Positions 1 to 64,000 of a stretch of 64,000 nt of DNA are shown one piece after another. The DNA lies in assembly GCA_019828595.1 (NCBI GenBank), contig JAHQRK010000011.1:310001-374000 (forward strand), written 5' to 3'. A program made the translations under genes and the position numbers. Position 1 is the stretch's first letter. The number at the start of each line of letters is the position of its first letter. Under the pieces are notes generated by a model that was given only the letters and a program-made list of their open reading frames with translations, had not been told where the DNA came from and did not search any database. The DNA is from Aphanomyces cochlioides (lineage: Eukaryota; Oomycota; Saprolegniomycetes; Saprolegniales; Verrucalvaceae).

Positions 1-417
1 TAGACGTTGCCTCCATTTTAGCAGTCAAATCTCGGGGGATAATTTTGCATGACAATGTTTGCAGCTTCGGCAGCATACCGAATTTGTTCTATAAACGTCG
101 TACACTTTGTATGGATAGACCAAAGAGTTGCCCGATCCTTTCAAGAGGAATATGGAATTCCTTTCGAGATTGTGATTCAAAGCAGTATGTCTGAGGTAAT
201 CAGTGCTTTAACCAGTCTCTAAATAGTCCTCTTCACTGTCAAAAATATTCGCCTAACGACAACTCCCAACAACCATTTCGAAACTGGAGCAGTCAGTCCC
301 TCTTGCACTGCAAACGACTCCAGTTCATTTACCAGTAACTTGGTATCACTACGAACTTGCATGTTACTTTGAAAACGAAGACTCATTCATTGAGCTCTCA
401 TTCAACTTTGTGGAGCA
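1..417. other. No recognisable gene
   Basis: No convincing coding sequence, RNA or repeat is seen. A short open stretch on the minus strand near 20-120 could be an exon end of something outside the window, but it has no recognisable motif. Confidence 0.4.
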
Positions 418-720
418 TTATGCAGCGAAACCATCCTTTGCCTCGTCTTGTCCAAAAGTATTATGACCCACCTTCACATCGTCTTGACGCTTGATATTCG
501 CCTTCAAAATCGACGACCCGACATACGAAGCCATATCAGGATGCAAGGCAAAGTTATAGCGTGGAGAGTAAATGTAGACGGGATACGAGGGACGACGGTC
601 ACGGAAGGCGGTCATGTCACCTCGAGTGAGTTCTTGGGACGACTGCATGGTTGGTGAGTCGGCGGATCCTTCGGCCATGGCGACGGCGGCAACAAGCGCA
701 GACAAGATGCAGGTCTTCAT
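418..720 (-). CDS. Small secreted protein, FRDxRPSxPVYIY family (single-copy relative of the array gene)
   Basis: A 100-residue protein starting at the ATG whose first base is 720. Residues 1-18 (MKTCILSALVAAVAMAEG) form a signal peptide. The mature part carries the family core FRDRRPSYPVYIYSPRYNF and ends in FAA. The N-terminus is nearly identical to the proteins of the 27-46 kb array and the C-terminal half has diverged. The frame is open 16 codons further upstream, but those codons lie beyond the initiator at 730-744, so they should not be transcribed. No cysteines are present in the mature protein and no enzymatic motif is seen. Function is unknown; secretion is inferred from the signal peptide. 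It may be the progenitor or a descendant of the array gene. Confidence 0.75.
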   Translation of the reverse strand: MKTCILSALVAAVAMAEGSADSPTMQSSQELTRGDMTAFRDRRPSYPVYIYSPRYNFALHPDMASYVGSSILKANIKRQDDVKVGHNTFGQDEAKDGFAA

Positions 721-729
721 GGTAGACAG

Positions 730-744
730 CGAATGTCGAAATGA
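730..744 (-). promoter_or_regulatory. Oomycete-type initiator of the 418-720 gene
   Basis: On the minus strand this reads TCATTTCGACATTCG, close to the oomycete Inr plus flanking element (TCATTYYN.CAWTT). The expected start is the A of TCA, about 22 nt before the ATG. The same 15 bases occur at the same distance in every array unit. Confidence 0.65.
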
Positions 745-1220
745 GCGATCGTAGACTTGGGTTGCCACGATGGCAGCCGTTGGGGAGAATCCCGGTGACA
801 GCCATGGACTACGCGTGTCAAGTCAATGGAAAGATCAACAAGTTGTGGCTTCTTGCCAACTAAATCGGATGCGATTGATAGATAAGTATGGGGATGAGTT
901 GCCAACTGTAGAAAGCAATCAACACTCATGTCTTCTTGTTGATCGAGAATTCAACTGAAAGAAATCGCGGTAACCGCAAATAGCGAAAGTCCATGCTCAA
1001 ACGTTGAGTTGCTGGGCAATCGATGGGTTGTCTTGAAGAAAGAAGCCTAATACCAGGGACAAGCTCAATATTGTTGTTTCACTACAGTCGCATCAATGAC
1101 AACGAAGCAACATATCAACTTGCACCACACGGCAATCGAATTTGCTATTTTTCACCAATCCGAATCCTTTCGGTTGTTGATTGGCAATTCCATGTGTTGC
1201 AAACATGGACGTGCCGCTCG
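745..1220. other. Intergenic; left part resembles the array-unit promoter
   Basis: From 745 to about 830 the sequence is recognisably similar to the upstream region of the 731-bp array unit (for example the stretch around GCCATGGACTACGC). Beyond about 830 the similarity stops. Nothing coding is seen up to the next gene. Confidence 0.5.
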
Positions 1221-1250
1221 TGCATTTCTTTTGTTCGTGCCTCAAGGAAG

Positions 1251-1841
1251 ATGACGAAGCCTTCGAACAGCCTTCGTGCATTCGGTGAGCAATGCTTTGG
1301 ACTCACTCTTAGTTCCTACTTAGTGTGTTTTCTCCTGTTGGTGAGCATCGCTGGCAAGACTGACCAGGAAATATGCGCTTCTCCAACCTGTAATCGAGGT
1401 GGTTTCGACTCGATCAATATGGACATCGCGGTCTACATAGTCCCGTGCGTCGCACCGGACCTGAGCTGCTTTGCATACAATGTGCAAGGTGCATGCCCCT
1501 TTTCAAACTTGGTGGACTGCAGTAAAGTAGCGACTGGCACAATATCTCCTCCTTCAATGACAACTTCGGCACCATCGACAACATTTGAGCCGACTGCTAC
1601 ACCCACGACGGAACCACCTACAAATTCAGACAGAGCTCAAGGAGGAATGGGCCACAGTACTCCATACATCATTGGTGCTGCAGCAGCCGTCATACTAATC
1701 GGCGCCGTTGTATTCTTGGCTGTCAGACACATTCGACGAACTGCAAAGTCTTCTCGTGCAAATGGAATGCAAAATAGAGTTGCTTCACCTTCATGGGGTG
1801 CAGGTGGCTCCCTTACCCTAACGTCTCCTTCGATAGCCTAA
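1251..1841 (+). CDS. Single-pass membrane protein with Cys-rich ectodomain and Thr/Pro stalk
   Basis: A 196-residue protein from ATG 1251. The frame is open to 1023, but an initiator-like sequence (TGCATTTCTTTTGTTCG, 1221-1238) sits just before 1251, which favours the later start. Order: a hydrophobic N-terminal segment at about residues 18-34 (signal peptide or anchor), a short ectodomain with about six cysteines (including EICASPTC and a C..C..C run ending in VDCSK), a Ser/Thr/Pro-rich stalk (SPPSMTTSAPSTTFEPTATP) expected to be O-glycosylated, a transmembrane helix (YIIGAAAAVILIGAVVFLAV), then a basic cytoplasmic tail. The layout is that of a type I cell-surface protein. No named family is recognised. 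The Cys pattern is loosely like oomycete surface or elicitin-type proteins, but I would not assign it. Confidence 0.6.
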   Translation: MTKPSNSLRAFGEQCFGLTLSSYLVCFLLLVSIAGKTDQEICASPTCNRGGFDSINMDIAVYIVPCVAPDLSCFAYNVQGACPFSNLVDCSKVATGTISPPSMTTSAPSTTFEPTATPTTEPPTNSDRAQGGMGHSTPYIIGAAAAVILIGAVVFLAVRHIRRTAKSSRANGMQNRVASPSWGAGGSLTLTSPSIA

Positions 1842-1947
1842 ATCATAACGATATTACATGACATTGCTTTCTCCAAGCACAAGTACAGTGCTCCCCCACT
1901 TTTCATTTTACGCGACAAAGACTCAAAAGATAGTCCAAGCAGCGACT

Positions 1948-2604
1948 TTATTCGCTGTCAACATTCCCCGCATCGTCAAACAAACGGGATGCGATGAACG
2001 CAATGCATAATACAATTGCAATCAGACATTCGGGACTCGCCAGTGCAACCGAGTCAGAAGAGTGTAGGCTGAAAATCAAGGCAGCATATCGAATTGCAAG
2101 GACACTAAGCTTGTAACTTAGACCTTGCAATAGAGGCGTTTTGGATCGAAGCCTTCTCTGGACAACTACTCTCGGATTGAGCATGCCTTGCTCAATTGCA
2201 TCCATTGCTGGACTAGGGGAAAACATTTCGTGAAATAGGAACGAGATACGTGTTCTATTTCCTAGATGGAGTACGTTCCTCCATATATGAGCAAAGAAAC
2301 AACCATAGTCACTCGCTTCGAGTGGCCACTGGGAATTTGGAGGGGCCACAAACGGCGTCGTCATGTCGGAAACACTACGCACGCTTTCCATGTTGTTTTC
2401 CTCACCGTGGTCACCGCTGAAATATTCTCCAAAGAAGTTTTCCACATAAACCTTTTGCTTCGTGTTCTTGTGACCGACACACATTGTCGAGATTTTTCTC
2501 CATTCTTCGTCTTGAAATCCCCCAAGCAAGCAAGACAAAGAGTCGTGGAATGCAATGCCTAGAACACCGTTACGTCGAGAGGAGCAAAAGATTGCATGGA
2601 GCAT
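1948..2604 (-). pseudogene. Fragment of a CRN-type protein C-terminal module
   Basis: A 218-codon frame whose first half matches the C-terminal module of the broken CRN-NTPase at 26.1-26.5 kb: both read HAIF.SSRRNGV.GI.FHD.LSCLLG.FQDEEW.KI, then YVE.F. The protein lacks any header or NTPase part, and the similar frame simply starts near 2660 without a start-codon context. The second half (after about residue 105) has no counterpart that I can recognise and ends in a hydrophobic stretch. It is read as a truncated relic lying head to head with the CRN at 2758. A functional short protein cannot be excluded. Confidence 0.5.
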
Positions 2605-2757
2605 GATAGTTTTGAAGTGATGACATCGAGTGTTTGATTAGCTGTTCATTTGTATTTCAACCAGAGTAAAAATATCTCGAATATTTATTCAGAATCTGGT
2701 CATGACCACAAAATTTATATTTCAAAGTGATTCAACGACTAACGTCCATTTCCGAAT

Positions 2758-4005
2758 ATGCTGACTTTGTTCTGCGTCGTTGTTGGCGAGGAAAGACCAT
2801 TCCCTGTCGAGATTGATGGTGATAAGACCGTCGATCATCTCAAGAAGAAGATCAGGGAAGAGAACTCAAACACCATTCAGTGCGACGCAGATGCTCTGCT
2901 GCTTTATTTGGCGAAGAATGGGTTGAGCAGGGGTGAAGCGAGAGCTGCGACGGTTGACGACAATGGAAATATTCCAGGGTGCATCAAGATGGATGAACTC
3001 TTGAAAATCCAGCACAAGGACCACTTTGGAGTGAATTTTCAACCAGAAGAAGGGAAAATCTATGTATTGGTGTGGATTCCGGAAGATACCACGAGCGGGA
3101 TGTCTGCAGCGCCAATACCATTGATGTCTGCGGACCAAGCAGAGACAATATTGAAAAAGGTTCTCAAGGAACATGATGAAGAGGCTTCAGCATATTCGTT
3201 TTCCAAACTCAATACTGATAAGCAAGAGCGAATTGCCATGAAGATGCGCTTGACCACAAAACTTCCTGATGTCAAAGAACCAGTCGATGGCTCGATCGCC
3301 GGTTATTCGTGGATTCCGAATATCGCAGAGATCGACGAAAGTCAAAGAAGTTGCTACATGACGTACTTGCAGCAGCGATTGAAGAATCTACTTGATTGAG
3401 GTGACTTCTTTTTGGAAGACATTGCAGGCGATGAAAACCTTCTTGATGTCAAGGATCCAAGGCTTCCGTTTCCTATGAAAGGCACGGCGGATGTATTGCT
3501 CATCAATCGAAGATCGAAAAACCAACTATTTCCGCTGGCTGGAACCAGCGTGGTGATCGAGCTCAAGAAGAAGGTCGATCGGAGCCACATTCCTCAAGCG
3601 GTTGGTCAACTTGTCAGCTGCAGCATCAAGGCAGATCTCGACTCTTATCCACTGGGTTTGTTGACGGATTTAAACGACCACTGGGTTTTCTCTTGGTTCA
3701 GCAACAAACACGTTTTGACCCAGCCTACGTTGAAGTACCCGAAGAACGCGTTTGACTTTCTCGAGGCAGCCGTACTGGCACATACGAAGTCCCCTCCACC
3801 TCCTCCGTCATTCGTTACTTGTCCTCTCACGAAACTAAAGGTCGATGACTTTCTGTCCCAACAGGTTGATGCTGCTGCTGAAGAGATGATGGAGCGATGG
3901 GAATTGATGGCTGATGTGGTGGAGCCAGAATTTCTGATGCGAGGCATAGAGTATGCGCAACAATTGGTGCAATCGATGCCCATGTATGCTCACATGTATG
4001 CGTAA
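2758..4005 (+). pseudogene. Crinkler (CRN) effector with nuclease-like C-terminus, interrupted by an in-frame TGA
   Basis: Residues 1-108 form a classical CRN header: a ubiquitin-like N-terminus, the LYLAK motif (the LFLAK variant, residues 49-53), and IYVLVWIP (101-108), the equivalent of the HVLVxxP boundary motif. The frame stops at a TGA at 3397-3399, giving 213 residues, then continues in the same frame to 4005. The downstream part has GTAD followed about 23 residues later by VIELKKK (Asp near base 3490, Glu-x-Lys near 3559-3567) and a conserved Gln soon after. This fits the PD-(D/E)XK nuclease fold known from CRN C-termini. CRNs of this group are delivered into host cells and act in the nucleus (family knowledge). 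The break could be a pseudogenising mutation, a sequencing error, or a real end of a short protein. A CATTTCC initiator-like sequence lies directly before ATG 2758. Confidence 0.8.
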
Positions 4006-4173
4006 ATCTTTAAGACTCTGCAGGATTATCCAAGCAATTGTGGTAGACAGTGCTCTAATAATAGTCTAGGACGAGACGTTGAAGGACGTCATGATGATAC
4101 GAATGTGAATATGAAGTATGTGGACCATAAGATTGCTTGTCAGTATTGAGTTTGGAAAACGAATACGCTGAAG
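4006..4173. other. Spacer between CRN and transposon nest
   Basis: No gene or repeat recognised. Confidence 0.4.
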
Positions 4174-4267
4174 TGTCGTCTGAGTTTTAGCGGTCGTACG
4201 GGGAGCTAGTGGGGGGAGTTGTGTCTCCTTCTGCGACAAGAGGGAAAGAGAAGGGGGGGGTCGTTGT
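4174..4267 (-). repeat. Short duplicated piece of the second gypsy element's gag region
   Basis: These 94 bases are nearly identical, in the same orientation, to 14990-15085, the start of gag in the second gypsy element. The match ends exactly where the first element's LTR begins (4268). Confidence 0.75.
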
Positions 4268-4394
4268 TGTAACTGGGCGCAGAGGATATCAGGCGTGTGT
4301 GAACTGCGACTGAAGTGTAAGAGTGAGTTAAAGTTAAAGCAACCTAAGTCTTGTTCCTATCTTGTTTCTCGTTGGCTATCGCACAGCCTCGCTA

Positions 4395-5380
4395 TTATTC
4401 TGGCCATCTATGAACTGGCACCACATATGTGTGTTTGAACTGTGCAATATGAGCTTTACAAGATGCAGACCAAGCTCAACATGTAGTCGAAGGAAAATCT
4501 AAGAGGCCATTCATTGGAGCCGTATCGTTTTAAGCAATATTCACAGAGATTTGGCCAAGTGAATCGCCGACATGGAAATGATGCTTCCGCTATCCGGGGT
4601 AGGGTAAATGTACGGTACATACATAAGTTTAGTCATTCGATTTGATTAAAAAATATGTTATGATTTGTAAGCATTTATATTCAAATGTCAAATGTAGTAA
4701 ACATCTGCTTCTGAGTCAGATACCACTCTCAGCGCCGCATTGTATCTCATGCTCAACCATGTTAAAAGTCGCCTCAAAGTTCTCTCAGCGACTTCGATGT
4801 CATCTCTATATGAGAGTGATTCATAGTGTTGAACGATATTGCTACCCATCACGTAGATTCTGTGCCAGCAGCTTTGATGTGATGGGCAGTACAGATATGT
4901 TTCTCTCATAAACAATAGATCGCACAAGGGTTATGACGTCAGGATCATAAGTTGGGTCTCTATGCCTACACTTTCAACACATGAGACAGCATCGATGAAC
5001 TTTCTCCGGTCGCCAATTGAGTTTTATTCGGCTACAATCTCCAAAACGAGGGTCTGAGGGTCTCTGATATCCCACACGCCTCAGCAACAAGCTTCCGCAC
5101 AGTCTTTTGCCTACCAATGCGTGGTTTCTTTGCTTCGCGCAGGAAATGTGCATGGACGCGGACGACGATCAGTTTTTCTGGACGCGACAGGACATGCTTG
5201 ACACGGGGTATATCGGCCATCTCTTCTCCAAATGCGACGTGTGTGGTCTAGAATGAAAGCTGACATTCAGACGCAGAATTCATTTATTAAAATGAATCGT
5301 TCAATTTGTGTATGACGCTTTCTATGGTCGATCGAAGATTTTCAAAAATATTGGTGCCTGTTCTTAAGTGGCCAGAATAA
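4395..5380. mobile_element. Tc1/mariner-like DNA transposon (986 bp, non-autonomous)
   Basis: The element is inserted in the LTR and flanked by TA on both sides (4393-4394 and 5381-5382), the target duplication of the Tc1/mariner superfamily. The ends are inverted repeats: 12 perfect bases (TTATTCTGGCCA) and then an imperfect continuation, about 25 of 29 matching. Only a remnant of transposase-like coding is seen inside (5032-5220, minus), so it is probably an internally deleted or decayed copy. Confidence 0.8.
5032..5220 (-). pseudogene. Possible transposase N-terminus remnant
   Basis: A 62-codon frame inside the TA-flanked element. It contains RQKTVRKLVAEACGIS, which looks like the helix-turn-helix part of Tc1/pogo-type transposases. 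No DDE catalytic region follows. The assignment rests mostly on its position inside the element. Confidence 0.4.
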
Positions 5381-5668
5381 TAGGAGCTTCAACTTCTGTG
5401 ACCTCCCAAGGCCAGTCGTTCACACAGTAGAGCGCGGGGAACCGCTACTGCAGGGCGCCAGGTCTGTTCACAGACCGCGCCTTCATCTTATGTACCTGCC
5501 AGACATGGCACGGTTACATCCTCCCACACTTAGGGCGAAAGCCCGCAAGCTTTGCGGAGATGTCTCCCTCGCTGGGGGCATTCCATTGACAGTCCCGTCT
5601 GAAATAGGACTGTTGTGTTCCAATTGTCACATTGGCTCTCACTGAGCCAATCACGAACATTTTCGAAA

Positions 5669-6620
5669 ATGTACGCCGACGAAGAGGTCGATTACGAGTA
5701 CACGCCGCCCTCGCCCGATCTGGGCAGTCGCGAGCAAAGCGCAGCGCCGGCGCAGGGGCGCCCCAAATACCTTGAGTACCTTTGGATCCGTGAGGGCCAA
5801 ACTCGACTTGGCGACGGTGTCCACGCGCGTTGTCAGGCATCCGACACAGGATGCGATCTGACCTTCGATCAAATGCCAGGCTTTGCAGCCTCTCTCAGTG
5901 GCACGCCCGATCCGGGCAAGTTTCGAGATTTGTTGGCGCAATTGCCTTCTCGCCTGCGCGGCGAGTCAAAGATTGATTTTGCGGCGGGGTTGCCTTCGCA
6001 GTGACTTTGTGGGAAACCTGCAACCCCATCATCGTCGATATGGCCGAATGGCCTTCGATCCGACAAGACCAGCGCCGCTTTGGTAGTATGCGCGCGTTTG
6101 TACCTGTTTCTCTCTTGCGGGACGAAACGAAATTTGAGTACGTGGCCATCTGGGCCAACCGAATGCTAGCGCGTATTTCGCTTGATACCACGACGCGGCC
6201 CCACAACTACGCCAAGTTCCAAGAGCGTGTCGTTAATTTCGCGCGTGAGCGCCAAGGCTTGAAGGTACGCCTCGCTGCCGAGACCGTCGGAGCGATCGCT
6301 GTCGCGTACCAAAAGCTGAAAGTAGTCTATGTGAGTCTGGACCAAGGTCCGCTTCTCTCACCCATGTGTCCGTAGGAGCCGCCTCTGAATTATGCCCGAG
6401 AGGCGATACTCGCGGCCGTGCTGGCCCCAGCGCTGCGCGACAATCCGCGCGCCGTCATCACGCCCCTCGTTCTCGCTCTCGCTCGACCGAGCCTGAAGCG
6501 AAACGTTCGCGCCGGGAGGCGGGGCGTAGTCCGAGTCGGGACCGGCCGAGATATGCGCTGGACGAGCATCTTTATCAGCTGCGTGATGAAGTTGCACCCC
6601 TTCTTCAGTTCCTCAAACGG
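5669..6620 (+). pseudogene. Plus-strand ORF, antisense to gypsy element 1, with Arg/Ser-rich end
   Basis: From ATG 5669 the protein begins MYADEEVDYEYTPPSPDLG and runs to a stop at 6002-6004. A 1-nt frame change leads into a second good frame (5970-6375: LWETCNPIIVDMAEWPSIR and on). That frame may splice from GTGAGT (6331) to a CCGTAG acceptor (6375) into EPPLNYAREAILAAVLAPAL. A further frame change gives an RS-rich stretch (RSRSRSTEPEAKRSRREAG). It sits between integrase and the left LTR on the strand opposite to gag-pol, a position where some plant gypsy elements carry an extra antisense ORF. It may equally be gag of an unrelated element. No named domain is recognised. Confidence 0.4.
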
Positions 6621-6880
6621 AACGTAGTCCTGTTGGATCTTCGAGTAGAGCGCTTGAAGATGCGCGTCCACACGATCTCTCTCCTTCGCGAGACGCTCAA
6701 CAAATAGCTCGAGCTCCGAGCTCTTCTTGTAAAAACATTCGCGGTGAACATCCATCGCGCGGGCCCAGTTCTTCAAGCCCTCGGCGGTCGCCGCGTGTTG
6801 CTCGCAGAGCTTCGACATCTTCTCGAAGCGCGATTGCAAGTCGCGGCGCTTCTCGCGCTCAGTCTGGAGTTCATCTTGAA
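6560..6880 (-). other. Coiled-coil coding fragment fused to truncated integrase
   Basis: On the minus strand the frame reads LQDELQTEREKRRDLQSRF and continues as a charged heptad-like coiled coil for about 100 residues. It begins exactly where integrase stops (after SDRDPRFT at about 6881). It could be a gag or integrase-tail piece of another element, joined by recombination. Confidence 0.4.
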
Positions 6881-9280
6881 GGTAAACCGAGGGTCTCGAT
6901 CCGAGACGATACTGGACGGGAGTCCAAAATGACAATAGACGTTGTCAAAGAAAAGGCGGGCTGACTGCTCCGCCGTGACGGATGCTTTAACAGGCAGCGC
7001 GATCAAATACTTGGATGCGCGATCGACAAGGGGGAAGATACCCGTATTGCCCGACTTGTCACTGGGCAAGCCAAAAATGAAGTCCATACTGACGGACTCC
7101 CACAGTTCCAGTGGGACGTCGAGGCTCTGGAGCGGAGCCTGTGAGTGTGGGGCGGCCTTCACGGCCTGACATACGCCACACGATGCGACAAAACGTGCCA
7201 CCGCCTTATACAGGCGAGGCCACCAAAATGAACGGGCGACGGACAGATATGTCTTCTCGCGGCCAAAATGGCCGCCGCTCGGGGTGTCGTGAAATTCGCG
7301 GATGGTCTCCGCACGGAGAGTCGGGTCGCACGGCACAGCCACTCGTGGGGCGTCCCCCGGAGTGACTGAATACCACAACAAATCGTCGTGGAAGGTGAAA
7401 CGTCCGATCTGGACTACCTTGGTGGAAAGCGATTTGCCAGCGGTAATGGCATCCATCGTCCGGCTAAGGGCAGGATCCAGGCTGTACGCTCCTCGAATGC
7501 GATCAAACAAGTCCGAACGGACTTCGGATAGGGCAGACAGGCAGGGAGGTTCCTCCTCCGCTAGACAGCGCGACAGCGCGTCTGCAATGACGTTGGTACG
7601 ACTTGGTTTGTACTCAACAGTCATGTTGTATTCCGCGAAAAACGCGAGCCACCTGGCCATCCGGTCAGAGATGTGTGGCGAGTTCACAGCAGTCAGTAAG
7701 GACGCGTGATCCGTGTATACCGTAAACGGCTTCGAGCCGAGAAGGTAGATGCGGAATTTGACCAAGGCGTATTTCATCGCCAGTAATTCTAGGTCATGGA
7801 CCGGATAGTTGCGCTCAGCAGCGCGCAGCTGCCGTGATTGATAGGAGACGGGTCGGTCACGACCCTCGTCATCCTTTTGCATTGAGGCAGCAACCTATTG
7901 CTCGCACAGACGCATCACAGACGACCGAGAATGGTCGATTGAAGTCAGGCAACGCCAGGATCGGCGCTTGCGTGAGGCTAGCTTTGATGCCGTCAAAAGC
8001 CTCTTGACATGCTTGTGTCCAGTCCCACTGGACATCCTTCATTAGTAGCCGCGCCAGCGGCGTTGCGATGTCGGCAAAGTTCTTTGAAAACTTGTGTAGG
8101 TAGGTCGCAAGACCAAGCCAGCTGCGGAACTCTGTCACAGTGGTCGGGACAGGCCAAGTTGTGATCGTGGTGACTTTGGCCGGGTCTGGCCGACATCCAT
8201 TGATACCAACGTACTCCCCGAGTACTGGTATTTCTTCAACGCCGAACATACACTTCTGTAAGTTGGCATACAATCCTGCGTCTCGCAGCGTCTGAAAGAT
8301 CTGCCGCAGGTGTCCAAAATGGACTTGCACGTCGGTGCGATTCTTGTCTGCAGGCTGTGCACGTATATGTTGTCGAAGTACGACGGCGCAAAGTCGCGCA
8401 GCGGGCGCAACTTTTGCGTGACCATTCGGTTGAAGGTCGCTGGGGCATTAGCGATCCCTTGTGGCATCACCAGCCACTCCCACAGCATGCCCGATGGCGT
8501 CGAGACAGCTGTCTTGGGAATGTCACATGCGCGCATGAGGATTTGATAGAATCCATCGCGCAGATCGATCGTTGAGAAGATCGTCGAGCCACCCATGCTG
8601 TAAATGATGACATCTTTCCTGGGAATCGGCGTTTGCGCCTGGATGGTGGCTGCGTTCAGCTTGTTATAAGCGTGAACGATTCGGCAAGAGCCGCTAGGCT
8701 CCTTGACGCAAAAGGTCGGACTCGAGTGTGGCGACATACTCTCCCGTACGTGCCCCGCCTTCTTGCGTTCAGCGAAGAATGAGTCGATGAACTCGCCTTG
8801 CTCACGTGGTAGTGGCCACTGTCGAGTGACACACCACTTTGTCTCTGGCGTCAAGTCAATCTCATGACGCACGCCCTTGTCCTTGGGCAGTCTCGCAGGA
8901 ACTTCCTCCGGGAAGATATCCTCGTATTCCTTCACGAGGGGGTAAAACGGGCTCGTTCGGAGCCTTTCCCATACGCGAGAGTGTGCTGGCGGTGTCTCGC
9001 CAGCTACGTCCGGGTCCTCCGCGGACGTCGTATAGAGGTCAATCTCATCGACACTCTGTATCACTGCGATACTGGTGATGCGCTGGGAGCGCAGAGCACT
9101 TCTAAACTCGGCAAAGCTCATCTCTTCGAGCTTGCATATTTCTTCAGCTGTCTTCGGCAGCTCAGTCAAGTCGCAATGCGACAAAATGACATCTTCAACA
9201 AAGACGCGCCCAGACACGGGCAGCGTCGGCATAGGACTGCGCTCCAACGCATCCTCTTCAACAATCACGTCTCCGTGCAC
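6881..9280 (-). pseudogene. pol: gypsy element 1 pol: reverse transcriptase, RNase H, truncated integrase
   Basis: Three overlapping frames (8135-9280, 7869-8330, 6881-7882) are broken by frameshifts near 8330 and 7880. RT motifs are present: the IDL.P region, SPTFCVKEPSGSCR, STIDLRDGFYQI and LVMPQGIANAPATFNRMV. The catalytic YxDD box, however, reads YFDN, so the second catalytic Asp is lost. RNase H follows (VVCDASVRAIG, then TDHASL and NVIADALSR). Integrase has an HHCC zinc domain (CGVCQAV) and the start of the core (SMDFI), but it ends abruptly after SDRDPRFT, so the final catalytic Glu and the C-terminal domain are missing. Confidence 0.85.
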
Positions 9281-9956
9281 TCGTCCGTCGGTGCACTCGC
9301 GAAGGAGACTTTAAGCCCAGTCCATTGGGCATTACTCTTGTACACAGGCAACCCAGTCCGTCGGGTGTTTGCCCAAGTGTTGTTGAAGGCCTGACGGCCG
9401 ATATCTTCCTTGGAAGACATAGGACCGCCCTGGCGTGTCGACATTCCCGTAGCCGGGAGCTGACGCAGCGTAGCTAACTGCTCATCGCCAGCTGGCGAGG
9501 GGATGGGCTCATTACTCTCCATGCCCATACGGCTTTTGAGAAAGTCGGGGCCGACCTCATGGATGGTCTTGGCCCGCCAGTTTATGCAGGGCTGGTGTTC
9601 CTCCAACCAGCCCACGCCTAGGATGAGGTCCCAGCGCTCATCTAGGTCTATAACGAAGTAGTCTTCCAGACTACTGAACGTGCCAACCTGTGTTAACAGG
9701 CGCACTGATCTCTATGCCGAGGTCGACAGCGGCACGTCACCCAGCTTGACGCGCACAGTCTCACGTCACTGTGCGCGTCAAGCTGGGTGACGTGCCGCTG
9801 TCGACCTCGGCATAGAGGCTCGCATTCTCTTCGAGCGTCTGTCGACGGGCAAAATTCTTCAACGCTCCACAGTCGATTAAGACTCGGAGCTTTCAGGAGA
9901 AGCCCTCCACGGGCATCTCGACATGCAGCATCGTAGTATGCTGTCCCAGTTGACAC
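9265..9956 (-). pseudogene. gypsy element 1 protease region, disrupted by a palindrome
   Basis: The minus-strand frames give VLIDCGALKNF upstream (degenerate D-T/S-G-A catalytic site, here DCGA) and DLILGVGWLEEHQPCINW downstream, the second protease signature leading into RT. Between them lies the inverted repeat at 9710-9817, which breaks the frame. Confidence 0.65.
9710..9817. repeat. Perfect 50-bp inverted repeat with 8-base loop
   Basis: Bases 9710-9759 are the exact reverse complement of 9768-9817, separated by CTCACGTC. The arms are normal protease-region coding sequence, so this looks like a fold-back duplication, from template switching in reverse transcription or an assembly artefact. 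Confidence 0.9.
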
Positions 9957-10050
9957 AGTAATGTGTCAGAGGCTAGGTTCTGACGAACAGGCGGTATGCC
10001 GGAACGCTCTTCATCAGAGCCTAGAGTTGTCCCAGTAGGCGCGAGGCGAC

Positions 10051-11195
10051 CTAGTGGGAGTTCTCTTTCCCCTGGCGATGGCCGTAGCCACGCCCACGAT
10101 AGGCGCCACCGCGCGAGCGGTGTGGGGAGTAATTCGGGTTCTTCCTCGCTTGTGAAGGCTGAGGGCATTTTCTTGCGAAGTGACCAGCCTGGCCACAATT
10201 GAAACAGCGGCGCTCTTCACCAGAGACCGCTTCCATTCGCGAGATCTCCATGTCTGCTGAGACATCGGGGGATCTGCCGGAAGAGCGCGCCAAGCCGCGC
10301 GAATGTTCCGTGTTCAGCGCGATGCTGATTGCCTCATTGAACCTCTGAGGCTGCAAACGGAAAAGCTCGTCACGAGCTGGGCCTTGATTCAGGCCGTAGA
10401 TAAAGACCGAGACTCGACCGATCTCGTCGATCTTGTAGGAGTTCTCGAAGGACCCGAGGATGGAACGAAGTTCGTTCACGAACTCCTGAATAGTCCCCTT
10501 GCCTTGTTTGGCTTGGTTGAACTTTGCGCGATAGCGCATTTCGACGTTCGAGTGAACGTACTGCTCCTTGAGTTGTTCAATCAAGGATTCGAACGTGGGG
10601 AAAGCCTCGTCGTCCAACATGTGAAGGTTGTAGGCCCAGTCGCGGGCCCGTCCTTGCAAGTTGGATAGCGCGAAAGCAACGCGTAGTGTCTCGTTCGTTA
10701 CGAGCTGGGCGCGAAGGGCGAGTTTCATTCAGAAACCCAGCGGAACAGGTGCTCGTCCGCGGCACCGCCATATTTTGACACTTCGAGCTTCAGAGGTCGG
10801 TCACGCGACACTCTGGAGTCGATGAAGATGTCGTCAATTCCCGGTGAGGGGTTTTCGGATCGTCTGGCTTGGCTAGCCAGGTCCCTGTTGGACTCTTCAA
10901 GGCTGGCGATGTTTGCCGTGGCCTTCAACAGGTCTGCTTCGTAGAGCAACGCCGCCTCTTCTTGAGTGCGTTGCGCAGTGGCATCGGCCGCTGACTGCGC
11001 GGTGGCTTCGCCATGCAGGCGGAAGCTCTCAATGACCATGATCTGGTCTTGAGGGTTCACCCCACTGAACAATCCCCGAACGATGTTCTCGGGGATCAAG
11101 CGAAGCAGCTCGGTCAGAGTAGCTTGCTGTTCGGGTGAGAAGTGGGAAACGTCGATTGTCGACGTCGCGGGCGCAGCGCCATGGTCCTGGACGAA
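10051..11195 (-). pseudogene. gag: gypsy element 1 gag with CCHC zinc knuckle
   Basis: The minus frame is open from 11195 to 10725 (SHFSPEQQATLTELLRLIPE and on), then shifts frame at about 10728 to the capsid-like part (FEDLIEQ-type FESLIEQLKEQYV) and a zinc knuckle CFNCGQAGHFARKC, followed by an Arg/Gly-rich tail. It would package element RNA into virus-like particles. No in-frame ATG lies between the TAG at 11196-11198 and 10728, so the start is unclear. Confidence 0.8.
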
Positions 11196-11211
11196 CTAGA
11201 GTGCTACCAGG

Positions 11212-11445
11212 TGTAACTGGGCGCAGAGGATATCAGGCGCGTGTGAACTGCGACTGAAGTGTAAGAGTGAGTTAAAGTTAAAGCAACCTAAATCTTGTTC
11301 CTATCTTGTTTCTCGTTGGCTATCGCACAGCCTCGCTAGGAGCTTCAACTTCTTCTGTGGCCTCCGAAGGCCAGTCGTTCACACAGCAGAGCGCGGGGAA
11401 CCGCTACTGCAGGGCGCCAGGTCTGTTCACAGACCGCGCCTCACA
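11212..11445 (-). repeat. Right LTR of gypsy element 1 (234 bp)
   Basis: It begins TGTAACTGGG and ends CA on the plus strand. The inner side is followed by a short spacer and TGGTAGCACTC (minus reading), which may be the primer-binding site. The outer side joins directly into element 2 RT coding. Confidence 0.85.
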
Positions 11446-11951
11446 CGATGTGCAACAGGTTTCGAGTTGCCAACATCGATGTCACATGTCGCTCCACGAG
11501 CTGGAGGCGGCAAGCCGTTTCCGGACTTGATGAACCATTTTCTAAATCGCAGCAACACATCTGCCATTTTAGCTTTGTCTTCAGGGCTGACATGATCCTC
11601 ACCATAATCCAATTCTTCGAGCTCTACTGGCACTGGGTCTTCAACAAATTCTGGAATCATGGCAAGTTGGTTAATCATTTCTTCGGTCGTCATGTCCACA
11701 CCTTCCTTGATCATCACTTCTGGCATTAAATGATCTTGAGTGACTGGTCCAGGTAGTGATGATGCGGCAAAAATTGATGGCCAACACATTTTATTGTGTA
11801 TTTCGGTTGATGTATAACAAAACACGCTTGCATCACCTGATGGCTTTGATTCTTCATTGTTGTCGACACCCTCCGACACGGTTTGAGTGGGCTCGTTCAA
11901 ATTTTCTTCAGGTTTCTGCCTTGTGACCACTGGTGAGTCCACTCGCTTCAA
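11446..11951 (-). pseudogene. gypsy element 2 RT N-terminal part, cut by an LTR
   Basis: The frame contains LPPPARGATCDIDVGNSKPV, the stretch that leads into RT in oomycete and plant gypsy elements, preceded by a long acidic linker. The coding ends at AHR where element 1's LTR begins, at 11445/11446. Confidence 0.7.
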
Positions 11952-11963
11952 TATTGCGGTTGG

Positions 11964-13034
11964 TCATTCCTTGAATTCTTTTGGTTCAACAGGGTAGTCG
12001 CTGAAGGAGTTGGAGTTCAATTTTCGCAGGAACCACGGTGATAACTTGTTTTCATTTGCCTCAGCCATCCGCTGGATATACTGATTGCTGGTTGTTGGAA
12101 CCATGTCGTGCAGCCGAGGGCGAACGCCTTCTTCGGTAATTGCTCCAATAATCGTTCCAGACGCGAGGCTTAATGGTGTCTTGCTTGTATTGGTAATTTG
12201 GAATGCACACGGGACTCCGCTAGAATTTATCAAAACAATTGCAATCCATCTTTTCCCACGGTTCACCCAGAAAACGGGTTTCTTCGGTAGTGGCAAGTCG
12301 ACCTTTGGGAATTTAATTCGAATTGATTCCCCTTGACCAATCCTAGTGTTGGCTTGCAGCTTGACATCGGAGCAGAACGACTTCACGTACTCTAGAGGCT
12401 GAGAAATTAAAGGAATCCATGTGTCGTCAGGCAGGCAAATCTCGCGACTCAGTGTGTGTATCTCCATGCCCGCCTTGTGCAAAAAGTCCATTCCCAAAAT
12501 CATGTCAAAATCCAAGGCACTCAAATCACACACAGACAGCCGGAAGATATATACCATGCCAAATCCCAGTGTCAACTTCACAGCAACCATACCTAAAACA
12601 TTCATGGATGTATCACTAATGCCAGTTACAGATTCCACTTGTGGGCTTTCCATTTTCAATCCAAGTCGTTCCACAGTTCGTAAATTCATCAAACTCATGT
12701 TCGCTCCAGTGTCTGGAAGAACGACCGAGGGCTCATCCATAATCTTCGCTGATAAAAATGCTTGCAAGCTTCTCTGTGGATCGTTGATATCTGATTTTCG
12801 CCAAAAGGCCAGGGTTTCTCCATCCAAAAGTTTGAATTCGTTGGGGATTGCGCTCCCACCGACAATACACACTTGGGGATGCAAAGGGAGTGGGTCAAAT
12901 GAACAATTGATTAACATTTGCCTTGAATCTTCCTTTGATATTCTTGCACGAACAGTCGACACTTGGGCTATCTTCAAGCTTGTCGTCTCGCTTCCAGCTT
13001 CACTGTCGTCTACTTGGCCATTGTTTTCACACAC
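11964..13034 (-). pseudogene. gypsy element 2 aspartic protease
   Basis: A 356-codon frame with VVLPDTGANMSLMN (the D-T-G-A catalytic site) and, about 75 residues on, DMILGMDFLHKAGMEI, the second signature (ILGxD). This is a pepsin-like retroviral protease that would process the polyprotein. The frame is long and intact, but frameshifts separate it from gag and RT. Confidence 0.75.
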
Positions 13035-13209
13035 ATCTCTTGATATTTCTTCATTTTTCTGTTTTCTTCACATGCATTTCTTGATTTTTCTTGTTTTTCG
13101 TTGTTTCTTGATTCCCATGCAGTTGTTGTTTTTTCTTGATTTTCTTGTTTTTCTTCATGCAGTTGCGTCTCATGTCCGGCGCAATCGGAGCTTCGCCAAG
13201 CCCCCGGAC

Positions 13210-14988
13210 TTACAAGTTTTTTAGAAAACTTGTATCAGGCTTCATGTCGGACTCGTGGCTGGCCATGTAATCAGCGATCGCCTTCAACTTGGCCTTGAAT
13301 GGGTACGCCTCACGAGTCTTGTGATGGGTTGGATCGCAATTCTGACAAGCCTTGTAGCATTCCTTGTCGGGATGGCCTGTTTTTCCACAAACGTTGCAAA
13401 GAACGTTTCTCCAGCACAGACCATCAACCTTGTAGTGCTCTTGATTGCATTCCAGGCAGTGTTCTCGTTGTGCACGCGAGCCGTTGCGACCAAGGGCGAA
13501 CACTTCAGCTTGAAAGTCGCCAGTGCGTACATGAGTCGTGCCAAATTGATCGAGCTTGGGCAACTGAGCGGCGAAGAATTCGAAGCTACCAATGGTTTCG
13601 TAATTTCTTTCTTCTTCTTGGGATGTTGAGCATCGAATAGCGCATTGAGGTGATCCTTGTGGTCCAAATATTCTTCCAGCTCGTCAATATCCTTGAACAT
13701 GTTTCGCCAATATTCGCTTGCCCAATTCGACATCCTGTATCTTCGTGCAAAATCGGCGGACATGCTCATTTAGCTTGCTTCTGCCCTTCCAGTATTCATA
13801 ATTGCAGTCGCGCGCCGCGTGATTAAATCGGAAAAAGAATTCCAAGACGTCTTCACCAGGCTCTTGCATCATTTGATGATACTTGTCTTCTTTTGACATC
13901 TTCGGTTGTGCCCAACGGGATATGAAACGCTGTCGCAAGACGGCCCACGACGACTTTGCTTCAGGCTTCAATTGCATGTACCATGATCGAACAGACTTGC
14001 CGATGTAGATTTCAAAATTGGCCATGGTTTCTTTGTCGGTCCATCCAGCCATTCGCCCGACTTCGCTGAACTTGCGAATCCATTGGTGAGCTTTGTCGAG
14101 ACCATCCTTCATGCCATTGAAAACTGGTATGCTTTCCATGTTGAGCAAGTGTATGCCACGATTCAGTCGTGCGCGTGGTTTGGTTGCGTCGTTCTCATTG
14201 TCATCTTCATGTTCGATATCAACCTCTGCGTCATCGTCGGATTCGTCCCCCTGATTGTCTTGACGCGATTGCTTATTTCGTTTCGGGGACTTGCTTGCTT
14301 GAATGGCCTTGACCATTGCTTCCATCATGACTCGGTTGTTGTCAGCGAGAACAGTCTTCAAGCTGTCCCAAGTTACAGTGTTATTCTCGACGCTTGATTC
14401 AACTCGCTTGACACTTGGTCTTCTTCCTCTTGGAGTCGCATGCTCACGTATTGGTTGCTTCAGTTTAATCATTTCTTCTGCGAGGACGATAAACTCCATG
14501 GTAGTTCGGTTGAATTCACAGCTGTAGACCTGGTACTCCTCGGCGAGCGCCTCCATGAGCTCTTGGTCGACATCGTTGTATTTAAAACCAAGGGCCGCCA
14601 GAGCGCTTTCAACCCACTGAAGTACCGCTTCCCATTCTTGCATCTTCATAGGTTCGATAAGGTTGACTTTGGGAATTTCAGGTAGTCCATGAACGCCTGA
14701 TGTTGGTTCAGTCTTCATTGGTTCCAGATACATGGAGATCCAATTCGACTCTTCTTGGAGCAAGAAACGCAAGCGGGTCTCAACGATTCTTGAGGTCTTC
14801 GTTGACGCGCTTGATCCAAGGGAATGTTTTTGTTGACGCCATTGCCGGCGGTCAAAGGTTTGAGACGTATCAACGGCATCGACAGTCTCACTGTCATCAA
14901 AGTCTTCGTCGACTTCAACGGGCATTTCAAGGCTCACAGGAGCATTCACAGCACGTAGTAACGGACGGCTCCCGGCAGGGCGCACCAC
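13210..14988 (-). pseudogene. gag: gypsy element 2 gag with zinc knuckle
   Basis: The main frame (13684-14988, 434 codons) has an acidic stretch and a capsid-like region (WYMQLKPEAKSSWAVLRQRF, then DVLEFFFRFNHAARD). A frame change near 13700 leads to a Cys-rich end with CNVCGKTGHPDKEC and flanking C..C pairs. The N-terminus probably begins farther upstream (MPGSSGVFG near 15150) across another frame break. Between gag and protease (13040-13180) lies T-rich low-complexity DNA of repeated TTTCTTG units. Confidence 0.7.
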
Positions 14989-15446
14989 TTGTCGTCTGAG
15001 TTTTAGCGGTCGTACGGGGAGCTAGTGGGGGGAGTTGTGTCTCCTTCTGCGACAAGAGGGAAGGAGACGGGGGGGTCGTTGTTGTCGTGAGGGGGTTGTT
15101 TTGGCGAGCCGTCTTGGCCACTAGTGCCGAAAACACCCGATGAGCCAGGCATTGTATAAAGTGAAAAGGGGATGTGTGGACCGGTTGCCCGCGGTCTGAC
15201 CACAGCGTCGCTTGGTCTGGTAAGGGCGATTCGGGAAGGGTGCTGAATAGATCGAAACGACTCAGCGGACTCTGGTTTTCGCAGACCAGAAACTCGCACG
15301 CTCTCTTGGCTTAGGTTGACTCGCTCGCTCAAAGATATGCCCTCACGGAGAGGTTTGGGCCATTCACATTGAAAACGGAAGTCTATTATCTTCTTCATCT
15401 CTCTCAAAGCTACAGTCGCGCACAAAAAGCACTTCGTTTCGAGCAA

Positions 15447-15687
15447 CTGACTGCGGCAAAAATGTCGTCGGCACCTTCTCTTGCACTCACACTAATTGCA
15501 CACGGTCTTCGACAATGCTCAGCCCGTATCCGGAAACAACGGCTTTATCCGGCTTAGAGCGTGCAGGTATCGAACCTTGTACCACCGTAGTGATAAACAG
15601 ACGACTCATCGAGTGAGCTATCCCCCTACTTTTACTTTTGCCGTCAACCACTCAAGTCAACAGCCAAAGTAAGGTACCCTTCGACCA
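15447..15687. other. Junction between gypsy element 2 and the LINE
   Basis: No gene is seen. The right half carries the tRNA-like sequence listed separately. No 5' LTR of element 2 could be delimited. Confidence 0.4.
15550..15626 (-). repeat. tRNA-like sequence, probable SINE head
   Basis: The minus strand has a box-A-like TAGCTCACTCGATGAG (15605-15620) and a perfect box B GGTTCGATACC (15566-15576), about 44 bases apart as in a tRNA. A D-arm can pair, but the anticodon and acceptor stems do not, so a working tRNA is unlikely. Confidence 0.35.
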
Positions 15688-18223
15688 ATGTCGTCTCCCG
15701 CCGCCGCTACCGCCGCCAATGCTACTGAGACTTCTCTCCCGAATGTCTCCTCCGTGAAGAACCTCGACCCTTGCGGTCCACAAGTGGACGAGCAGGGTGC
15801 GACGCCGTCTCCTCCCGTCGACGAAGTCCCTGTCGAATCCAACGTGAGTGAGTCCGACAAGCGCCACGAAGACGGATTTGACTACGCCGAAGATGCCAAT
15901 ATGTCCCAACAAGCCTCTCCAACCAGTCATGCCAGCGATCCTGCGCCGCGACGTGTTGTAATTGACCTATCTGATCCCGCCGACGCCCCGCCACGCGTGA
16001 TTCCTCCCGAAAAAGGACAAGACCAACCCAAGAAGTTGTCCTATGCCGACCTACTCAAGGGCGGCCAAGACAACGCACCGCCAAAACGAGTCAAGACTGT
16101 CGTCAACCGTCCCAAGCCTGAGTACCTCAGCAAACTCATCGACCTCGCAAGCCAAGAAGATGCAAACGAGGAAGACTTGCTTGAGGCCATCTCGCAGGCG
16201 ACCCCAGTCAAGGTCAAGAAGGCCACCACTACGATGTGGATCGAAACTGATGGAGCCTTCTCCGACAAGGCCTATACCAATGAGAAGATCATCGACGCGA
16301 TCTTCAAGGACAACCAAGATGCCGAGTGGGCGTATCTCCTATTGGAGTTCGTTCAGCTCAACAAAACACGCACCGGCGACATCGTCGTGTCCATTACCTC
16401 GCGCGACGTAAAGGACATGCTCGCTGGGAAAACCATTTCGATCTTCGGCAAGGAGTTCACGATTCCAGTGCCTACGGTCAAGGTCAGCGGATCATCTCAA
16501 GAATCGAATGACCCGATGGACAAGTTCTTCTTCATGGACATCGTCGGCATTCGATTCAACTTCGACTCTGCCAAGCTCTTCCGTTTGCTACGACGTTTGA
16601 AGATGAAGCCAATCTTTCAAGCGTATCGGCAACACATACCCAATGTCTCCCGCCAGTCCAATGTGTGGCGCGTCTACTTCTTGGAGGCAGAAGTCCCCAA
16701 ACAACTCGTTGTCAATGGTCATCCAGCAGACCGACTGAAGATGGATGGTGTGGCCTACAATGTATTTGTCAAGAACTTCCAACGCTCAGCCTCTCGCACC
16801 TCTTCGGTCTCGCCTCATTGCTTGGACGTGGATCACGCCGCCGCGATGATGCAAGGTCCAAAGAAGCAAGTGCCAAAACCAGAAGGCCAAGGCGAAGAGG
16901 ATCCAGGAGCCAAACATACCAAACGCGCCAAAGTCAACGATGAAAAAGAACACGAAAAACCTAGAGTCCAAGGTCAGGGTGAAGAGTCACAAAGCATGGA
17001 AGGGATGCCCCCTCCCCATACTGAGCCAAAACCAAATGAAGAACCTTTACTCCAGGGTGAAGGTGAAGAAGAAAGAGATGGAAGTCTCACCTCTTGAAAT
17101 CGAGCCAATTGTCCCTTCTGCGCCACCGCAGTTGAGTACCAACATGGAAGTCGATCCAAAATCTACTAAACGCACTACGAGTCAATCAATCGATGAAGAT
17201 GGATTTGTTGTACCTCGCACGAAGAAGCGAGTAGCCGCGGCACAAGCGTCCACATCATTTGTATCGTGGGCTTCCGACAACTTCTTCAATGTTCTCTCAA
17301 CCATCGAGGCAACTGCTAAGCCAGTGGATTCTCAACATAAAACACCAACACGTGTGTACATACCTATGATCACGAAGATCCCCGAAGATAGCATGCAGGC
17401 GCGCGACGCCTTCGTCAAGAAGCAACATGTTGTCGACCACAAGCTTTGCTGGCACCCAGACAACCTCACCATGGAGGAGCTCGTCCAAGTGCTCCAAGCC
17501 AGTGTCGAGGGAGGAGCTGCCTTCCAACATCACAACCAAGCCAACACCACCGACGTATCCGGAACGGAACTCGATGTCGTGGACTACATCCGTAGATGCA
17601 ACGTCGACGCCCTCTGGAAAGTGGTGCACTCGCACACTCAAAACATGAACGTCGTCCTGACCAAGTTAGCCACGCATACGTACAGTGATTACCTCAAGGT
17701 TGTCCGTATACACACTTGGCAACGTTGGATATCGGCGACACAACTACCAGTGGTTGATTCATTCACGAATGGATTCAAGTTTACCTTTCAAGAACATCCA
17801 AAGGGGACACGACTTGAAGAAATCTCGAGTGTCTCAGACTTCTTCGAGGCAGCGCCAAAACACCCCGCCTTCCCCACTGATCAAGTGGAAGATGCACTCG
17901 CTGCATTTGAACTATGGCTCGCTGTTCAAGCTCCGTTAGTCTTCAGAAATGACGAGTGGATTCTATACCTCACTCGACAGCCAGTATCATGGCTTCCAAC
18001 CAAGTATGGCCGCATGTTGGCTCCAACCACGTTGTGGGCTTTGCTCAAGTCGCCGTTTGGGCAATACTTTGCTGAAGAGCTCAATCGCGTGTGCAAAACC
18101 GAGATGTCTTCACGGATATGGCAACTCAGTGTCGATGCCTACCAGCCTACAGACAGCTCGTTAACAGCATTCGCTGGCAACGACAATACCGGCCTGCAAC
18201 GCAGGAACAACTTGTTGTACTAA
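15688..18223 (+). pseudogene. LINE ORF1, frameshifted
   Basis: The first frame (15688-17097, 469 codons) starts at ATG 15688. It holds a Pro/Ala-rich N-terminus, a globular middle (residues about 150-380) and a charged Gly/Glu/Lys tail. The second frame (16940-18223) is +1 relative to the first and continues with DEDGFVVPRTKKR and a helical domain. The overlap 16940-17097 lies in the charged tail, where a single base change or a ribosomal shift would join them. The protein would bind LINE RNA. No classical CCHC knuckle is seen. Confidence 0.65.
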
Positions 18224-18311
18224 GGTCCTCGCGGCTTCAGTACAACCACCTTCATCGCATCCAAACCAACAAGCACTACAACCAACGTTCCCCAACTCTT
18301 CACTTGTCAAC

Positions 18312-21300
18312 TTGTCCATCGTGACGGCCAACATCAATGGTCTGTCTCGAGACAATGGAAACCAACTTGTCAACACCATGATCACACGGAACGAGATCGT
18401 TGCCCTACAAGAAACCAAATTTGCCAATGAGAAGAAATTCTCCACGTTCATGTTTCACCTTGATCACGCTCTTGGTCATGACAAGTACTTCATTGCTGCC
18501 AATGACCATCGGCTTCTGGGAGGCGAACTTGAACAATACCGATCTGGTGGCGTCGCCATGATCTTCCAACACACCATCCCTGGCTTCAACACACTTCACC
18601 ATGAACGCCAATACGACATCGAAGATCGCTACATGGTGGTCAGTTCAATGTGGGGAGACGACCCCATCTACTACCACAATGTCTACGCACCTGTTGAAGA
18701 CAGCGAGCGAGACGCCTTCTTTGATGCCTTGCCACGAAATTTCCCAATCGCGTCCAAACATGTCGTCATGGGAGACTTCAATCTCCCGATGGACCGAGCA
18801 TTGGACTCAAGAGGCTCCACCACCTCAAACCACCAAGTCAACAGGCAGTCTTGTTTCGCATGGCTTCAAGAACTTGAGGTCGTCGACGCCTGGAGATCGT
18901 TCAACCCTACAAAGAAGGTTTACTCTTCACCCAAGGGACTCAATCGACTTGATTACATCTTTCTGAACGCCGCTTTCTGTCGAATGTATGCTGCTGGCGA
19001 ATACTTCGAGCCTACTGCAAACGCAGATCACTTATGGCACAAAGTGGAGCTCCAACCAGTGAAGACAACGCGGGTCAAGAGCTATTGGAAGCTCCCAAAA
19101 GAACTTCTGGCGATCCGAGAAGTTCGAGAGGCGATTGTGTCCGAAGCCAGCGAGCTCCTCGAGCGTCTGCGGACTTCTAATCAACCGGGCGTCTTGTGGG
19201 CGCAATGGCAACGCCGCACCAAGCGCTTTCTTCAGAAATACCACGCTCGAATGATTACGAGGCAAAAGAATGCGCTTCAAGAGGCCAAGATTCAATGGCT
19301 ACAAGCAAAATTACGACACCACCAAGGACGACTGACCGAAGAGGCACTCAATACTGCAAAGGCACAGTATGAGACCAAGAAGCAGGACTTGAAACAGCAC
19401 CACGCAGACTTGAGTTTTGACTTCCATGCAACCCAAAACGAAGCACCAACAAGTCACTTCTTTCGCAAACCACGTGCTAGGCAGTTTTCGATACCTATCG
19501 TCGAATGTTACGACGAACAAGGAAATGTCACTACCATACCAGAAGAAATCCATGCAGCGTTCACTCGACATTGGTCAGCAGTGATGAGTGAAGGTGACTT
19601 TCAACCTACAAGTGCACAAGAGAAGTCAGACTTCTTGAATGTACTTGAAAGACACTTACCGCAAGACGATTCAGAAGCTTTGGATGCACCACTCACGGTT
19701 GAGGAGCTGGCGCAATCCATCAAGACGATGAATCCGCACAAGTCACCTGGAATTGACGGGTTTTCAGCAGGCTTTTACCAAGTGCATCCTACTTTGTTTG
19801 GTGAAATCTTGTCCATAGTCTTCAATCACCAACTTGAGCAAGGCGTTATGTTGGATTCGCAACGTTGGTCGGCCATATCGTTGCTCTTCAAGGGAGGCGA
19901 TCGACGCAACCCAGCAAACTATCGGCCCATTGCCTTGATCCCAGTCGAAGTCAAAGCCCTATCACGCGCGTTAGCATACCGAATGTCACAAGTCTTACCG
20001 TTGATCGTCCAACCCGAACAAAATGGCTTCGTCAAAGGCAGGCGGATCCATGATCATATCATCTTTCTGCAAGACCTTCAACATCATTGCACCACCTTCA
20101 ATCAAGAAGCCTACGCGATGTTCCTGGACTTTGAAAAGGCCTATGATCGTGTGAATCATGAATTCATGTTCGCTGTGTTGAAGAAATTCACTGTCGGAGA
20201 TCAGTTCATTGACTGGGTTAAGTTACTCTACAACCAAACTCAAGTCAGTTTGAACATCAATGGCAGACTTACCGATCCCTTCTATCCGTCCCGAGGAGTC
20301 AAGCAAGGCGATATGCTGTCGTCGATGCTCTTTGTATTGACGATAGAGCCACTCGCTCAAATGCTGCGCAACCACCCCGCATACGGCTACGCCTTCTCGG
20401 ACGCAGGCATCGCTTCCGTTCTTCTCTTCGCCGACGACACCACGCTCATCTCCAGTTCTGTGGGCGACTTGGAAGCACAGCTTGAGCTCGTCGAAGAGTT
20501 TTGCCGACATTCTGGAGCCAAACTCAATCGCAGTAAGAGCAAAGTCTTGACCCTAGACAACAATCAATCAGTGTTCAAACATCCAAGATTGAACATGGTA
20601 CCAAGTGGAAGGCCAGTGAAGTATCTTGGGATTGAGCTGGGACACCAATTGGATCCTACGCTTCAAATCAACGCCATCAGCGACAAGTTTTACAAGTCGT
20701 TTACCACGTGGGCGTGTCGAGCAAGAACCCTCAAAGGCAGGCGGTTGCTGGTCAACACGATGATCCTATCACAGCTTTGGCATTACACGATGGTACTTCC
20801 AATTCCAGATAATACCGTGCGAAAATGGCAGTCCATGGTAAACAAGTTTGTGATGAGCTGACGCACGCAGGCCGAGGATAAGTATTTGGCCCTTGCTCCA
20901 AGCGGCTTGATACATGACTCGAAGACGGGCTTCAAAGTGCCGCATATTGCTTCAGTGATTCGGAAACAAAGAGTCACACGCCTTCAACTTCTAGTCCAAG
21001 CCGATCAAGAAGAGCCTCCGATGTGGACAATCCTACCAACGGACCGCTTGAGTCGCTTTATGTATCCATACTCTCGAGTGGCGAACTGGGACTTCATGAT
21101 GTACCATCCTAGCCCAAACAATAAGCTGGTTCAGTTCAAGTTGCTCTCACCACTTTGGCGCGATATGTGGAAGGGAATGGGCCCAAATTCCAATGACAAC
21201 CAAGACACCACACGAGCCTAAGCTGAGTCAGATAACACAAATGCCATTGTGGTTGTCGTCGCACCCTCTCTTTCAAGTCCCGGGTCGAGACGGGATATCG

Positions 21301-22344
21301 TCGCTTGCAATCACGCTTCAAAACCATCGCGACTGGTACAGACACCTTGCTTGGAGAGGCATACACTGCCTTGAAGACTTGTTGGCTCTAGGTCGAACGT
21401 GGCCAACGTACGATGAGTTTCGTGAGTCGATGGAAGACCACCTAGACCACTTCGTCGAAGAATTACCTGTCCCGACATCCTTCAAGCACTTTTACAAGCT
21501 GGTGACGCTGATTGCAACGAATGTTTGGACTCAAGCCAACAAGCGGCTAGACGCCCCGGTTGAAAACGATCCTAGTCCGCAAACGGTGATTTCATATCGA
21601 CAAGGAGATGTCAACGTACCGTTCAAGTCGTGGACAACGAAAATCATCAAGCGAGTGAGTTTCCATGCTCCCTTGCTGACGCGGCAACATCCTTTCTTCT
21701 CAAACACACGAGACACCCCAGCAAAAATCGCCAAGTATCTCTCAAGCTTTGCCAAACCTTTCGCCAGCTTGGTAACGCTAGTACAAGCCGATCTTTGGAC
21801 GCGAATTATCTACAACATAGTTCCAGTTGGGGATAAATTCAAGTACAAGGAAGCCACAGACCCTCGTGCACTTCAGTGTTGCTATCGGAACTGCCATTCA
21901 CGCGAGACGATGAAACATTTGTTCTTGGAATGCCGCGCCACAAGTCGAATCTGGCTACAACACCGTGAAGCATGGAGCATGTTTGGAGTCCGCCTTACCT
22001 GGGAATGGATTGAAAACATTGATACTTTCCAAGTTGCTCAGCGGTGGCAGCGCTATCTTGAAGTTCTTCATCGCTTGTGGTTTATGCTAGTCTGCAGTAT
22101 TCTTCACCTCCTATGGACACGACGAAACAAAGTCAAGTTTGATGGAGCCAAGCCACCACACTTACCTGCATTGAATGACGTTGCCTTGACGTTTTGGGTT
22201 TCAAATGTTCGTCGTTGGCTTCGAAATATCCAAGACACAACAACCTATCGACAGGCTATGGTCATACTTGGTTTGCTGAGACAACGCAGTTCATACCGTG
22301 GATTCATGGATAAACATCCAGCCATCTTCAAATTGAATCGATGA
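18312..22344 (+). pseudogene. LINE ORF2: endonuclease, reverse transcriptase, zinc domain
   Basis: Endonuclease (EEP family) motifs: TANINGL, LQETKF, NVYAP, VMGDFNLPMD, RLDYIF and a final ADHLWHK in the place of SDH. RT motifs: NYRPIALIPVEVKALSRAL, FLDFEKAYDRVNH, GVKQGDMLSSMLFVL and the catalytic FADDT. An in-frame TGA at 20859-20861 (probably from CGA) interrupts the thumb region. A frameshift near 21190 leads into the last 383 codons, which hold CCYRNCHSRETMKHLFLEC, the zinc region typical after LINE RTs. No ATG begins this frame: it is open back into the end of ORF1, so ORF2 may be translated by reinitiation or frameshift. Confidence 0.8.
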
Positions 22345-23945
22345 TCAATGCACTTAAACAAGTTAAGTCAAGACCGATCTACACGATGAAGTTGAAAAAT
22401 TTCTTGTCCAATAACCATTTACTTGAAAGTGAAGCCAAGTTTTGAAGTCAATTGATGCCAACATTGGAAATCAACTACAAAAAACAAGAAAAATCGGCAA
22501 ATCAAGTGTGAATTACGAAATTAAAGATTTGGGGAGCGCTTCGCATAAAATCAGCGAGCTTTTTTGCGGCGACTTAGAGATTTCAAGCGACCCTCGCCAA
22601 ATCAAAGTGCCAACTACGCAAAAAGTCAAGCAAAAAGGCGAAGAAAAACTTACCGAAGGATGGTCAACGGACCACCCATAGCTGCGCTTGTGTGCTAACT
22701 CTTACGTTTCTTCGCGCCTTTCTTCAAGTTCGCAAAATTCGCCAAAAAAGCAACGCCAAAATCGCTCGATCGCTCGCCAAACTACGCAAACAAGTCATCA
22801 AAGCCACAAACACCAACCGCCTTTTTCGTCGAAGTCTTCCTTGAACGCTACCCCCGGGGGCTCCATCAAAGGAGTTCAGATAAAAAGGGACACCCAAAAA
22901 TCGAAAGGCACAAAGGCCACATTGGGAGGCACAAGGCCCCCCATCGAAAGGCATAAAGCCCACAAAAAAGGCAACCCCAAAAAAGCACTCGACCCATATC
23001 CACGGACTCGAACTGACCAGGTTCTTGGCTCTGCTTCAATCCATGCTGGGGGTCAGCCAACAATGCACTTCCACAGAACAGTCCGTCTCAACGAATCGAG
23101 GCTGTCAAATCTTCATCACCTTGGACGCCTTCTTCCTTGATCGCCGTCTTCGCCAAAACCCAAGCCGATTAAAATCGCAGTGGAAAGGCCTGTTAAGCCC
23201 TGCGCCTCGACACCCACGAATAGACGGAGATTTGACCACTGCGTTTCGCTCCAGCCAGCCTCTGGTTCTTGAATGCCTTGCTTGAACGCCTTCCTTCAGC
23301 CCATCGCCTTCTTCGATCATCGCATGTCGCAGCGCACCCAACGGCAAGTCGCACCCACGGAAACATTCGCGGCACCAACGCACCAAGCGGCCAAACAGCG
23401 CGGCAACAAACGGACACATCACGGCAGCTCAGCTGCAGGACAGAGTAGCAGCAGCAACGACGACGCACGCAGCAACACGACTACAGCACAAGCGAGCCAC
23501 AGGCAGCAGAACACGACCATGAACAGCACAGCACGACCACAGACAACACGGAAGAGCAGCAGCGACCAAGCGGAGCGACAGAGCAGCAGAGTGGCAGCAG
23601 CACGGAAGCGACGAAAACGAAAAATGGCCACGACACGATTCAAAACTCCCCAAGGAAGTTCTCTGCCACTCAAAATTTCACAAGTACCAATATTATTCAC
23701 TCAAGAGTGATTCAATACTCTAGCGACAATTGGTAAACCAGTAAACCAGGAACGTGGTAAAGTGTAAGTGTAAGTGGTAAAGTGCCTGTGGGATCGATCT
23801 CTGGACTCCTTGATCATAAGCCAGGCCCTCTACCGTTCGAGCTGGGTGCACTTTTCAATAGAAAATGTGTGATGTACATGCCAATTTGTTCACCAAAAGA
23901 CCAGGAGTTCTTGATTCAGTGGAATGCCATTTAAGGGACCCAACG
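22345..23945. other. Long stretch without a convincing gene
   Basis: The first 100 bases are probably the LINE 3' end. After that come A-rich low-complexity DNA and, at 22850-23000, short repeats of the type AAAGGCA..GGCCACA. At 23400-23620 there is a CAG/CAC/GAC-rich tract that gives a Gln/Ser/Arg-rich frame (23273-23710). That frame looks like composition and not like a protein. A tRNA-like segment lies at 23781-23851. Confidence 0.45.
23781..23851 (-). repeat. tRNA-like sequence, probable SINE head or decayed tRNA
   Basis: The minus strand has box-A-like CAGCTCGAACGGTAGAGG and box-B-like AGATCGATCCC at tRNA spacing, an anticodon-arm-like middle (CCTGGCTTATGATCAAGG) and partly complementary ends (GTGC..GCAC). 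D-stem, anticodon-stem and T-stem mismatches argue against a functional tRNA. Confidence 0.4.
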
Positions 23946-24389
23946 CTAGATGACAGAAGCCTCTTCATCATGTTTATTATGATTTGATTTTAACCTTATT
24001 TTTAAATCTTCAATGCGTCGTCTTTCACAGTGACCACCACGAAAACTATAACGCTCAGCGACGCTCGGTTGAATTGACTGAAACTTGCTGAGCCTAAAAT
24101 CTCTGACCCTCACATTGAGTATTGCGTCTCCATCAGTTCCAATGTCTTGTAAAGGCATACTTAGATTGAGAAACTGTTTTCCATCGAACACACACAGAGA
24201 AGTGACGGCAAGGCCGTCTAAAATATTCAAATTCTGCTGCAACACACCTTCACAAAAGTCTGCAACCAAGGCTGTAGAAGGGAGGTCCAAGGCGCAAATA
24301 CATGCCCCCTTGTTAGGACCTCCATAAAAGTCGTCGATGAGGTTGTGCAAACTCCGACAGTTGGCTATCTCAGTTGACAAAGAAATGGA
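23946..24389 (-). pseudogene. CRN-type header domain without start codon
   Basis: The minus-strand frame matches the header of the gene at 24455 on the plus strand: NLIDDFYGG/NLIDQLREG, LPSTALVADFCEGVL/FAPTALVKDFCEAVL, VFDGKQFL/VFNGDHFL, LQDIGTDGD/LQEIGTDET, LNVRV/LTVRV. The codon aligned with the partner's ATG is ACT, and no in-frame ATG occurs upstream before a stop, so the start is lost. After the header the similarity fades and the frame ends at 23946. It is a relic of a head-to-head CRN pair. Confidence 0.6.
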
Positions 24390-24454
24390 AATTCTAGAAA
24401 ATGGTCTTTCGCTTTGATCATCACTGCAAAATTTCAGAAAACCTCACATTCAGA

Positions 24455-26809
24455 ATGGAAGACGGTGGCCGAACCTTTTATTACAATCTCATCGACCAAC
24501 TTCGTGAAGGTCATTACAAGGGGTCAGGCACTCTCACCTTAGATTTCGCCCCAACGGCCTTGGTTAAAGACTTTTGTGAAGCTGTGCTCAAGAAGAATTC
24601 GTCGCTCTTTGGCAATCTTTCCGTCAGGTGTCTGCTCGTGTTCAATGGAGACCACTTCCTCGATTATGGCACGTCATTACAAGAAATCGGAACCGATGAA
24701 ACGAGTCCACTAACTGTGAGAGTCTTTGATCCTATGCTGAACAACTTGGAGGCAATTCAAACGAGCAACTTCAAGACAATTTCGATCGAGGAAACTAATC
24801 AAGAAAGCATTTTCAACGAATTGAGATACTATCGAGAACGCGGAATCCTCATCCAGCAAAGAAACTTAGAGTATTGCAATGAGATTTTGGACCGAATCGA
24901 CAAGTTTGCTGAGATGATGGCACCAACTCCATTCCTTTGTGTGGAAGGATCATCTGGAATGGGAAAGACGCAACTGGCATTTGCTCTTCACGGTCGACGT
25001 CCGTACTTTTATTGGCTTTCGTCCTCTCTTGCCTCTACTTATCAAGAGATTTATGAGAATTTCTCAGCCATATCCCGACGTTTCAACCACTTTGTGGACT
25101 TGGACAATCCAACATCGAAGGAGGAGGAAGAGATTTTGAATACTGGGTCAGATACGTACTCACGTGATGAACTGTGGACTTATGGCTTTATTCGTTCGCT
25201 GCTCAATTATTGCAGCTCTCAAGAAGCAATCGAACCAAAAATGATTCATTTTGCGAAAAAAATATCGTTGAATGTGATAAAATGCTCACGACGCGGTGTG
25301 CTGAATGTGATGGATGATATGGTGGCGAAGAAAAAAGTGTTGCCCTTTTTCATCTTGGATGAAATGAATGTAGACGACACCAAGAGGAGAAATGTTGCTG
25401 CGTTCCAGAGAAACGTTTTTTGTGCTTGTGGTCTTGTTGTCATTCTCATGGGACTGATGCGAGGATTTCAAATTTGAATGGCAGCTATACCAATCCACAT
25501 CTTTGGTTGACAATTGTACCGCATTTCGCTTCCTATCTTGTACTGTTGGATGAAGAAATGAACAAGAAATGGAAGGAGGTTATCAAGCAATATCCCGTTG
25601 TGGAATTTATTGCCTTGCGGTCGCGGGGAAGATTTGCAAGAAAATTTATCGAGCAAGTGCTTACAATTTTCAAGGAGGATGTCAAGTTGTGGCAGTTATT
25701 GGATGATGCATTTGCTGCTGTCAATATGAGGATGCAACGTGGAAAGCTGTTTTTAGGATCGAAAGATGGGATAAACGCGCAATTCGTGGCAGTATCGTAT
25801 ACTCATACCAAGAAATCAGCAAGTAATAGCAATGGTGGACCACCCTTGAAGCAGCCACGATTGGTGTGCCCGCTATGCATAAACATTTCGCAAATTTGGT
25901 TGAAGAAAGCCTGACTGATATCTATTTGTCATCTCATCACCTATACAGCGGGTCACAAATCTGGAATGCTAAGTGCTGTTCCCCCCCCCCATCGAAAAAG
26001 ACTTGCTGTTGTACTTATCGATCCTGGGAGGCAAAGACTTCTCGACGTATCACGATATCACGAGCGGCAAGAAATACTCGACAAAGCTTATCTTTTTGAC
26101 GAAAAAACGTCGTTTTGAAACTCAAATGCTCTGTTGAACGAATTAAAACATTTGAGAATATGGTGGTCCATGCTATATTTTCCTCGTCTCGACGAAATGG
26201 CGTTCAAGGCATTTCATTCCATGACTTTTTGTCTTGCTTGCTAGGCGAATTTCAAGACGAGGAATGGCAGAAAATCGTATCGCTATGTTCCTCTCACAAT
26301 GGGACGGAAGAGAGCATTTATGTGGAAAAATTCCTGCGAGAACACTTTAATTGTGGAACGGAAGTGGAGAGCAACCTCGAAAACGAGGTCAGTGTTTCTG
26401 ACACATTGATCCCATTTCTGCCTCCCCTAACTCTCTGTGGCCAGAGGAATTGCTCCAAACGAATGATCATGGCTGTTCTTTGGTTCGCGCGATGAACAAA
26501 GAGAAATACGGCATATACGTGGAAGATTTGCTCGTATGCGAATGCAAATTTTGGACGTCAAGTGTTGATAGCACATCAATCCTTGCGTTCGTTAGTAGCA
26601 TAAGTGACCAGCAGCGACCGTGGAAGATTGCACTTTCGTTTTGTCCAAAATTTGCCAATGCTGCGAAAATGACGTGGACCAACAACGCGATAGGTTGTGT
26701 CCGGATTAACTGTGCTAGTTACACGCTTAACTGGATTTTTCGACCTTTGAACGAAAGTGCAAGCAACCAACTCGTCATTGTCCTTGAAGTCCCGTCATAT
26801 AATGTTTGA
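24455..26809 (+). pseudogene. CRN-type protein with P-loop NTPase, frameshifted
   Basis: ATG 24455 is preferred over 24401 because it aligns with the partner header, and an initiator-like TCACTGCAAAATTTC lies just upstream. Order: header (residues 1-110), linker, then a P-loop NTPase with Walker A GSSGMGKT and a Walker-B-like VLPFFILDEM. This architecture (header plus NTPase) is known in CRN-type effectors. The first frame ends at 25477. Homologous coding continues in other frames: frame changes near 25445, 25870, at a run of ten C at 25981, near 26110 and near 26440. The C-terminal module (HAIFSSSRRNGVQGISFHD) also occurs at 1948-2604. With several breaks it is a pseudogene. Confidence 0.7.
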
Positions 26810-27230
26810 TTACTCTATCCATCATCAATATATATATGTCGATTGGACTTTCTCCATCAATTCATGAAGTACTGATTCCCTCGGGAAAATTATGTTATCG
26901 TCAGGTTCATGAGAAAGCTATGGTCAGACAAGATCGCATGTGACGCAGTAATCGCTACACGTGTCGGCCAATTGGGTGGTCCGGAGATACCATCTTTACC
27001 TGGACCGGGCGAATGAGTCGTGAAATTTGAGTGAGAAACATTTTCTATTCCCCGAATGGACTGTGTTTCACTATAACTGAGTGTTCAGTAGTTCTGGTTT
27101 GCCTGCTCTCATCAAGAAATTGCACTGTAGTAGTGCAACGAATGGCGGGCCTCTACATTCTCAAAGAATTTCAAATTGTTCAGGGCTTGCTCGACAGCAG
27201 GTTTCATAAATGCATAGCTTACAGCATCCG
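26810..27230. other. Spacer left of the tandem array
   Basis: It contains a short TA repeat (around 26828) and no recognised gene. Its last 70 bases encode the out-of-family tail of the truncated array gene. Confidence 0.4.
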
Positions 27231-27307
27231 TGCATGGTCGGTGAGTCTGCCGAACCTTCGGCCATGACGACGGCGGCAACAAGCGCAGACAAGATACAGG
27301 TCTTCAT
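27161..27307 (-). pseudogene. Truncated SSP gene at the left edge of the array
   Basis: It has the promoter, ATG (27307) and first 25 codons of the array gene, ending in SADSPTM, and then runs into unrelated sequence for 23 codons (HGCCKLCIYETCC and on) before a stop. It still encodes a complete signal peptide, so a 48-residue secreted peptide with several cysteines is conceivable but unsupported. Confidence 0.7.
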
Positions 27308-27574
27308 GGTAGACAGCGAATGTCGAAATGACCCATCGCAGACTTGGGTTGCCACGATGACAGCCGTTGGGAAGAATCCCCGTGACAGCCATGGACTACG
27401 CTTGTCAACCCAGCGGTGGCACCACGGAGTCGATCGCGTCTCACGGCGATTGCTTCATGTGTCGGCCGAGTGGGGGGTGGTCTCGATGGAGACGACGATA
27501 GTAGGAAGGGTATGACTCACGTAGCAGGTTTGCCGACATACAGCGTCAGTAGTATGGACAGCAATCTTCGCTCG

Positions 27575-27590
27575 GTGGGACGTATCCCAC
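27575..27590. other. Short hairpin in the array spacer (recurs every unit)
   Basis: GTGGGA-CGTA-TCCCAC is a 6-bp stem with a 4-base loop, about 130-150 bases downstream of the SSP stop codon. Role unknown. Confidence 0.4.
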
Positions 27591-27675
27591 GGACTACCCT
27601 AACCGCGACACCCCACACACACGACTCGACGGGAAGACCCAACCTCGGTGAACCCAACACAAAAACACATAGGAT

Positions 27676-27690
27676 AACAAACTGTTTGTT
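27676..27690. other. Overlapping palindromes just 3' of the SSP gene (recurs every unit)
   Basis: AACAAACTGTTTGTT is a perfect inverted repeat around a central T. It overlaps the 10-base palindrome TTGTTAACAA. It starts about 34 bases after the stop codon of copy 1 and could act in 3'-end formation. Confidence 0.45.
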
Positions 27691-27723
27691 AACAAGTTGA
27701 GCTCGACGTGTGTGATGAGGTTC

Positions 27724-28038
27724 TTATGCAGCGTCTTCGCTTTCCTTGTCGTCCTTGTCTTGACGGATGTATTGGCGGCGAGCCATACGGACCAACTTGG
27801 GAAGATCGCGGCGATCCACGTCGACCAACGTCGAGTCGACATACGAACGCAACGTGGGGTCTTCGTGGAAGGTGAAATGTGGCGCATAAATGTAGACGGG
27901 GTGGGAGGGACGATGGTCACGGAAGGCGGCCATGTCACGTCGAGCGTGTTCTTGGGACGACTGCATGGTCGGTGAGTCTGCCGAACCTTCGGCCATGACG
28001 ACGGCGGCAACAAGCGCAGACAAGATACAGGTCTTCAT
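27724..28038 (-). CDS. Array SSP copy 1
   Basis: A 104-residue small secreted protein; the description given here applies to all 25 copies. Residues 1-16 or so (MKTCILSALVAAVVMA) form a signal peptide. The mature part has no cysteine. Residues 39-55 are FRDHRPSHPVYIYAPHF, the core shared with all relatives in this window. Then follows a mixed region (LRSYVDSTLVDVDRRDLPKL), a basic segment (RMARRQYIRQ) and an acidic end (KDDKESEDAA). No enzyme motif, RxLR or LxLFLAK is present. The dibasic sites (RR at 33-34 and in the basic segment) could be processed, but that is speculation. Secretion is inferred; function is unknown. Gene dosage could give high expression if all copies are active. Confidence 0.8.
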   Translation of the reverse strand: MKTCILSALVAAVVMAEGSADSPTMQSSQEHARRDMAAFRDHRPSHPVYIYAPHFTFHEDPTLRSYVDSTLVDVDRRDLPKLVRMARRQYIRQDKDDKESEDAA

Positions 28039-28047
28039 GGTAGACAG

Positions 28048-28062
28048 CGAATGTCGAAATGA
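28048..28062 (-). promoter_or_regulatory. Initiator of array copy 1 (recurs in every unit)
   Basis: TCATTTCGACATTCG on the minus strand, about 10-24 nt before the ATG. It decides the start: the in-frame ATG 16 codons farther upstream (at 28086) lies outside the expected transcript. Confidence 0.65.
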
Positions 28063-28454
28063 CCCATCGCAGACTTGGGTTGCCACGATGACAGCCGTTG
28101 GGAAGAATCCCCGTGACAGCCATGGACTACGCTTGTCAACCCAGCGGTGGCACCACGGAGTCGATCGCGTCTCACGGCGATTGCTTCATGTGTCGGCCGA
28201 GTGGGGGGTGGTCTCGATGGAGACGACGATAGTAGGAAGGGTATGACTCACGTAGCAGGTTTGCCGACATACAGCGTCAGTAGTATGGACAGCAATCTTC
28301 GCTCGGTGGGACGTATCCCACGGACTACCCTAACCGCGACACCCCACACACACGACTCGACGGGAAGACCCAACCTCGGTGAACCCAACACAAAAACACA
28401 TAGGATAACAAACTGTTTGTTAACAAGTTGAGCTCGACGTGTGTGATGAGGTTC

Positions 28455-28769
28455 TTATGCAGCGTCTTCGCTTTCCTTGTCGTCCTTGTCTTGACGGATG
28501 TATTGGCGGCGAGCCATACGGACCAACTTGGGAAGATCGCGGCGATCCACGTCGACCAACGTCGAGTCGACATACGAACGCAACGTGGGGTCTTCGTGGA
28601 AGGTGAAATGTGGCGCATAAATGTAGACGGGGTGGGAGGGACGATGGTCACGGAAGGCGGCCATGTCACGTCGAGCGTGTTCTTGGGACGACTGCATGGT
28701 CGGTGAGTCTGCCGAACCTTCGGCCATGACGACGGCGGCAACAAGCGCAGACAAGATACAGGTCTTCAT
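28455..28769 (-). CDS. Array SSP copy 2
   Basis: Identical to copy 1, standard upstream region with six G. Confidence 0.75.
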   Translation of the reverse strand: MKTCILSALVAAVVMAEGSADSPTMQSSQEHARRDMAAFRDHRPSHPVYIYAPHFTFHEDPTLRSYVDSTLVDVDRRDLPKLVRMARRQYIRQDKDDKESEDAA

Positions 28770-29185
28770 GGTAGACAGCGAATGTCGAAATGACCCATCG
28801 CAGACTTGGGTTGCCACGATGACAGCCGTTGGGAAGAATCCCCGTGACAGCCATGGACTACGCTTGTCAACCCAGCGGTGGCACCACGGAGTCGATCGCG
28901 TCTCACGGCGATTGCTTCATGTGTCGGCCGAGTGGGGGGTGGTCTCGATGGAGACGACGATAGTAGGAAGGGTATGACTCACGTAGCAGGTTTGCCGACA
29001 TACAGCGTCAGTAGTATGGACAGCAATCTTCGCTCGGTGGGACGTATCCCACGGACTACCCTAACCGCGACACCCCACACACACGACTCGACGGGAAGAC
29101 CCAACCTCGGTGAACCCAACACAAAAACACATAGGATAACAAACTGTTTGTTAACAAGTTGAGCTCGACGTGTGTGATGAGGTTC

Positions 29186-29500
29186 TTATGCAGCGTCTTC
29201 GCTTTCCTTGTCGTCCTTGTCTTGACGGATGTATTGGCGGCGAGCCATACGGACCAACTTGGGAAGATCGCGGCGATCCACGTCGACCAACGTCGAGTCG
29301 ACATACGAACGCAACGTGGGGTCTTCGTGGAAGGTGAAATGTGGCGCATAAATGTAGACGGGGTGGGAGGGACGATGGTCACGGAAGGCGGCCATGTCAC
29401 GTCGAGCGTGTTCTTGGGACGACTGCATGGTCGGTGAGTCTGCCGAACCTTCGGCCATGACGACGGCGGCAACAAGCGCAGACAAGATACAGGTCTTCAT
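29186..29500 (-). CDS. Array SSP copy 3
   Basis: Identical to copy 1, standard upstream region. Confidence 0.75.
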   Translation of the reverse strand: MKTCILSALVAAVVMAEGSADSPTMQSSQEHARRDMAAFRDHRPSHPVYIYAPHFTFHEDPTLRSYVDSTLVDVDRRDLPKLVRMARRQYIRQDKDDKESEDAA

Positions 29501-29916
29501 GGTAGACAGCGAATGTCGAAATGACCCATCGCAGACTTGGGTTGCCACGATGACAGCCGTTGGGAAGAATCCCCGTGACAGCCATGGACTACGCTTGTCA
29601 ACCCAGCGGTGGCACCACGGAGTCGATCGCGTCTCACGGCGATTGCTTCATGTGTCGGCCGAGTGGGGGGTGGTCTCGATGGAGACGACGATAGTAGGAA
29701 GGGTATGACTCACGTAGCAGGTTTGCCGACATACAGCGTCAGTAGTATGGACAGCAATCTTCGCTCGGTGGGACGTATCCCACGGACTACCCTAACCGCG
29801 ACACCCCACACACACGACTCGACGGGAAGACCCAACCTCGGTGAACCCAACACAAAAACACATAGGATAACAAACTGTTTGTTAACAAGTTGAGCTCGAC
29901 GTGTGTGATGAGGTTC

Positions 29917-30231
29917 TTATGCAGCGTCTTCGCTTTCCTTGTCGTCCTTGTCTTGACGGATGTATTGGCGGCGAGCCATACGGACCAACTTGGGAAGATC
30001 GCGGCGATCCACGTCGACCAACGTCGAGTCGACATACGAACGCAACGTGGGGTCTTCGTGGAAGGTGAAATGTGGCGCATAAATGTAGACGGGGTGGGAG
30101 GGACGATGGTCACGGAAGGCGGCCATGTCACGTCGAGCGTGTTCTTGGGACGACTGCATGGTCGGTGAGTCTGCCGAACCTTCGGCCATGACGACGGCGG
30201 CAACAAGCGCAGACAAGATACAGGTCTTCAT
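29917..30231 (-). CDS. Array SSP copy 4
   Basis: Identical to copy 1, standard upstream region. Confidence 0.75.
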   Translation of the reverse strand: MKTCILSALVAAVVMAEGSADSPTMQSSQEHARRDMAAFRDHRPSHPVYIYAPHFTFHEDPTLRSYVDSTLVDVDRRDLPKLVRMARRQYIRQDKDDKESEDAA

Positions 30232-30647
30232 GGTAGACAGCGAATGTCGAAATGACCCATCGCAGACTTGGGTTGCCACGATGACAGCCGTTGGGAAGAA
30301 TCCCCGTGACAGCCATGGACTACGCTTGTCAACCCAGCGGTGGCACCACGGAGTCGATCGCGTCTCACGGCGATTGCTTCATGTGTCGGCCGAGTGGGGG
30401 GTGGTCTCGATGGAGACGACGATAGTAGGAAGGGTATGACTCACGTAGCAGGTTTGCCGACATACAGCGTCAGTAGTATGGACAGCAATCTTCGCTCGGT
30501 GGGACGTATCCCACGGACTACCCTAACCGCGACACCCCACACACACGACTCGACGGGAAGACCCAACCTCGGTGAACCCAACACAAAAACACATAGGATA
30601 ACAAACTGTTTGTTAACAAGTTGAGCTCGACGTGTGTGATGAGGTTC

Positions 30648-30962
30648 TTATGCAGCGTCTTCGCTTTCCTTGTCGTCCTTGTCTTGACGGATGTATTGGC
30701 GGCGAGCCATACGGACCAACTTGGGAAGATCGCGGCGATCCACGTCGACCAACGTCGAGTCGACATACGAACGCAACGTGGGGTCTTCGTGGAAGGTGAA
30801 ATGTGGCGCATAAATGTAGACGGGGTGGGAGGGACGATGGTCACGGAAGGCGGCCATGTCACGTCGAGCGTGTTCTTGGGACGACTGCATGGTCGGTGAG
30901 TCTGCCGAACCTTCGGCCATGACGACGGCGGCAACAAGCGCAGACAAGATACAGGTCTTCAT
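30648..30962 (-). CDS. Array SSP copy 5
   Basis: Identical to copy 1, standard upstream region. Confidence 0.75.
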   Translation of the reverse strand: MKTCILSALVAAVVMAEGSADSPTMQSSQEHARRDMAAFRDHRPSHPVYIYAPHFTFHEDPTLRSYVDSTLVDVDRRDLPKLVRMARRQYIRQDKDDKESEDAA

Positions 30963-31378
30963 GGTAGACAGCGAATGTCGAAATGACCCATCGCAGACTT
31001 GGGTTGCCACGATGACAGCCGTTGGGAAGAATCCCCGTGACAGCCATGGACTACGCTTGTCAACCCAGCGGTGGCACCACGGAGTCGATCGCGTCTCACG
31101 GCGATTGCTTCATGTGTCGGCCGAGTGGGGGGTGGTCTCGATGGAGACGACGATAGTAGGAAGGGTATGACTCACGTAGCAGGTTTGCCGACATACAGCG
31201 TCAGTAGTATGGACAGCAATCTTCGCTCGGTGGGACGTATCCCACGGACTACCCTAACCGCGACACCCCACACACACGACTCGACGGGAAGACCCAACCT
31301 CGGTGAACCCAACACAAAAACACATAGGATAACAAACTGTTTGTTAACAAGTTGAGCTCGACGTGTGTGATGAGGTTC

Positions 31379-31693
31379 TTATGCAGCGTCTTCGCTTTCC
31401 TTGTCGTCCTTGTCTTGACGGATGTATTGGCGGCGAGCCATACGGACCAACTTGGGAAGATCGCGGCGATCCACGTCGACCAACGTCGAGTCGACATACG
31501 AACGCAACGTGGGGTCTTCGTGGAAGGTGAAATGTGGCGCATAAATGTAGACGGGGTGGGAGGGACGATGGTCACGGAAGGCGGCCATGTCACGTCGAGC
31601 GTGTTCTTGGGACGACTGCATGGTCGGTGAGTCTGCCGAACCTTCGGCCATGACGACGGCGGCAACAAGCGCAGACAAGATACAGGTCTTCAT
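31379..31693 (-). CDS. Array SSP copy 6
   Basis: Identical to copy 1, standard upstream region. Confidence 0.75.
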   Translation of the reverse strand: MKTCILSALVAAVVMAEGSADSPTMQSSQEHARRDMAAFRDHRPSHPVYIYAPHFTFHEDPTLRSYVDSTLVDVDRRDLPKLVRMARRQYIRQDKDDKESEDAA

Positions 31694-32109
31694 GGTAGAC
31701 AGCGAATGTCGAAATGACCCATCGCAGACTTGGGTTGCCACGATGACAGCCGTTGGGAAGAATCCCCGTGACAGCCATGGACTACGCTTGTCAACCCAGC
31801 GGTGGCACCACGGAGTCGATCGCGTCTCACGGCGATTGCTTCATGTGTCGGCCGAGTGGGGGGTGGTCTCGATGGAGACGACGATAGTAGGAAGGGTATG
31901 ACTCACGTAGCAGGTTTGCCGACATACAGCGTCAGTAGTATGGACAGCAATCTTCGCTCGGTGGGACGTATCCCACGGACTACCCTAACCGCGACACCCC
32001 ACACACACGACTCGACGGGAAGACCCAACCTCGGTGAACCCAACACAAAAACACATAGGATAACAAACTGTTTGTTAACAAGTTGAGCTCGACGTGTGTG
32101 ATGAGGTTC

Positions 32110-32424
32110 TTATGCAGCGTCTTCGCTTTCCTTGTCGTCCTTGTCTTGACGGATGTATTGGCGGCGAGCCATACGGACCAACTTGGGAAGATCGCGGCGA
32201 TCCACGTCGACCAACGTCGAGTCGACATACGAACGCAACGTGGGGTCTTCGTGGAAGGTGAAATGTGGCGCATAAATGTAGACGGGGTGGGAGGGACGAT
32301 GGTCACGGAAGGCGGCCATGTCACGTCGAGCGTGTTCTTGGGACGACTGCATGGTCGGTGAGTCTGCCGAACCTTCGGCCATGACGACGGCGGCAACAAG
32401 CGCAGACAAGATACAGGTCTTCAT
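32110..32424 (-). CDS. Array SSP copy 7
   Basis: Identical coding. The G run upstream (near 32590) has five G and not six. Confidence 0.75.
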   Translation of the reverse strand: MKTCILSALVAAVVMAEGSADSPTMQSSQEHARRDMAAFRDHRPSHPVYIYAPHFTFHEDPTLRSYVDSTLVDVDRRDLPKLVRMARRQYIRQDKDDKESEDAA

Positions 32425-32839
32425 GGTAGACAGCGAATGTCGAAATGACCCATCGCAGACTTGGGTTGCCACGATGACAGCCGTTGGGAAGAATCCCCGT
32501 GACAGCCATGGACTACGCTTGTCAACCCAGCGGTGGCACCACGGAGTCGATCGCGTCTCACGGCGATTGCTTCATGTGTCGGCCGAGTGGGGGTGGTCTC
32601 GATGGAGACGACGATAGTAGGAAGGGTATGACTCACGTAGCAGGTTTGCCGACATACAGCGTCAGTAGTATGGACAGCAATCTTCGCTCGGTGGGACGTA
32701 TCCCACGGACTACCCTAACCGCGACACCCCACACACACGACTCGACGGGAAGACCCAACCTCGGTGAACCCAACACAAAAACACATAGGATAACAAACTG
32801 TTTGTTAACAAGTTGAGCTCGACGTGTGTGATGAGGTTC

Positions 32840-33154
32840 TTATGCAGCGTCTTCGCTTTCCTTGTCGTCCTTGTCTTGACGGATGTATTGGCGGCGAGCC
32901 ATACGGACCAACTTGGGAAGATCGCGGCGATCCACGTCGACCAACGTCGAGTCGACATACGAACGCAACGTGGGGTCTTCGTGGAAGGTGAAATGTGGCG
33001 CATAAATGTAGACGGGGTGGGAGGGACGATGGTCACGGAAGGCGGCCATGTCACGTCGAGCGTGTTCTTGGGACGACTGCATGGTCGGTGAGTCTGCCGA
33101 ACCTTCGGCCATGACGACGGCGGCAACAAGCGCAGACAAGATACAGGTCTTCAT
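32840..33154 (-). CDS. Array SSP copy 8
   Basis: Identical to copy 1, standard upstream region. Confidence 0.75.
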   Translation of the reverse strand: MKTCILSALVAAVVMAEGSADSPTMQSSQEHARRDMAAFRDHRPSHPVYIYAPHFTFHEDPTLRSYVDSTLVDVDRRDLPKLVRMARRQYIRQDKDDKESEDAA

Positions 33155-33570
33155 GGTAGACAGCGAATGTCGAAATGACCCATCGCAGACTTGGGTTGCC
33201 ACGATGACAGCCGTTGGGAAGAATCCCCGTGACAGCCATGGACTACGCTTGTCAACCCAGCGGTGGCACCACGGAGTCGATCGCGTCTCACGGCGATTGC
33301 TTCATGTGTCGGCCGAGTGGGGGGTGGTCTCGATGGAGACGACGATAGTAGGAAGGGTATGACTCACGTAGCAGGTTTGCCGACATACAGCGTCAGTAGT
33401 ATGGACAGCAATCTTCGCTCGGTGGGACGTATCCCACGGACTACCCTAACCGCGACACCCCACACACACGACTCGACGGGAAGACCCAACCTCGGTGAAC
33501 CCAACACAAAAACACATAGGATAACAAACTGTTTGTTAACAAGTTGAGCTCGACGTGTGTGATGAGGTTC

Positions 33571-33885
33571 TTATGCAGCGTCTTCGCTTTCCTTGTCGTC
33601 CTTGTCTTGACGGATGTATTGGCGGCGAGCCATACGGACCAACTTGGGAAGATCGCGGCGATCCACGTCGACCAACGTCGAGTCGACATACGAACGCAAC
33701 GTGGGGTCTTCGTGGAAGGTGAAATGTGGCGCATAAATGTAGACGGGGTGGGAGGGACGATGGTCACGGAAGGCGGCCATGTCACGTCGAGCGTGTTCTT
33801 GGGACGACTGCATGGTCGGTGAGTCTGCCGAACCTTCGGCCATGACGACGGCGGCAACAAGCGCAGACAAGATACAGGTCTTCAT
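33571..33885 (-). CDS. Array SSP copy 9
   Basis: Identical coding. The upstream G run (near 34050) has four G. Confidence 0.75.
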   Translation of the reverse strand: MKTCILSALVAAVVMAEGSADSPTMQSSQEHARRDMAAFRDHRPSHPVYIYAPHFTFHEDPTLRSYVDSTLVDVDRRDLPKLVRMARRQYIRQDKDDKESEDAA

Positions 33886-34299
33886 GGTAGACAGCGAATG
33901 TCGAAATGACCCATCGCAGACTTGGGTTGCCACGATGACAGCCGTTGGGAAGAATCCCCGTGACAGCCATGGACTACGCTTGTCAACCCAGCGGTGGCAC
34001 CACGGAGTCGATCGCGTCTCACGGCGATTGCTTCATGTGTCGGCCGAGTGGGGTGGTCTCGATGGAGACGACGATAGTAGGAAGGGTATGACTCACGTAG
34101 CAGGTTTGCCGACATACAGCGTCAGTAGTATGGACAGCAATCTTCGCTCGGTGGGACGTATCCCACGGACTACCCTAACCGCGACACCCCACACACACGA
34201 CTCGACGGGAAGACCCAACCTCGGTGAACCCAACACAAAAACACATAGGATAACAAACTGTTTGTTAACAAGTTGAGCTCGACGTGTGTGATGAGGTTC

Positions 34300-34614
34300 T
34301 TATGCAGCGTCTTCGCTTTCCTTGTCGTCCTTGTCTTGACGGATGTATTGGCGGCGAGCCATACGGACCAACTTGGGAAGATCGCGGCGATCCACGTCGA
34401 CCAACGTCGAGTCGACATACGAACGCAACGTGGGGTCTTCGTGGAAGGTGAAATGTGGCGCATAAATGTAGACGGGGTGGGAGGGACGATGGTCACGGAA
34501 GGCGGCCATGTCACGTCGAGCGTGTTCTTGGGACGACTGCATGGTCGGTGAGTCTGCCGAACCTTCGGCCATGACGACGGCGGCAACAAGCGCAGACAAG
34601 ATACAGGTCTTCAT
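34300..34614 (-). CDS. Array SSP copy 10
   Basis: Identical to copy 1, standard upstream region. Confidence 0.75.
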   Translation of the reverse strand: MKTCILSALVAAVVMAEGSADSPTMQSSQEHARRDMAAFRDHRPSHPVYIYAPHFTFHEDPTLRSYVDSTLVDVDRRDLPKLVRMARRQYIRQDKDDKESEDAA

Positions 34615-35030
34615 GGTAGACAGCGAATGTCGAAATGACCCATCGCAGACTTGGGTTGCCACGATGACAGCCGTTGGGAAGAATCCCCGTGACAGCCATG
34701 GACTACGCTTGTCAACCCAGCGGTGGCACCACGGAGTCGATCGCGTCTCACGGCGATTGCTTCATGTGTCGGCCGAGTGGGGGGTGGTCTCGATGGAGAC
34801 GACGATAGTAGGAAGGGTATGACTCACGTAGCAGGTTTGCCGACATACAGCGTCAGTAGTATGGACAGCAATCTTCGCTCGGTGGGACGTATCCCACGGA
34901 CTACCCTAACCGCGACACCCCACACACACGACTCGACGGGAAGACCCAACCTCGGTGAACCCAACACAAAAACACATAGGATAACAAACTGTTTGTTAAC
35001 AAGTTGAGCTCGACGTGTGTGATGAGGTTC

Positions 35031-35345
35031 TTATGCAGCGTCTTCGCTTTCCTTGTCGTCCTTGTCTTGACGGATGTATTGGCGGCGAGCCATACGGACC
35101 AACTTGGGAAGATCGCGGCGATCCACGTCGACCAACGTCGAGTCGACATACGAACGCAACGTGGGGTCTTCGTGGAAGGTGAAATGTGGCGCATAAATGT
35201 AGACGGGGTGGGAGGGACGATGGTCACGGAAGGCGGCCATGTCACGTCGAGCGTGTTCTTGGGACGACTGCATGGTCGGTGAGTCTGCCGAACCTTCGGC
35301 CATGACGACGGCGGCAACAAGCGCAGACAAGATACAGGTCTTCAT
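35031..35345 (-). CDS. Array SSP copy 11
   Basis: Identical to copy 1, standard upstream region. Confidence 0.75.
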   Translation of the reverse strand: MKTCILSALVAAVVMAEGSADSPTMQSSQEHARRDMAAFRDHRPSHPVYIYAPHFTFHEDPTLRSYVDSTLVDVDRRDLPKLVRMARRQYIRQDKDDKESEDAA

Positions 35346-35761
35346 GGTAGACAGCGAATGTCGAAATGACCCATCGCAGACTTGGGTTGCCACGATGACA
35401 GCCGTTGGGAAGAATCCCCGTGACAGCCATGGACTACGCTTGTCAACCCAGCGGTGGCACCACGGAGTCGATCGCGTCTCACGGCGATTGCTTCATGTGT
35501 CGGCCGAGTGGGGGGTGGTCTCGATGGAGACGACGATAGTAGGAAGGGTATGACTCACGTAGCAGGTTTGCCGACATACAGCGTCAGTAGTATGGACAGC
35601 AATCTTCGCTCGGTGGGACGTATCCCACGGACTACCCTAACCGCGACACCCCACACACACGACTCGACGGGAAGACCCAACCTCGGTGAACCCAACACAA
35701 AAACACATAGGATAACAAACTGTTTGTTAACAAGTTGAGCTCGACGTGTGTGATGAGGTTC

Positions 35762-36076
35762 TTATGCAGCGTCTTCGCTTTCCTTGTCGTCCTTGTCTTG
35801 ACGGATGTATTGGCGGCGAGCCATACGGACCAACTTGGGAAGATCGCGGCGATCCACGTCGACCAACGTCGAGTCGACATACGAACGCAACGTGGGGTCT
35901 TCGTGGAAGGTGAAATGTGGCGCATAAATGTAGACGGGGTGGGAGGGACGATGGTCACGGAAGGCGGCCATGTCACGTCGAGCGTGTTCTTGGGACGACT
36001 GCATGGTCGGTGAGTCTGCCGAACCTTCGGCCATGACGACGGCGGCAACAAGCGCAGACAAGATACAGGTCTTCAT
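35762..36076 (-). CDS. Array SSP copy 12
   Basis: Identical to copy 1, standard upstream region. Confidence 0.75.
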   Translation of the reverse strand: MKTCILSALVAAVVMAEGSADSPTMQSSQEHARRDMAAFRDHRPSHPVYIYAPHFTFHEDPTLRSYVDSTLVDVDRRDLPKLVRMARRQYIRQDKDDKESEDAA

Positions 36077-36492
36077 GGTAGACAGCGAATGTCGAAATGA
36101 CCCATCGCAGACTTGGGTTGCCACGATGACAGCCGTTGGGAAGAATCCCCGTGACAGCCATGGACTACGCTTGTCAACCCAGCGGTGGCACCACGGAGTC
36201 GATCGCGTCTCACGGCGATTGCTTCATGTGTCGGCCGAGTGGGGGGTGGTCTCGATGGAGACGACGATAGTAGGAAGGGTATGACTCACGTAGCAGGTTT
36301 GCCGACATACAGCGTCAGTAGTATGGACAGCAATCTTCGCTCGGTGGGACGTATCCCACGGACTACCCTAACCGCGACACCCCACACACACGACTCGACG
36401 GGAAGACCCAACCTCGGTGAACCCAACACAAAAACACATAGGATAACAAACTGTTTGTTAACAAGTTGAGCTCGACGTGTGTGATGAGGTTC

Positions 36493-36807
36493 TTATGCAG
36501 CGTCTTCGCTTTCCTTGTCGTCCTTGTCTTGACGGATGTATTGGCGGCGAGCCATACGGACCAACTTGGGAAGATCGCGGCGATCCACGTCGACCAACGT
36601 CGAGTCGACATACGAACGCAACGTGGGGTCTTCGTGGAAGGTGAAATGTGGCGCATAAATGTAGACGGGGTGGGAGGGACGATGGTCACGGAAGGCGGCC
36701 ATGTCACGTCGAGCGTGTTCTTGGGACGACTGCATGGTCGGTGAGTCTGCCGAACCTTCGGCCATGACGACGGCGGCAACAAGCGCAGACAAGATACAGG
36801 TCTTCAT
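36493..36807 (-). CDS. Array SSP copy 13
   Basis: Identical to copy 1, standard upstream region. Confidence 0.75.
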   Translation of the reverse strand: MKTCILSALVAAVVMAEGSADSPTMQSSQEHARRDMAAFRDHRPSHPVYIYAPHFTFHEDPTLRSYVDSTLVDVDRRDLPKLVRMARRQYIRQDKDDKESEDAA

Positions 36808-37223
36808 GGTAGACAGCGAATGTCGAAATGACCCATCGCAGACTTGGGTTGCCACGATGACAGCCGTTGGGAAGAATCCCCGTGACAGCCATGGACTACG
36901 CTTGTCAACCCAGCGGTGGCACCACGGAGTCGATCGCGTCTCACGGCGATTGCTTCATGTGTCGGCCGAGTGGGGGGTGGTCTCGATGGAGACGACGATA
37001 GTAGGAAGGGTATGACTCACGTAGCAGGTTTGCCGACATACAGCGTCAGTAGTATGGACAGCAATCTTCGCTCGGTGGGACGTATCCCACGGACTACCCT
37101 AACCGCGACACCCCACACACACGACTCGACGGGAAGACCCAACCTCGGTGAACCCAACACAAAAACACATAGGATAACAAACTGTTTGTTAACAAGTTGA
37201 GCTCGACGTGTGTGATGAGGTTC

Positions 37224-37538
37224 TTATGCAGCGTCTTCGCTTTCCTTGTCGTCCTTGTCTTGACGGATGTATTGGCGGCGAGCCATACGGACCAACTTGG
37301 GAAGATCGCGGCGATCCACGTCGACCAACGTCGAGTCGACATACGAACGCAACGTGGGGTCTTCGTGGAAGGTGAAATGTGGCGCATAAATGTAGACGGG
37401 GTGGGAGGGACGATGGTCACGGAAGGCGGCCATGTCACGTCGAGCGTGTTCTTGGGACGACTGCATGGTCGGTGAGTCTGCCGAACCTTCGGCCATGACG
37501 ACGGCGGCAACAAGCGCAGACAAGATACAGGTCTTCAT
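37224..37538 (-). CDS. Array SSP copy 14
   Basis: Identical to copy 1, standard upstream region. Confidence 0.75.
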   Translation of the reverse strand: MKTCILSALVAAVVMAEGSADSPTMQSSQEHARRDMAAFRDHRPSHPVYIYAPHFTFHEDPTLRSYVDSTLVDVDRRDLPKLVRMARRQYIRQDKDDKESEDAA

Positions 37539-37954
37539 GGTAGACAGCGAATGTCGAAATGACCCATCGCAGACTTGGGTTGCCACGATGACAGCCGTTG
37601 GGAAGAATCCCCGTGACAGCCATGGACTACGCTTGTCAACCCAGCGGTGGCACCACGGAGTCGATCGCGTCTCACGGCGATTGCTTCATGTGTCGGCCGA
37701 GTGGGGGGTGGTCTCGATGGAGACGACGATAGTAGGAAGGGTATGACTCACGTAGCAGGTTTGCCGACATACAGCGTCAGTAGTATGGACAGCAATCTTC
37801 GCTCGGTGGGACGTATCCCACGGACTACCCTAACCGCGACACCCCACACACACGACTCGACGGGAAGACCCAACCTCGGTGAACCCAACACAAAAACACA
37901 TAGGATAACAAACTGTTTGTTAACAAGTTGAGCTCGACGTGTGTGATGAGGTTC

Positions 37955-38269
37955 TTATGCAGCGTCTTCGCTTTCCTTGTCGTCCTTGTCTTGACGGATG
38001 TATTGGCGGCGAGCCATACGGACCAACTTGGGAAGATCGCGGCGATCCACGTCGACCAACGTCGAGTCGACATACGAACGCAACGTGGGGTCTTCGTGGA
38101 AGGTGAAATGTGGCGCATAAATGTAGACGGGGTGGGAGGGACGATGGTCACGGAAGGCGGCCATGTCACGTCGAGCGTGTTCTTGGGACGACTGCATGGT
38201 CGGTGAGTCTGCCGAACCTTCGGCCATGACGACGGCGGCAACAAGCGCAGACAAGATACAGGTCTTCAT
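37955..38269 (-). CDS. Array SSP copy 15
   Basis: Identical to copy 1, standard upstream region. Confidence 0.75.
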   Translation of the reverse strand: MKTCILSALVAAVVMAEGSADSPTMQSSQEHARRDMAAFRDHRPSHPVYIYAPHFTFHEDPTLRSYVDSTLVDVDRRDLPKLVRMARRQYIRQDKDDKESEDAA

Positions 38270-38685
38270 GGTAGACAGCGAATGTCGAAATGACCCATCG
38301 CAGACTTGGGTTGCCACGATGACAGCCGTTGGGAAGAATCCCCGTGACAGCCATGGACTACGCTTGTCAACCCAGCGGTGGCACCACGGAGTCGATCGCG
38401 TCTCACGGCGATTGCTTCATGTGTCGGCCGAGTGGGGGGTGGTCTCGATGGAGACGACGATAGTAGGAAGGGTATGACTCACGTAGCAGGTTTGCCGACA
38501 TACAGCGTCAGTAGTATGGACAGCAATCTTCGCTCGGTGGGACGTATCCCACGGACTACCCTAACCGCGACACCCCACACACACGACTCGACGGGAAGAC
38601 CCAACCTCGGTGAACCCAACACAAAAACACATAGGATAACAAACTGTTTGTTAACAAGTTGAGCTCGACGTGTGTGATGAGGTTC

Positions 38686-39000
38686 TTATGCAGCGTCTTC
38701 GCTTTCCTTGTCGTCCTTGTCTTGACGGATGTATTGGCGGCGAGCCATACGGACCAACTTGGGAAGATCGCGGCGATCCACGTCGACCAACGTCGAGTCG
38801 ACATACGAACGCAACGTGGGGTCTTCGTGGAAGGTGAAATGTGGCGCATAAATGTAGACGGGGTGGGAGGGACGATGGTCACGGAAGGCGGCCATGTCAC
38901 GTCGAGCGTGTTCTTGGGACGACTGCATGGTCGGTGAGTCTGCCGAACCTTCGGCCATGACGACGGCGGCAACAAGCGCAGACAAGATACAGGTCTTCAT
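38686..39000 (-). CDS. Array SSP copy 16
   Basis: Identical to copy 1, standard upstream region. Confidence 0.75.
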   Translation of the reverse strand: MKTCILSALVAAVVMAEGSADSPTMQSSQEHARRDMAAFRDHRPSHPVYIYAPHFTFHEDPTLRSYVDSTLVDVDRRDLPKLVRMARRQYIRQDKDDKESEDAA

Positions 39001-39416
39001 GGTAGACAGCGAATGTCGAAATGACCCATCGCAGACTTGGGTTGCCACGATGACAGCCGTTGGGAAGAATCCCCGTGACAGCCATGGACTACGCTTGTCA
39101 ACCCAGCGGTGGCACCACGGAGTCGATCGCGTCTCACGGCGATTGCTTCATGTGTCGGCCGAGTGGGGGGTGGTCTCGATGGAGACGACGATAGTAGGAA
39201 GGGTATGACTCACGTAGCAGGTTTGCCGACATACAGCGTCAGTAGTATGGACAGCAATCTTCGCTCGGTGGGACGTATCCCACGGACTACCCTAACCGCG
39301 ACACCCCACACACACGACTCGACGGGAAGACCCAACCTCGGTGAACCCAACACAAAAACACATAGGATAACAAACTGTTTGTTAACAAGTTGAGCTCGAC
39401 GTGTGTGATGAGGTTC

Positions 39417-39731
39417 TTATGCAGCGTCTTCGCTTTCCTTGTCGTCCTTGTCTTGACGGATGTATTGGCGGCGAGCCATACGGACCAACTTGGGAAGATC
39501 GCGGCGATCCACGTCGACCAACGTCGAGTCGACATACGAACGCAACGTGGGGTCTTCGTGGAAGGTGAAATGTGGCGCATAAATGTAGACGGGGTGGGAG
39601 GGACGATGGTCACGGAAGGCGGCCATGTCACGTCGAGCGTGTTCTTGGGACGACTGCATGGTCGGTGAGTCTGCCGAACCTTCGGCCATGACGACGGCGG
39701 CAACAAGCGCAGACAAGATACAGGTCTTCAT
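39417..39731 (-). CDS. Array SSP copy 17
   Basis: Identical to copy 1, standard upstream region. Confidence 0.75.
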   Translation of the reverse strand: MKTCILSALVAAVVMAEGSADSPTMQSSQEHARRDMAAFRDHRPSHPVYIYAPHFTFHEDPTLRSYVDSTLVDVDRRDLPKLVRMARRQYIRQDKDDKESEDAA

Positions 39732-40147
39732 GGTAGACAGCGAATGTCGAAATGACCCATCGCAGACTTGGGTTGCCACGATGACAGCCGTTGGGAAGAA
39801 TCCCCGTGACAGCCATGGACTACGCTTGTCAACCCAGCGGTGGCACCACGGAGTCGATCGCGTCTCACGGCGATTGCTTCATGTGTCGGCCGAGTGGGGG
39901 GTGGTCTCGATGGAGACGACGATAGTAGGAAGGGTATGACTCACGTAGCAGGTTTGCCGACATACAGCGTCAGTAGTATGGACAGCAATCTTCGCTCGGT
40001 GGGACGTATCCCACGGACTACCCTAACCGCGACACCCCACACACACGACTCGACGGGAAGACCCAACCTCGGTGAACCCAACACAAAAACACATAGGATA
40101 ACAAACTGTTTGTTAACAAGTTGAGCTCGACGTGTGTGATGAGGTTC

Positions 40148-40462
40148 TTATGCAGCGTCTTCGCTTTCCTTGTCGTCCTTGTCTTGACGGATGTATTGGC
40201 GGCGAGCCATACGGACCAACTTGGGAAGATCGCGGCGATCCACGTCGACCAACGTCGAGTCGACATACGAACGCAACGTGGGGTCTTCGTGGAAGGTGAA
40301 ATGTGGCGCATAAATGTAGACGGGGTGGGAGGGACGATGGTCACGGAAGGCGGCCATGTCACGTCGAGCGTGTTCTTGGGACGACTGCATGGTCGGTGAG
40401 TCTGCCGAACCTTCGGCCATGACGACGGCGGCAACAAGCGCAGACAAGATACAGGTCTTCAT
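40148..40462 (-). CDS. Array SSP copy 18
   Basis: Identical coding. Upstream near 40637 one T is missing (GGTCCG in place of GGTCTCG). Confidence 0.75.
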   Translation of the reverse strand: MKTCILSALVAAVVMAEGSADSPTMQSSQEHARRDMAAFRDHRPSHPVYIYAPHFTFHEDPTLRSYVDSTLVDVDRRDLPKLVRMARRQYIRQDKDDKESEDAA

Positions 40463-40877
40463 GGTAGACAGCGAATGTCGAAATGACCCATCGCAGACTT
40501 GGGTTGCCACGATGACAGCCGTTGGGAAGAATCCCCGTGACAGCCATGGACTACGCTTGTCAACCCAGCGGTGGCACCACGGAGTCGATCGCGTCTCACG
40601 GCGATTGCTTCATGTGTCGGCCGAGTGGGGGGTGGTCCGATGGAGACGACGATAGTAGGAAGGGTATGACTCACGTAGCAGGTTTGCCGACATACAGCGT
40701 CAGTAGTATGGACAGCAATCTTCGCTCGGTGGGACGTATCCCACGGACTACCCTAACCGCGACACCCCACACACACGACTCGACGGGAAGACCCAACCTC
40801 GGTGAACCCAACACAAAAACACATAGGATAACAAACTGTTTGTTAACAAGTTGAGCTCGACGTGTGTGATGAGGTTC

Positions 40878-41192
40878 TTATGCAGCGTCTTCGCTTTCCT
40901 TGTCGTCCTTGTCTTGACGGATGTATTGGCGGCGAGCCATACGGACCAACTTGGGAAGATCGCGGCGATCCACGTCGACCAACGTCGAGTCGACATACGA
41001 ACGCAACGTGGGGTCTTCGTGGAAGGTGAAATGTGGCGCATAAATGTAGACGGGGTGGGAGGGACGATGGTCACGGAAGGCGGCCATGTCACGTCGAGCG
41101 TGTTCTTGGGACGACTGCATGGTCGGTGAGTCTGCCGAACCTTCGGCCATGACGACGGCGGCAACAAGCGCAGACAAGATACAGGTCTTCAT
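40878..41192 (-). CDS. Array SSP copy 19
   Basis: Identical to copy 1, standard upstream region. Confidence 0.75.
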   Translation of the reverse strand: MKTCILSALVAAVVMAEGSADSPTMQSSQEHARRDMAAFRDHRPSHPVYIYAPHFTFHEDPTLRSYVDSTLVDVDRRDLPKLVRMARRQYIRQDKDDKESEDAA

Positions 41193-41608
41193 GGTAGACA
41201 GCGAATGTCGAAATGACCCATCGCAGACTTGGGTTGCCACGATGACAGCCGTTGGGAAGAATCCCCGTGACAGCCATGGACTACGCTTGTCAACCCAGCG
41301 GTGGCACCACGGAGTCGATCGCGTCTCACGGCGATTGCTTCATGTGTCGGCCGAGTGGGGGGTGGTCTCGATGGAGACGACGATAGTAGGAAGGGTATGA
41401 CTCACGTAGCAGGTTTGCCGACATACAGCGTCAGTAGTATGGACAGCAATCTTCGCTCGGTGGGACGTATCCCACGGACTACCCTAACCGCGACACCCCA
41501 CACACACGACTCGACGGGAAGACCCAACCTCGGTGAACCCAACACAAAAACACATAGGATAACAAACTGTTTGTTAACAAGTTGAGCTCGACGTGTGTGA
41601 TGAGGTTC

Positions 41609-41923
41609 TTATGCAGCGTCTTCGCTTTCCTTGTCGTCCTTGTCTTGACGGATGTATTGGCGGCGAGCCATACGGACCAACTTGGGAAGATCGCGGCGAT
41701 CCACGTCGACCAACGTCGAGTCGACATACGAACGCAACGTGGGGTCTTCGTGGAAGGTGAAATGTGGCGCATAAATGTAGACGGGGTGGGAGGGACGATG
41801 GTCACGGAAGGCGGCCATGTCACGTCGAGCGTGTTCTTGGGACGACTGCATGGTCGGTGAGTCTGCCGAACCTTCGGCCATGACGACGGCGGCAACAAGC
41901 GCAGACAAGATACAGGTCTTCAT
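41609..41923 (-). CDS. Array SSP copy 20
   Basis: Identical coding. Upstream G run (near 42087) of five, as at copy 7. Confidence 0.75.
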   Translation of the reverse strand: MKTCILSALVAAVVMAEGSADSPTMQSSQEHARRDMAAFRDHRPSHPVYIYAPHFTFHEDPTLRSYVDSTLVDVDRRDLPKLVRMARRQYIRQDKDDKESEDAA

Positions 41924-42338
41924 GGTAGACAGCGAATGTCGAAATGACCCATCGCAGACTTGGGTTGCCACGATGACAGCCGTTGGGAAGAATCCCCGTG
42001 ACAGCCATGGACTACGCTTGTCAACCCAGCGGTGGCACCACGGAGTCGATCGCGTCTCACGGCGATTGCTTCATGTGTCGGCCGAGTGGGGGTGGTCTCG
42101 ATGGAGACGACGATAGTAGGAAGGGTATGACTCACGTAGCAGGTTTGCCGACATACAGCGTCAGTAGTATGGACAGCAATCTTCGCTCGGTGGGACGTAT
42201 CCCACGGACTACCCTAACCGCGACACCCCACACACACGACTCGACGGGAAGACCCAACCTCGGTGAACCCAACACAAAAACACATAGGATAACAAACTGT
42301 TTGTTAACAAGTTGAGCTCGACGTGTGTGATGAGGTTC

Positions 42339-42653
42339 TTATGCAGCGTCTTCGCTTTCCTTGTCGTCCTTGTCTTGACGGATGTATTGGCGGCGAGCCA
42401 TACGGACCAACTTGGGAAGATCGCGGCGATCCACGTCGACCAACGTCGAGTCGACATACGAACGCAACGTGGGGTCTTCGTGGAAGGTGAAATGTGGCGC
42501 ATAAATGTAGACGGGGTGGGAGGGACGATGGTCACGGAAGGCGGCCATGTCACGTCGAGCGTGTTCTTGGGACGACTGCATGGTCGGTGAGTCTGCCGAA
42601 CCTTCGGCCATGACGACGGCGGCAACAAGCGCAGACAAGATACAGGTCTTCAT
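42339..42653 (-). CDS. Array SSP copy 21
   Basis: Identical to copy 1, standard upstream region. Confidence 0.75.
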   Translation of the reverse strand: MKTCILSALVAAVVMAEGSADSPTMQSSQEHARRDMAAFRDHRPSHPVYIYAPHFTFHEDPTLRSYVDSTLVDVDRRDLPKLVRMARRQYIRQDKDDKESEDAA

Positions 42654-43069
42654 GGTAGACAGCGAATGTCGAAATGACCCATCGCAGACTTGGGTTGCCA
42701 CGATGACAGCCGTTGGGAAGAATCCCCGTGACAGCCATGGACTACGCTTGTCAACCCAGCGGTGGCACCACGGAGTCGATCGCGTCTCACGGCGATTGCT
42801 TCATGTGTCGGCCGAGTGGGGGGTGGTCTCGATGGAGACGACGATAGTAGGAAGGGTATGACTCACGTAGCAGGTTTGCCGACATACAGCGTCAGTAGTA
42901 TGGACAGCAATCTTCGCTCGGTGGGACGTATCCCACGGACTACCCTAACCGCGACACCCCACACACACGACTCGACGGGAAGACCCAACCTCGGTGAACC
43001 CAACACAAAAACACATAGGATAACAAACTGTTTGTTAACAAGTTGAGCTCGACGTGTGTGATGAGGTTC

Positions 43070-43384
43070 TTATGCAGCGTCTTCGCTTTCCTTGTCGTCC
43101 TTGTCTTGACGGATGTATTGGCGGCGAGCCATACGGACCAACTTGGGAAGATCGCGGCGATCCACGTCGACCAACGTCGAGTCGACATACGAACGCAACG
43201 TGGGGTCTTCGTGGAAGGTGAAATGTGGCGCATAAATGTAGACGGGGTGGGAGGGACGATGGTCACGGAAGGCGGCCATGTCACGTCGAGCGTGTTCTTG
43301 GGACGACTGCATGGTCGGTGAGTCTGCCGAACCTTCGGCCATGACGACGGCGGCAACAAGCGCAGACAAGATACAGGTCTTCAT
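43070..43384 (-). CDS. Array SSP copy 22
   Basis: Identical to copy 1, standard upstream region. Confidence 0.75.
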   Translation of the reverse strand: MKTCILSALVAAVVMAEGSADSPTMQSSQEHARRDMAAFRDHRPSHPVYIYAPHFTFHEDPTLRSYVDSTLVDVDRRDLPKLVRMARRQYIRQDKDDKESEDAA

Positions 43385-43800
43385 GGTAGACAGCGAATGT
43401 CGAAATGACCCATCGCAGACTTGGGTTGCCACGATGACAGCCGTTGGGAAGAATCCCCGTGACAGCCATGGACTACGCTTGTCAACCCAGCGGTGGCACC
43501 ACGGAGTCGATCGCGTCTCACGGCGATTGCTTCATGTGTCGGCCGAGTGGGGGGTGGTCTCGATGGAGACGACGATAGTAGGAAGGGTATGACTCACGTA
43601 GCAGGTTTGCCGACATACAGCGTCAGTAGTATGGACAGCAATCTTCGCTCGGTGGGACGTATCCCACGGACTACCCTAACCGCGACACCCCACACACACG
43701 ACTCGACGGGAAGACCCAACCTCGGTGAACCCAACACAAAAACACATAGGATAACAAACTGTTTGTTAACAAGTTGAGCTCGACGTGTGTGATGAGGTTC

Positions 43801-44115
43801 TTATGCAGCGTCTTCGCTTTCCTTGTCGTCCTTGTCTTGACGGATGTATTGGCGGCGAGCCATACGGACCAACTTGGGAAGATCGCGGCGATCCACGTCG
43901 ACCAACGTCGAGTCGACATACGAACGCAACGTGGGGTCTTCGTGGAAGGTGAAATGTGGCGCATAAATGTAGACGGGGTGGGAGGGACGATGGTCACGGA
44001 AGGCGGCCATGTCACGTCGAGCGTGTTCTTGGGACGACTGCATGGTCGGTGAGTCTGCCGAACCTTCGGCCATGACGACGGCGGCAACAAGCGCAGACAA
44101 GATACAGGTCTTCAT
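43801..44115 (-). CDS. Array SSP copy 23
   Basis: Identical to copy 1, standard upstream region. Confidence 0.75.
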   Translation of the reverse strand: MKTCILSALVAAVVMAEGSADSPTMQSSQEHARRDMAAFRDHRPSHPVYIYAPHFTFHEDPTLRSYVDSTLVDVDRRDLPKLVRMARRQYIRQDKDDKESEDAA

Positions 44116-44531
44116 GGTAGACAGCGAATGTCGAAATGACCCATCGCAGACTTGGGTTGCCACGATGACAGCCGTTGGGAAGAATCCCCGTGACAGCCAT
44201 GGACTACGCTTGTCAACCCAGCGGTGGCACCACGGAGTCGATCGCGTCTCACGGCGATTGCTTCATGTGTCGGCCGAGTGGGGGGTGGTCTCGATGGAGA
44301 CGACGATAGTAGGAAGGGTATGACTCACGTAGCAGGTTTGCCGACATACAGCGTCAGTAGTATGGACAGCAATCTTCGCTCGGTGGGACGTATCCCACGG
44401 ACTACCCTAACCGCGACACCCCACACACACGACTCGACGGGAAGACCCAACCTCGGTGAACCCAACACAAAAACACATAGGATAACAAACTGTTTGTTAA
44501 CAAGTTGAGCTCGACGTGTGTGATGAGGTTC

Positions 44532-44846
44532 TTATGCAGCGTCTTCGCTTTCCTTGTCGTCCTTGTCTTGACGGATGTATTGGCGGCGAGCCATACGGAC
44601 CAACTTGGGAAGATCGCGGCGATCCACGTCGACCAACGTCGAGTCGACATACGAACGCAACGTGGGGTCTTCGTGGAAGGTGAAATGTGGCGCATAAATG
44701 TAGACGGGGTGGGAGGGACGATGGTCACGGAAGGCGGCCATGTCACGTCGAGCGTGTTCTTGGGACGACTGCATGGTCGGTGAGTCTGCCGAACCTTCGG
44801 CCATGACGACGGCGGCAACAAGCGCAGACAAGATACAGGTCTTCAT
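44532..44846 (-). CDS. Array SSP copy 24
   Basis: Identical coding. Upstream near 45020 the same missing T as at copy 18. Confidence 0.75.
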   Translation of the reverse strand: MKTCILSALVAAVVMAEGSADSPTMQSSQEHARRDMAAFRDHRPSHPVYIYAPHFTFHEDPTLRSYVDSTLVDVDRRDLPKLVRMARRQYIRQDKDDKESEDAA

Positions 44847-45261
44847 GGTAGACAGCGAATGTCGAAATGACCCATCGCAGACTTGGGTTGCCACGATGAC
44901 AGCCGTTGGGAAGAATCCCCGTGACAGCCATGGACTACGCTTGTCAACCCAGCGGTGGCACCACGGAGTCGATCGCGTCTCACGGCGATTGCTTCATGTG
45001 TCGGCCGAGTGGGGGGTGGTCCGATGGAGACGACGATAGTAGGAAGGGTATGACTCACGTAGCAGGTTTGCCGACATACAGCGTCAGTAGTATGGACAGC
45101 AATCTTCGCTCGGTGGGACGTATCCCACGGACTACCCTAACCGCGACACCCCACACACACGACTCGACGGGAAGACCCAACCTCGGTGAACCCAACACAA
45201 AAACACATAGGATAACAAACTGTTTGTTAACAAGTTGAGCTCGACGTGTGTGATGAGGTTC

Positions 45262-45576
45262 TTATGCAGCGTCTTCGCTTTCCTTGTCGTCCTTGTCTTG
45301 ACGGATGTATTGGCGGCGAGCCATACGGACCAACTTGGGAAGATCGCGGCGATCCACGTCGACCAACGTCGAGTCGACATACGAACGCAACGTGGGGTCT
45401 TCGTGGAAGGTGAAATGTGGCGCATAAATGTAGACGGGGTGGGAGGGACGATGGTCACGGAAGGCGGCCATGTCACGTCGAGCGTGTTCTTGGGACGACT
45501 GCATGGTCGGTGAGTCTGCCGAACCTTCGGCCATGACGACGGCGGCAACAAGCGCAGACAAGATACAGGTCTTCAT
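45262..45576 (-). CDS. Array SSP copy 25 (last)
   Basis: Identical coding with a standard near-upstream region. Its upstream sequence leaves the repeat at 45787, 211 bases before the start codon, so this copy may reveal how much promoter is needed. Confidence 0.75.
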   Translation of the reverse strand: MKTCILSALVAAVVMAEGSADSPTMQSSQEHARRDMAAFRDHRPSHPVYIYAPHFTFHEDPTLRSYVDSTLVDVDRRDLPKLVRMARRQYIRQDKDDKESEDAA

Positions 45577-45787
45577 GGTAGACAGCGAATGTCGAAATGA
45601 CCCATCGCAGACTTGGGTTGCCACGATGACAGCCGTTGGGAAGAATCCCCGTGACAGCCATGGACTACGCTTGTCAACCCAGCGGTGGCACCACGGAGTC
45701 GATCGCGTCTCACGGCGATTGCTTCATGTGTCGGCCGAGTGGGGGGTGGTCTCGATGGAGACGACGATAGTAGGAAGGGTATGACTC

Positions 45788-46625
45788 GAGTTATAGGTAT
45801 GAGGATGGTGTGTAATGTTCGAGTGAGTTGTTTTTTGGTTAAAAGGAATGCTTAGACTAACCTTGTTAGGTGAATCGCATTTGTCTTTTAACGAAACGAA
45901 ACTTGTCTGGATATATGTACGCCCATCTTTCGTTCTCATTTTTGATATCTTTCGCTTGTCGAAGGTCGTGGGCCTTGCTCGATGATGCTTGTATTTTCTT
46001 CCAGTTTGTTCACTGAGCAACTAAACTGCGTTTACAACGATTGCACATCAACCATTAATTAACCATGATGTGCCGTTTGATGAATTCGCTTTCGAGAACG
46101 AACCAATTCAACTCCTCTGGGTAAGTGTTGGTTCTCGTGCAAACTGTTTCGCCAATGATGTTGAGATACATTCGGTCTAGAAGGTCAATGCTATGCAATG
46201 TTGTATTGCCCGACATACCACACATCTTGATGCTGTTGCGGTGTATTGTGGAGGGATTGTGACATCACACGCGGCGACATCATATCATGCAATCGGATCA
46301 GCCAATGACGAGTTATCCGACGTGACAGTTTTGACATGGAAATTCTCGCCCAGAGCAACATTTGGCTTCGTTGGACCTGGTAGATAAACCAACGACATTG
46401 GGGCATGGATTGGAGTTGAATGCCACCGGGGGTTGTGATTCTATCAGCAAGGAAGGATCCACAGTGCTTGGTGAGGTCTACGTTTCTTTGCTCCATTACA
46501 TCACAGACTGAGCAATGTTCTTCTCTCGTGCCGGCAAGTTTTGCACTCTTGCGCATGGAAGAGTAGGATGATTTCACTCGGTGGCATCGGGTTGCTGAAG
46601 TCATATTTGCAGCACTCCCAAAGCA
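45788..46625. other. Spacer right of the array with possible decayed gene
   Basis: No firm gene. Minus-strand frames at 46191-46631 (MDCFGSAANMTSATRCHRV and on, several cysteines) and at about 46070-46270 (IDLLDRMYLNIIGETV..ESEFIKRHIMVN) look protein-like but do not join in an evident model. A degraded gene is possible. Confidence 0.3.
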
Positions 46626-46660
46626 GTCCATTTTAATTTTCACCGCCGACCCCAACAATC

Positions 46661-46975
46661 ATGTCCAAGCTCAACGCCATGTCCAACAAGTTCCTTCCTC
46701 CGACGTGGGTGCTGGTACTGCCTATCGCGCTGATCATCATTGCATGCTTCCATGGCCGGATCGCTCTCTTTCTCGCCATCGGAGCCCTCTCGCTCAAGCC
46801 AAAGGCCATCCTAATCGGCTTAGCGACCTTTGCCTTCGGTCTCTATTTGACCAAGACGGTTGTGACGAAGATGCGCAAGAAGAACAAACCTGGTTTCAGT
46901 TCAGCGAGCTCGGCTCGATCCTTGTATCGATTTAACATCGTCCCAACGTTAATACGATGGGCACAACATGTATAA
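46661..46975 (+). CDS. Small membrane protein, two hydrophobic segments
   Basis: A 104-residue protein from ATG 46661. An initiator-like TCCATTTTAATTTTC lies at 46627-46641, about 20 bases upstream. Two hydrophobic stretches (WVLVLPIALIIIACF and AILIGLATFAFGLYL), separated by a short loop with KPK, predict a hairpin membrane protein. It is followed by a basic tail (TKMRKKNKPGF). No family is recognised. It is intronless and lies between the array and the GILT-like gene. Confidence 0.55.
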   Translation: MSKLNAMSNKFLPPTWVLVLPIALIIIACFHGRIALFLAIGALSLKPKAILIGLATFAFGLYLTKTVVTKMRKKNKPGFSSASSARSLYRFNIVPTLIRWAQHV

Positions 46976-47394
46976 CTCCAATGAATATATTTTCATAACC
47001 CTTTAGCTTTACTCTTTCCGCACGACACGAGCATTTATGTCAAGCGACGTGTGCCAGGGCTTTGTAAAATTTGTCGTCGGTCTGGACGACAAATGACTCT
47101 TCATAATTCGTGCTATTGGAGCATCATGGTCATCAAAATAAATTTATTGACGACCACAAAGCTTTGATATACATATTTTCTGCTGCGCTATCAACTAGTC
47201 CGTGTTACTCATCGACTCTCGTGCTTGTAGTCGTGCTGGAGTCGAGATTTGCGGCCGGACTCCTATTCCTCGATGCTTGCTCCTCCATGTGGCTGTCACA
47301 TTAGATAATCAAATCTAATTGGATAAAAATTAATAATGTTTAGATCACTGATTGGGTGAAAAGAAATTGATAAGGTGTCTATCCGGAGAACCTC
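46976..47394. other. Intergenic
   Basis: AT-rich; a 3' region and then the upstream region of the GILT-like gene. No gene or repeat seen. Confidence 0.4.
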
Positions 47395-49553
47395 ATGCAA
47401 CTCGTCCTGACCTTTGTCTCTCTCTTCCTCCTGATCGGCGCCGCCACGGCCGCTGTCGAGGCCCAGTTCCGTGTGCCAATCAAGGTTATATTCCGTGCGT
47501 TCTGCCCGGCGTGCAAATGGTATATCACAGACCCGGTTCTCAAATTGATGCAAGACGACGAGTACGATCATGGCCACAGGCTGTTGACCTGAACCCTTCT
47601 TTAGGTTTCGTGCGATTGTTGATCTCCAGTAGCGTGGAACCCGCTTTAACATCTCGTCATGGCATGCTTAGGTACATCCCTGCCGGAGCTATGACTGAAG
47701 AGAACGGAGAGCTCAAATGTTATGGTGGACCTGCTGAATGTGAAGGTCAACTTTGGATGGCATGCATCATCGATCGATTCAAGACATTTCCAAAGGATTT
47801 GAGCTCTCGTCTTGCGGTAGTTGGTTCACGGTCTTTATTTCTCATCTGATCACCAGTGTGTCGAACTTGATGATTCTGGATTCTCATGGAAGGACAAGAT
47901 TGCCTACTGTTTCAAGGAAATCGGGGACTTCAATGCTCTTCAAACGTGCAAGAGCGGATCCAGCACTAACTTACTCCGCTCGGTAATTTTCATATCCCAT
48001 TCTTTCTTGTATAACCGTGCTCTAGTTCATGGCTATTGCGCAGAAACATGAAGGTCCATGGCAGCCTTACGTAATGCAATCCAACTCTTCTTTTTACCAA
48101 TTCCGTCTTTGTAGACAATCGTCGAGGACAAAGTTTTGGGCTCTGCTACTGCTGCAGTCACGCTTGAAATGCTACAAACTGAAATTTGCAAGCACTACAA
48201 AGGCCCTGGTGAGGTACGCAATCTCACTGTCATAATCATGTCCATCGTTTTCACAAGGCCCTACCAAAGTATTGCAAATCAGTGCCTGGAGTTGTTGTCC
48301 AAAAGCCTACCGAAAAGATCCTTGTGCAAAAAGACAATGTCCAAGAGCAAAACGACAAAGTTAAAGTGCAAGTCATTTGGCGAGCATACTGGTATTGTGC
48401 CTTCGATGAAAATCAAGTTGACCCATTCATTAGTCCTGCTTGCAAATGGTATTTGAGCGATCCCATCTATGAAGTACTCAGTGATCCTGCGTAAGTTTCT
48501 TACCACTACTTCAAAGCCTCATATTCTCTGCGTAGTTTCCAAGCTATCATTGACTTCGAGTAAGCCTTGCGATGCAAATTTGTTTTCATTTCAACGCGTA
48601 TGACAGGCCTTACCCTTCAGGATCGACGAAGGAATTATCTCCTGGACAATTTCAGTGCGCTGGCGGAGCTTCTGAATGCGTTGGCCATCAATATCTCAGT
48701 TGTGCGCTCCATCTCTTCCCAGATTTGAAGGACGTTGCCGAGAATTTGAAGGTATGCAATTGGATTGACAGCATTCTTATGGCGATCTCTAGTGTCTGGA
48801 AGACAGTCACCAAATGTGGGATAAGCGAGTCCAAGCTTGCTTCTCCGGCTCTGCTCACGAGCAAATGCGAGCATGCTTTGCTAGCGAAAAGTCAAAACAA
48901 TACCTGAGAGATTACATCAAAGTCTCTGTTACGCTCGAGACCAGTTGGGTCCCACTTGTAAGCTCTGCGGTTGATCAATCCCTTGATGATTCATTTTCGA
49001 GTAGACAATCGTCGCCGGAAACACTCTTGGCTCTGCTACGACTGGCGTTGGCTATGATATGCTCACTAAAGCCATCTGTGATGCTTATCGTGGTCCGGTA
49101 AGCCTTCTTCTTTCTTCGTTATGACTCTTGTGGTAGAACCGACCCAAAGTTTGTGCACCGTTGCCCACTTCTGCCAAGGTCGTCGTACAAACTGGGCCTG
49201 CCGTTGCGAATCAACCTTCCACGGCGCTACCCGCCACTACCTCTGTTTCGACCACTACAGCAGCTTCAGTCGCGGGTGGAAACCAAGCCAAGAAGGCGAC
49301 ACCCGTCATGCCTTGCCGTCAAAAAGAAAAAGGTTTTGTGTATGAAGACGCCCCTGACATTGGCCCCCGCCACTTGAAAAAAGACGGTGATGGCGTTGCC
49401 GGCCCTGCTATGCGTGGGGATGCTCCCAAGAAACTGTCAGCCACAGCAACGTCAAGCTTCTTCACGAATCCAATGCTGCTGCCCGTGCTGGTCATTGGCG
49501 CTATCCTCGTTGTCGTCTTCCGCTACTCCAAGGATGAAAAGAAAGAGATTTAG
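47395..49553 (+). CDS. Tandem GILT-like thiol reductase, membrane-anchored (12 exons)
   Basis: Proposed exons: 47395-47561, 47672-47816, 47857-47982, 48026-48070, 48115-48213, 48258-48391, 48434-48490, 48536-48559, 48607-48751, 48793-48957, 49005-49097, 49137-49553. All introns are GT..AG, mostly 39-48 bp and one of 110 bp. The total is 1617 nt, 538 residues. Order: signal peptide (1-20); GILT domain 1 with the CPAC active site (37-40) and the signature CYGGPAEC..C (72-87); GILT domain 2 with CPAC (239-242) and CAGGASEC..C (283-298); a Thr/Ala-rich linker; one transmembrane helix (about 513-528); and a C-terminal KKEI, a KKxx-type ER-retrieval signal. GILT enzymes reduce protein disulfides in the endolysosomal pathway; here two domains and a membrane anchor are combined. 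Model is by eye and frame-consistent throughout. Confidence 0.8.
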
Positions 49554-49619
49554 GAATGACCATCATTCATAAAATCTAGAAATTTGATTGGATGTTGACT
49601 CTGGTCGAACTTTTTTAAC

Positions 49620-49638
49620 ATCATTCTCACATTTTCTT
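49620..49638 (+). promoter_or_regulatory. Initiator of the HECT ligase gene
   Basis: TCATTCTCACATTTTCTTC (from 49621), one of the best matches in the window to the oomycete Inr plus flanking element, directly before ATG 49647. It lies only 67 bases past the stop of the GILT-like gene. Confidence 0.65.
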
Positions 49639-49646
49639 CAGACAGC

Positions 49647-52600
49647 ATGGACGACCTCCTGCTAACGGCGGGAGATCCCGACGCACTCCTTGTGCCGCTA
49701 TTTGCGCTGATTGAATCGCAGCCACTGGAAAAAGAAAGACTCGTTGAGCTCTCCACGCTCGTGACAGTCTTGGACAGATGGTACTATTGCCCGAGCGTCT
49801 CGATGCTCATGATTCGAGCACTGAATGCAGTTTTGGACAAAGACCCGGCGATTCTCGATGAAGAACCCTTCACGCCATCAACGTTTGAGACGATGCTCTT
49901 CCTTGGATTTGGCCTCGATGACATAGACGCAACGAGTCTCGTTCTCGACTGGTGTCTCCTAGTCGCGTCACATCAACCCACGTCGATCCTGCAACATGGA
50001 TTTCTCTATTTATTCCTCCACGAGCATCATCGCGCTCATGTAAGCCTCCGTCGACGCCTCACGAAGCTTGCACACGAACTACTACACGTCGATACGCAAC
50101 GCAATATTGCTGAATTACTCAGTTGCGCCGATTCTATTGCGGAAATGACGTTGGACTCAGATGGCCAAGTTGCGCGAAAAGCACTTCAATGGACATATTA
50201 CATGATGCAACATGCAATACCTTTGCAACCTACGTATGCGATTTTATGGGTTCATCATACATCTGTCCTCACACATTGGTTTACTCTATATTCAACCACA
50301 AAGGATATGAATATCCAAGCAGCACTGCTGAATTTTGTCTCCCAGTTAGTCCAACATGGCGTTGATTCAGAATGGGTGGAGAAATCTGTTGATTTATGCT
50401 TTACATCGGCGTCGTCATATCCTCTGAAGCAAGCAAGTGTGCGCTTCCTGACAGCAATTTCCAAAGTTGGTTGCATGCAACATGACAAAACCCCAGTGGA
50501 ACAAGTCAGCTCCAGCTGGATATGCCAGACTTGTACTTTTGAAAACCCATCTGACGTTGGCTTATCAAATTGCCTTGTCTGTGATGCGTTTCGCGACGAA
50601 ATGCCACGTTTGGATCGTCTGAAGTCGACTTGGCTTGAACGTCGAGCTCAATTTGAGCCAAGCGATTCAACCCCGCCATCGACTGTTTTCCATACTGTTG
50701 ATTTATCACGCTTTGAGCCGCATGTGTATAAATTCCTGCGATATGAAGCTCTTGAAGATGATATCATTAGCAGTATTCCACTTTTTCAGAAGCTTGTTGA
50801 TCCATCGAACCCAAAACACCTCTCTCGTTTTGCAGACATATTGGGAATATTGGCGACGGAAACTGAAGACATGGACGTATTATCCCTTGTCCAGGACTTT
50901 GCCCCTCATGATACCACGGTGTGGAATCAATTACTTGCGAAACATGGAGTACATCCAAGAGCATCAAGGGTGCCTAAGTGGAAGCAGTTCCTGGAGATTG
51001 AGAACGATGTTGTCAAATTTTCAGAATACACTTCAGTGAATCCACCAACTTGGTTCGAGACAAAGCAAACTTTAGAGTATCTTGCACGGTCACCAGCACC
51101 ACTTTTGGCTTTGAGACGAGATGCCTTGGACTTCTTATTTTTCAAAGAGCAGGCTCCCAGTTTTCGGGCATGGAATGAGCTGCGCAACTGCCGTATTCAC
51201 ATTAATCCCACCCAATGCGTTGACGCCCTTGTCCATCCCCTTCTTTGTCTGAAGAGCCTTGTAAATCCTGTACAGGAAGCCGTGGATGAATTTAAGAATT
51301 CGGAAGACAAATTCTCAAGTACAATGAAATTCGAGACGCCTGTGGTGAAAGCAGATGAGCACCCAATCATATCAACTTTTGATTGCTGGACAAAAGCTGG
51401 TCAAAAGATGCTTTCAAGTGACTCACTCTGCAACACTTTTGACGAATACACAGATTCTTCCATCATGGAATTATTTCTGTATCCTCAAGATACACCCACG
51501 GAGACTACACTGCCTTTGCCTTCTGTGAAACATATCAAAGAGCCGCTGCCACGTTTATCGTGGTGTGTTGAGCGACTATGTCAAATTGAATGGCGTCGCT
51601 TGTCGAGACAACTGCCAGCGGAGTTTAGTTCTTTCCTCCGAGCGCAACCGACGTTAGTGCCTCTAAATATTCGTTCCAAGTTTTACATGGGAGATGCAAG
51701 CACTCGAGAGATGCGTGAAGTGGCAGGGGGACGCCATACAGCTCAAGTTTATCGAACGTCACTGATTTCTTCCAGCGAATCTGTGCTTAAATGGCCCTCA
51801 AGCAACGTTCTTTATGTGATGTTTGAAGGCGAAAAGGGTCATGGAGTGGGTCCGACAGCTGAATTCTACAGGTTTGAGCATCATGCCGTGATTTATTCAT
51901 TTTTCTCTTAGTGATCTCAGTCGTGAATTTGGTCATTGTCAATGGGGTCTCTGGCATGTTGCCAACCGAAACGACGAGAAATATGTATCATCACCAAGTG
52001 GATGGTTCCCGACAGTCGATGCTACTACTGAGAAGCATTTGCGAATATTTGATATGTTCGGTCGTTTTCTCGCAAGATCGAGCTTAGTACGAATCGAAAC
52101 TATTCTCGGAATTTCCGACTAATACGACTTGTCTAGGATGGATATTCAATTAACATACACGTCTCACTGGCATTTCTGAAGGCATTGCAAGGCCAAGAGC
52201 TGACATGGAGAGATATTGAATCGGTGGATCCCAATTTTTTCGGTTCACTGACACGTCTCAACAAGTATTCTCATGAAGACTTGGACGCCATGGAGTTGTA
52301 CTTTACAATTCCTGGCTATGAGTCTTTGGAGTTGTGTGAACAAGGCTCCGAACGCAAAGTCAACGGAGACAACCTGGCCAAATATGTCTCTCTCATTCAA
52401 GCCAAGTGGGAAGAGTCAGTTCAGGCTCAAGTGGAGGCTGTCTTGCAGGGATATTCACAGATTGCCAACCCAGCAGCTTTGCAATTCTTTACTCCTGAAG
52501 AGCTACAGGTATGTTGTACATTCGAGACATGAATCTGACGTTGAGTAGGAATTATGGGAACCGGATGATTCCAAGTTGTGGACTTACGAGGAGATCGTCG

Positions 52601-52962
52601 TCAACATTGAGTGTTCTGGTGGATATTCGTGGTCAACGTCGTTGGTTATGTCATGGCTTGTCGATCTTCTCTTGACAATGAATCGAACTGAACGACGCTT
52701 TTTTCTTCAGTTTGTGACGGGGACACCTTGTTTGCCCGTTGGTGGGCTGGGTCAAGTGAAGATGAGCATTGTTCGTGTGCCCTACACAGGTCCTTGTTTT
52801 GTTGGGATATTGATTATTCTGAATGAGATTTTAGGTGCATTACCGACGAGCAATACGTGTCATCGATGTTTGAAATTGCCAGAATATGAGAGCGCTGAGG
52901 AATTACAGATCAAACTACTTCTTGCAATTGCCGAAGGTCAAGCGTATTTCGCTCTGGATTAA
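49647..52962 (+). CDS. HECT-type E3 ubiquitin ligase with RanBP2 zinc finger (5 exons)
   Basis: Proposed exons: 49647-51871, 51912-52086, 52137-52508, 52549-52789, 52835-52962 (introns of 40, 50, 40 and 45 bp, GT..AG). Total 3141 nt, 1046 residues. Order: a long helical N-terminal region (1-285); a RanBP2-type zinc finger WICQTCTFENP..C..C (291-315), which in this family binds ubiquitin or partner proteins; a middle region; then the HECT domain (about 690-1046) with GVGPTAEFYSDLS, GG..W and the catalytic TSNTCHRCLKLPEY, in which Cys1013 lies 34 residues from the end as expected. It would accept ubiquitin from an E2 onto this Cys and pass it to substrates. The substrate is unknown. It is closest in style to the UPL/TRIP12 or HECTD groups, not assigned further. 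Confidence 0.9.
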
Positions 52963-53129
52963 GGCTTTGTAAATAGCCATGAAACGCCGGCTGAGATTTA
53001 CAAGTTCGAGCTTCACAATCATAAAGAGCCACTACTCCAGAATGCACAGGTAGTTGAAATGAATTATTGTTAATGCAGTACGCAAGCCTGCTCTTGTCCA
53101 GCAACTATTTTTGTCATCGTGATGAGGCC

Positions 53130-53456
53130 TTAGAATTTTCCCCATCGGCGCTCACTTGCCAGTTTTTGGATCGCATTCTTCGGGGCGGGTTTTTTGTAGA
53201 CGCTGAAGCTTCGTGGACGGGGAAATCTTCCGATAGGGGGTGCGACAGTGCGCGTGTCGAGTTTACTCTCAACATAGCCTTGAGCGAGATTTTGGGCGAA
53301 CTCATCACCAGCCTTTCTCCACTTCGATGGACCCATAAGCTTCGGAGCCAAGGCGGTGTTTCCAAATGTCCTGAATTGGCGAAGGGCGGTCTTCTTTGTG
53401 GCATCGACTGTCGATACGATCGCAACCAAAGCAATGAGGATGAGTGAGATTTGCAT
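53130..53456 (-). CDS. Small secreted protein, second family, member A
   Basis: A 108-residue protein from ATG 53456 (signal peptide MQISLILIALVAIVSTVDA). An upstream in-frame Met at 53480 is disfavoured because the initiator (53478-53493) overlaps it. The mature part is basic and cysteine-free. It shares with the gene at 55674 the pattern AQ.F/EFxxNLAQG, RTVAP, a Gly/Pro/Arg run, RSFS..KPAP..AI.K.AS.RR. Function unknown. It is divergently oriented to its paralogue, with a hAT relic between them, and convergent with the HECT gene, whose stop is only 167 bases away. Confidence 0.7.
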   Translation of the reverse strand: MQISLILIALVAIVSTVDATKKTALRQFRTFGNTALAPKLMGPSKWRKAGDEFAQNLAQGYVESKLDTRTVAPPIGRFPRPRSFSVYKKPAPKNAIQKLASERRWGKF

Positions 53457-53477
53457 ATCGGATTGGCGCGACTTGAT

Positions 53478-53493
53478 CAAATTGTAAGTGAGA
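53478..53493 (-). promoter_or_regulatory. Initiator of the 53130-53456 gene
   Basis: Minus strand TCTCACTTACAATTTG, with a perfect CAWTTT flanking element, 22-37 bases before the ATG. Confidence 0.55.
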
Positions 53494-53512
53494 GGATCTC
53501 AATCATGTCGAG

Positions 53513-53686
53513 ATGGCGCCTCGTTTCTTCTCGTCGTCCATCGTTGAAGAAATCCTGTCGCTCAATGACAAGACGTATGGCGTCAGATACAGCCAAACAC
53601 AGTTACTCGGCTATACCGATTTGAAGAAAATGGACAGAGTTGAGAAATTGGTGCTAACACAGATAACGATGAACTTCCTGTCATAA
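53513..53686 (+). CDS. Possible short ORF (57 residues)
   Basis: ATG 53513 to TAA 53684-53686 encodes MAPRFFSSSIVEEILSLNDK and on, a plausible soluble sequence without a recognised motif. It may be the first exon or N-terminus of a gene degraded by the hAT insertion to its right. The stretch 53687-54560 has no firm gene; short frames at 53714-53995 look incidental. Confidence 0.25.
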   Translation: MAPRFFSSSIVEEILSLNDKTYGVRYSQTQLLGYTDLKKMDRVEKLVLTQITMNFLS

Positions 53687-54559
53687 GTTTTTGGGAGAGA
53701 TGGATAAGCTCTGTTGAGCTGCGTGTGTTGTCGATTTTTCATCCCAGGTGGATATTCGTCTCAACTGGGCGTCAATCCTGGTCCCATATTCCAAGCGAAA
53801 ACTAAATTCTTCTCCTTGCAAGGGCAATTGAATTTATGTGGTCGACTAACGAAACGAATGCTTTTGTCTAGTTGGAGCACCTTCCAGCCTCGTTCTGAAG
53901 AACCACTTCCCTCATGTTTCCCCCCAGAAACATTGCGTGATCTCTTCATTCGAGGACGATCGAAACGCCTACGTTGGAGTTTGCCGTCCGAATGAAATGA
54001 CCACACTGGAATTTGCGCTCGGGCGTCCTACAACTAATCATAAACAACCAGTTTGGAAATGTCGAACTGGTGAACGTCCATCTGTATGCAACATGTGATT
54101 CAGGTAAAAAAACTCATATTTCGGACAATATTCCATACAATCGAGGGCCTTGGCAGTTGGCAGCACGAAGATCTGTTAAGAATTGTAAAATCATCGGGAC
54201 GAGCTTTGCATTGTAGGGCTCACAAGTTGGTTAGGCGAGGTTTTGTTGATCAATACTCGGCCTGTACTTTTCACTATGGCTGACTTTTTTATAATTTTTT
54301 CCAGAATATTTTGCTATTCATGGAAGTGAAAACTCAACGTTACACATCCTCTCTACGACCACTCTCTCTCTCCCAACTTCTTTGCTCTCTCTGACAGAGA
54401 TGTGTTTTTTATGAAATTTCCCAAACAAACATGTTTTTATTTGTTTGTTAAACATTTCCAAACAACTGACACCCACTAGAAGAACATTTATCCATAAGTA
54501 AGTGCATACCCTGTCCCTCGTCATAGACTTTCATTACCACAGGTACTGTCAAATACTAC

Positions 54560-55560
54560 TGCACAACCCTCATTCCTCAAGAATTTATTCTTGCGTGGGA
54601 AGAAGCAAGTCGTCGCTGTGGGATCACTTCAAGGACTTACCTCATGATTCATAGCGGATCTTAGCGTTGTTTGCTTTTCAACCGATGGCTGGACATCCAG
54701 AAACAACACAGCTTTGTATAATTTCATGGTCACACTATTTCTTGGAATCTATTTGCCTTGTGTGCCTAAGCTACTTGTATTGTTCCAGTTGGATGTCGAC
54801 GAACATGGTACCTCTCTCTCAAGTCGACATCCAGATCACTTGATTGACATGAGCCTATCAAATCCAATAAAACACTAACAATAAAGAAATGACTTTAAAC
54901 GGTTTTGTTATGTTCAGTTATTTATGTTTACAATCGACCACAGGCTGTAGTTGATTGTATTGAAGTAATCCATATCGACGTCCATGGAGGCAACTATCAG
55001 AGAATCCGAAAGAAAGCTAAGTCTCATGCCACATGGGATGACTATTTGACTTGAATTATGTATAGAAGTATGTTGGATTATACCAGTATCTGGGAAGGAT
55101 TGGCAAATTGGTGCTCGATTGTTCCTACGAAATACATTCAGCTTGACCATATGAAGTCCGAAGACACAATCGAGAAATGCGGCACTTGTGCTGAGAGCCT
55201 TTGGTCTCAAAATCGAGTCATTCTCAGCAGAAAAATACTGCAGCGTCGCCAATTATGAAGATACGATATTCCAGAATGATTCATCCTCTTCCAAGGCTCA
55301 GCCCAATCACCAAGATATCGAGCGCACATTACCCAGAAACTTCGTCGCATCAGAAGTAGTTTCAGCGACAGAGATAAAACGTTCGGTACCGCACATGTTT
55401 CCTTCGAGTTTATTTACGATTAGTTGGCCACGATCTAAAGGAGGAAACATGGGAGAAGCTGTCCTGCTGTATTGACCCTAGAATGTGGTATTCTGCTTGC
55501 CGCCCAATTGAGACTAAGAAGAGCAGGGAGCTGAGCTGGGCATATGAACAATCGACCACA
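54560..55560 (+). mobile_element. hAT-type DNA transposon relic
   Basis: The pieces are in changing frames. RSKSSLWDHFKDLPHDS (about 54603-54652) resembles a BED zinc-finger end. CFSTDGWTSRNNTALYNFMV (about 54670-54730) is the DGWTS motif of hAT/DUF659 transposases. KLSCCIDPRMW (about 55455-55490) resembles the hAT C-terminal DPR motif. Stops and gaps separate them. No terminal repeats were found. Confidence 0.45.
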
Positions 55561-55673
55561 TCGTATTCAGGTGTTGGTAGAGTCATGTGTTTCAAGGCTG
55601 AAAATGGGTGCATCCCAAAACCTCATCGACCTTTTCACACTTTTGAATTTGAGCTCCCGTTGCAAAGTTTACC

Positions 55674-55991
55674 ATGCGAATCGCACTCTTCCTTGCCGTT
55701 CTCGTTGCCATTTTCGCGACTGCCGAAGCAAATCCACGCCGCAGATGGCAGGAGATGGCAAGTGCCGCTCTCGCTCAAAAAGCGAAACAAACCCCCATGT
55801 GGCTTCGCGCTGCTCGTGAGTTTCGAAACAATCTCGCCCAGGGAGAAGCCGAAGGCCGACTCGAGCGAACTGTAGCCCCTGTGCGTCAGGGAAGCCTCCC
55901 CCGTCAGCGAAGTTTTAGTGCACATCAAAAACCCGCTCCACAGACTGCTATTGAAAAAATGGCGAGTCAGCGCCGAAATGGACGCTCGTAA
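55674..55991 (+). CDS. Small secreted protein, second family, member B
   Basis: A 105-residue protein with signal peptide MRIALFLAVLVAIFATAEA. The mature chain is basic: NPRRRWQEM, EFRNNLAQGEAEG, RTVAPVRQGSLPRQRSFS, AHQKPAPQTAIEKMASQRR. It aligns over most of its length with the 53130-53456 protein, while the signal peptide and linker differ. An initiator-like TCACACTTTTGAATTT (about 55635-55650) lies upstream. No cysteines and no enzyme motif; the function is unknown. Confidence 0.75.
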   Translation: MRIALFLAVLVAIFATAEANPRRRWQEMASAALAQKAKQTPMWLRAAREFRNNLAQGEAEGRLERTVAPVRQGSLPRQRSFSAHQKPAPQTAIEKMASQRRNGRS

Positions 55992-56212
55992 CCATTGTGA
56001 TACGACTCGTTGATCACGTTAATCCTGTAATCAAAATGGTTGAAAGCAAATGTGTTGGATCCAATGCTTCATTGTCCATTGGTGCCGACGATGTGGGACT
56101 CACCTTCGTCTCAGTGGCTGCCCTTTGACGCCCTGGTAGGAATATTCAATGGAGCCGAGACAAGCCTTGCATTCAAACGATAGAATTATGCTAGCCTCAA
56201 TCCTGCATTTAG

Positions 56213-56404
56213 TCAAGCAGCATCCTCCTCTTCCGTAGATTGGCGACCATAACGGAGACGGATCGACTTGCGTTGACCACGGCGGGGCAAAAACGTGACC
56301 ACAGACGTGTCGTCGTCCGACATATCAATCGGGAGATCGAAATGGGGGGCGTAAATGTAGACTGGATGCGATGGACGATGGTCACGGAAACCAGTCATGT
56401 CCAA
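56213..56404. repeat. Inverted repeat arm (192 bp), partner at 56863-57054
   Basis: The reverse complement of 56213-56404 matches 56863-57054 at all positions but two (GCT versus GGA in the penultimate codons). The identity starts sharply at TTGGACATGAC and covers the 3' half of both genes up to the stop codon. Confidence 0.9.
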
Positions 56405-56533
56405 ACGAAATGGTCGCGCAATGTCCTCTTGAGAGACTTGAGTGGACTCGTGGGATGGCGCTGTTGGTGCGTCCGCCGTTCCTTCAGCCAAAGTAGACAA
56501 GATCGCAATCGCAGACAAGGTGAAAAGCTTCAT
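56213..56533 (-). CDS. Small secreted protein, FRDxRPSxPVYIY family, divergent pair left
   Basis: A 106-residue protein from ATG 56533 with signal peptide MKLFTLSAIAILSTLAEG. After a spacer that is unlike its neighbour comes LDMTGFRDHRPSHPVYIY and a C-terminal half with an acidic patch (DMSDDDTSVV), a basic patch (RRGQRKSIRLRYGR) and the end EEEDAA. An initiator-like CATTCTCAAAGTT lies at 56541-56553 (minus). The last 64 residues are identical to the neighbour at 56707 except one. The function is unknown. Confidence 0.75.
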   Translation of the reverse strand: MKLFTLSAIAILSTLAEGTADAPTAPSHESTQVSQEDIARPFRLDMTGFRDHRPSHPVYIYAPHFDLPIDMSDDDTSVVTFLPRRGQRKSIRLRYGRQSTEEEDAA

Positions 56534-56678
56534 GGAGGGCAACTTTGAGAATGCTATGGTCGAGGCTGTGACCTTTGAAATTGATGAAACATCAATCAAA
56601 CATTTGACTTGGCAGTGATAGTTCTATTGACCACACCGCACTTTCTTTCCAACGACAAGCAGCCCAGAGGAACACAAG

Positions 56679-56694
56679 TCATTTTCGAATTGCG
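56679..56694 (+). promoter_or_regulatory. Initiator of the 56707-57054 gene
   Basis: TCATTTTCGAATTGCG, 13-28 bases before the ATG. Only 173 bases separate the two start codons of the divergent pair. Confidence 0.6.
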
Positions 56695-56706
56695 TTCCAT
56701 TCCACC

Positions 56707-57054
56707 ATGAAGGTCTTCCTCTTGTTAGCCTTGCTTGCTGTCCATGCCTTCGCTGATGGCTCGATGGACTTGAGTGCAGCGTCATCCCAACCAAGCACTC
56801 GAGTCAATGTGGCTGTCGATGACAAGAATGACGCCCAAGAAGACATTGGTCGTTCATTTGGCTTGGACATGACTGGTTTCCGTGACCATCGTCCATCGCA
56901 TCCAGTCTACATTTACGCCCCCCATTTCGATCTCCCGATTGATATGTCGGACGACGACACGTCTGTGGTCACGTTTTTGCCCCGCCGTGGTCAACGCAAG
57001 TCGATCCGTCTCCGTTATGGTCGCCAATCTACGGAAGAGGAGGATGGAGCTTGA
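56707..57054 (+). CDS. Small secreted protein, FRDxRPSxPVYIY family, divergent pair right
   Basis: A 115-residue protein with signal peptide MKVFLLLALLAVHAFADG. A longer spacer (SQPSTRVNVAVDDKNDAQED) precedes LDMTGFRDHRPSHPVYIY and a C-terminal half equal to that of its neighbour, ending EEEDGA. No cysteine in the mature part. Signal peptide and spacer differ strongly from the left gene, whereas the 3' half is the same at DNA level. Confidence 0.75.
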   Translation: MKVFLLLALLAVHAFADGSMDLSAASSQPSTRVNVAVDDKNDAQEDIGRSFGLDMTGFRDHRPSHPVYIYAPHFDLPIDMSDDDTSVVTFLPRRGQRKSIRLRYGRQSTEEEDGA

Positions 57055-57290
57055 GAAAGTGGACGATGATAAAAAGTCATCTAATTGAATGCAAATCTCA
57101 TCTAGCGTTTAAGTCCTCTTGTTCTACCTTGATCCTCTGATTGCGGGGACTGCATCGTCTACGCCATGGCAGTTCTTCCTGCCAACAGCTTGTTGGCTGT
57201 CCTGCAGGTACACGTTGACGTAACCGACTCGAAGTCACTCTTGAAACCGTCATCGAATATCGTTGAAGCGGCGGCCATCGATAGGATCGC

Positions 57291-60200
57291 ATGGGCGGTA
57301 AATTTTCGCAAGTTTATTACCGCGAGAAAGACACCGCTCTCGTCCGCGACTTTGAATTACTCGTGCAGTCGTGGTAGAGCCAATGCGTCCTCTATTCATC
57401 TCAGTCAATGCTAGGGGCAAGTCTGAAATCCTCCATGTATCGACGCAACTCCGACGGGTTTCATTCAACTTTTGCTTGACCTTGGCAAACTTTGAAGAGA
57501 TCCTCGAGCTTCAGCACAACAGTCTCTTCCGACCGATGATCCAACGGTGGTTTAACTTGCTCAAGAACACAGAGACGAGCTCCGTGATCAATGGACTCGA
57601 ATTCATCGCTGCTCTGGCTGTCACGGGGCACACGGGCAAATTAATCGAGCGCATTTCCTTCATCTTTGACCTCTTCGACTTTGACAACACGGGCTGCCTC
57701 ACCAAGGACGAACTCATGATCCTCCTCAAGTCTACAGTGCGTGGGCTCTCCAAAGCTACAGTCGGCCTTGGATTCCAACTGGCTAAGCTCTGTCCCATGG
57801 CGCAGATTGAAGACCTCGCTGCGGTTTGCTTCCGGTATTGCTGCACCAATTTAGCTTGCCTCACCGCCTATAGGCATTGTGGGCTCGACGCGACTGACGA
57901 CTTGCGGAAAGATGCATTCATCCAGTGGGTTGTAGCCACGCCAAAACTTACAAGCATCCTAAAATGCTACGTTCCAAAAGAAAGACTCAGTCCCAACGAA
58001 GCTGCAGCAGCAATCCAGCGAGTTGCCCGCGGTATGCTCGGCCGCAACTTTGTCGACGAGCTGCGTCTGCACAAACGACTCTTGCAAGATCAAGAGCTCG
58101 ACATCGCCGCGAGTAAAATCCAAGAAGCGATGATTCATCGCAAGAAGCGACAGGAAACTGTCCGTCGGTCGAAACTTGAGAGGAATGCTGCGCATGGAGC
58201 AGTCTACACTTTTGGTGCCAATGCTCACGGACTCCTCGGCCACGAGTTCCAAGACCTTGACAAGCCGATCAAAGAGCCAAAGCGGAGCGTCTACTTTCAG
58301 AATTCCGATCAGCGCGTCGTTGGCATTGCGATTGGTATCGTTCATGCTGGTGCTGTGACAGCAGCAGGAGTTGCTTACACCTGGGGCGGCTGTCTTCCAG
58401 GCGCATTTGGAACTGTTGAAAAAGTTGGCGAAATTGTCCGACAATGCCCAAAGCGCGTGGACGACTTGACGGATGTTCACATCTCCTCCATTGCACTGGG
58501 CGCCAGGCATACCATGGCTTTGTCCAGTGACGGGCATGTCTACTCGTGGGGTTCTGGTGAATTTGGCCAGCTTGGCCACGGCGACTTCACAATGGCGACG
58601 GATATTTTCCAAAGACAGTTTGATCAACATACAAGTCGCTCGTATCCCGTCGTGGATTTACCCCTCCGCCTCGACAAGAGCTTGTTTGGAGACGTCAAGA
58701 TCCGCGAGATTGCCTGTGGGCATTACTTTTCAGTCGCCGTGGCGGAAGATGGCTGCGTCTTTACTTGGGGCGAAGGATCGGATGGTCAACTTGGCCTCGG
58801 CTTGACGGACGACTTTTGCGTTGGTTTCCTCGACGACTACCTTCTCCATAGCTCATTTACGTATATGCACACACCGCAGTATGTCCACCTGGAGGAACCT
58901 ATCGGCCACATTGCAGTCGGTGGCAACCACGTCTTTGCCGTGAGCCGCAACCATCGAAGTGTGTACGAGTGGGGGGCGAGTTTTCGGCGCGACGGCGACG
59001 CAGTGTACACTCCGACAAGAAACACTCCCTTGAGCAACCTCTACGTGAAGCGGATTGCGGCTGGAAAAGACTACGCCCTTGCAATCACAGGCTGCGTCTA
59101 CTTGAAACTCTCTGGCATGGAGACCATGTATGGCGTCACGGCCAAGTTTGGCTGTCAACCTGTCGACTTGTATGCTGGACTGAGTGCGCCTTTGATCGCA
59201 GCAGGCGTTCCCAAAGACAAACAAGCGTACGCTGTCAAGGAAGAATGGACGCAAAAGGTAATGACGTGGCAGGGTCTATGGAAACAATTCGTGGCTAGGT
59301 TGTCTACGTCGACAGAGGCAAACCGACTGGTGTGTGGCTCACAATCCAAGGCGACGATCCGTTCCCGCTTGCATGCCTGCCGTCGACGTTTGGTCCAGAG
59401 TTCACGCGTCAAGTCGCATTCACAGGAGAATGTTTCTATACCCCGCAAAAGCTTGTTTCTCTCAAGCATTACGTGCGGCCCGAGCAAGTCGAGGTAGACA
59501 GAGGTAGCAACACACCTAACGCTTGTCGTAGGGGAAGCTGGTTGTATTCCACGTCGAGGAGTCGGATTTGCCAGTCCATGATGCCGATGACGATGTTCCA
59601 GTCGTCGTGGAGCGTCTGATAGTTGCCATGGTGGACAAAGTCAGAGACGCTCAAGAGTGCGGCGCTCTTGGTGTGATCATCGTCTTTGAGTTCATGGCAG
59701 ACGCATTCAGTTTGACGACGGACAGCTCGTATGAATTTACCATTCCAAGTGTGATGCTCAATGCGGCTGCCGGTGTACGCCTCCTGAGTTACATTACAGA
59801 CAAGAAGCGCAGTGGACTTCCAATAAAGCTGTCTGTGTATCACCACGAGGACACGCTGGGCGATCAGGTACACTGTCTTTGGTAAATAAAGCACTACTCG
59901 TCTCTAGCTGCTGGCGATTCAAAAGTCGGGGGCAACTGCGATTGTCGTCGGTCAAAACGATATTTCCAAGTCGCCAACTCGGGTACGTCCATGAACTAGT
60001 TCACCCTTGAGTGAGCGCCGTAGCTGGGAAATAATGTCTTTGAAGGCCTTGGCAATCGCACCGGCATTGCAAACCAAATGCGAATTCCCGTCGTGATGGT
60101 TTCAAACGAGGTCATTGCTCGTCTTCATGGACGAACTGAGAGTTTTTTTACTAGACTGGGAGTACCATCAAAGCTCACTACCAGCGGTTGATCCAAGACT

Positions 60201-60746
60201 CATTCGCCGAGATTGGGATTGCATCCTTCGGAGACGTTTATGCTTGGGGTGCTGGCGACCATGGAGTTCTTGGCCTGGTTCATTCTTTGTCCTTGGCGTT
60301 GACAAACTAATGTTTATAATGTAGGGCGACATGGACAACGAGTCGATCTTCACTGCGGGCTACGATCCAGCGACTAATACGACATATCCAGTCGTCAAAG
60401 CGCCAGAACTGATTGAATCCCTCGTCCAGACGCGTGTTGTTGCGATTTCGTGTGGGGATCACCACGCTGCCGCTGTTTCAGGTACGTTTTCGCTGTCAAG
60501 CAGAAATGGAACGTTGGTAGACACGGGCGACTTGTTCACATGGGGAAGCGGCGTCAATGGCAAACTTGGTCACAACAGCGACCAGGATGAAGTTATTCCA
60601 CGCCTTGTGTCTGCTTTACACACTGTAAATGTCATCGACGTAGCGTGTGGACCGCAGTCCACGGTACGCTTTCACTCATGCCGTGAGAATTCACAGTGAA
60701 ATCGTAGCTTGCAGTCACAGCGCTGGGGGATTCAAACAAGACATAA
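57291..60746 (+). CDS. EF-hand/IQ/RCC1-repeat protein with PA domain and N-myristoylation motif (10 exons)
   Basis: Proposed exons: 57291-57373, 57415-59257, 59299-59493, 59532-59867, 59908-59982, 60024-60110, 60155-60277, 60325-60481, 60521-60663, 60708-60746. Introns are 38-47 bp, GT..AG. Total 3081 nt, 1026 residues. Order: MGGKFS (myristoylation-type start); an EF-hand loop DFDNTGCLTKDE (116-127); IQ motifs AAIQRVARGMLGR (about 223) and SKIQEAMIHRKK; RCC1 repeats (about 286-600, for example YSWGSGEFGQLGHGD); a PA-like domain (TAIVVGQND..GIANQMRIPVVMVSNE); and further RCC1 repeats to the end (FTWGSGVNGKLGHNS). It suggests a membrane-attached calcium/calmodulin-responsive propeller protein. 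Ligand unknown. The start was chosen because it restores the frame through intron 1 and gives MGGKFS. Confidence 0.8.
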
Positions 60747-60753
60747 TACATTT

Positions 60754-62006
60754 TTAGAGTTGGAGGCTACATACAACGACCGTCATGTTATCTACAGACG
60801 GCCCGAATATCCCAGCTGAAACTTCCTTGTTTTTCTCCATGATGGCATCGGCGACGGCTTCCATTTGGCCTTTGTGGGTCGCGAATGCTTGCCAGACAAA
60901 GTCGTTGAGATCTCCATACTGCCAGGCATCCCAGATTCCATCGCTGGCTACCACAAGGAGGACTTGATTCCATTGCTCTGCTTCCATGAGTTGATTCAGT
61001 TCGACTTGGACAATGTCAGGCTCATGCGTGATGCCAAAGGAATGGATATAGAAGTCACCGAGGGAACGTGTGAACGCCAGCGACTCGTGGTACTTCGCAC
61101 GGGCAGGCGTACAACACAGCGAGGCCCACTCCTGACGGACGTTCTTGTAATAGCTGCCTTCGTTGACTTTGGTCACTCCACCGTCGTTTTGATTCACAAC
61201 AAAGACTGGGGTTCTCTCAAGTGCTTGGTGCTTCTCCCGAATGGAAAGTCGCTGGTTGCCAAGAAGCCCATCGTAGACAAACAAAAGTTCGGGGAAGTCA
61301 TCCTTGTTGGGAAGACTACGTGCTGCTGCAACGCTTTGGAACTCCGTCAACGATTCCGGTGAATGGTCACCGCATAGATGGAAAGTAGTGCTGGATTCAG
61401 GCACTTCAGGTGGTAGAGAAACTAGCGGGCCTTGCTTGTGATGCAGACTCATCACTTGACTAGCTAGGAGCGACGACCAGGAACTATCGAACGGCTTGGG
61501 GGCGCATAAAAGTGCAGTCGAGTCACCGACATTGGCGCAGATCATGGTTTGACCATCTAGGACAATGACAATCGATGCAGTCGTGCCTCCTTGCACAAGC
61601 AACGACTTCTGAAGGATGCCTTGCTTGACGACGAGATATCCACCAGTTCGATCCTCCGCTTTCACTTTCCGTTCGTCGTAATAGTCTTTGAACGACTACG
61701 AGGATATAAGACACAGTGCACGTTGGCACAGAGTACAACCTGACGGATCGCTCCATGACATTCGTTGAAATAGTGACGCAACGTCGCTTCCGCATCGATG
61801 CGAAGGTCGCTGTACGTTTGATCTTGACGGAATCGCTCTTCAAAGTACCCTTTGGCTGTTTCCGCCGCCAATCGACCGAGCGTCTTGCCATGACCGTCAA
61901 ACACAGCTAGCGCCACATGGGACTTGTGCTTGACCGCCAAGAACGCGTCTTGGTTCTCCTTGATGGGATTCCCAGGGTCGGTGCAGCCATGGACGTCTAT
62001 CTGCAT
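60754..62006 (-). CDS. PP2C-type Ser/Thr protein phosphatase (2 exons)
   Basis: Exons on the minus strand: 62006-61740 and 61695-60754, with a 44-bp GT..AG intron. Total 1209 nt, 402 residues. PP2C motifs in order: KENQDAF (16-22, metal-binding Asp20), VFDGHG (35-40), GGTTASIVIVLDGQ, ANVGDSTALL, AFTRSLGDF, VVASDGIWDA and DNMTVVV. All the usual metal-coordinating Asp residues appear present, so it should be an active Mg/Mn-dependent phosphatase. No membrane or targeting segment. GCCATTCTGACAAC upstream of the ATG resembles the initiator. Its stop codon lies 7 bases from the stop codon of the RCC1 gene on the other strand. Confidence 0.9.
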
Positions 62007-62053
62007 GTTGTCAGAATGGCAGCGAGTGTCACATGGTCAGAGCGAACCAATCA

Positions 62054-62161
62054 AATTTGATTCTATGAATTTTTTATCCAATCAAATTAAATAAAAATTC
62101 GAACCAATTAGAATTATTCATGAATTAATTTTTAACCAATCAACAATTTTGTTGATTGGTT
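62054..62161. promoter_or_regulatory. AT-rich divergent promoter with repeated CCAAT and a palindrome
   Basis: It lies between the PP2C gene (minus) and the gene at 62173 (plus). Four CCAAT sequences occur on the plus strand within about 100 bases. The last is part of a perfect inverted repeat, AACCAATCAACAA (62134-62146) and its reverse complement (62149-62161), with a 2-base centre. It could bind a CCAAT factor or be a short transposon relic. Confidence 0.45.
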
Positions 62162-62172
62162 GAAATGATCGC

Positions 62173-64000
62173 ATGATCGAAACGTCACCTTTTTGGATGA
62201 TCTGGTGGCTCGTTTTCTTGCTGGTCCATGCGATCGACGGCGACATTGCGCTCCCTCGGCCAAATGTTCTCAATTCGATAGGATCTGTTGGCGCTACTCA
62301 GGTGCGATATGGTGCCATGACTGGCCTTCTTTATGACGAGTAGACCATTCCACTGCGAGCAGATATTGTCATCCCGGACGGCCGCGAAGTTTTCGTGCCC
62401 ATCCATGTTCCCCCCGTCGCTGTGGGCATCAATGCCAAAGGACCAGCAAAAGTCATCGGCGTCAACTCCCTCCATGCCAATGGACGCTTTGGAGTCGGTG
62501 AAGTCATTGACATTGACGTCCAGTTTACAAGTCCAGTCCACGTGGTTGGAACACCATCGCTGCGTATGCTCACGGGATGCCATGCTCCCAGCTGCCGTGT
62601 CAAGGAGATTCAGTCTATAACATGCTGGGCTACGTCAGGTATTATAAGCCAGCATTCTGAAGCTTATAACCGCTTTGAAAAGGTGAATTTGGAGTCTCCT
62701 TTCTAGGAGAAACCGTCTCCAACATCCCATACGATGCCTCGCCGCTCAAGCTTCGCAACTATTTGCTTCGACTGACTTCAATTTCAGCTCTCACAATTAC
62801 CTACGACGCTGGGACGAAAGCTTGTACTTTTCGCGGCACGACAATTACCATTCAGTTTGACCTTGTCAATTCCCTTGGCGTCGATGGTGATCTTCCTTCT
62901 CTGCAACTCGATCCTCTCAACCTTCAAGGCGACAAGACAGCGTTGAGCCACCACACATTTCCAGTCGTGCTAACACCAGTGGCTGTCGAAGTACAGAAAG
63001 GTTTCGCTCCCATCGATCGAGACGCTCCTTTCGTTGGATTCCGAAATCCATCGACTCTAATTTTTCGATACACCGTCGCATTCGGAGACATATCAGCCGA
63101 CTTGGACTATGCTAGCCCCGACTCAATTTGGCTCAATGCTGGCGGTGCTATCTACAACGCCGGCACGACTATCCCTGCAGCACTGGGACTTCCTGTTCCC
63201 GGTCGAGCACCAACATGGTCCACTGGAATGATTTCCAGCCTCAGCATCAACAGGGATATCATTGTCGACTCGACTATTCCGACCATCACAGCCGTGTCAA
63301 CCACAACGCCTGATGGAATTTATGGCACTGGTGAAGTCATTGAGATCATGATCACGTTCTCATTGCCAGTGGCCGTCGTTGGATCACCGACTCTGCTGTT
63401 GGCGACTGGTATCAACGTTGCTCAAGCTCGCATCAATCGAATCCAGTCGGGGGGTCTCGTCCTCGTTGCCCAATATATTGTTGGCGCTGGAGATTACTCG
63501 CTCGACTTAACCTACATCGACACGACCTCGTTCGTTCTCAACGCTGGCGATTCAGTCAAGCGGTTGAGTACAAATCCAACCACGAATGCCAACATGACGC
63601 TGCCACCAAATGGTCTTCCAGGAAGTCTCTTCACTTTTTCAAACTTGGTCATCGACACAACGCCACCGTACATTGTTTCAATAGCGTGCAATCAACCCAA
63701 TGGGGTCTACACCACTGGTGACTCGCTCACCTTTCAGCTCATCTATTCACGCTTAGTTGTTGTCACTGGACTGCCACAATTCAAAGTCGCAACGGGGACA
63801 GTTGATCTTAGTCCTGGGTACTTCGTCGTGAGAGTGCCAACGAATGGCAATCCAAACGTATTCATGTTTCCCGAGCAAGTCGACTGGAGCTGGCTTCAAC
63901 CAGGTACGGCTCTACGCTATCGTGCAAGCCCTCATCGAGTTCTGTAGGGTTTGCATTCGTCGTGGGCGGATCGACATTTACGGTGGCTTCCTTCACGGGA
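62173..64000 (+). CDS. Secreted repeat protein with Ig-like beta domains, 5' part (runs off window)
   Basis: Proposed exons: 62173-62301, 62344-62638, 62683-63903, 63948 to beyond 64000; introns of 42, 44 and 44 bp. The N-terminus has a hydrophobic signal sequence (FWMIWWLVFLLVHAIDG). Then come repeats of about 110-130 residues built on GxGExIxIxxxFxxPVxVxGxPxL, followed by an 'ATG' strand, a G..F.V.F strand and LDL.Y..T....LNAGD. One insert of another type (IPYDASPLKLRNYL..ACTF) follows repeat 1. This pattern of beta-sandwich repeats is common in very large oomycete surface or wall-associated proteins. The remainder is not in the window, so total domains and any anchor are unknown. Confidence 0.75.

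Follow-up and report, generated by a model that had tools for sequence, protein, structure and literature searches.

A close precedent for the locus described here comes from the genus Aphanomyces itself. A 2022 paper reports tandemly repeated small secreted proteins (SSPs) of an MDR-rich class in A. euteiches ATCC201684, sequenced with long reads (PMC8780586). According to that paper, Illumina-sequenced strains of the same species carry one copy, except NC1, a pattern that may reflect either collapse or real variation; no conserved pattern was found for SSPs as a whole, and the search for satellites kept monomers of 100 to 500 bp only. A. euteiches is a pea-infecting relative of A. cochlioides, the sugar-beet root-rot water mould whose DNA we analyse. 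In Phytophthora sojae, Avr1a is present as four tandem copies of a 5.2-kb segment and Avh426 as about 54 near-identical copies, a number estimated by depth (PMC2661136). The array that we describe is real and striking, but its kind had already been noted in the sister species, and with tandem MDR-rich SSPs and the roughly 54-copy Avh426 both known earlier, it cannot be called unprecedented. A literature search covering titles and the openings of abstracts found no published account of the A. cochlioides array itself.

The window, by which we mean the whole stretch of 64,000 nucleotides that was analysed, contains 18,557 bp in which a 731-bp unit is repeated head to tail. Its principal features are as follows:

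27231 to 45787, no strand: tandem array with 25.39 periods of a 731-bp unit, recognised by its periodicity
27161 to 27307, minus strand: gene cut after codon 25 by the left edge of the array, its frame continuing into the flank
27724 to 28038, minus strand: first of the 25 complete genes, all identical, each of 104 codons and a stop
28039 to 28150, minus strand: putative promoter of the first gene; some 110 bp are conserved in the paralogue at 418 to 720, and the region recurs in each unit
45262 to 45576, minus strand: the 25th and last of these complete genes
45577 to 45787, minus strand: partial last unit, carrying the sequence upstream of the 25th gene

The earlier note on this DNA had claimed an array of 25 genes with identical reading frames, and both claims are borne out. 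The periodicity is exact from the first position of the array, the last partial unit matches to its final base, and an anchor word found 26 times delimits 25 complete units, each built from a 315-bp gene on the minus strand and a 416-bp spacer. The gene is present 25 times letter for letter, its frame is intact in 25 of 25 copies, and the 150 nt upstream of it are likewise identical in all of them. The perfection that the same note attributed to the copies holds for the genes but not for whole units: 20 units are 731 bp long and identical, four are 730 bp and one is 729 bp. The five shorter units lack one or two bases, all inside a single 12-bp spot in the spacer, at unit positions 239-240 (units 8, 10 and 21), in a G6 run that is the longest homopolymer of the unit, or at position 250, in TCTC (units 19 and 25). 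In the assembly sequence, no substitution separates the 25 complete units. A translated search of the genome gave at least 32 matches, namely at least 25 array copies and at least seven others: the piece at the left edge, two pieces on C18 and four family members elsewhere. The two edges of the array fall at different phases of the unit, and the left one cuts a gene, as would be expected if the array had been trimmed after it arose. Tandem Repeats Finder, whose longest period is 500, for that reason did not report the array, and a search of the whole window against Rfam at gathering scores returned no match, so this is not an array of any known rRNA or snRNA.

The encoded protein, at 104 residues, falls below the 300-residue limit for SSPs. 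Judged by eye, it begins like a signal peptide, with MK, a hydrophobic stretch and an A-x-A-like end at VMA; if it is cut before E17, the mature chain has 88 residues and a pI of 5.9, and no cysteine follows the signal-peptide-like start. The product probably acts outside the oomycete cell, be it on the plant, on microbes or on the surface of the oomycete itself. Pfam yielded no family for the array protein up to E 10, the RxLR motif (R-x-L-R) is absent from all 104 residues, and the Crinkler N-terminal domain PF20147 was not found in it. PF20147 is present in another gene of the window (2758-3399), and UniRef names P0022, a distant family member, an "RxLR effector protein". A sequence search of the PDB gave one match at E 0.78, which is not meaningful, and the AlphaFold model of P0001, built from 11 sequences, is poor (mean pLDDT 59.1, pTM 0.19); as modelled, the protein offers no confident fold and no hint of function. 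Codon bias was considered as a sign of high expression and set aside, the GC3 of the array gene (0.66) contrasting too weakly with that of four paralogues (0.54-0.62) and four other open reading frames of the window (0.44-0.60) to be of use.

The array gene belongs to a small family. In the A. cochlioides genome this comprises the array gene, a single-copy paralogue, a head-to-head pair and one gene on C5 (AC1031_004460); apart from the C5 gene and a fragment on C18, all members found lie inside the window:

418 to 720, minus strand: single-copy paralogue of 100 residues, with the putative promoter, signal peptide and core of the array gene and a different C-terminal half
56213 to 56533, minus strand: family member of 106 residues (P0018), head to head with the next
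56707 to 57054, plus strand: family member of 115 residues (P0020)

The outer 3' parts of the pair (56200-56431 and 56836-57067) form an inverted repeat that is 94% identical over 232 bp. Each lineage has a counterpart in A. euteiches: P0003 for the array gene, P0010 for the single-copy paralogue, P0021 for the pair and P0022 for the C5 gene. A wider protein search, limited to relatives with short words in common and silent on absence elsewhere, gathered 22 proteins, 17 of them with names (16 from A. euteiches and one, the C5 protein, from A. cochlioides). Across the family, the core DMxxFRDHRPSHPVYIYAPHF is kept with few changes while the remainder diverges; the exact string FRDHRPSHPVYIYAPHF occurs in 11 of the 22 proteins, the others having variants of it or being models that look frameshifted or shortened.

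The earlier note had also given each copy its own promoter, and this is plausible for a putative promoter of about 110 conserved bp in which an INR/FPR-like block begins 24 nt upstream of the ATG. When the paralogue at 418-720 is compared with the array gene in 25-bp steps, identity is 76-100% from -110 to +140, 72% in the next step and 28-61% thereafter, a profile indicating that putative promoter, signal peptide and core are common to the two genes and that the C-terminal half is not. The INR+FPR motif of Phytophthora infestans is linked to higher mRNA levels and to infection functions (PMC3599244). TCATTYT, with at most one mismatch and no more than 40 nt upstream of the ATG, occurs at five of five family genes versus 10.6% of random segments, and an FPR-like stretch comes after the match; the motif having been chosen after one example in that study, and homology linking two of the five sequences upstream, we regard this as moderate evidence that the TCATTYT/FPR-like block may serve as a promoter signal of the family.

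Substitution patterns point to where selection has acted. Over the 21 codons of the core, uncorrected values for the array gene are pS 0.51-0.66 and pN 0.041 when it is set against the pair and the C5 gene, and pS 0.42 and pN 0.123 when it is set against the single-copy paralogue; the minus-strand frame is thus the selected one. Across whole genes, paralogues give pS 0.41-0.66 and pN 0.26-0.38, a pN/pS of about 0.5-0.6, and constraint between the lineages thus lies mainly in the core and is mild outside it. Between species, P0003 is identical to the array protein at 97 of 104 aligned positions and, from the core to the C-terminus, at 69 of 70, compared with 58/66, 63/69 and 52/60 in the other three lineages; P0005, a second A. 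euteiches representative, is identical over that span. Two ENA relatives agree at 67/70 and 66/72 positions, and their longest contigs (876 and 855 bp) hardly exceed a single unit; this hints at, but does not prove, arrays collapsed in short-read assemblies. The word effector, applied in the earlier note, needs qualification: the signal-peptide-like start and membership in an Aphanomyces SSP group accord with it, but a mature chain that hardly changes from one species to the other, although their hosts differ, is not what one usually expects of an arms-race effector.

In A. euteiches, near-identical proteins of the family cluster on contigs of 49,200 and 34,916 bp. P0003 and its kin bear the tags of strain ATCC201684, and P0003 is rich in M, D and R (M 5.1, D 12.1, R 11.1%; array protein M 4.8, D 11.5, R 10.6%), while in each of P0010, P0021 and P0022 at least one of these residues is not enriched. 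P0003 and the array family very probably represent the MDR-rich class (PMC8780586). Many models of the A. euteiches cluster (P0006-P0009 and P0011-P0017) look frameshifted or shortened, which may be due to indel error in a long-read assembly or to real decay; not every copy there need be intact.

The account that we consider probable is that one member of an Aphanomyces secreted-protein family has become a multigene tandem array, homogenised and kept for dosage. Each unit would be its own transcription unit, and the copies would stay identical by unequal crossing-over, gene conversion or both, a form of concerted evolution as in rDNA; the array would be retained because, with so many copies, a conserved secreted product can be supplied at high dose. 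That the amplified lineage is the least diverged fits dosage of a conserved product, as we suppose it, better than arms-race diversification. On the question of origin, the recent or continuing homogenisation through unequal crossing-over or gene conversion proposed in the earlier note seems sound as an inference; rolling-circle amplification, its other suggestion, is possible but finds no specific or positive support.

The most serious alternative, which we nevertheless judge unlikely, is a neutral or selfish satellite, whose unit recombination alone spreads and homogenises, with the gene as passenger and copy number conferring no benefit. The spacer is, short deletions aside, as uniform across units as the gene, and both the ragged edges of the array and the broken look of many A. 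euteiches models would suit such an origin. So would the fragment on C18, in which unit positions 478-618 are followed by 300-730 at 99.3 and 98.6% identity; the region upstream of the gene and codons 1 to 25 are missing from it. This fragment is flanked by sequences repeated elsewhere in the genome and lies near a frame with a marginal match to the transposase family DDE_1 (E 1.2e-4; 22.2 bits, the cut-off being 22), and it has the appearance of array DNA taken up into a site rich in transposons. At its right end and at the array's left edge the breakpoints lie near in phase, within about 2 bp; a translocation drawn from this proximity is unconvincing, several pairs of ends being possible. 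Against the satellite stand the 25 intact frames out of 25 in A. cochlioides, purifying selection on the core, and a mature chain that changes less between species in the array lineage than in any other of the family.

It is a good deal less probable that a few true copies were wrongly expanded in assembly. Repetition of a single consensus could look like the near-perfect identity observed, in which every difference sits beside a homopolymer. The spacer deletions, given this clustering, may themselves be sequencing errors, and polishing could have removed true differences between copies; the lack of substitutions is therefore a property of the assembly, and the copy number of 25 is not proven. 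Nevertheless, the array is anchored at both ends: the flanking 531 bp on its left and 863 bp on its right each have a single match in the genome, and the assembly thus joins the array to unique sequence on either side. Five units also differ, in three patterns, and related gene clusters exist in the separate long-read assembly of A. euteiches; all of this speaks against an artefact, even if the exact count could still be wrong. Finally, that the opposite strand is the coding one can be dismissed, for although an 86-residue plus-strand frame (27715-27975, repeated in every unit) is open in each unit and starts like a signal peptide, its homologue search gave one candidate and none at E <= 0.001, whereas the minus-strand frame has 19 relatives besides itself at that threshold and holds the constraint, with purifying selection in its core.

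Returning to a homogenised array kept for dosage, a bolder form of this reading can be offered tentatively, as a possibility to which we would give rather less than even weight: the array might be a conserved device for dosage, the equivalent of rDNA for a protein-coding gene, common to plant-pathogenic Aphanomyces, with the core as a short functional peptide and the product secreted in bulk as a coat, adhesive or antimicrobial and not as an arms-race effector. Were this true, concerted evolution would be keeping identical dozens of copies of a non-diversifying, cysteine-free protein made in bulk. Quite apart from that, one anchored locus demonstrates the extent to which a single secreted-protein gene can be amplified in an oomycete with all copies intact, and what was a short remark on A. 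euteiches grows into a two-species system in which concerted evolution and gene dosage can be tested. Short-read assemblies probably collapse such arrays, so the secreted protein that they encode may have been overlooked in root-rot Aphanomyces, and the conserved core provides a concrete target for functional work.

Set beside known systems, the locus most resembles the MDR-rich SSPs of A. euteiches, which are likewise tandemly repeated SSP genes (PMC8780586), here in 25 copies; it differs in species and in being complete, anchored on both sides and open in all 25 frames. New are this anchored locus with every frame open, a family whose four lineages have in common a short core kept by purifying selection, and an amplified lineage that is the least different between A. 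cochlioides and A. euteiches. The RXLR genes Avr1a, Avr3a and Avh426 of P. sojae share with the array near-identical copies of secreted-protein genes (PMC2661136), but the proteins are unrelated, that of the array has no RxLR motif, and the array unit is far shorter. The SSSGP genes of the Hessian fly (PMC2955719) are also clustered genes for small secreted proteins; they diversify their mature chains, whereas the array copies are identical, and it is the array gene and its paralogue at 418-720, with a common putative promoter and signal peptide and different C-terminal halves, that can be placed beside them.

The features considered here are listed below in window coordinates, except for the fragment on contig C18 of the same genome.

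2758-3399, N-terminal domain of Crinkler effectors (PF20147; E = 1.7e-23)
6773-14925 and 18378-20861, genes of retroelements
27715-27975, plus strand, antisense ORF of 86 aa, recurring at the same place in each array unit
56213-57054, head-to-head pair of relatives of the array gene
L007 (locus on C18) 5099-5668, piece of the array unit

The retroelement genes left of the array encode RNase H/integrase, gag, and reverse transcriptase with an endonuclease domain. Two further stretches on this side, 2323-2603 and 26164-26443, are related in opposite orientation (72% identity over 285 bp), and the second lies no more than 1.1 kb from the array.

The array-unit piece on C18 is rearranged, lacks the promoter and signal peptide, and is flanked on both sides by sequences with further copies elsewhere in the genome; a marginal match to a DDE_1 transposase lies nearby. 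Within the array itself, the antisense ORF overlaps the array gene and begins with a signal-peptide-like stretch, and a homologue search with it found none.

Among the clustered A. euteiches models akin to the array protein, many (P0006-P0009, P0011-P0017) show frame switches or shortening, irregularities that would reflect either indel errors in the species' long-read assembly or decay of the copies. In the head-to-head pair, the 3' halves, including the conserved core of the family, are 94% identical over 232 bp, whereas the 5' halves differ, a pattern that resembles the outcome of gene conversion.
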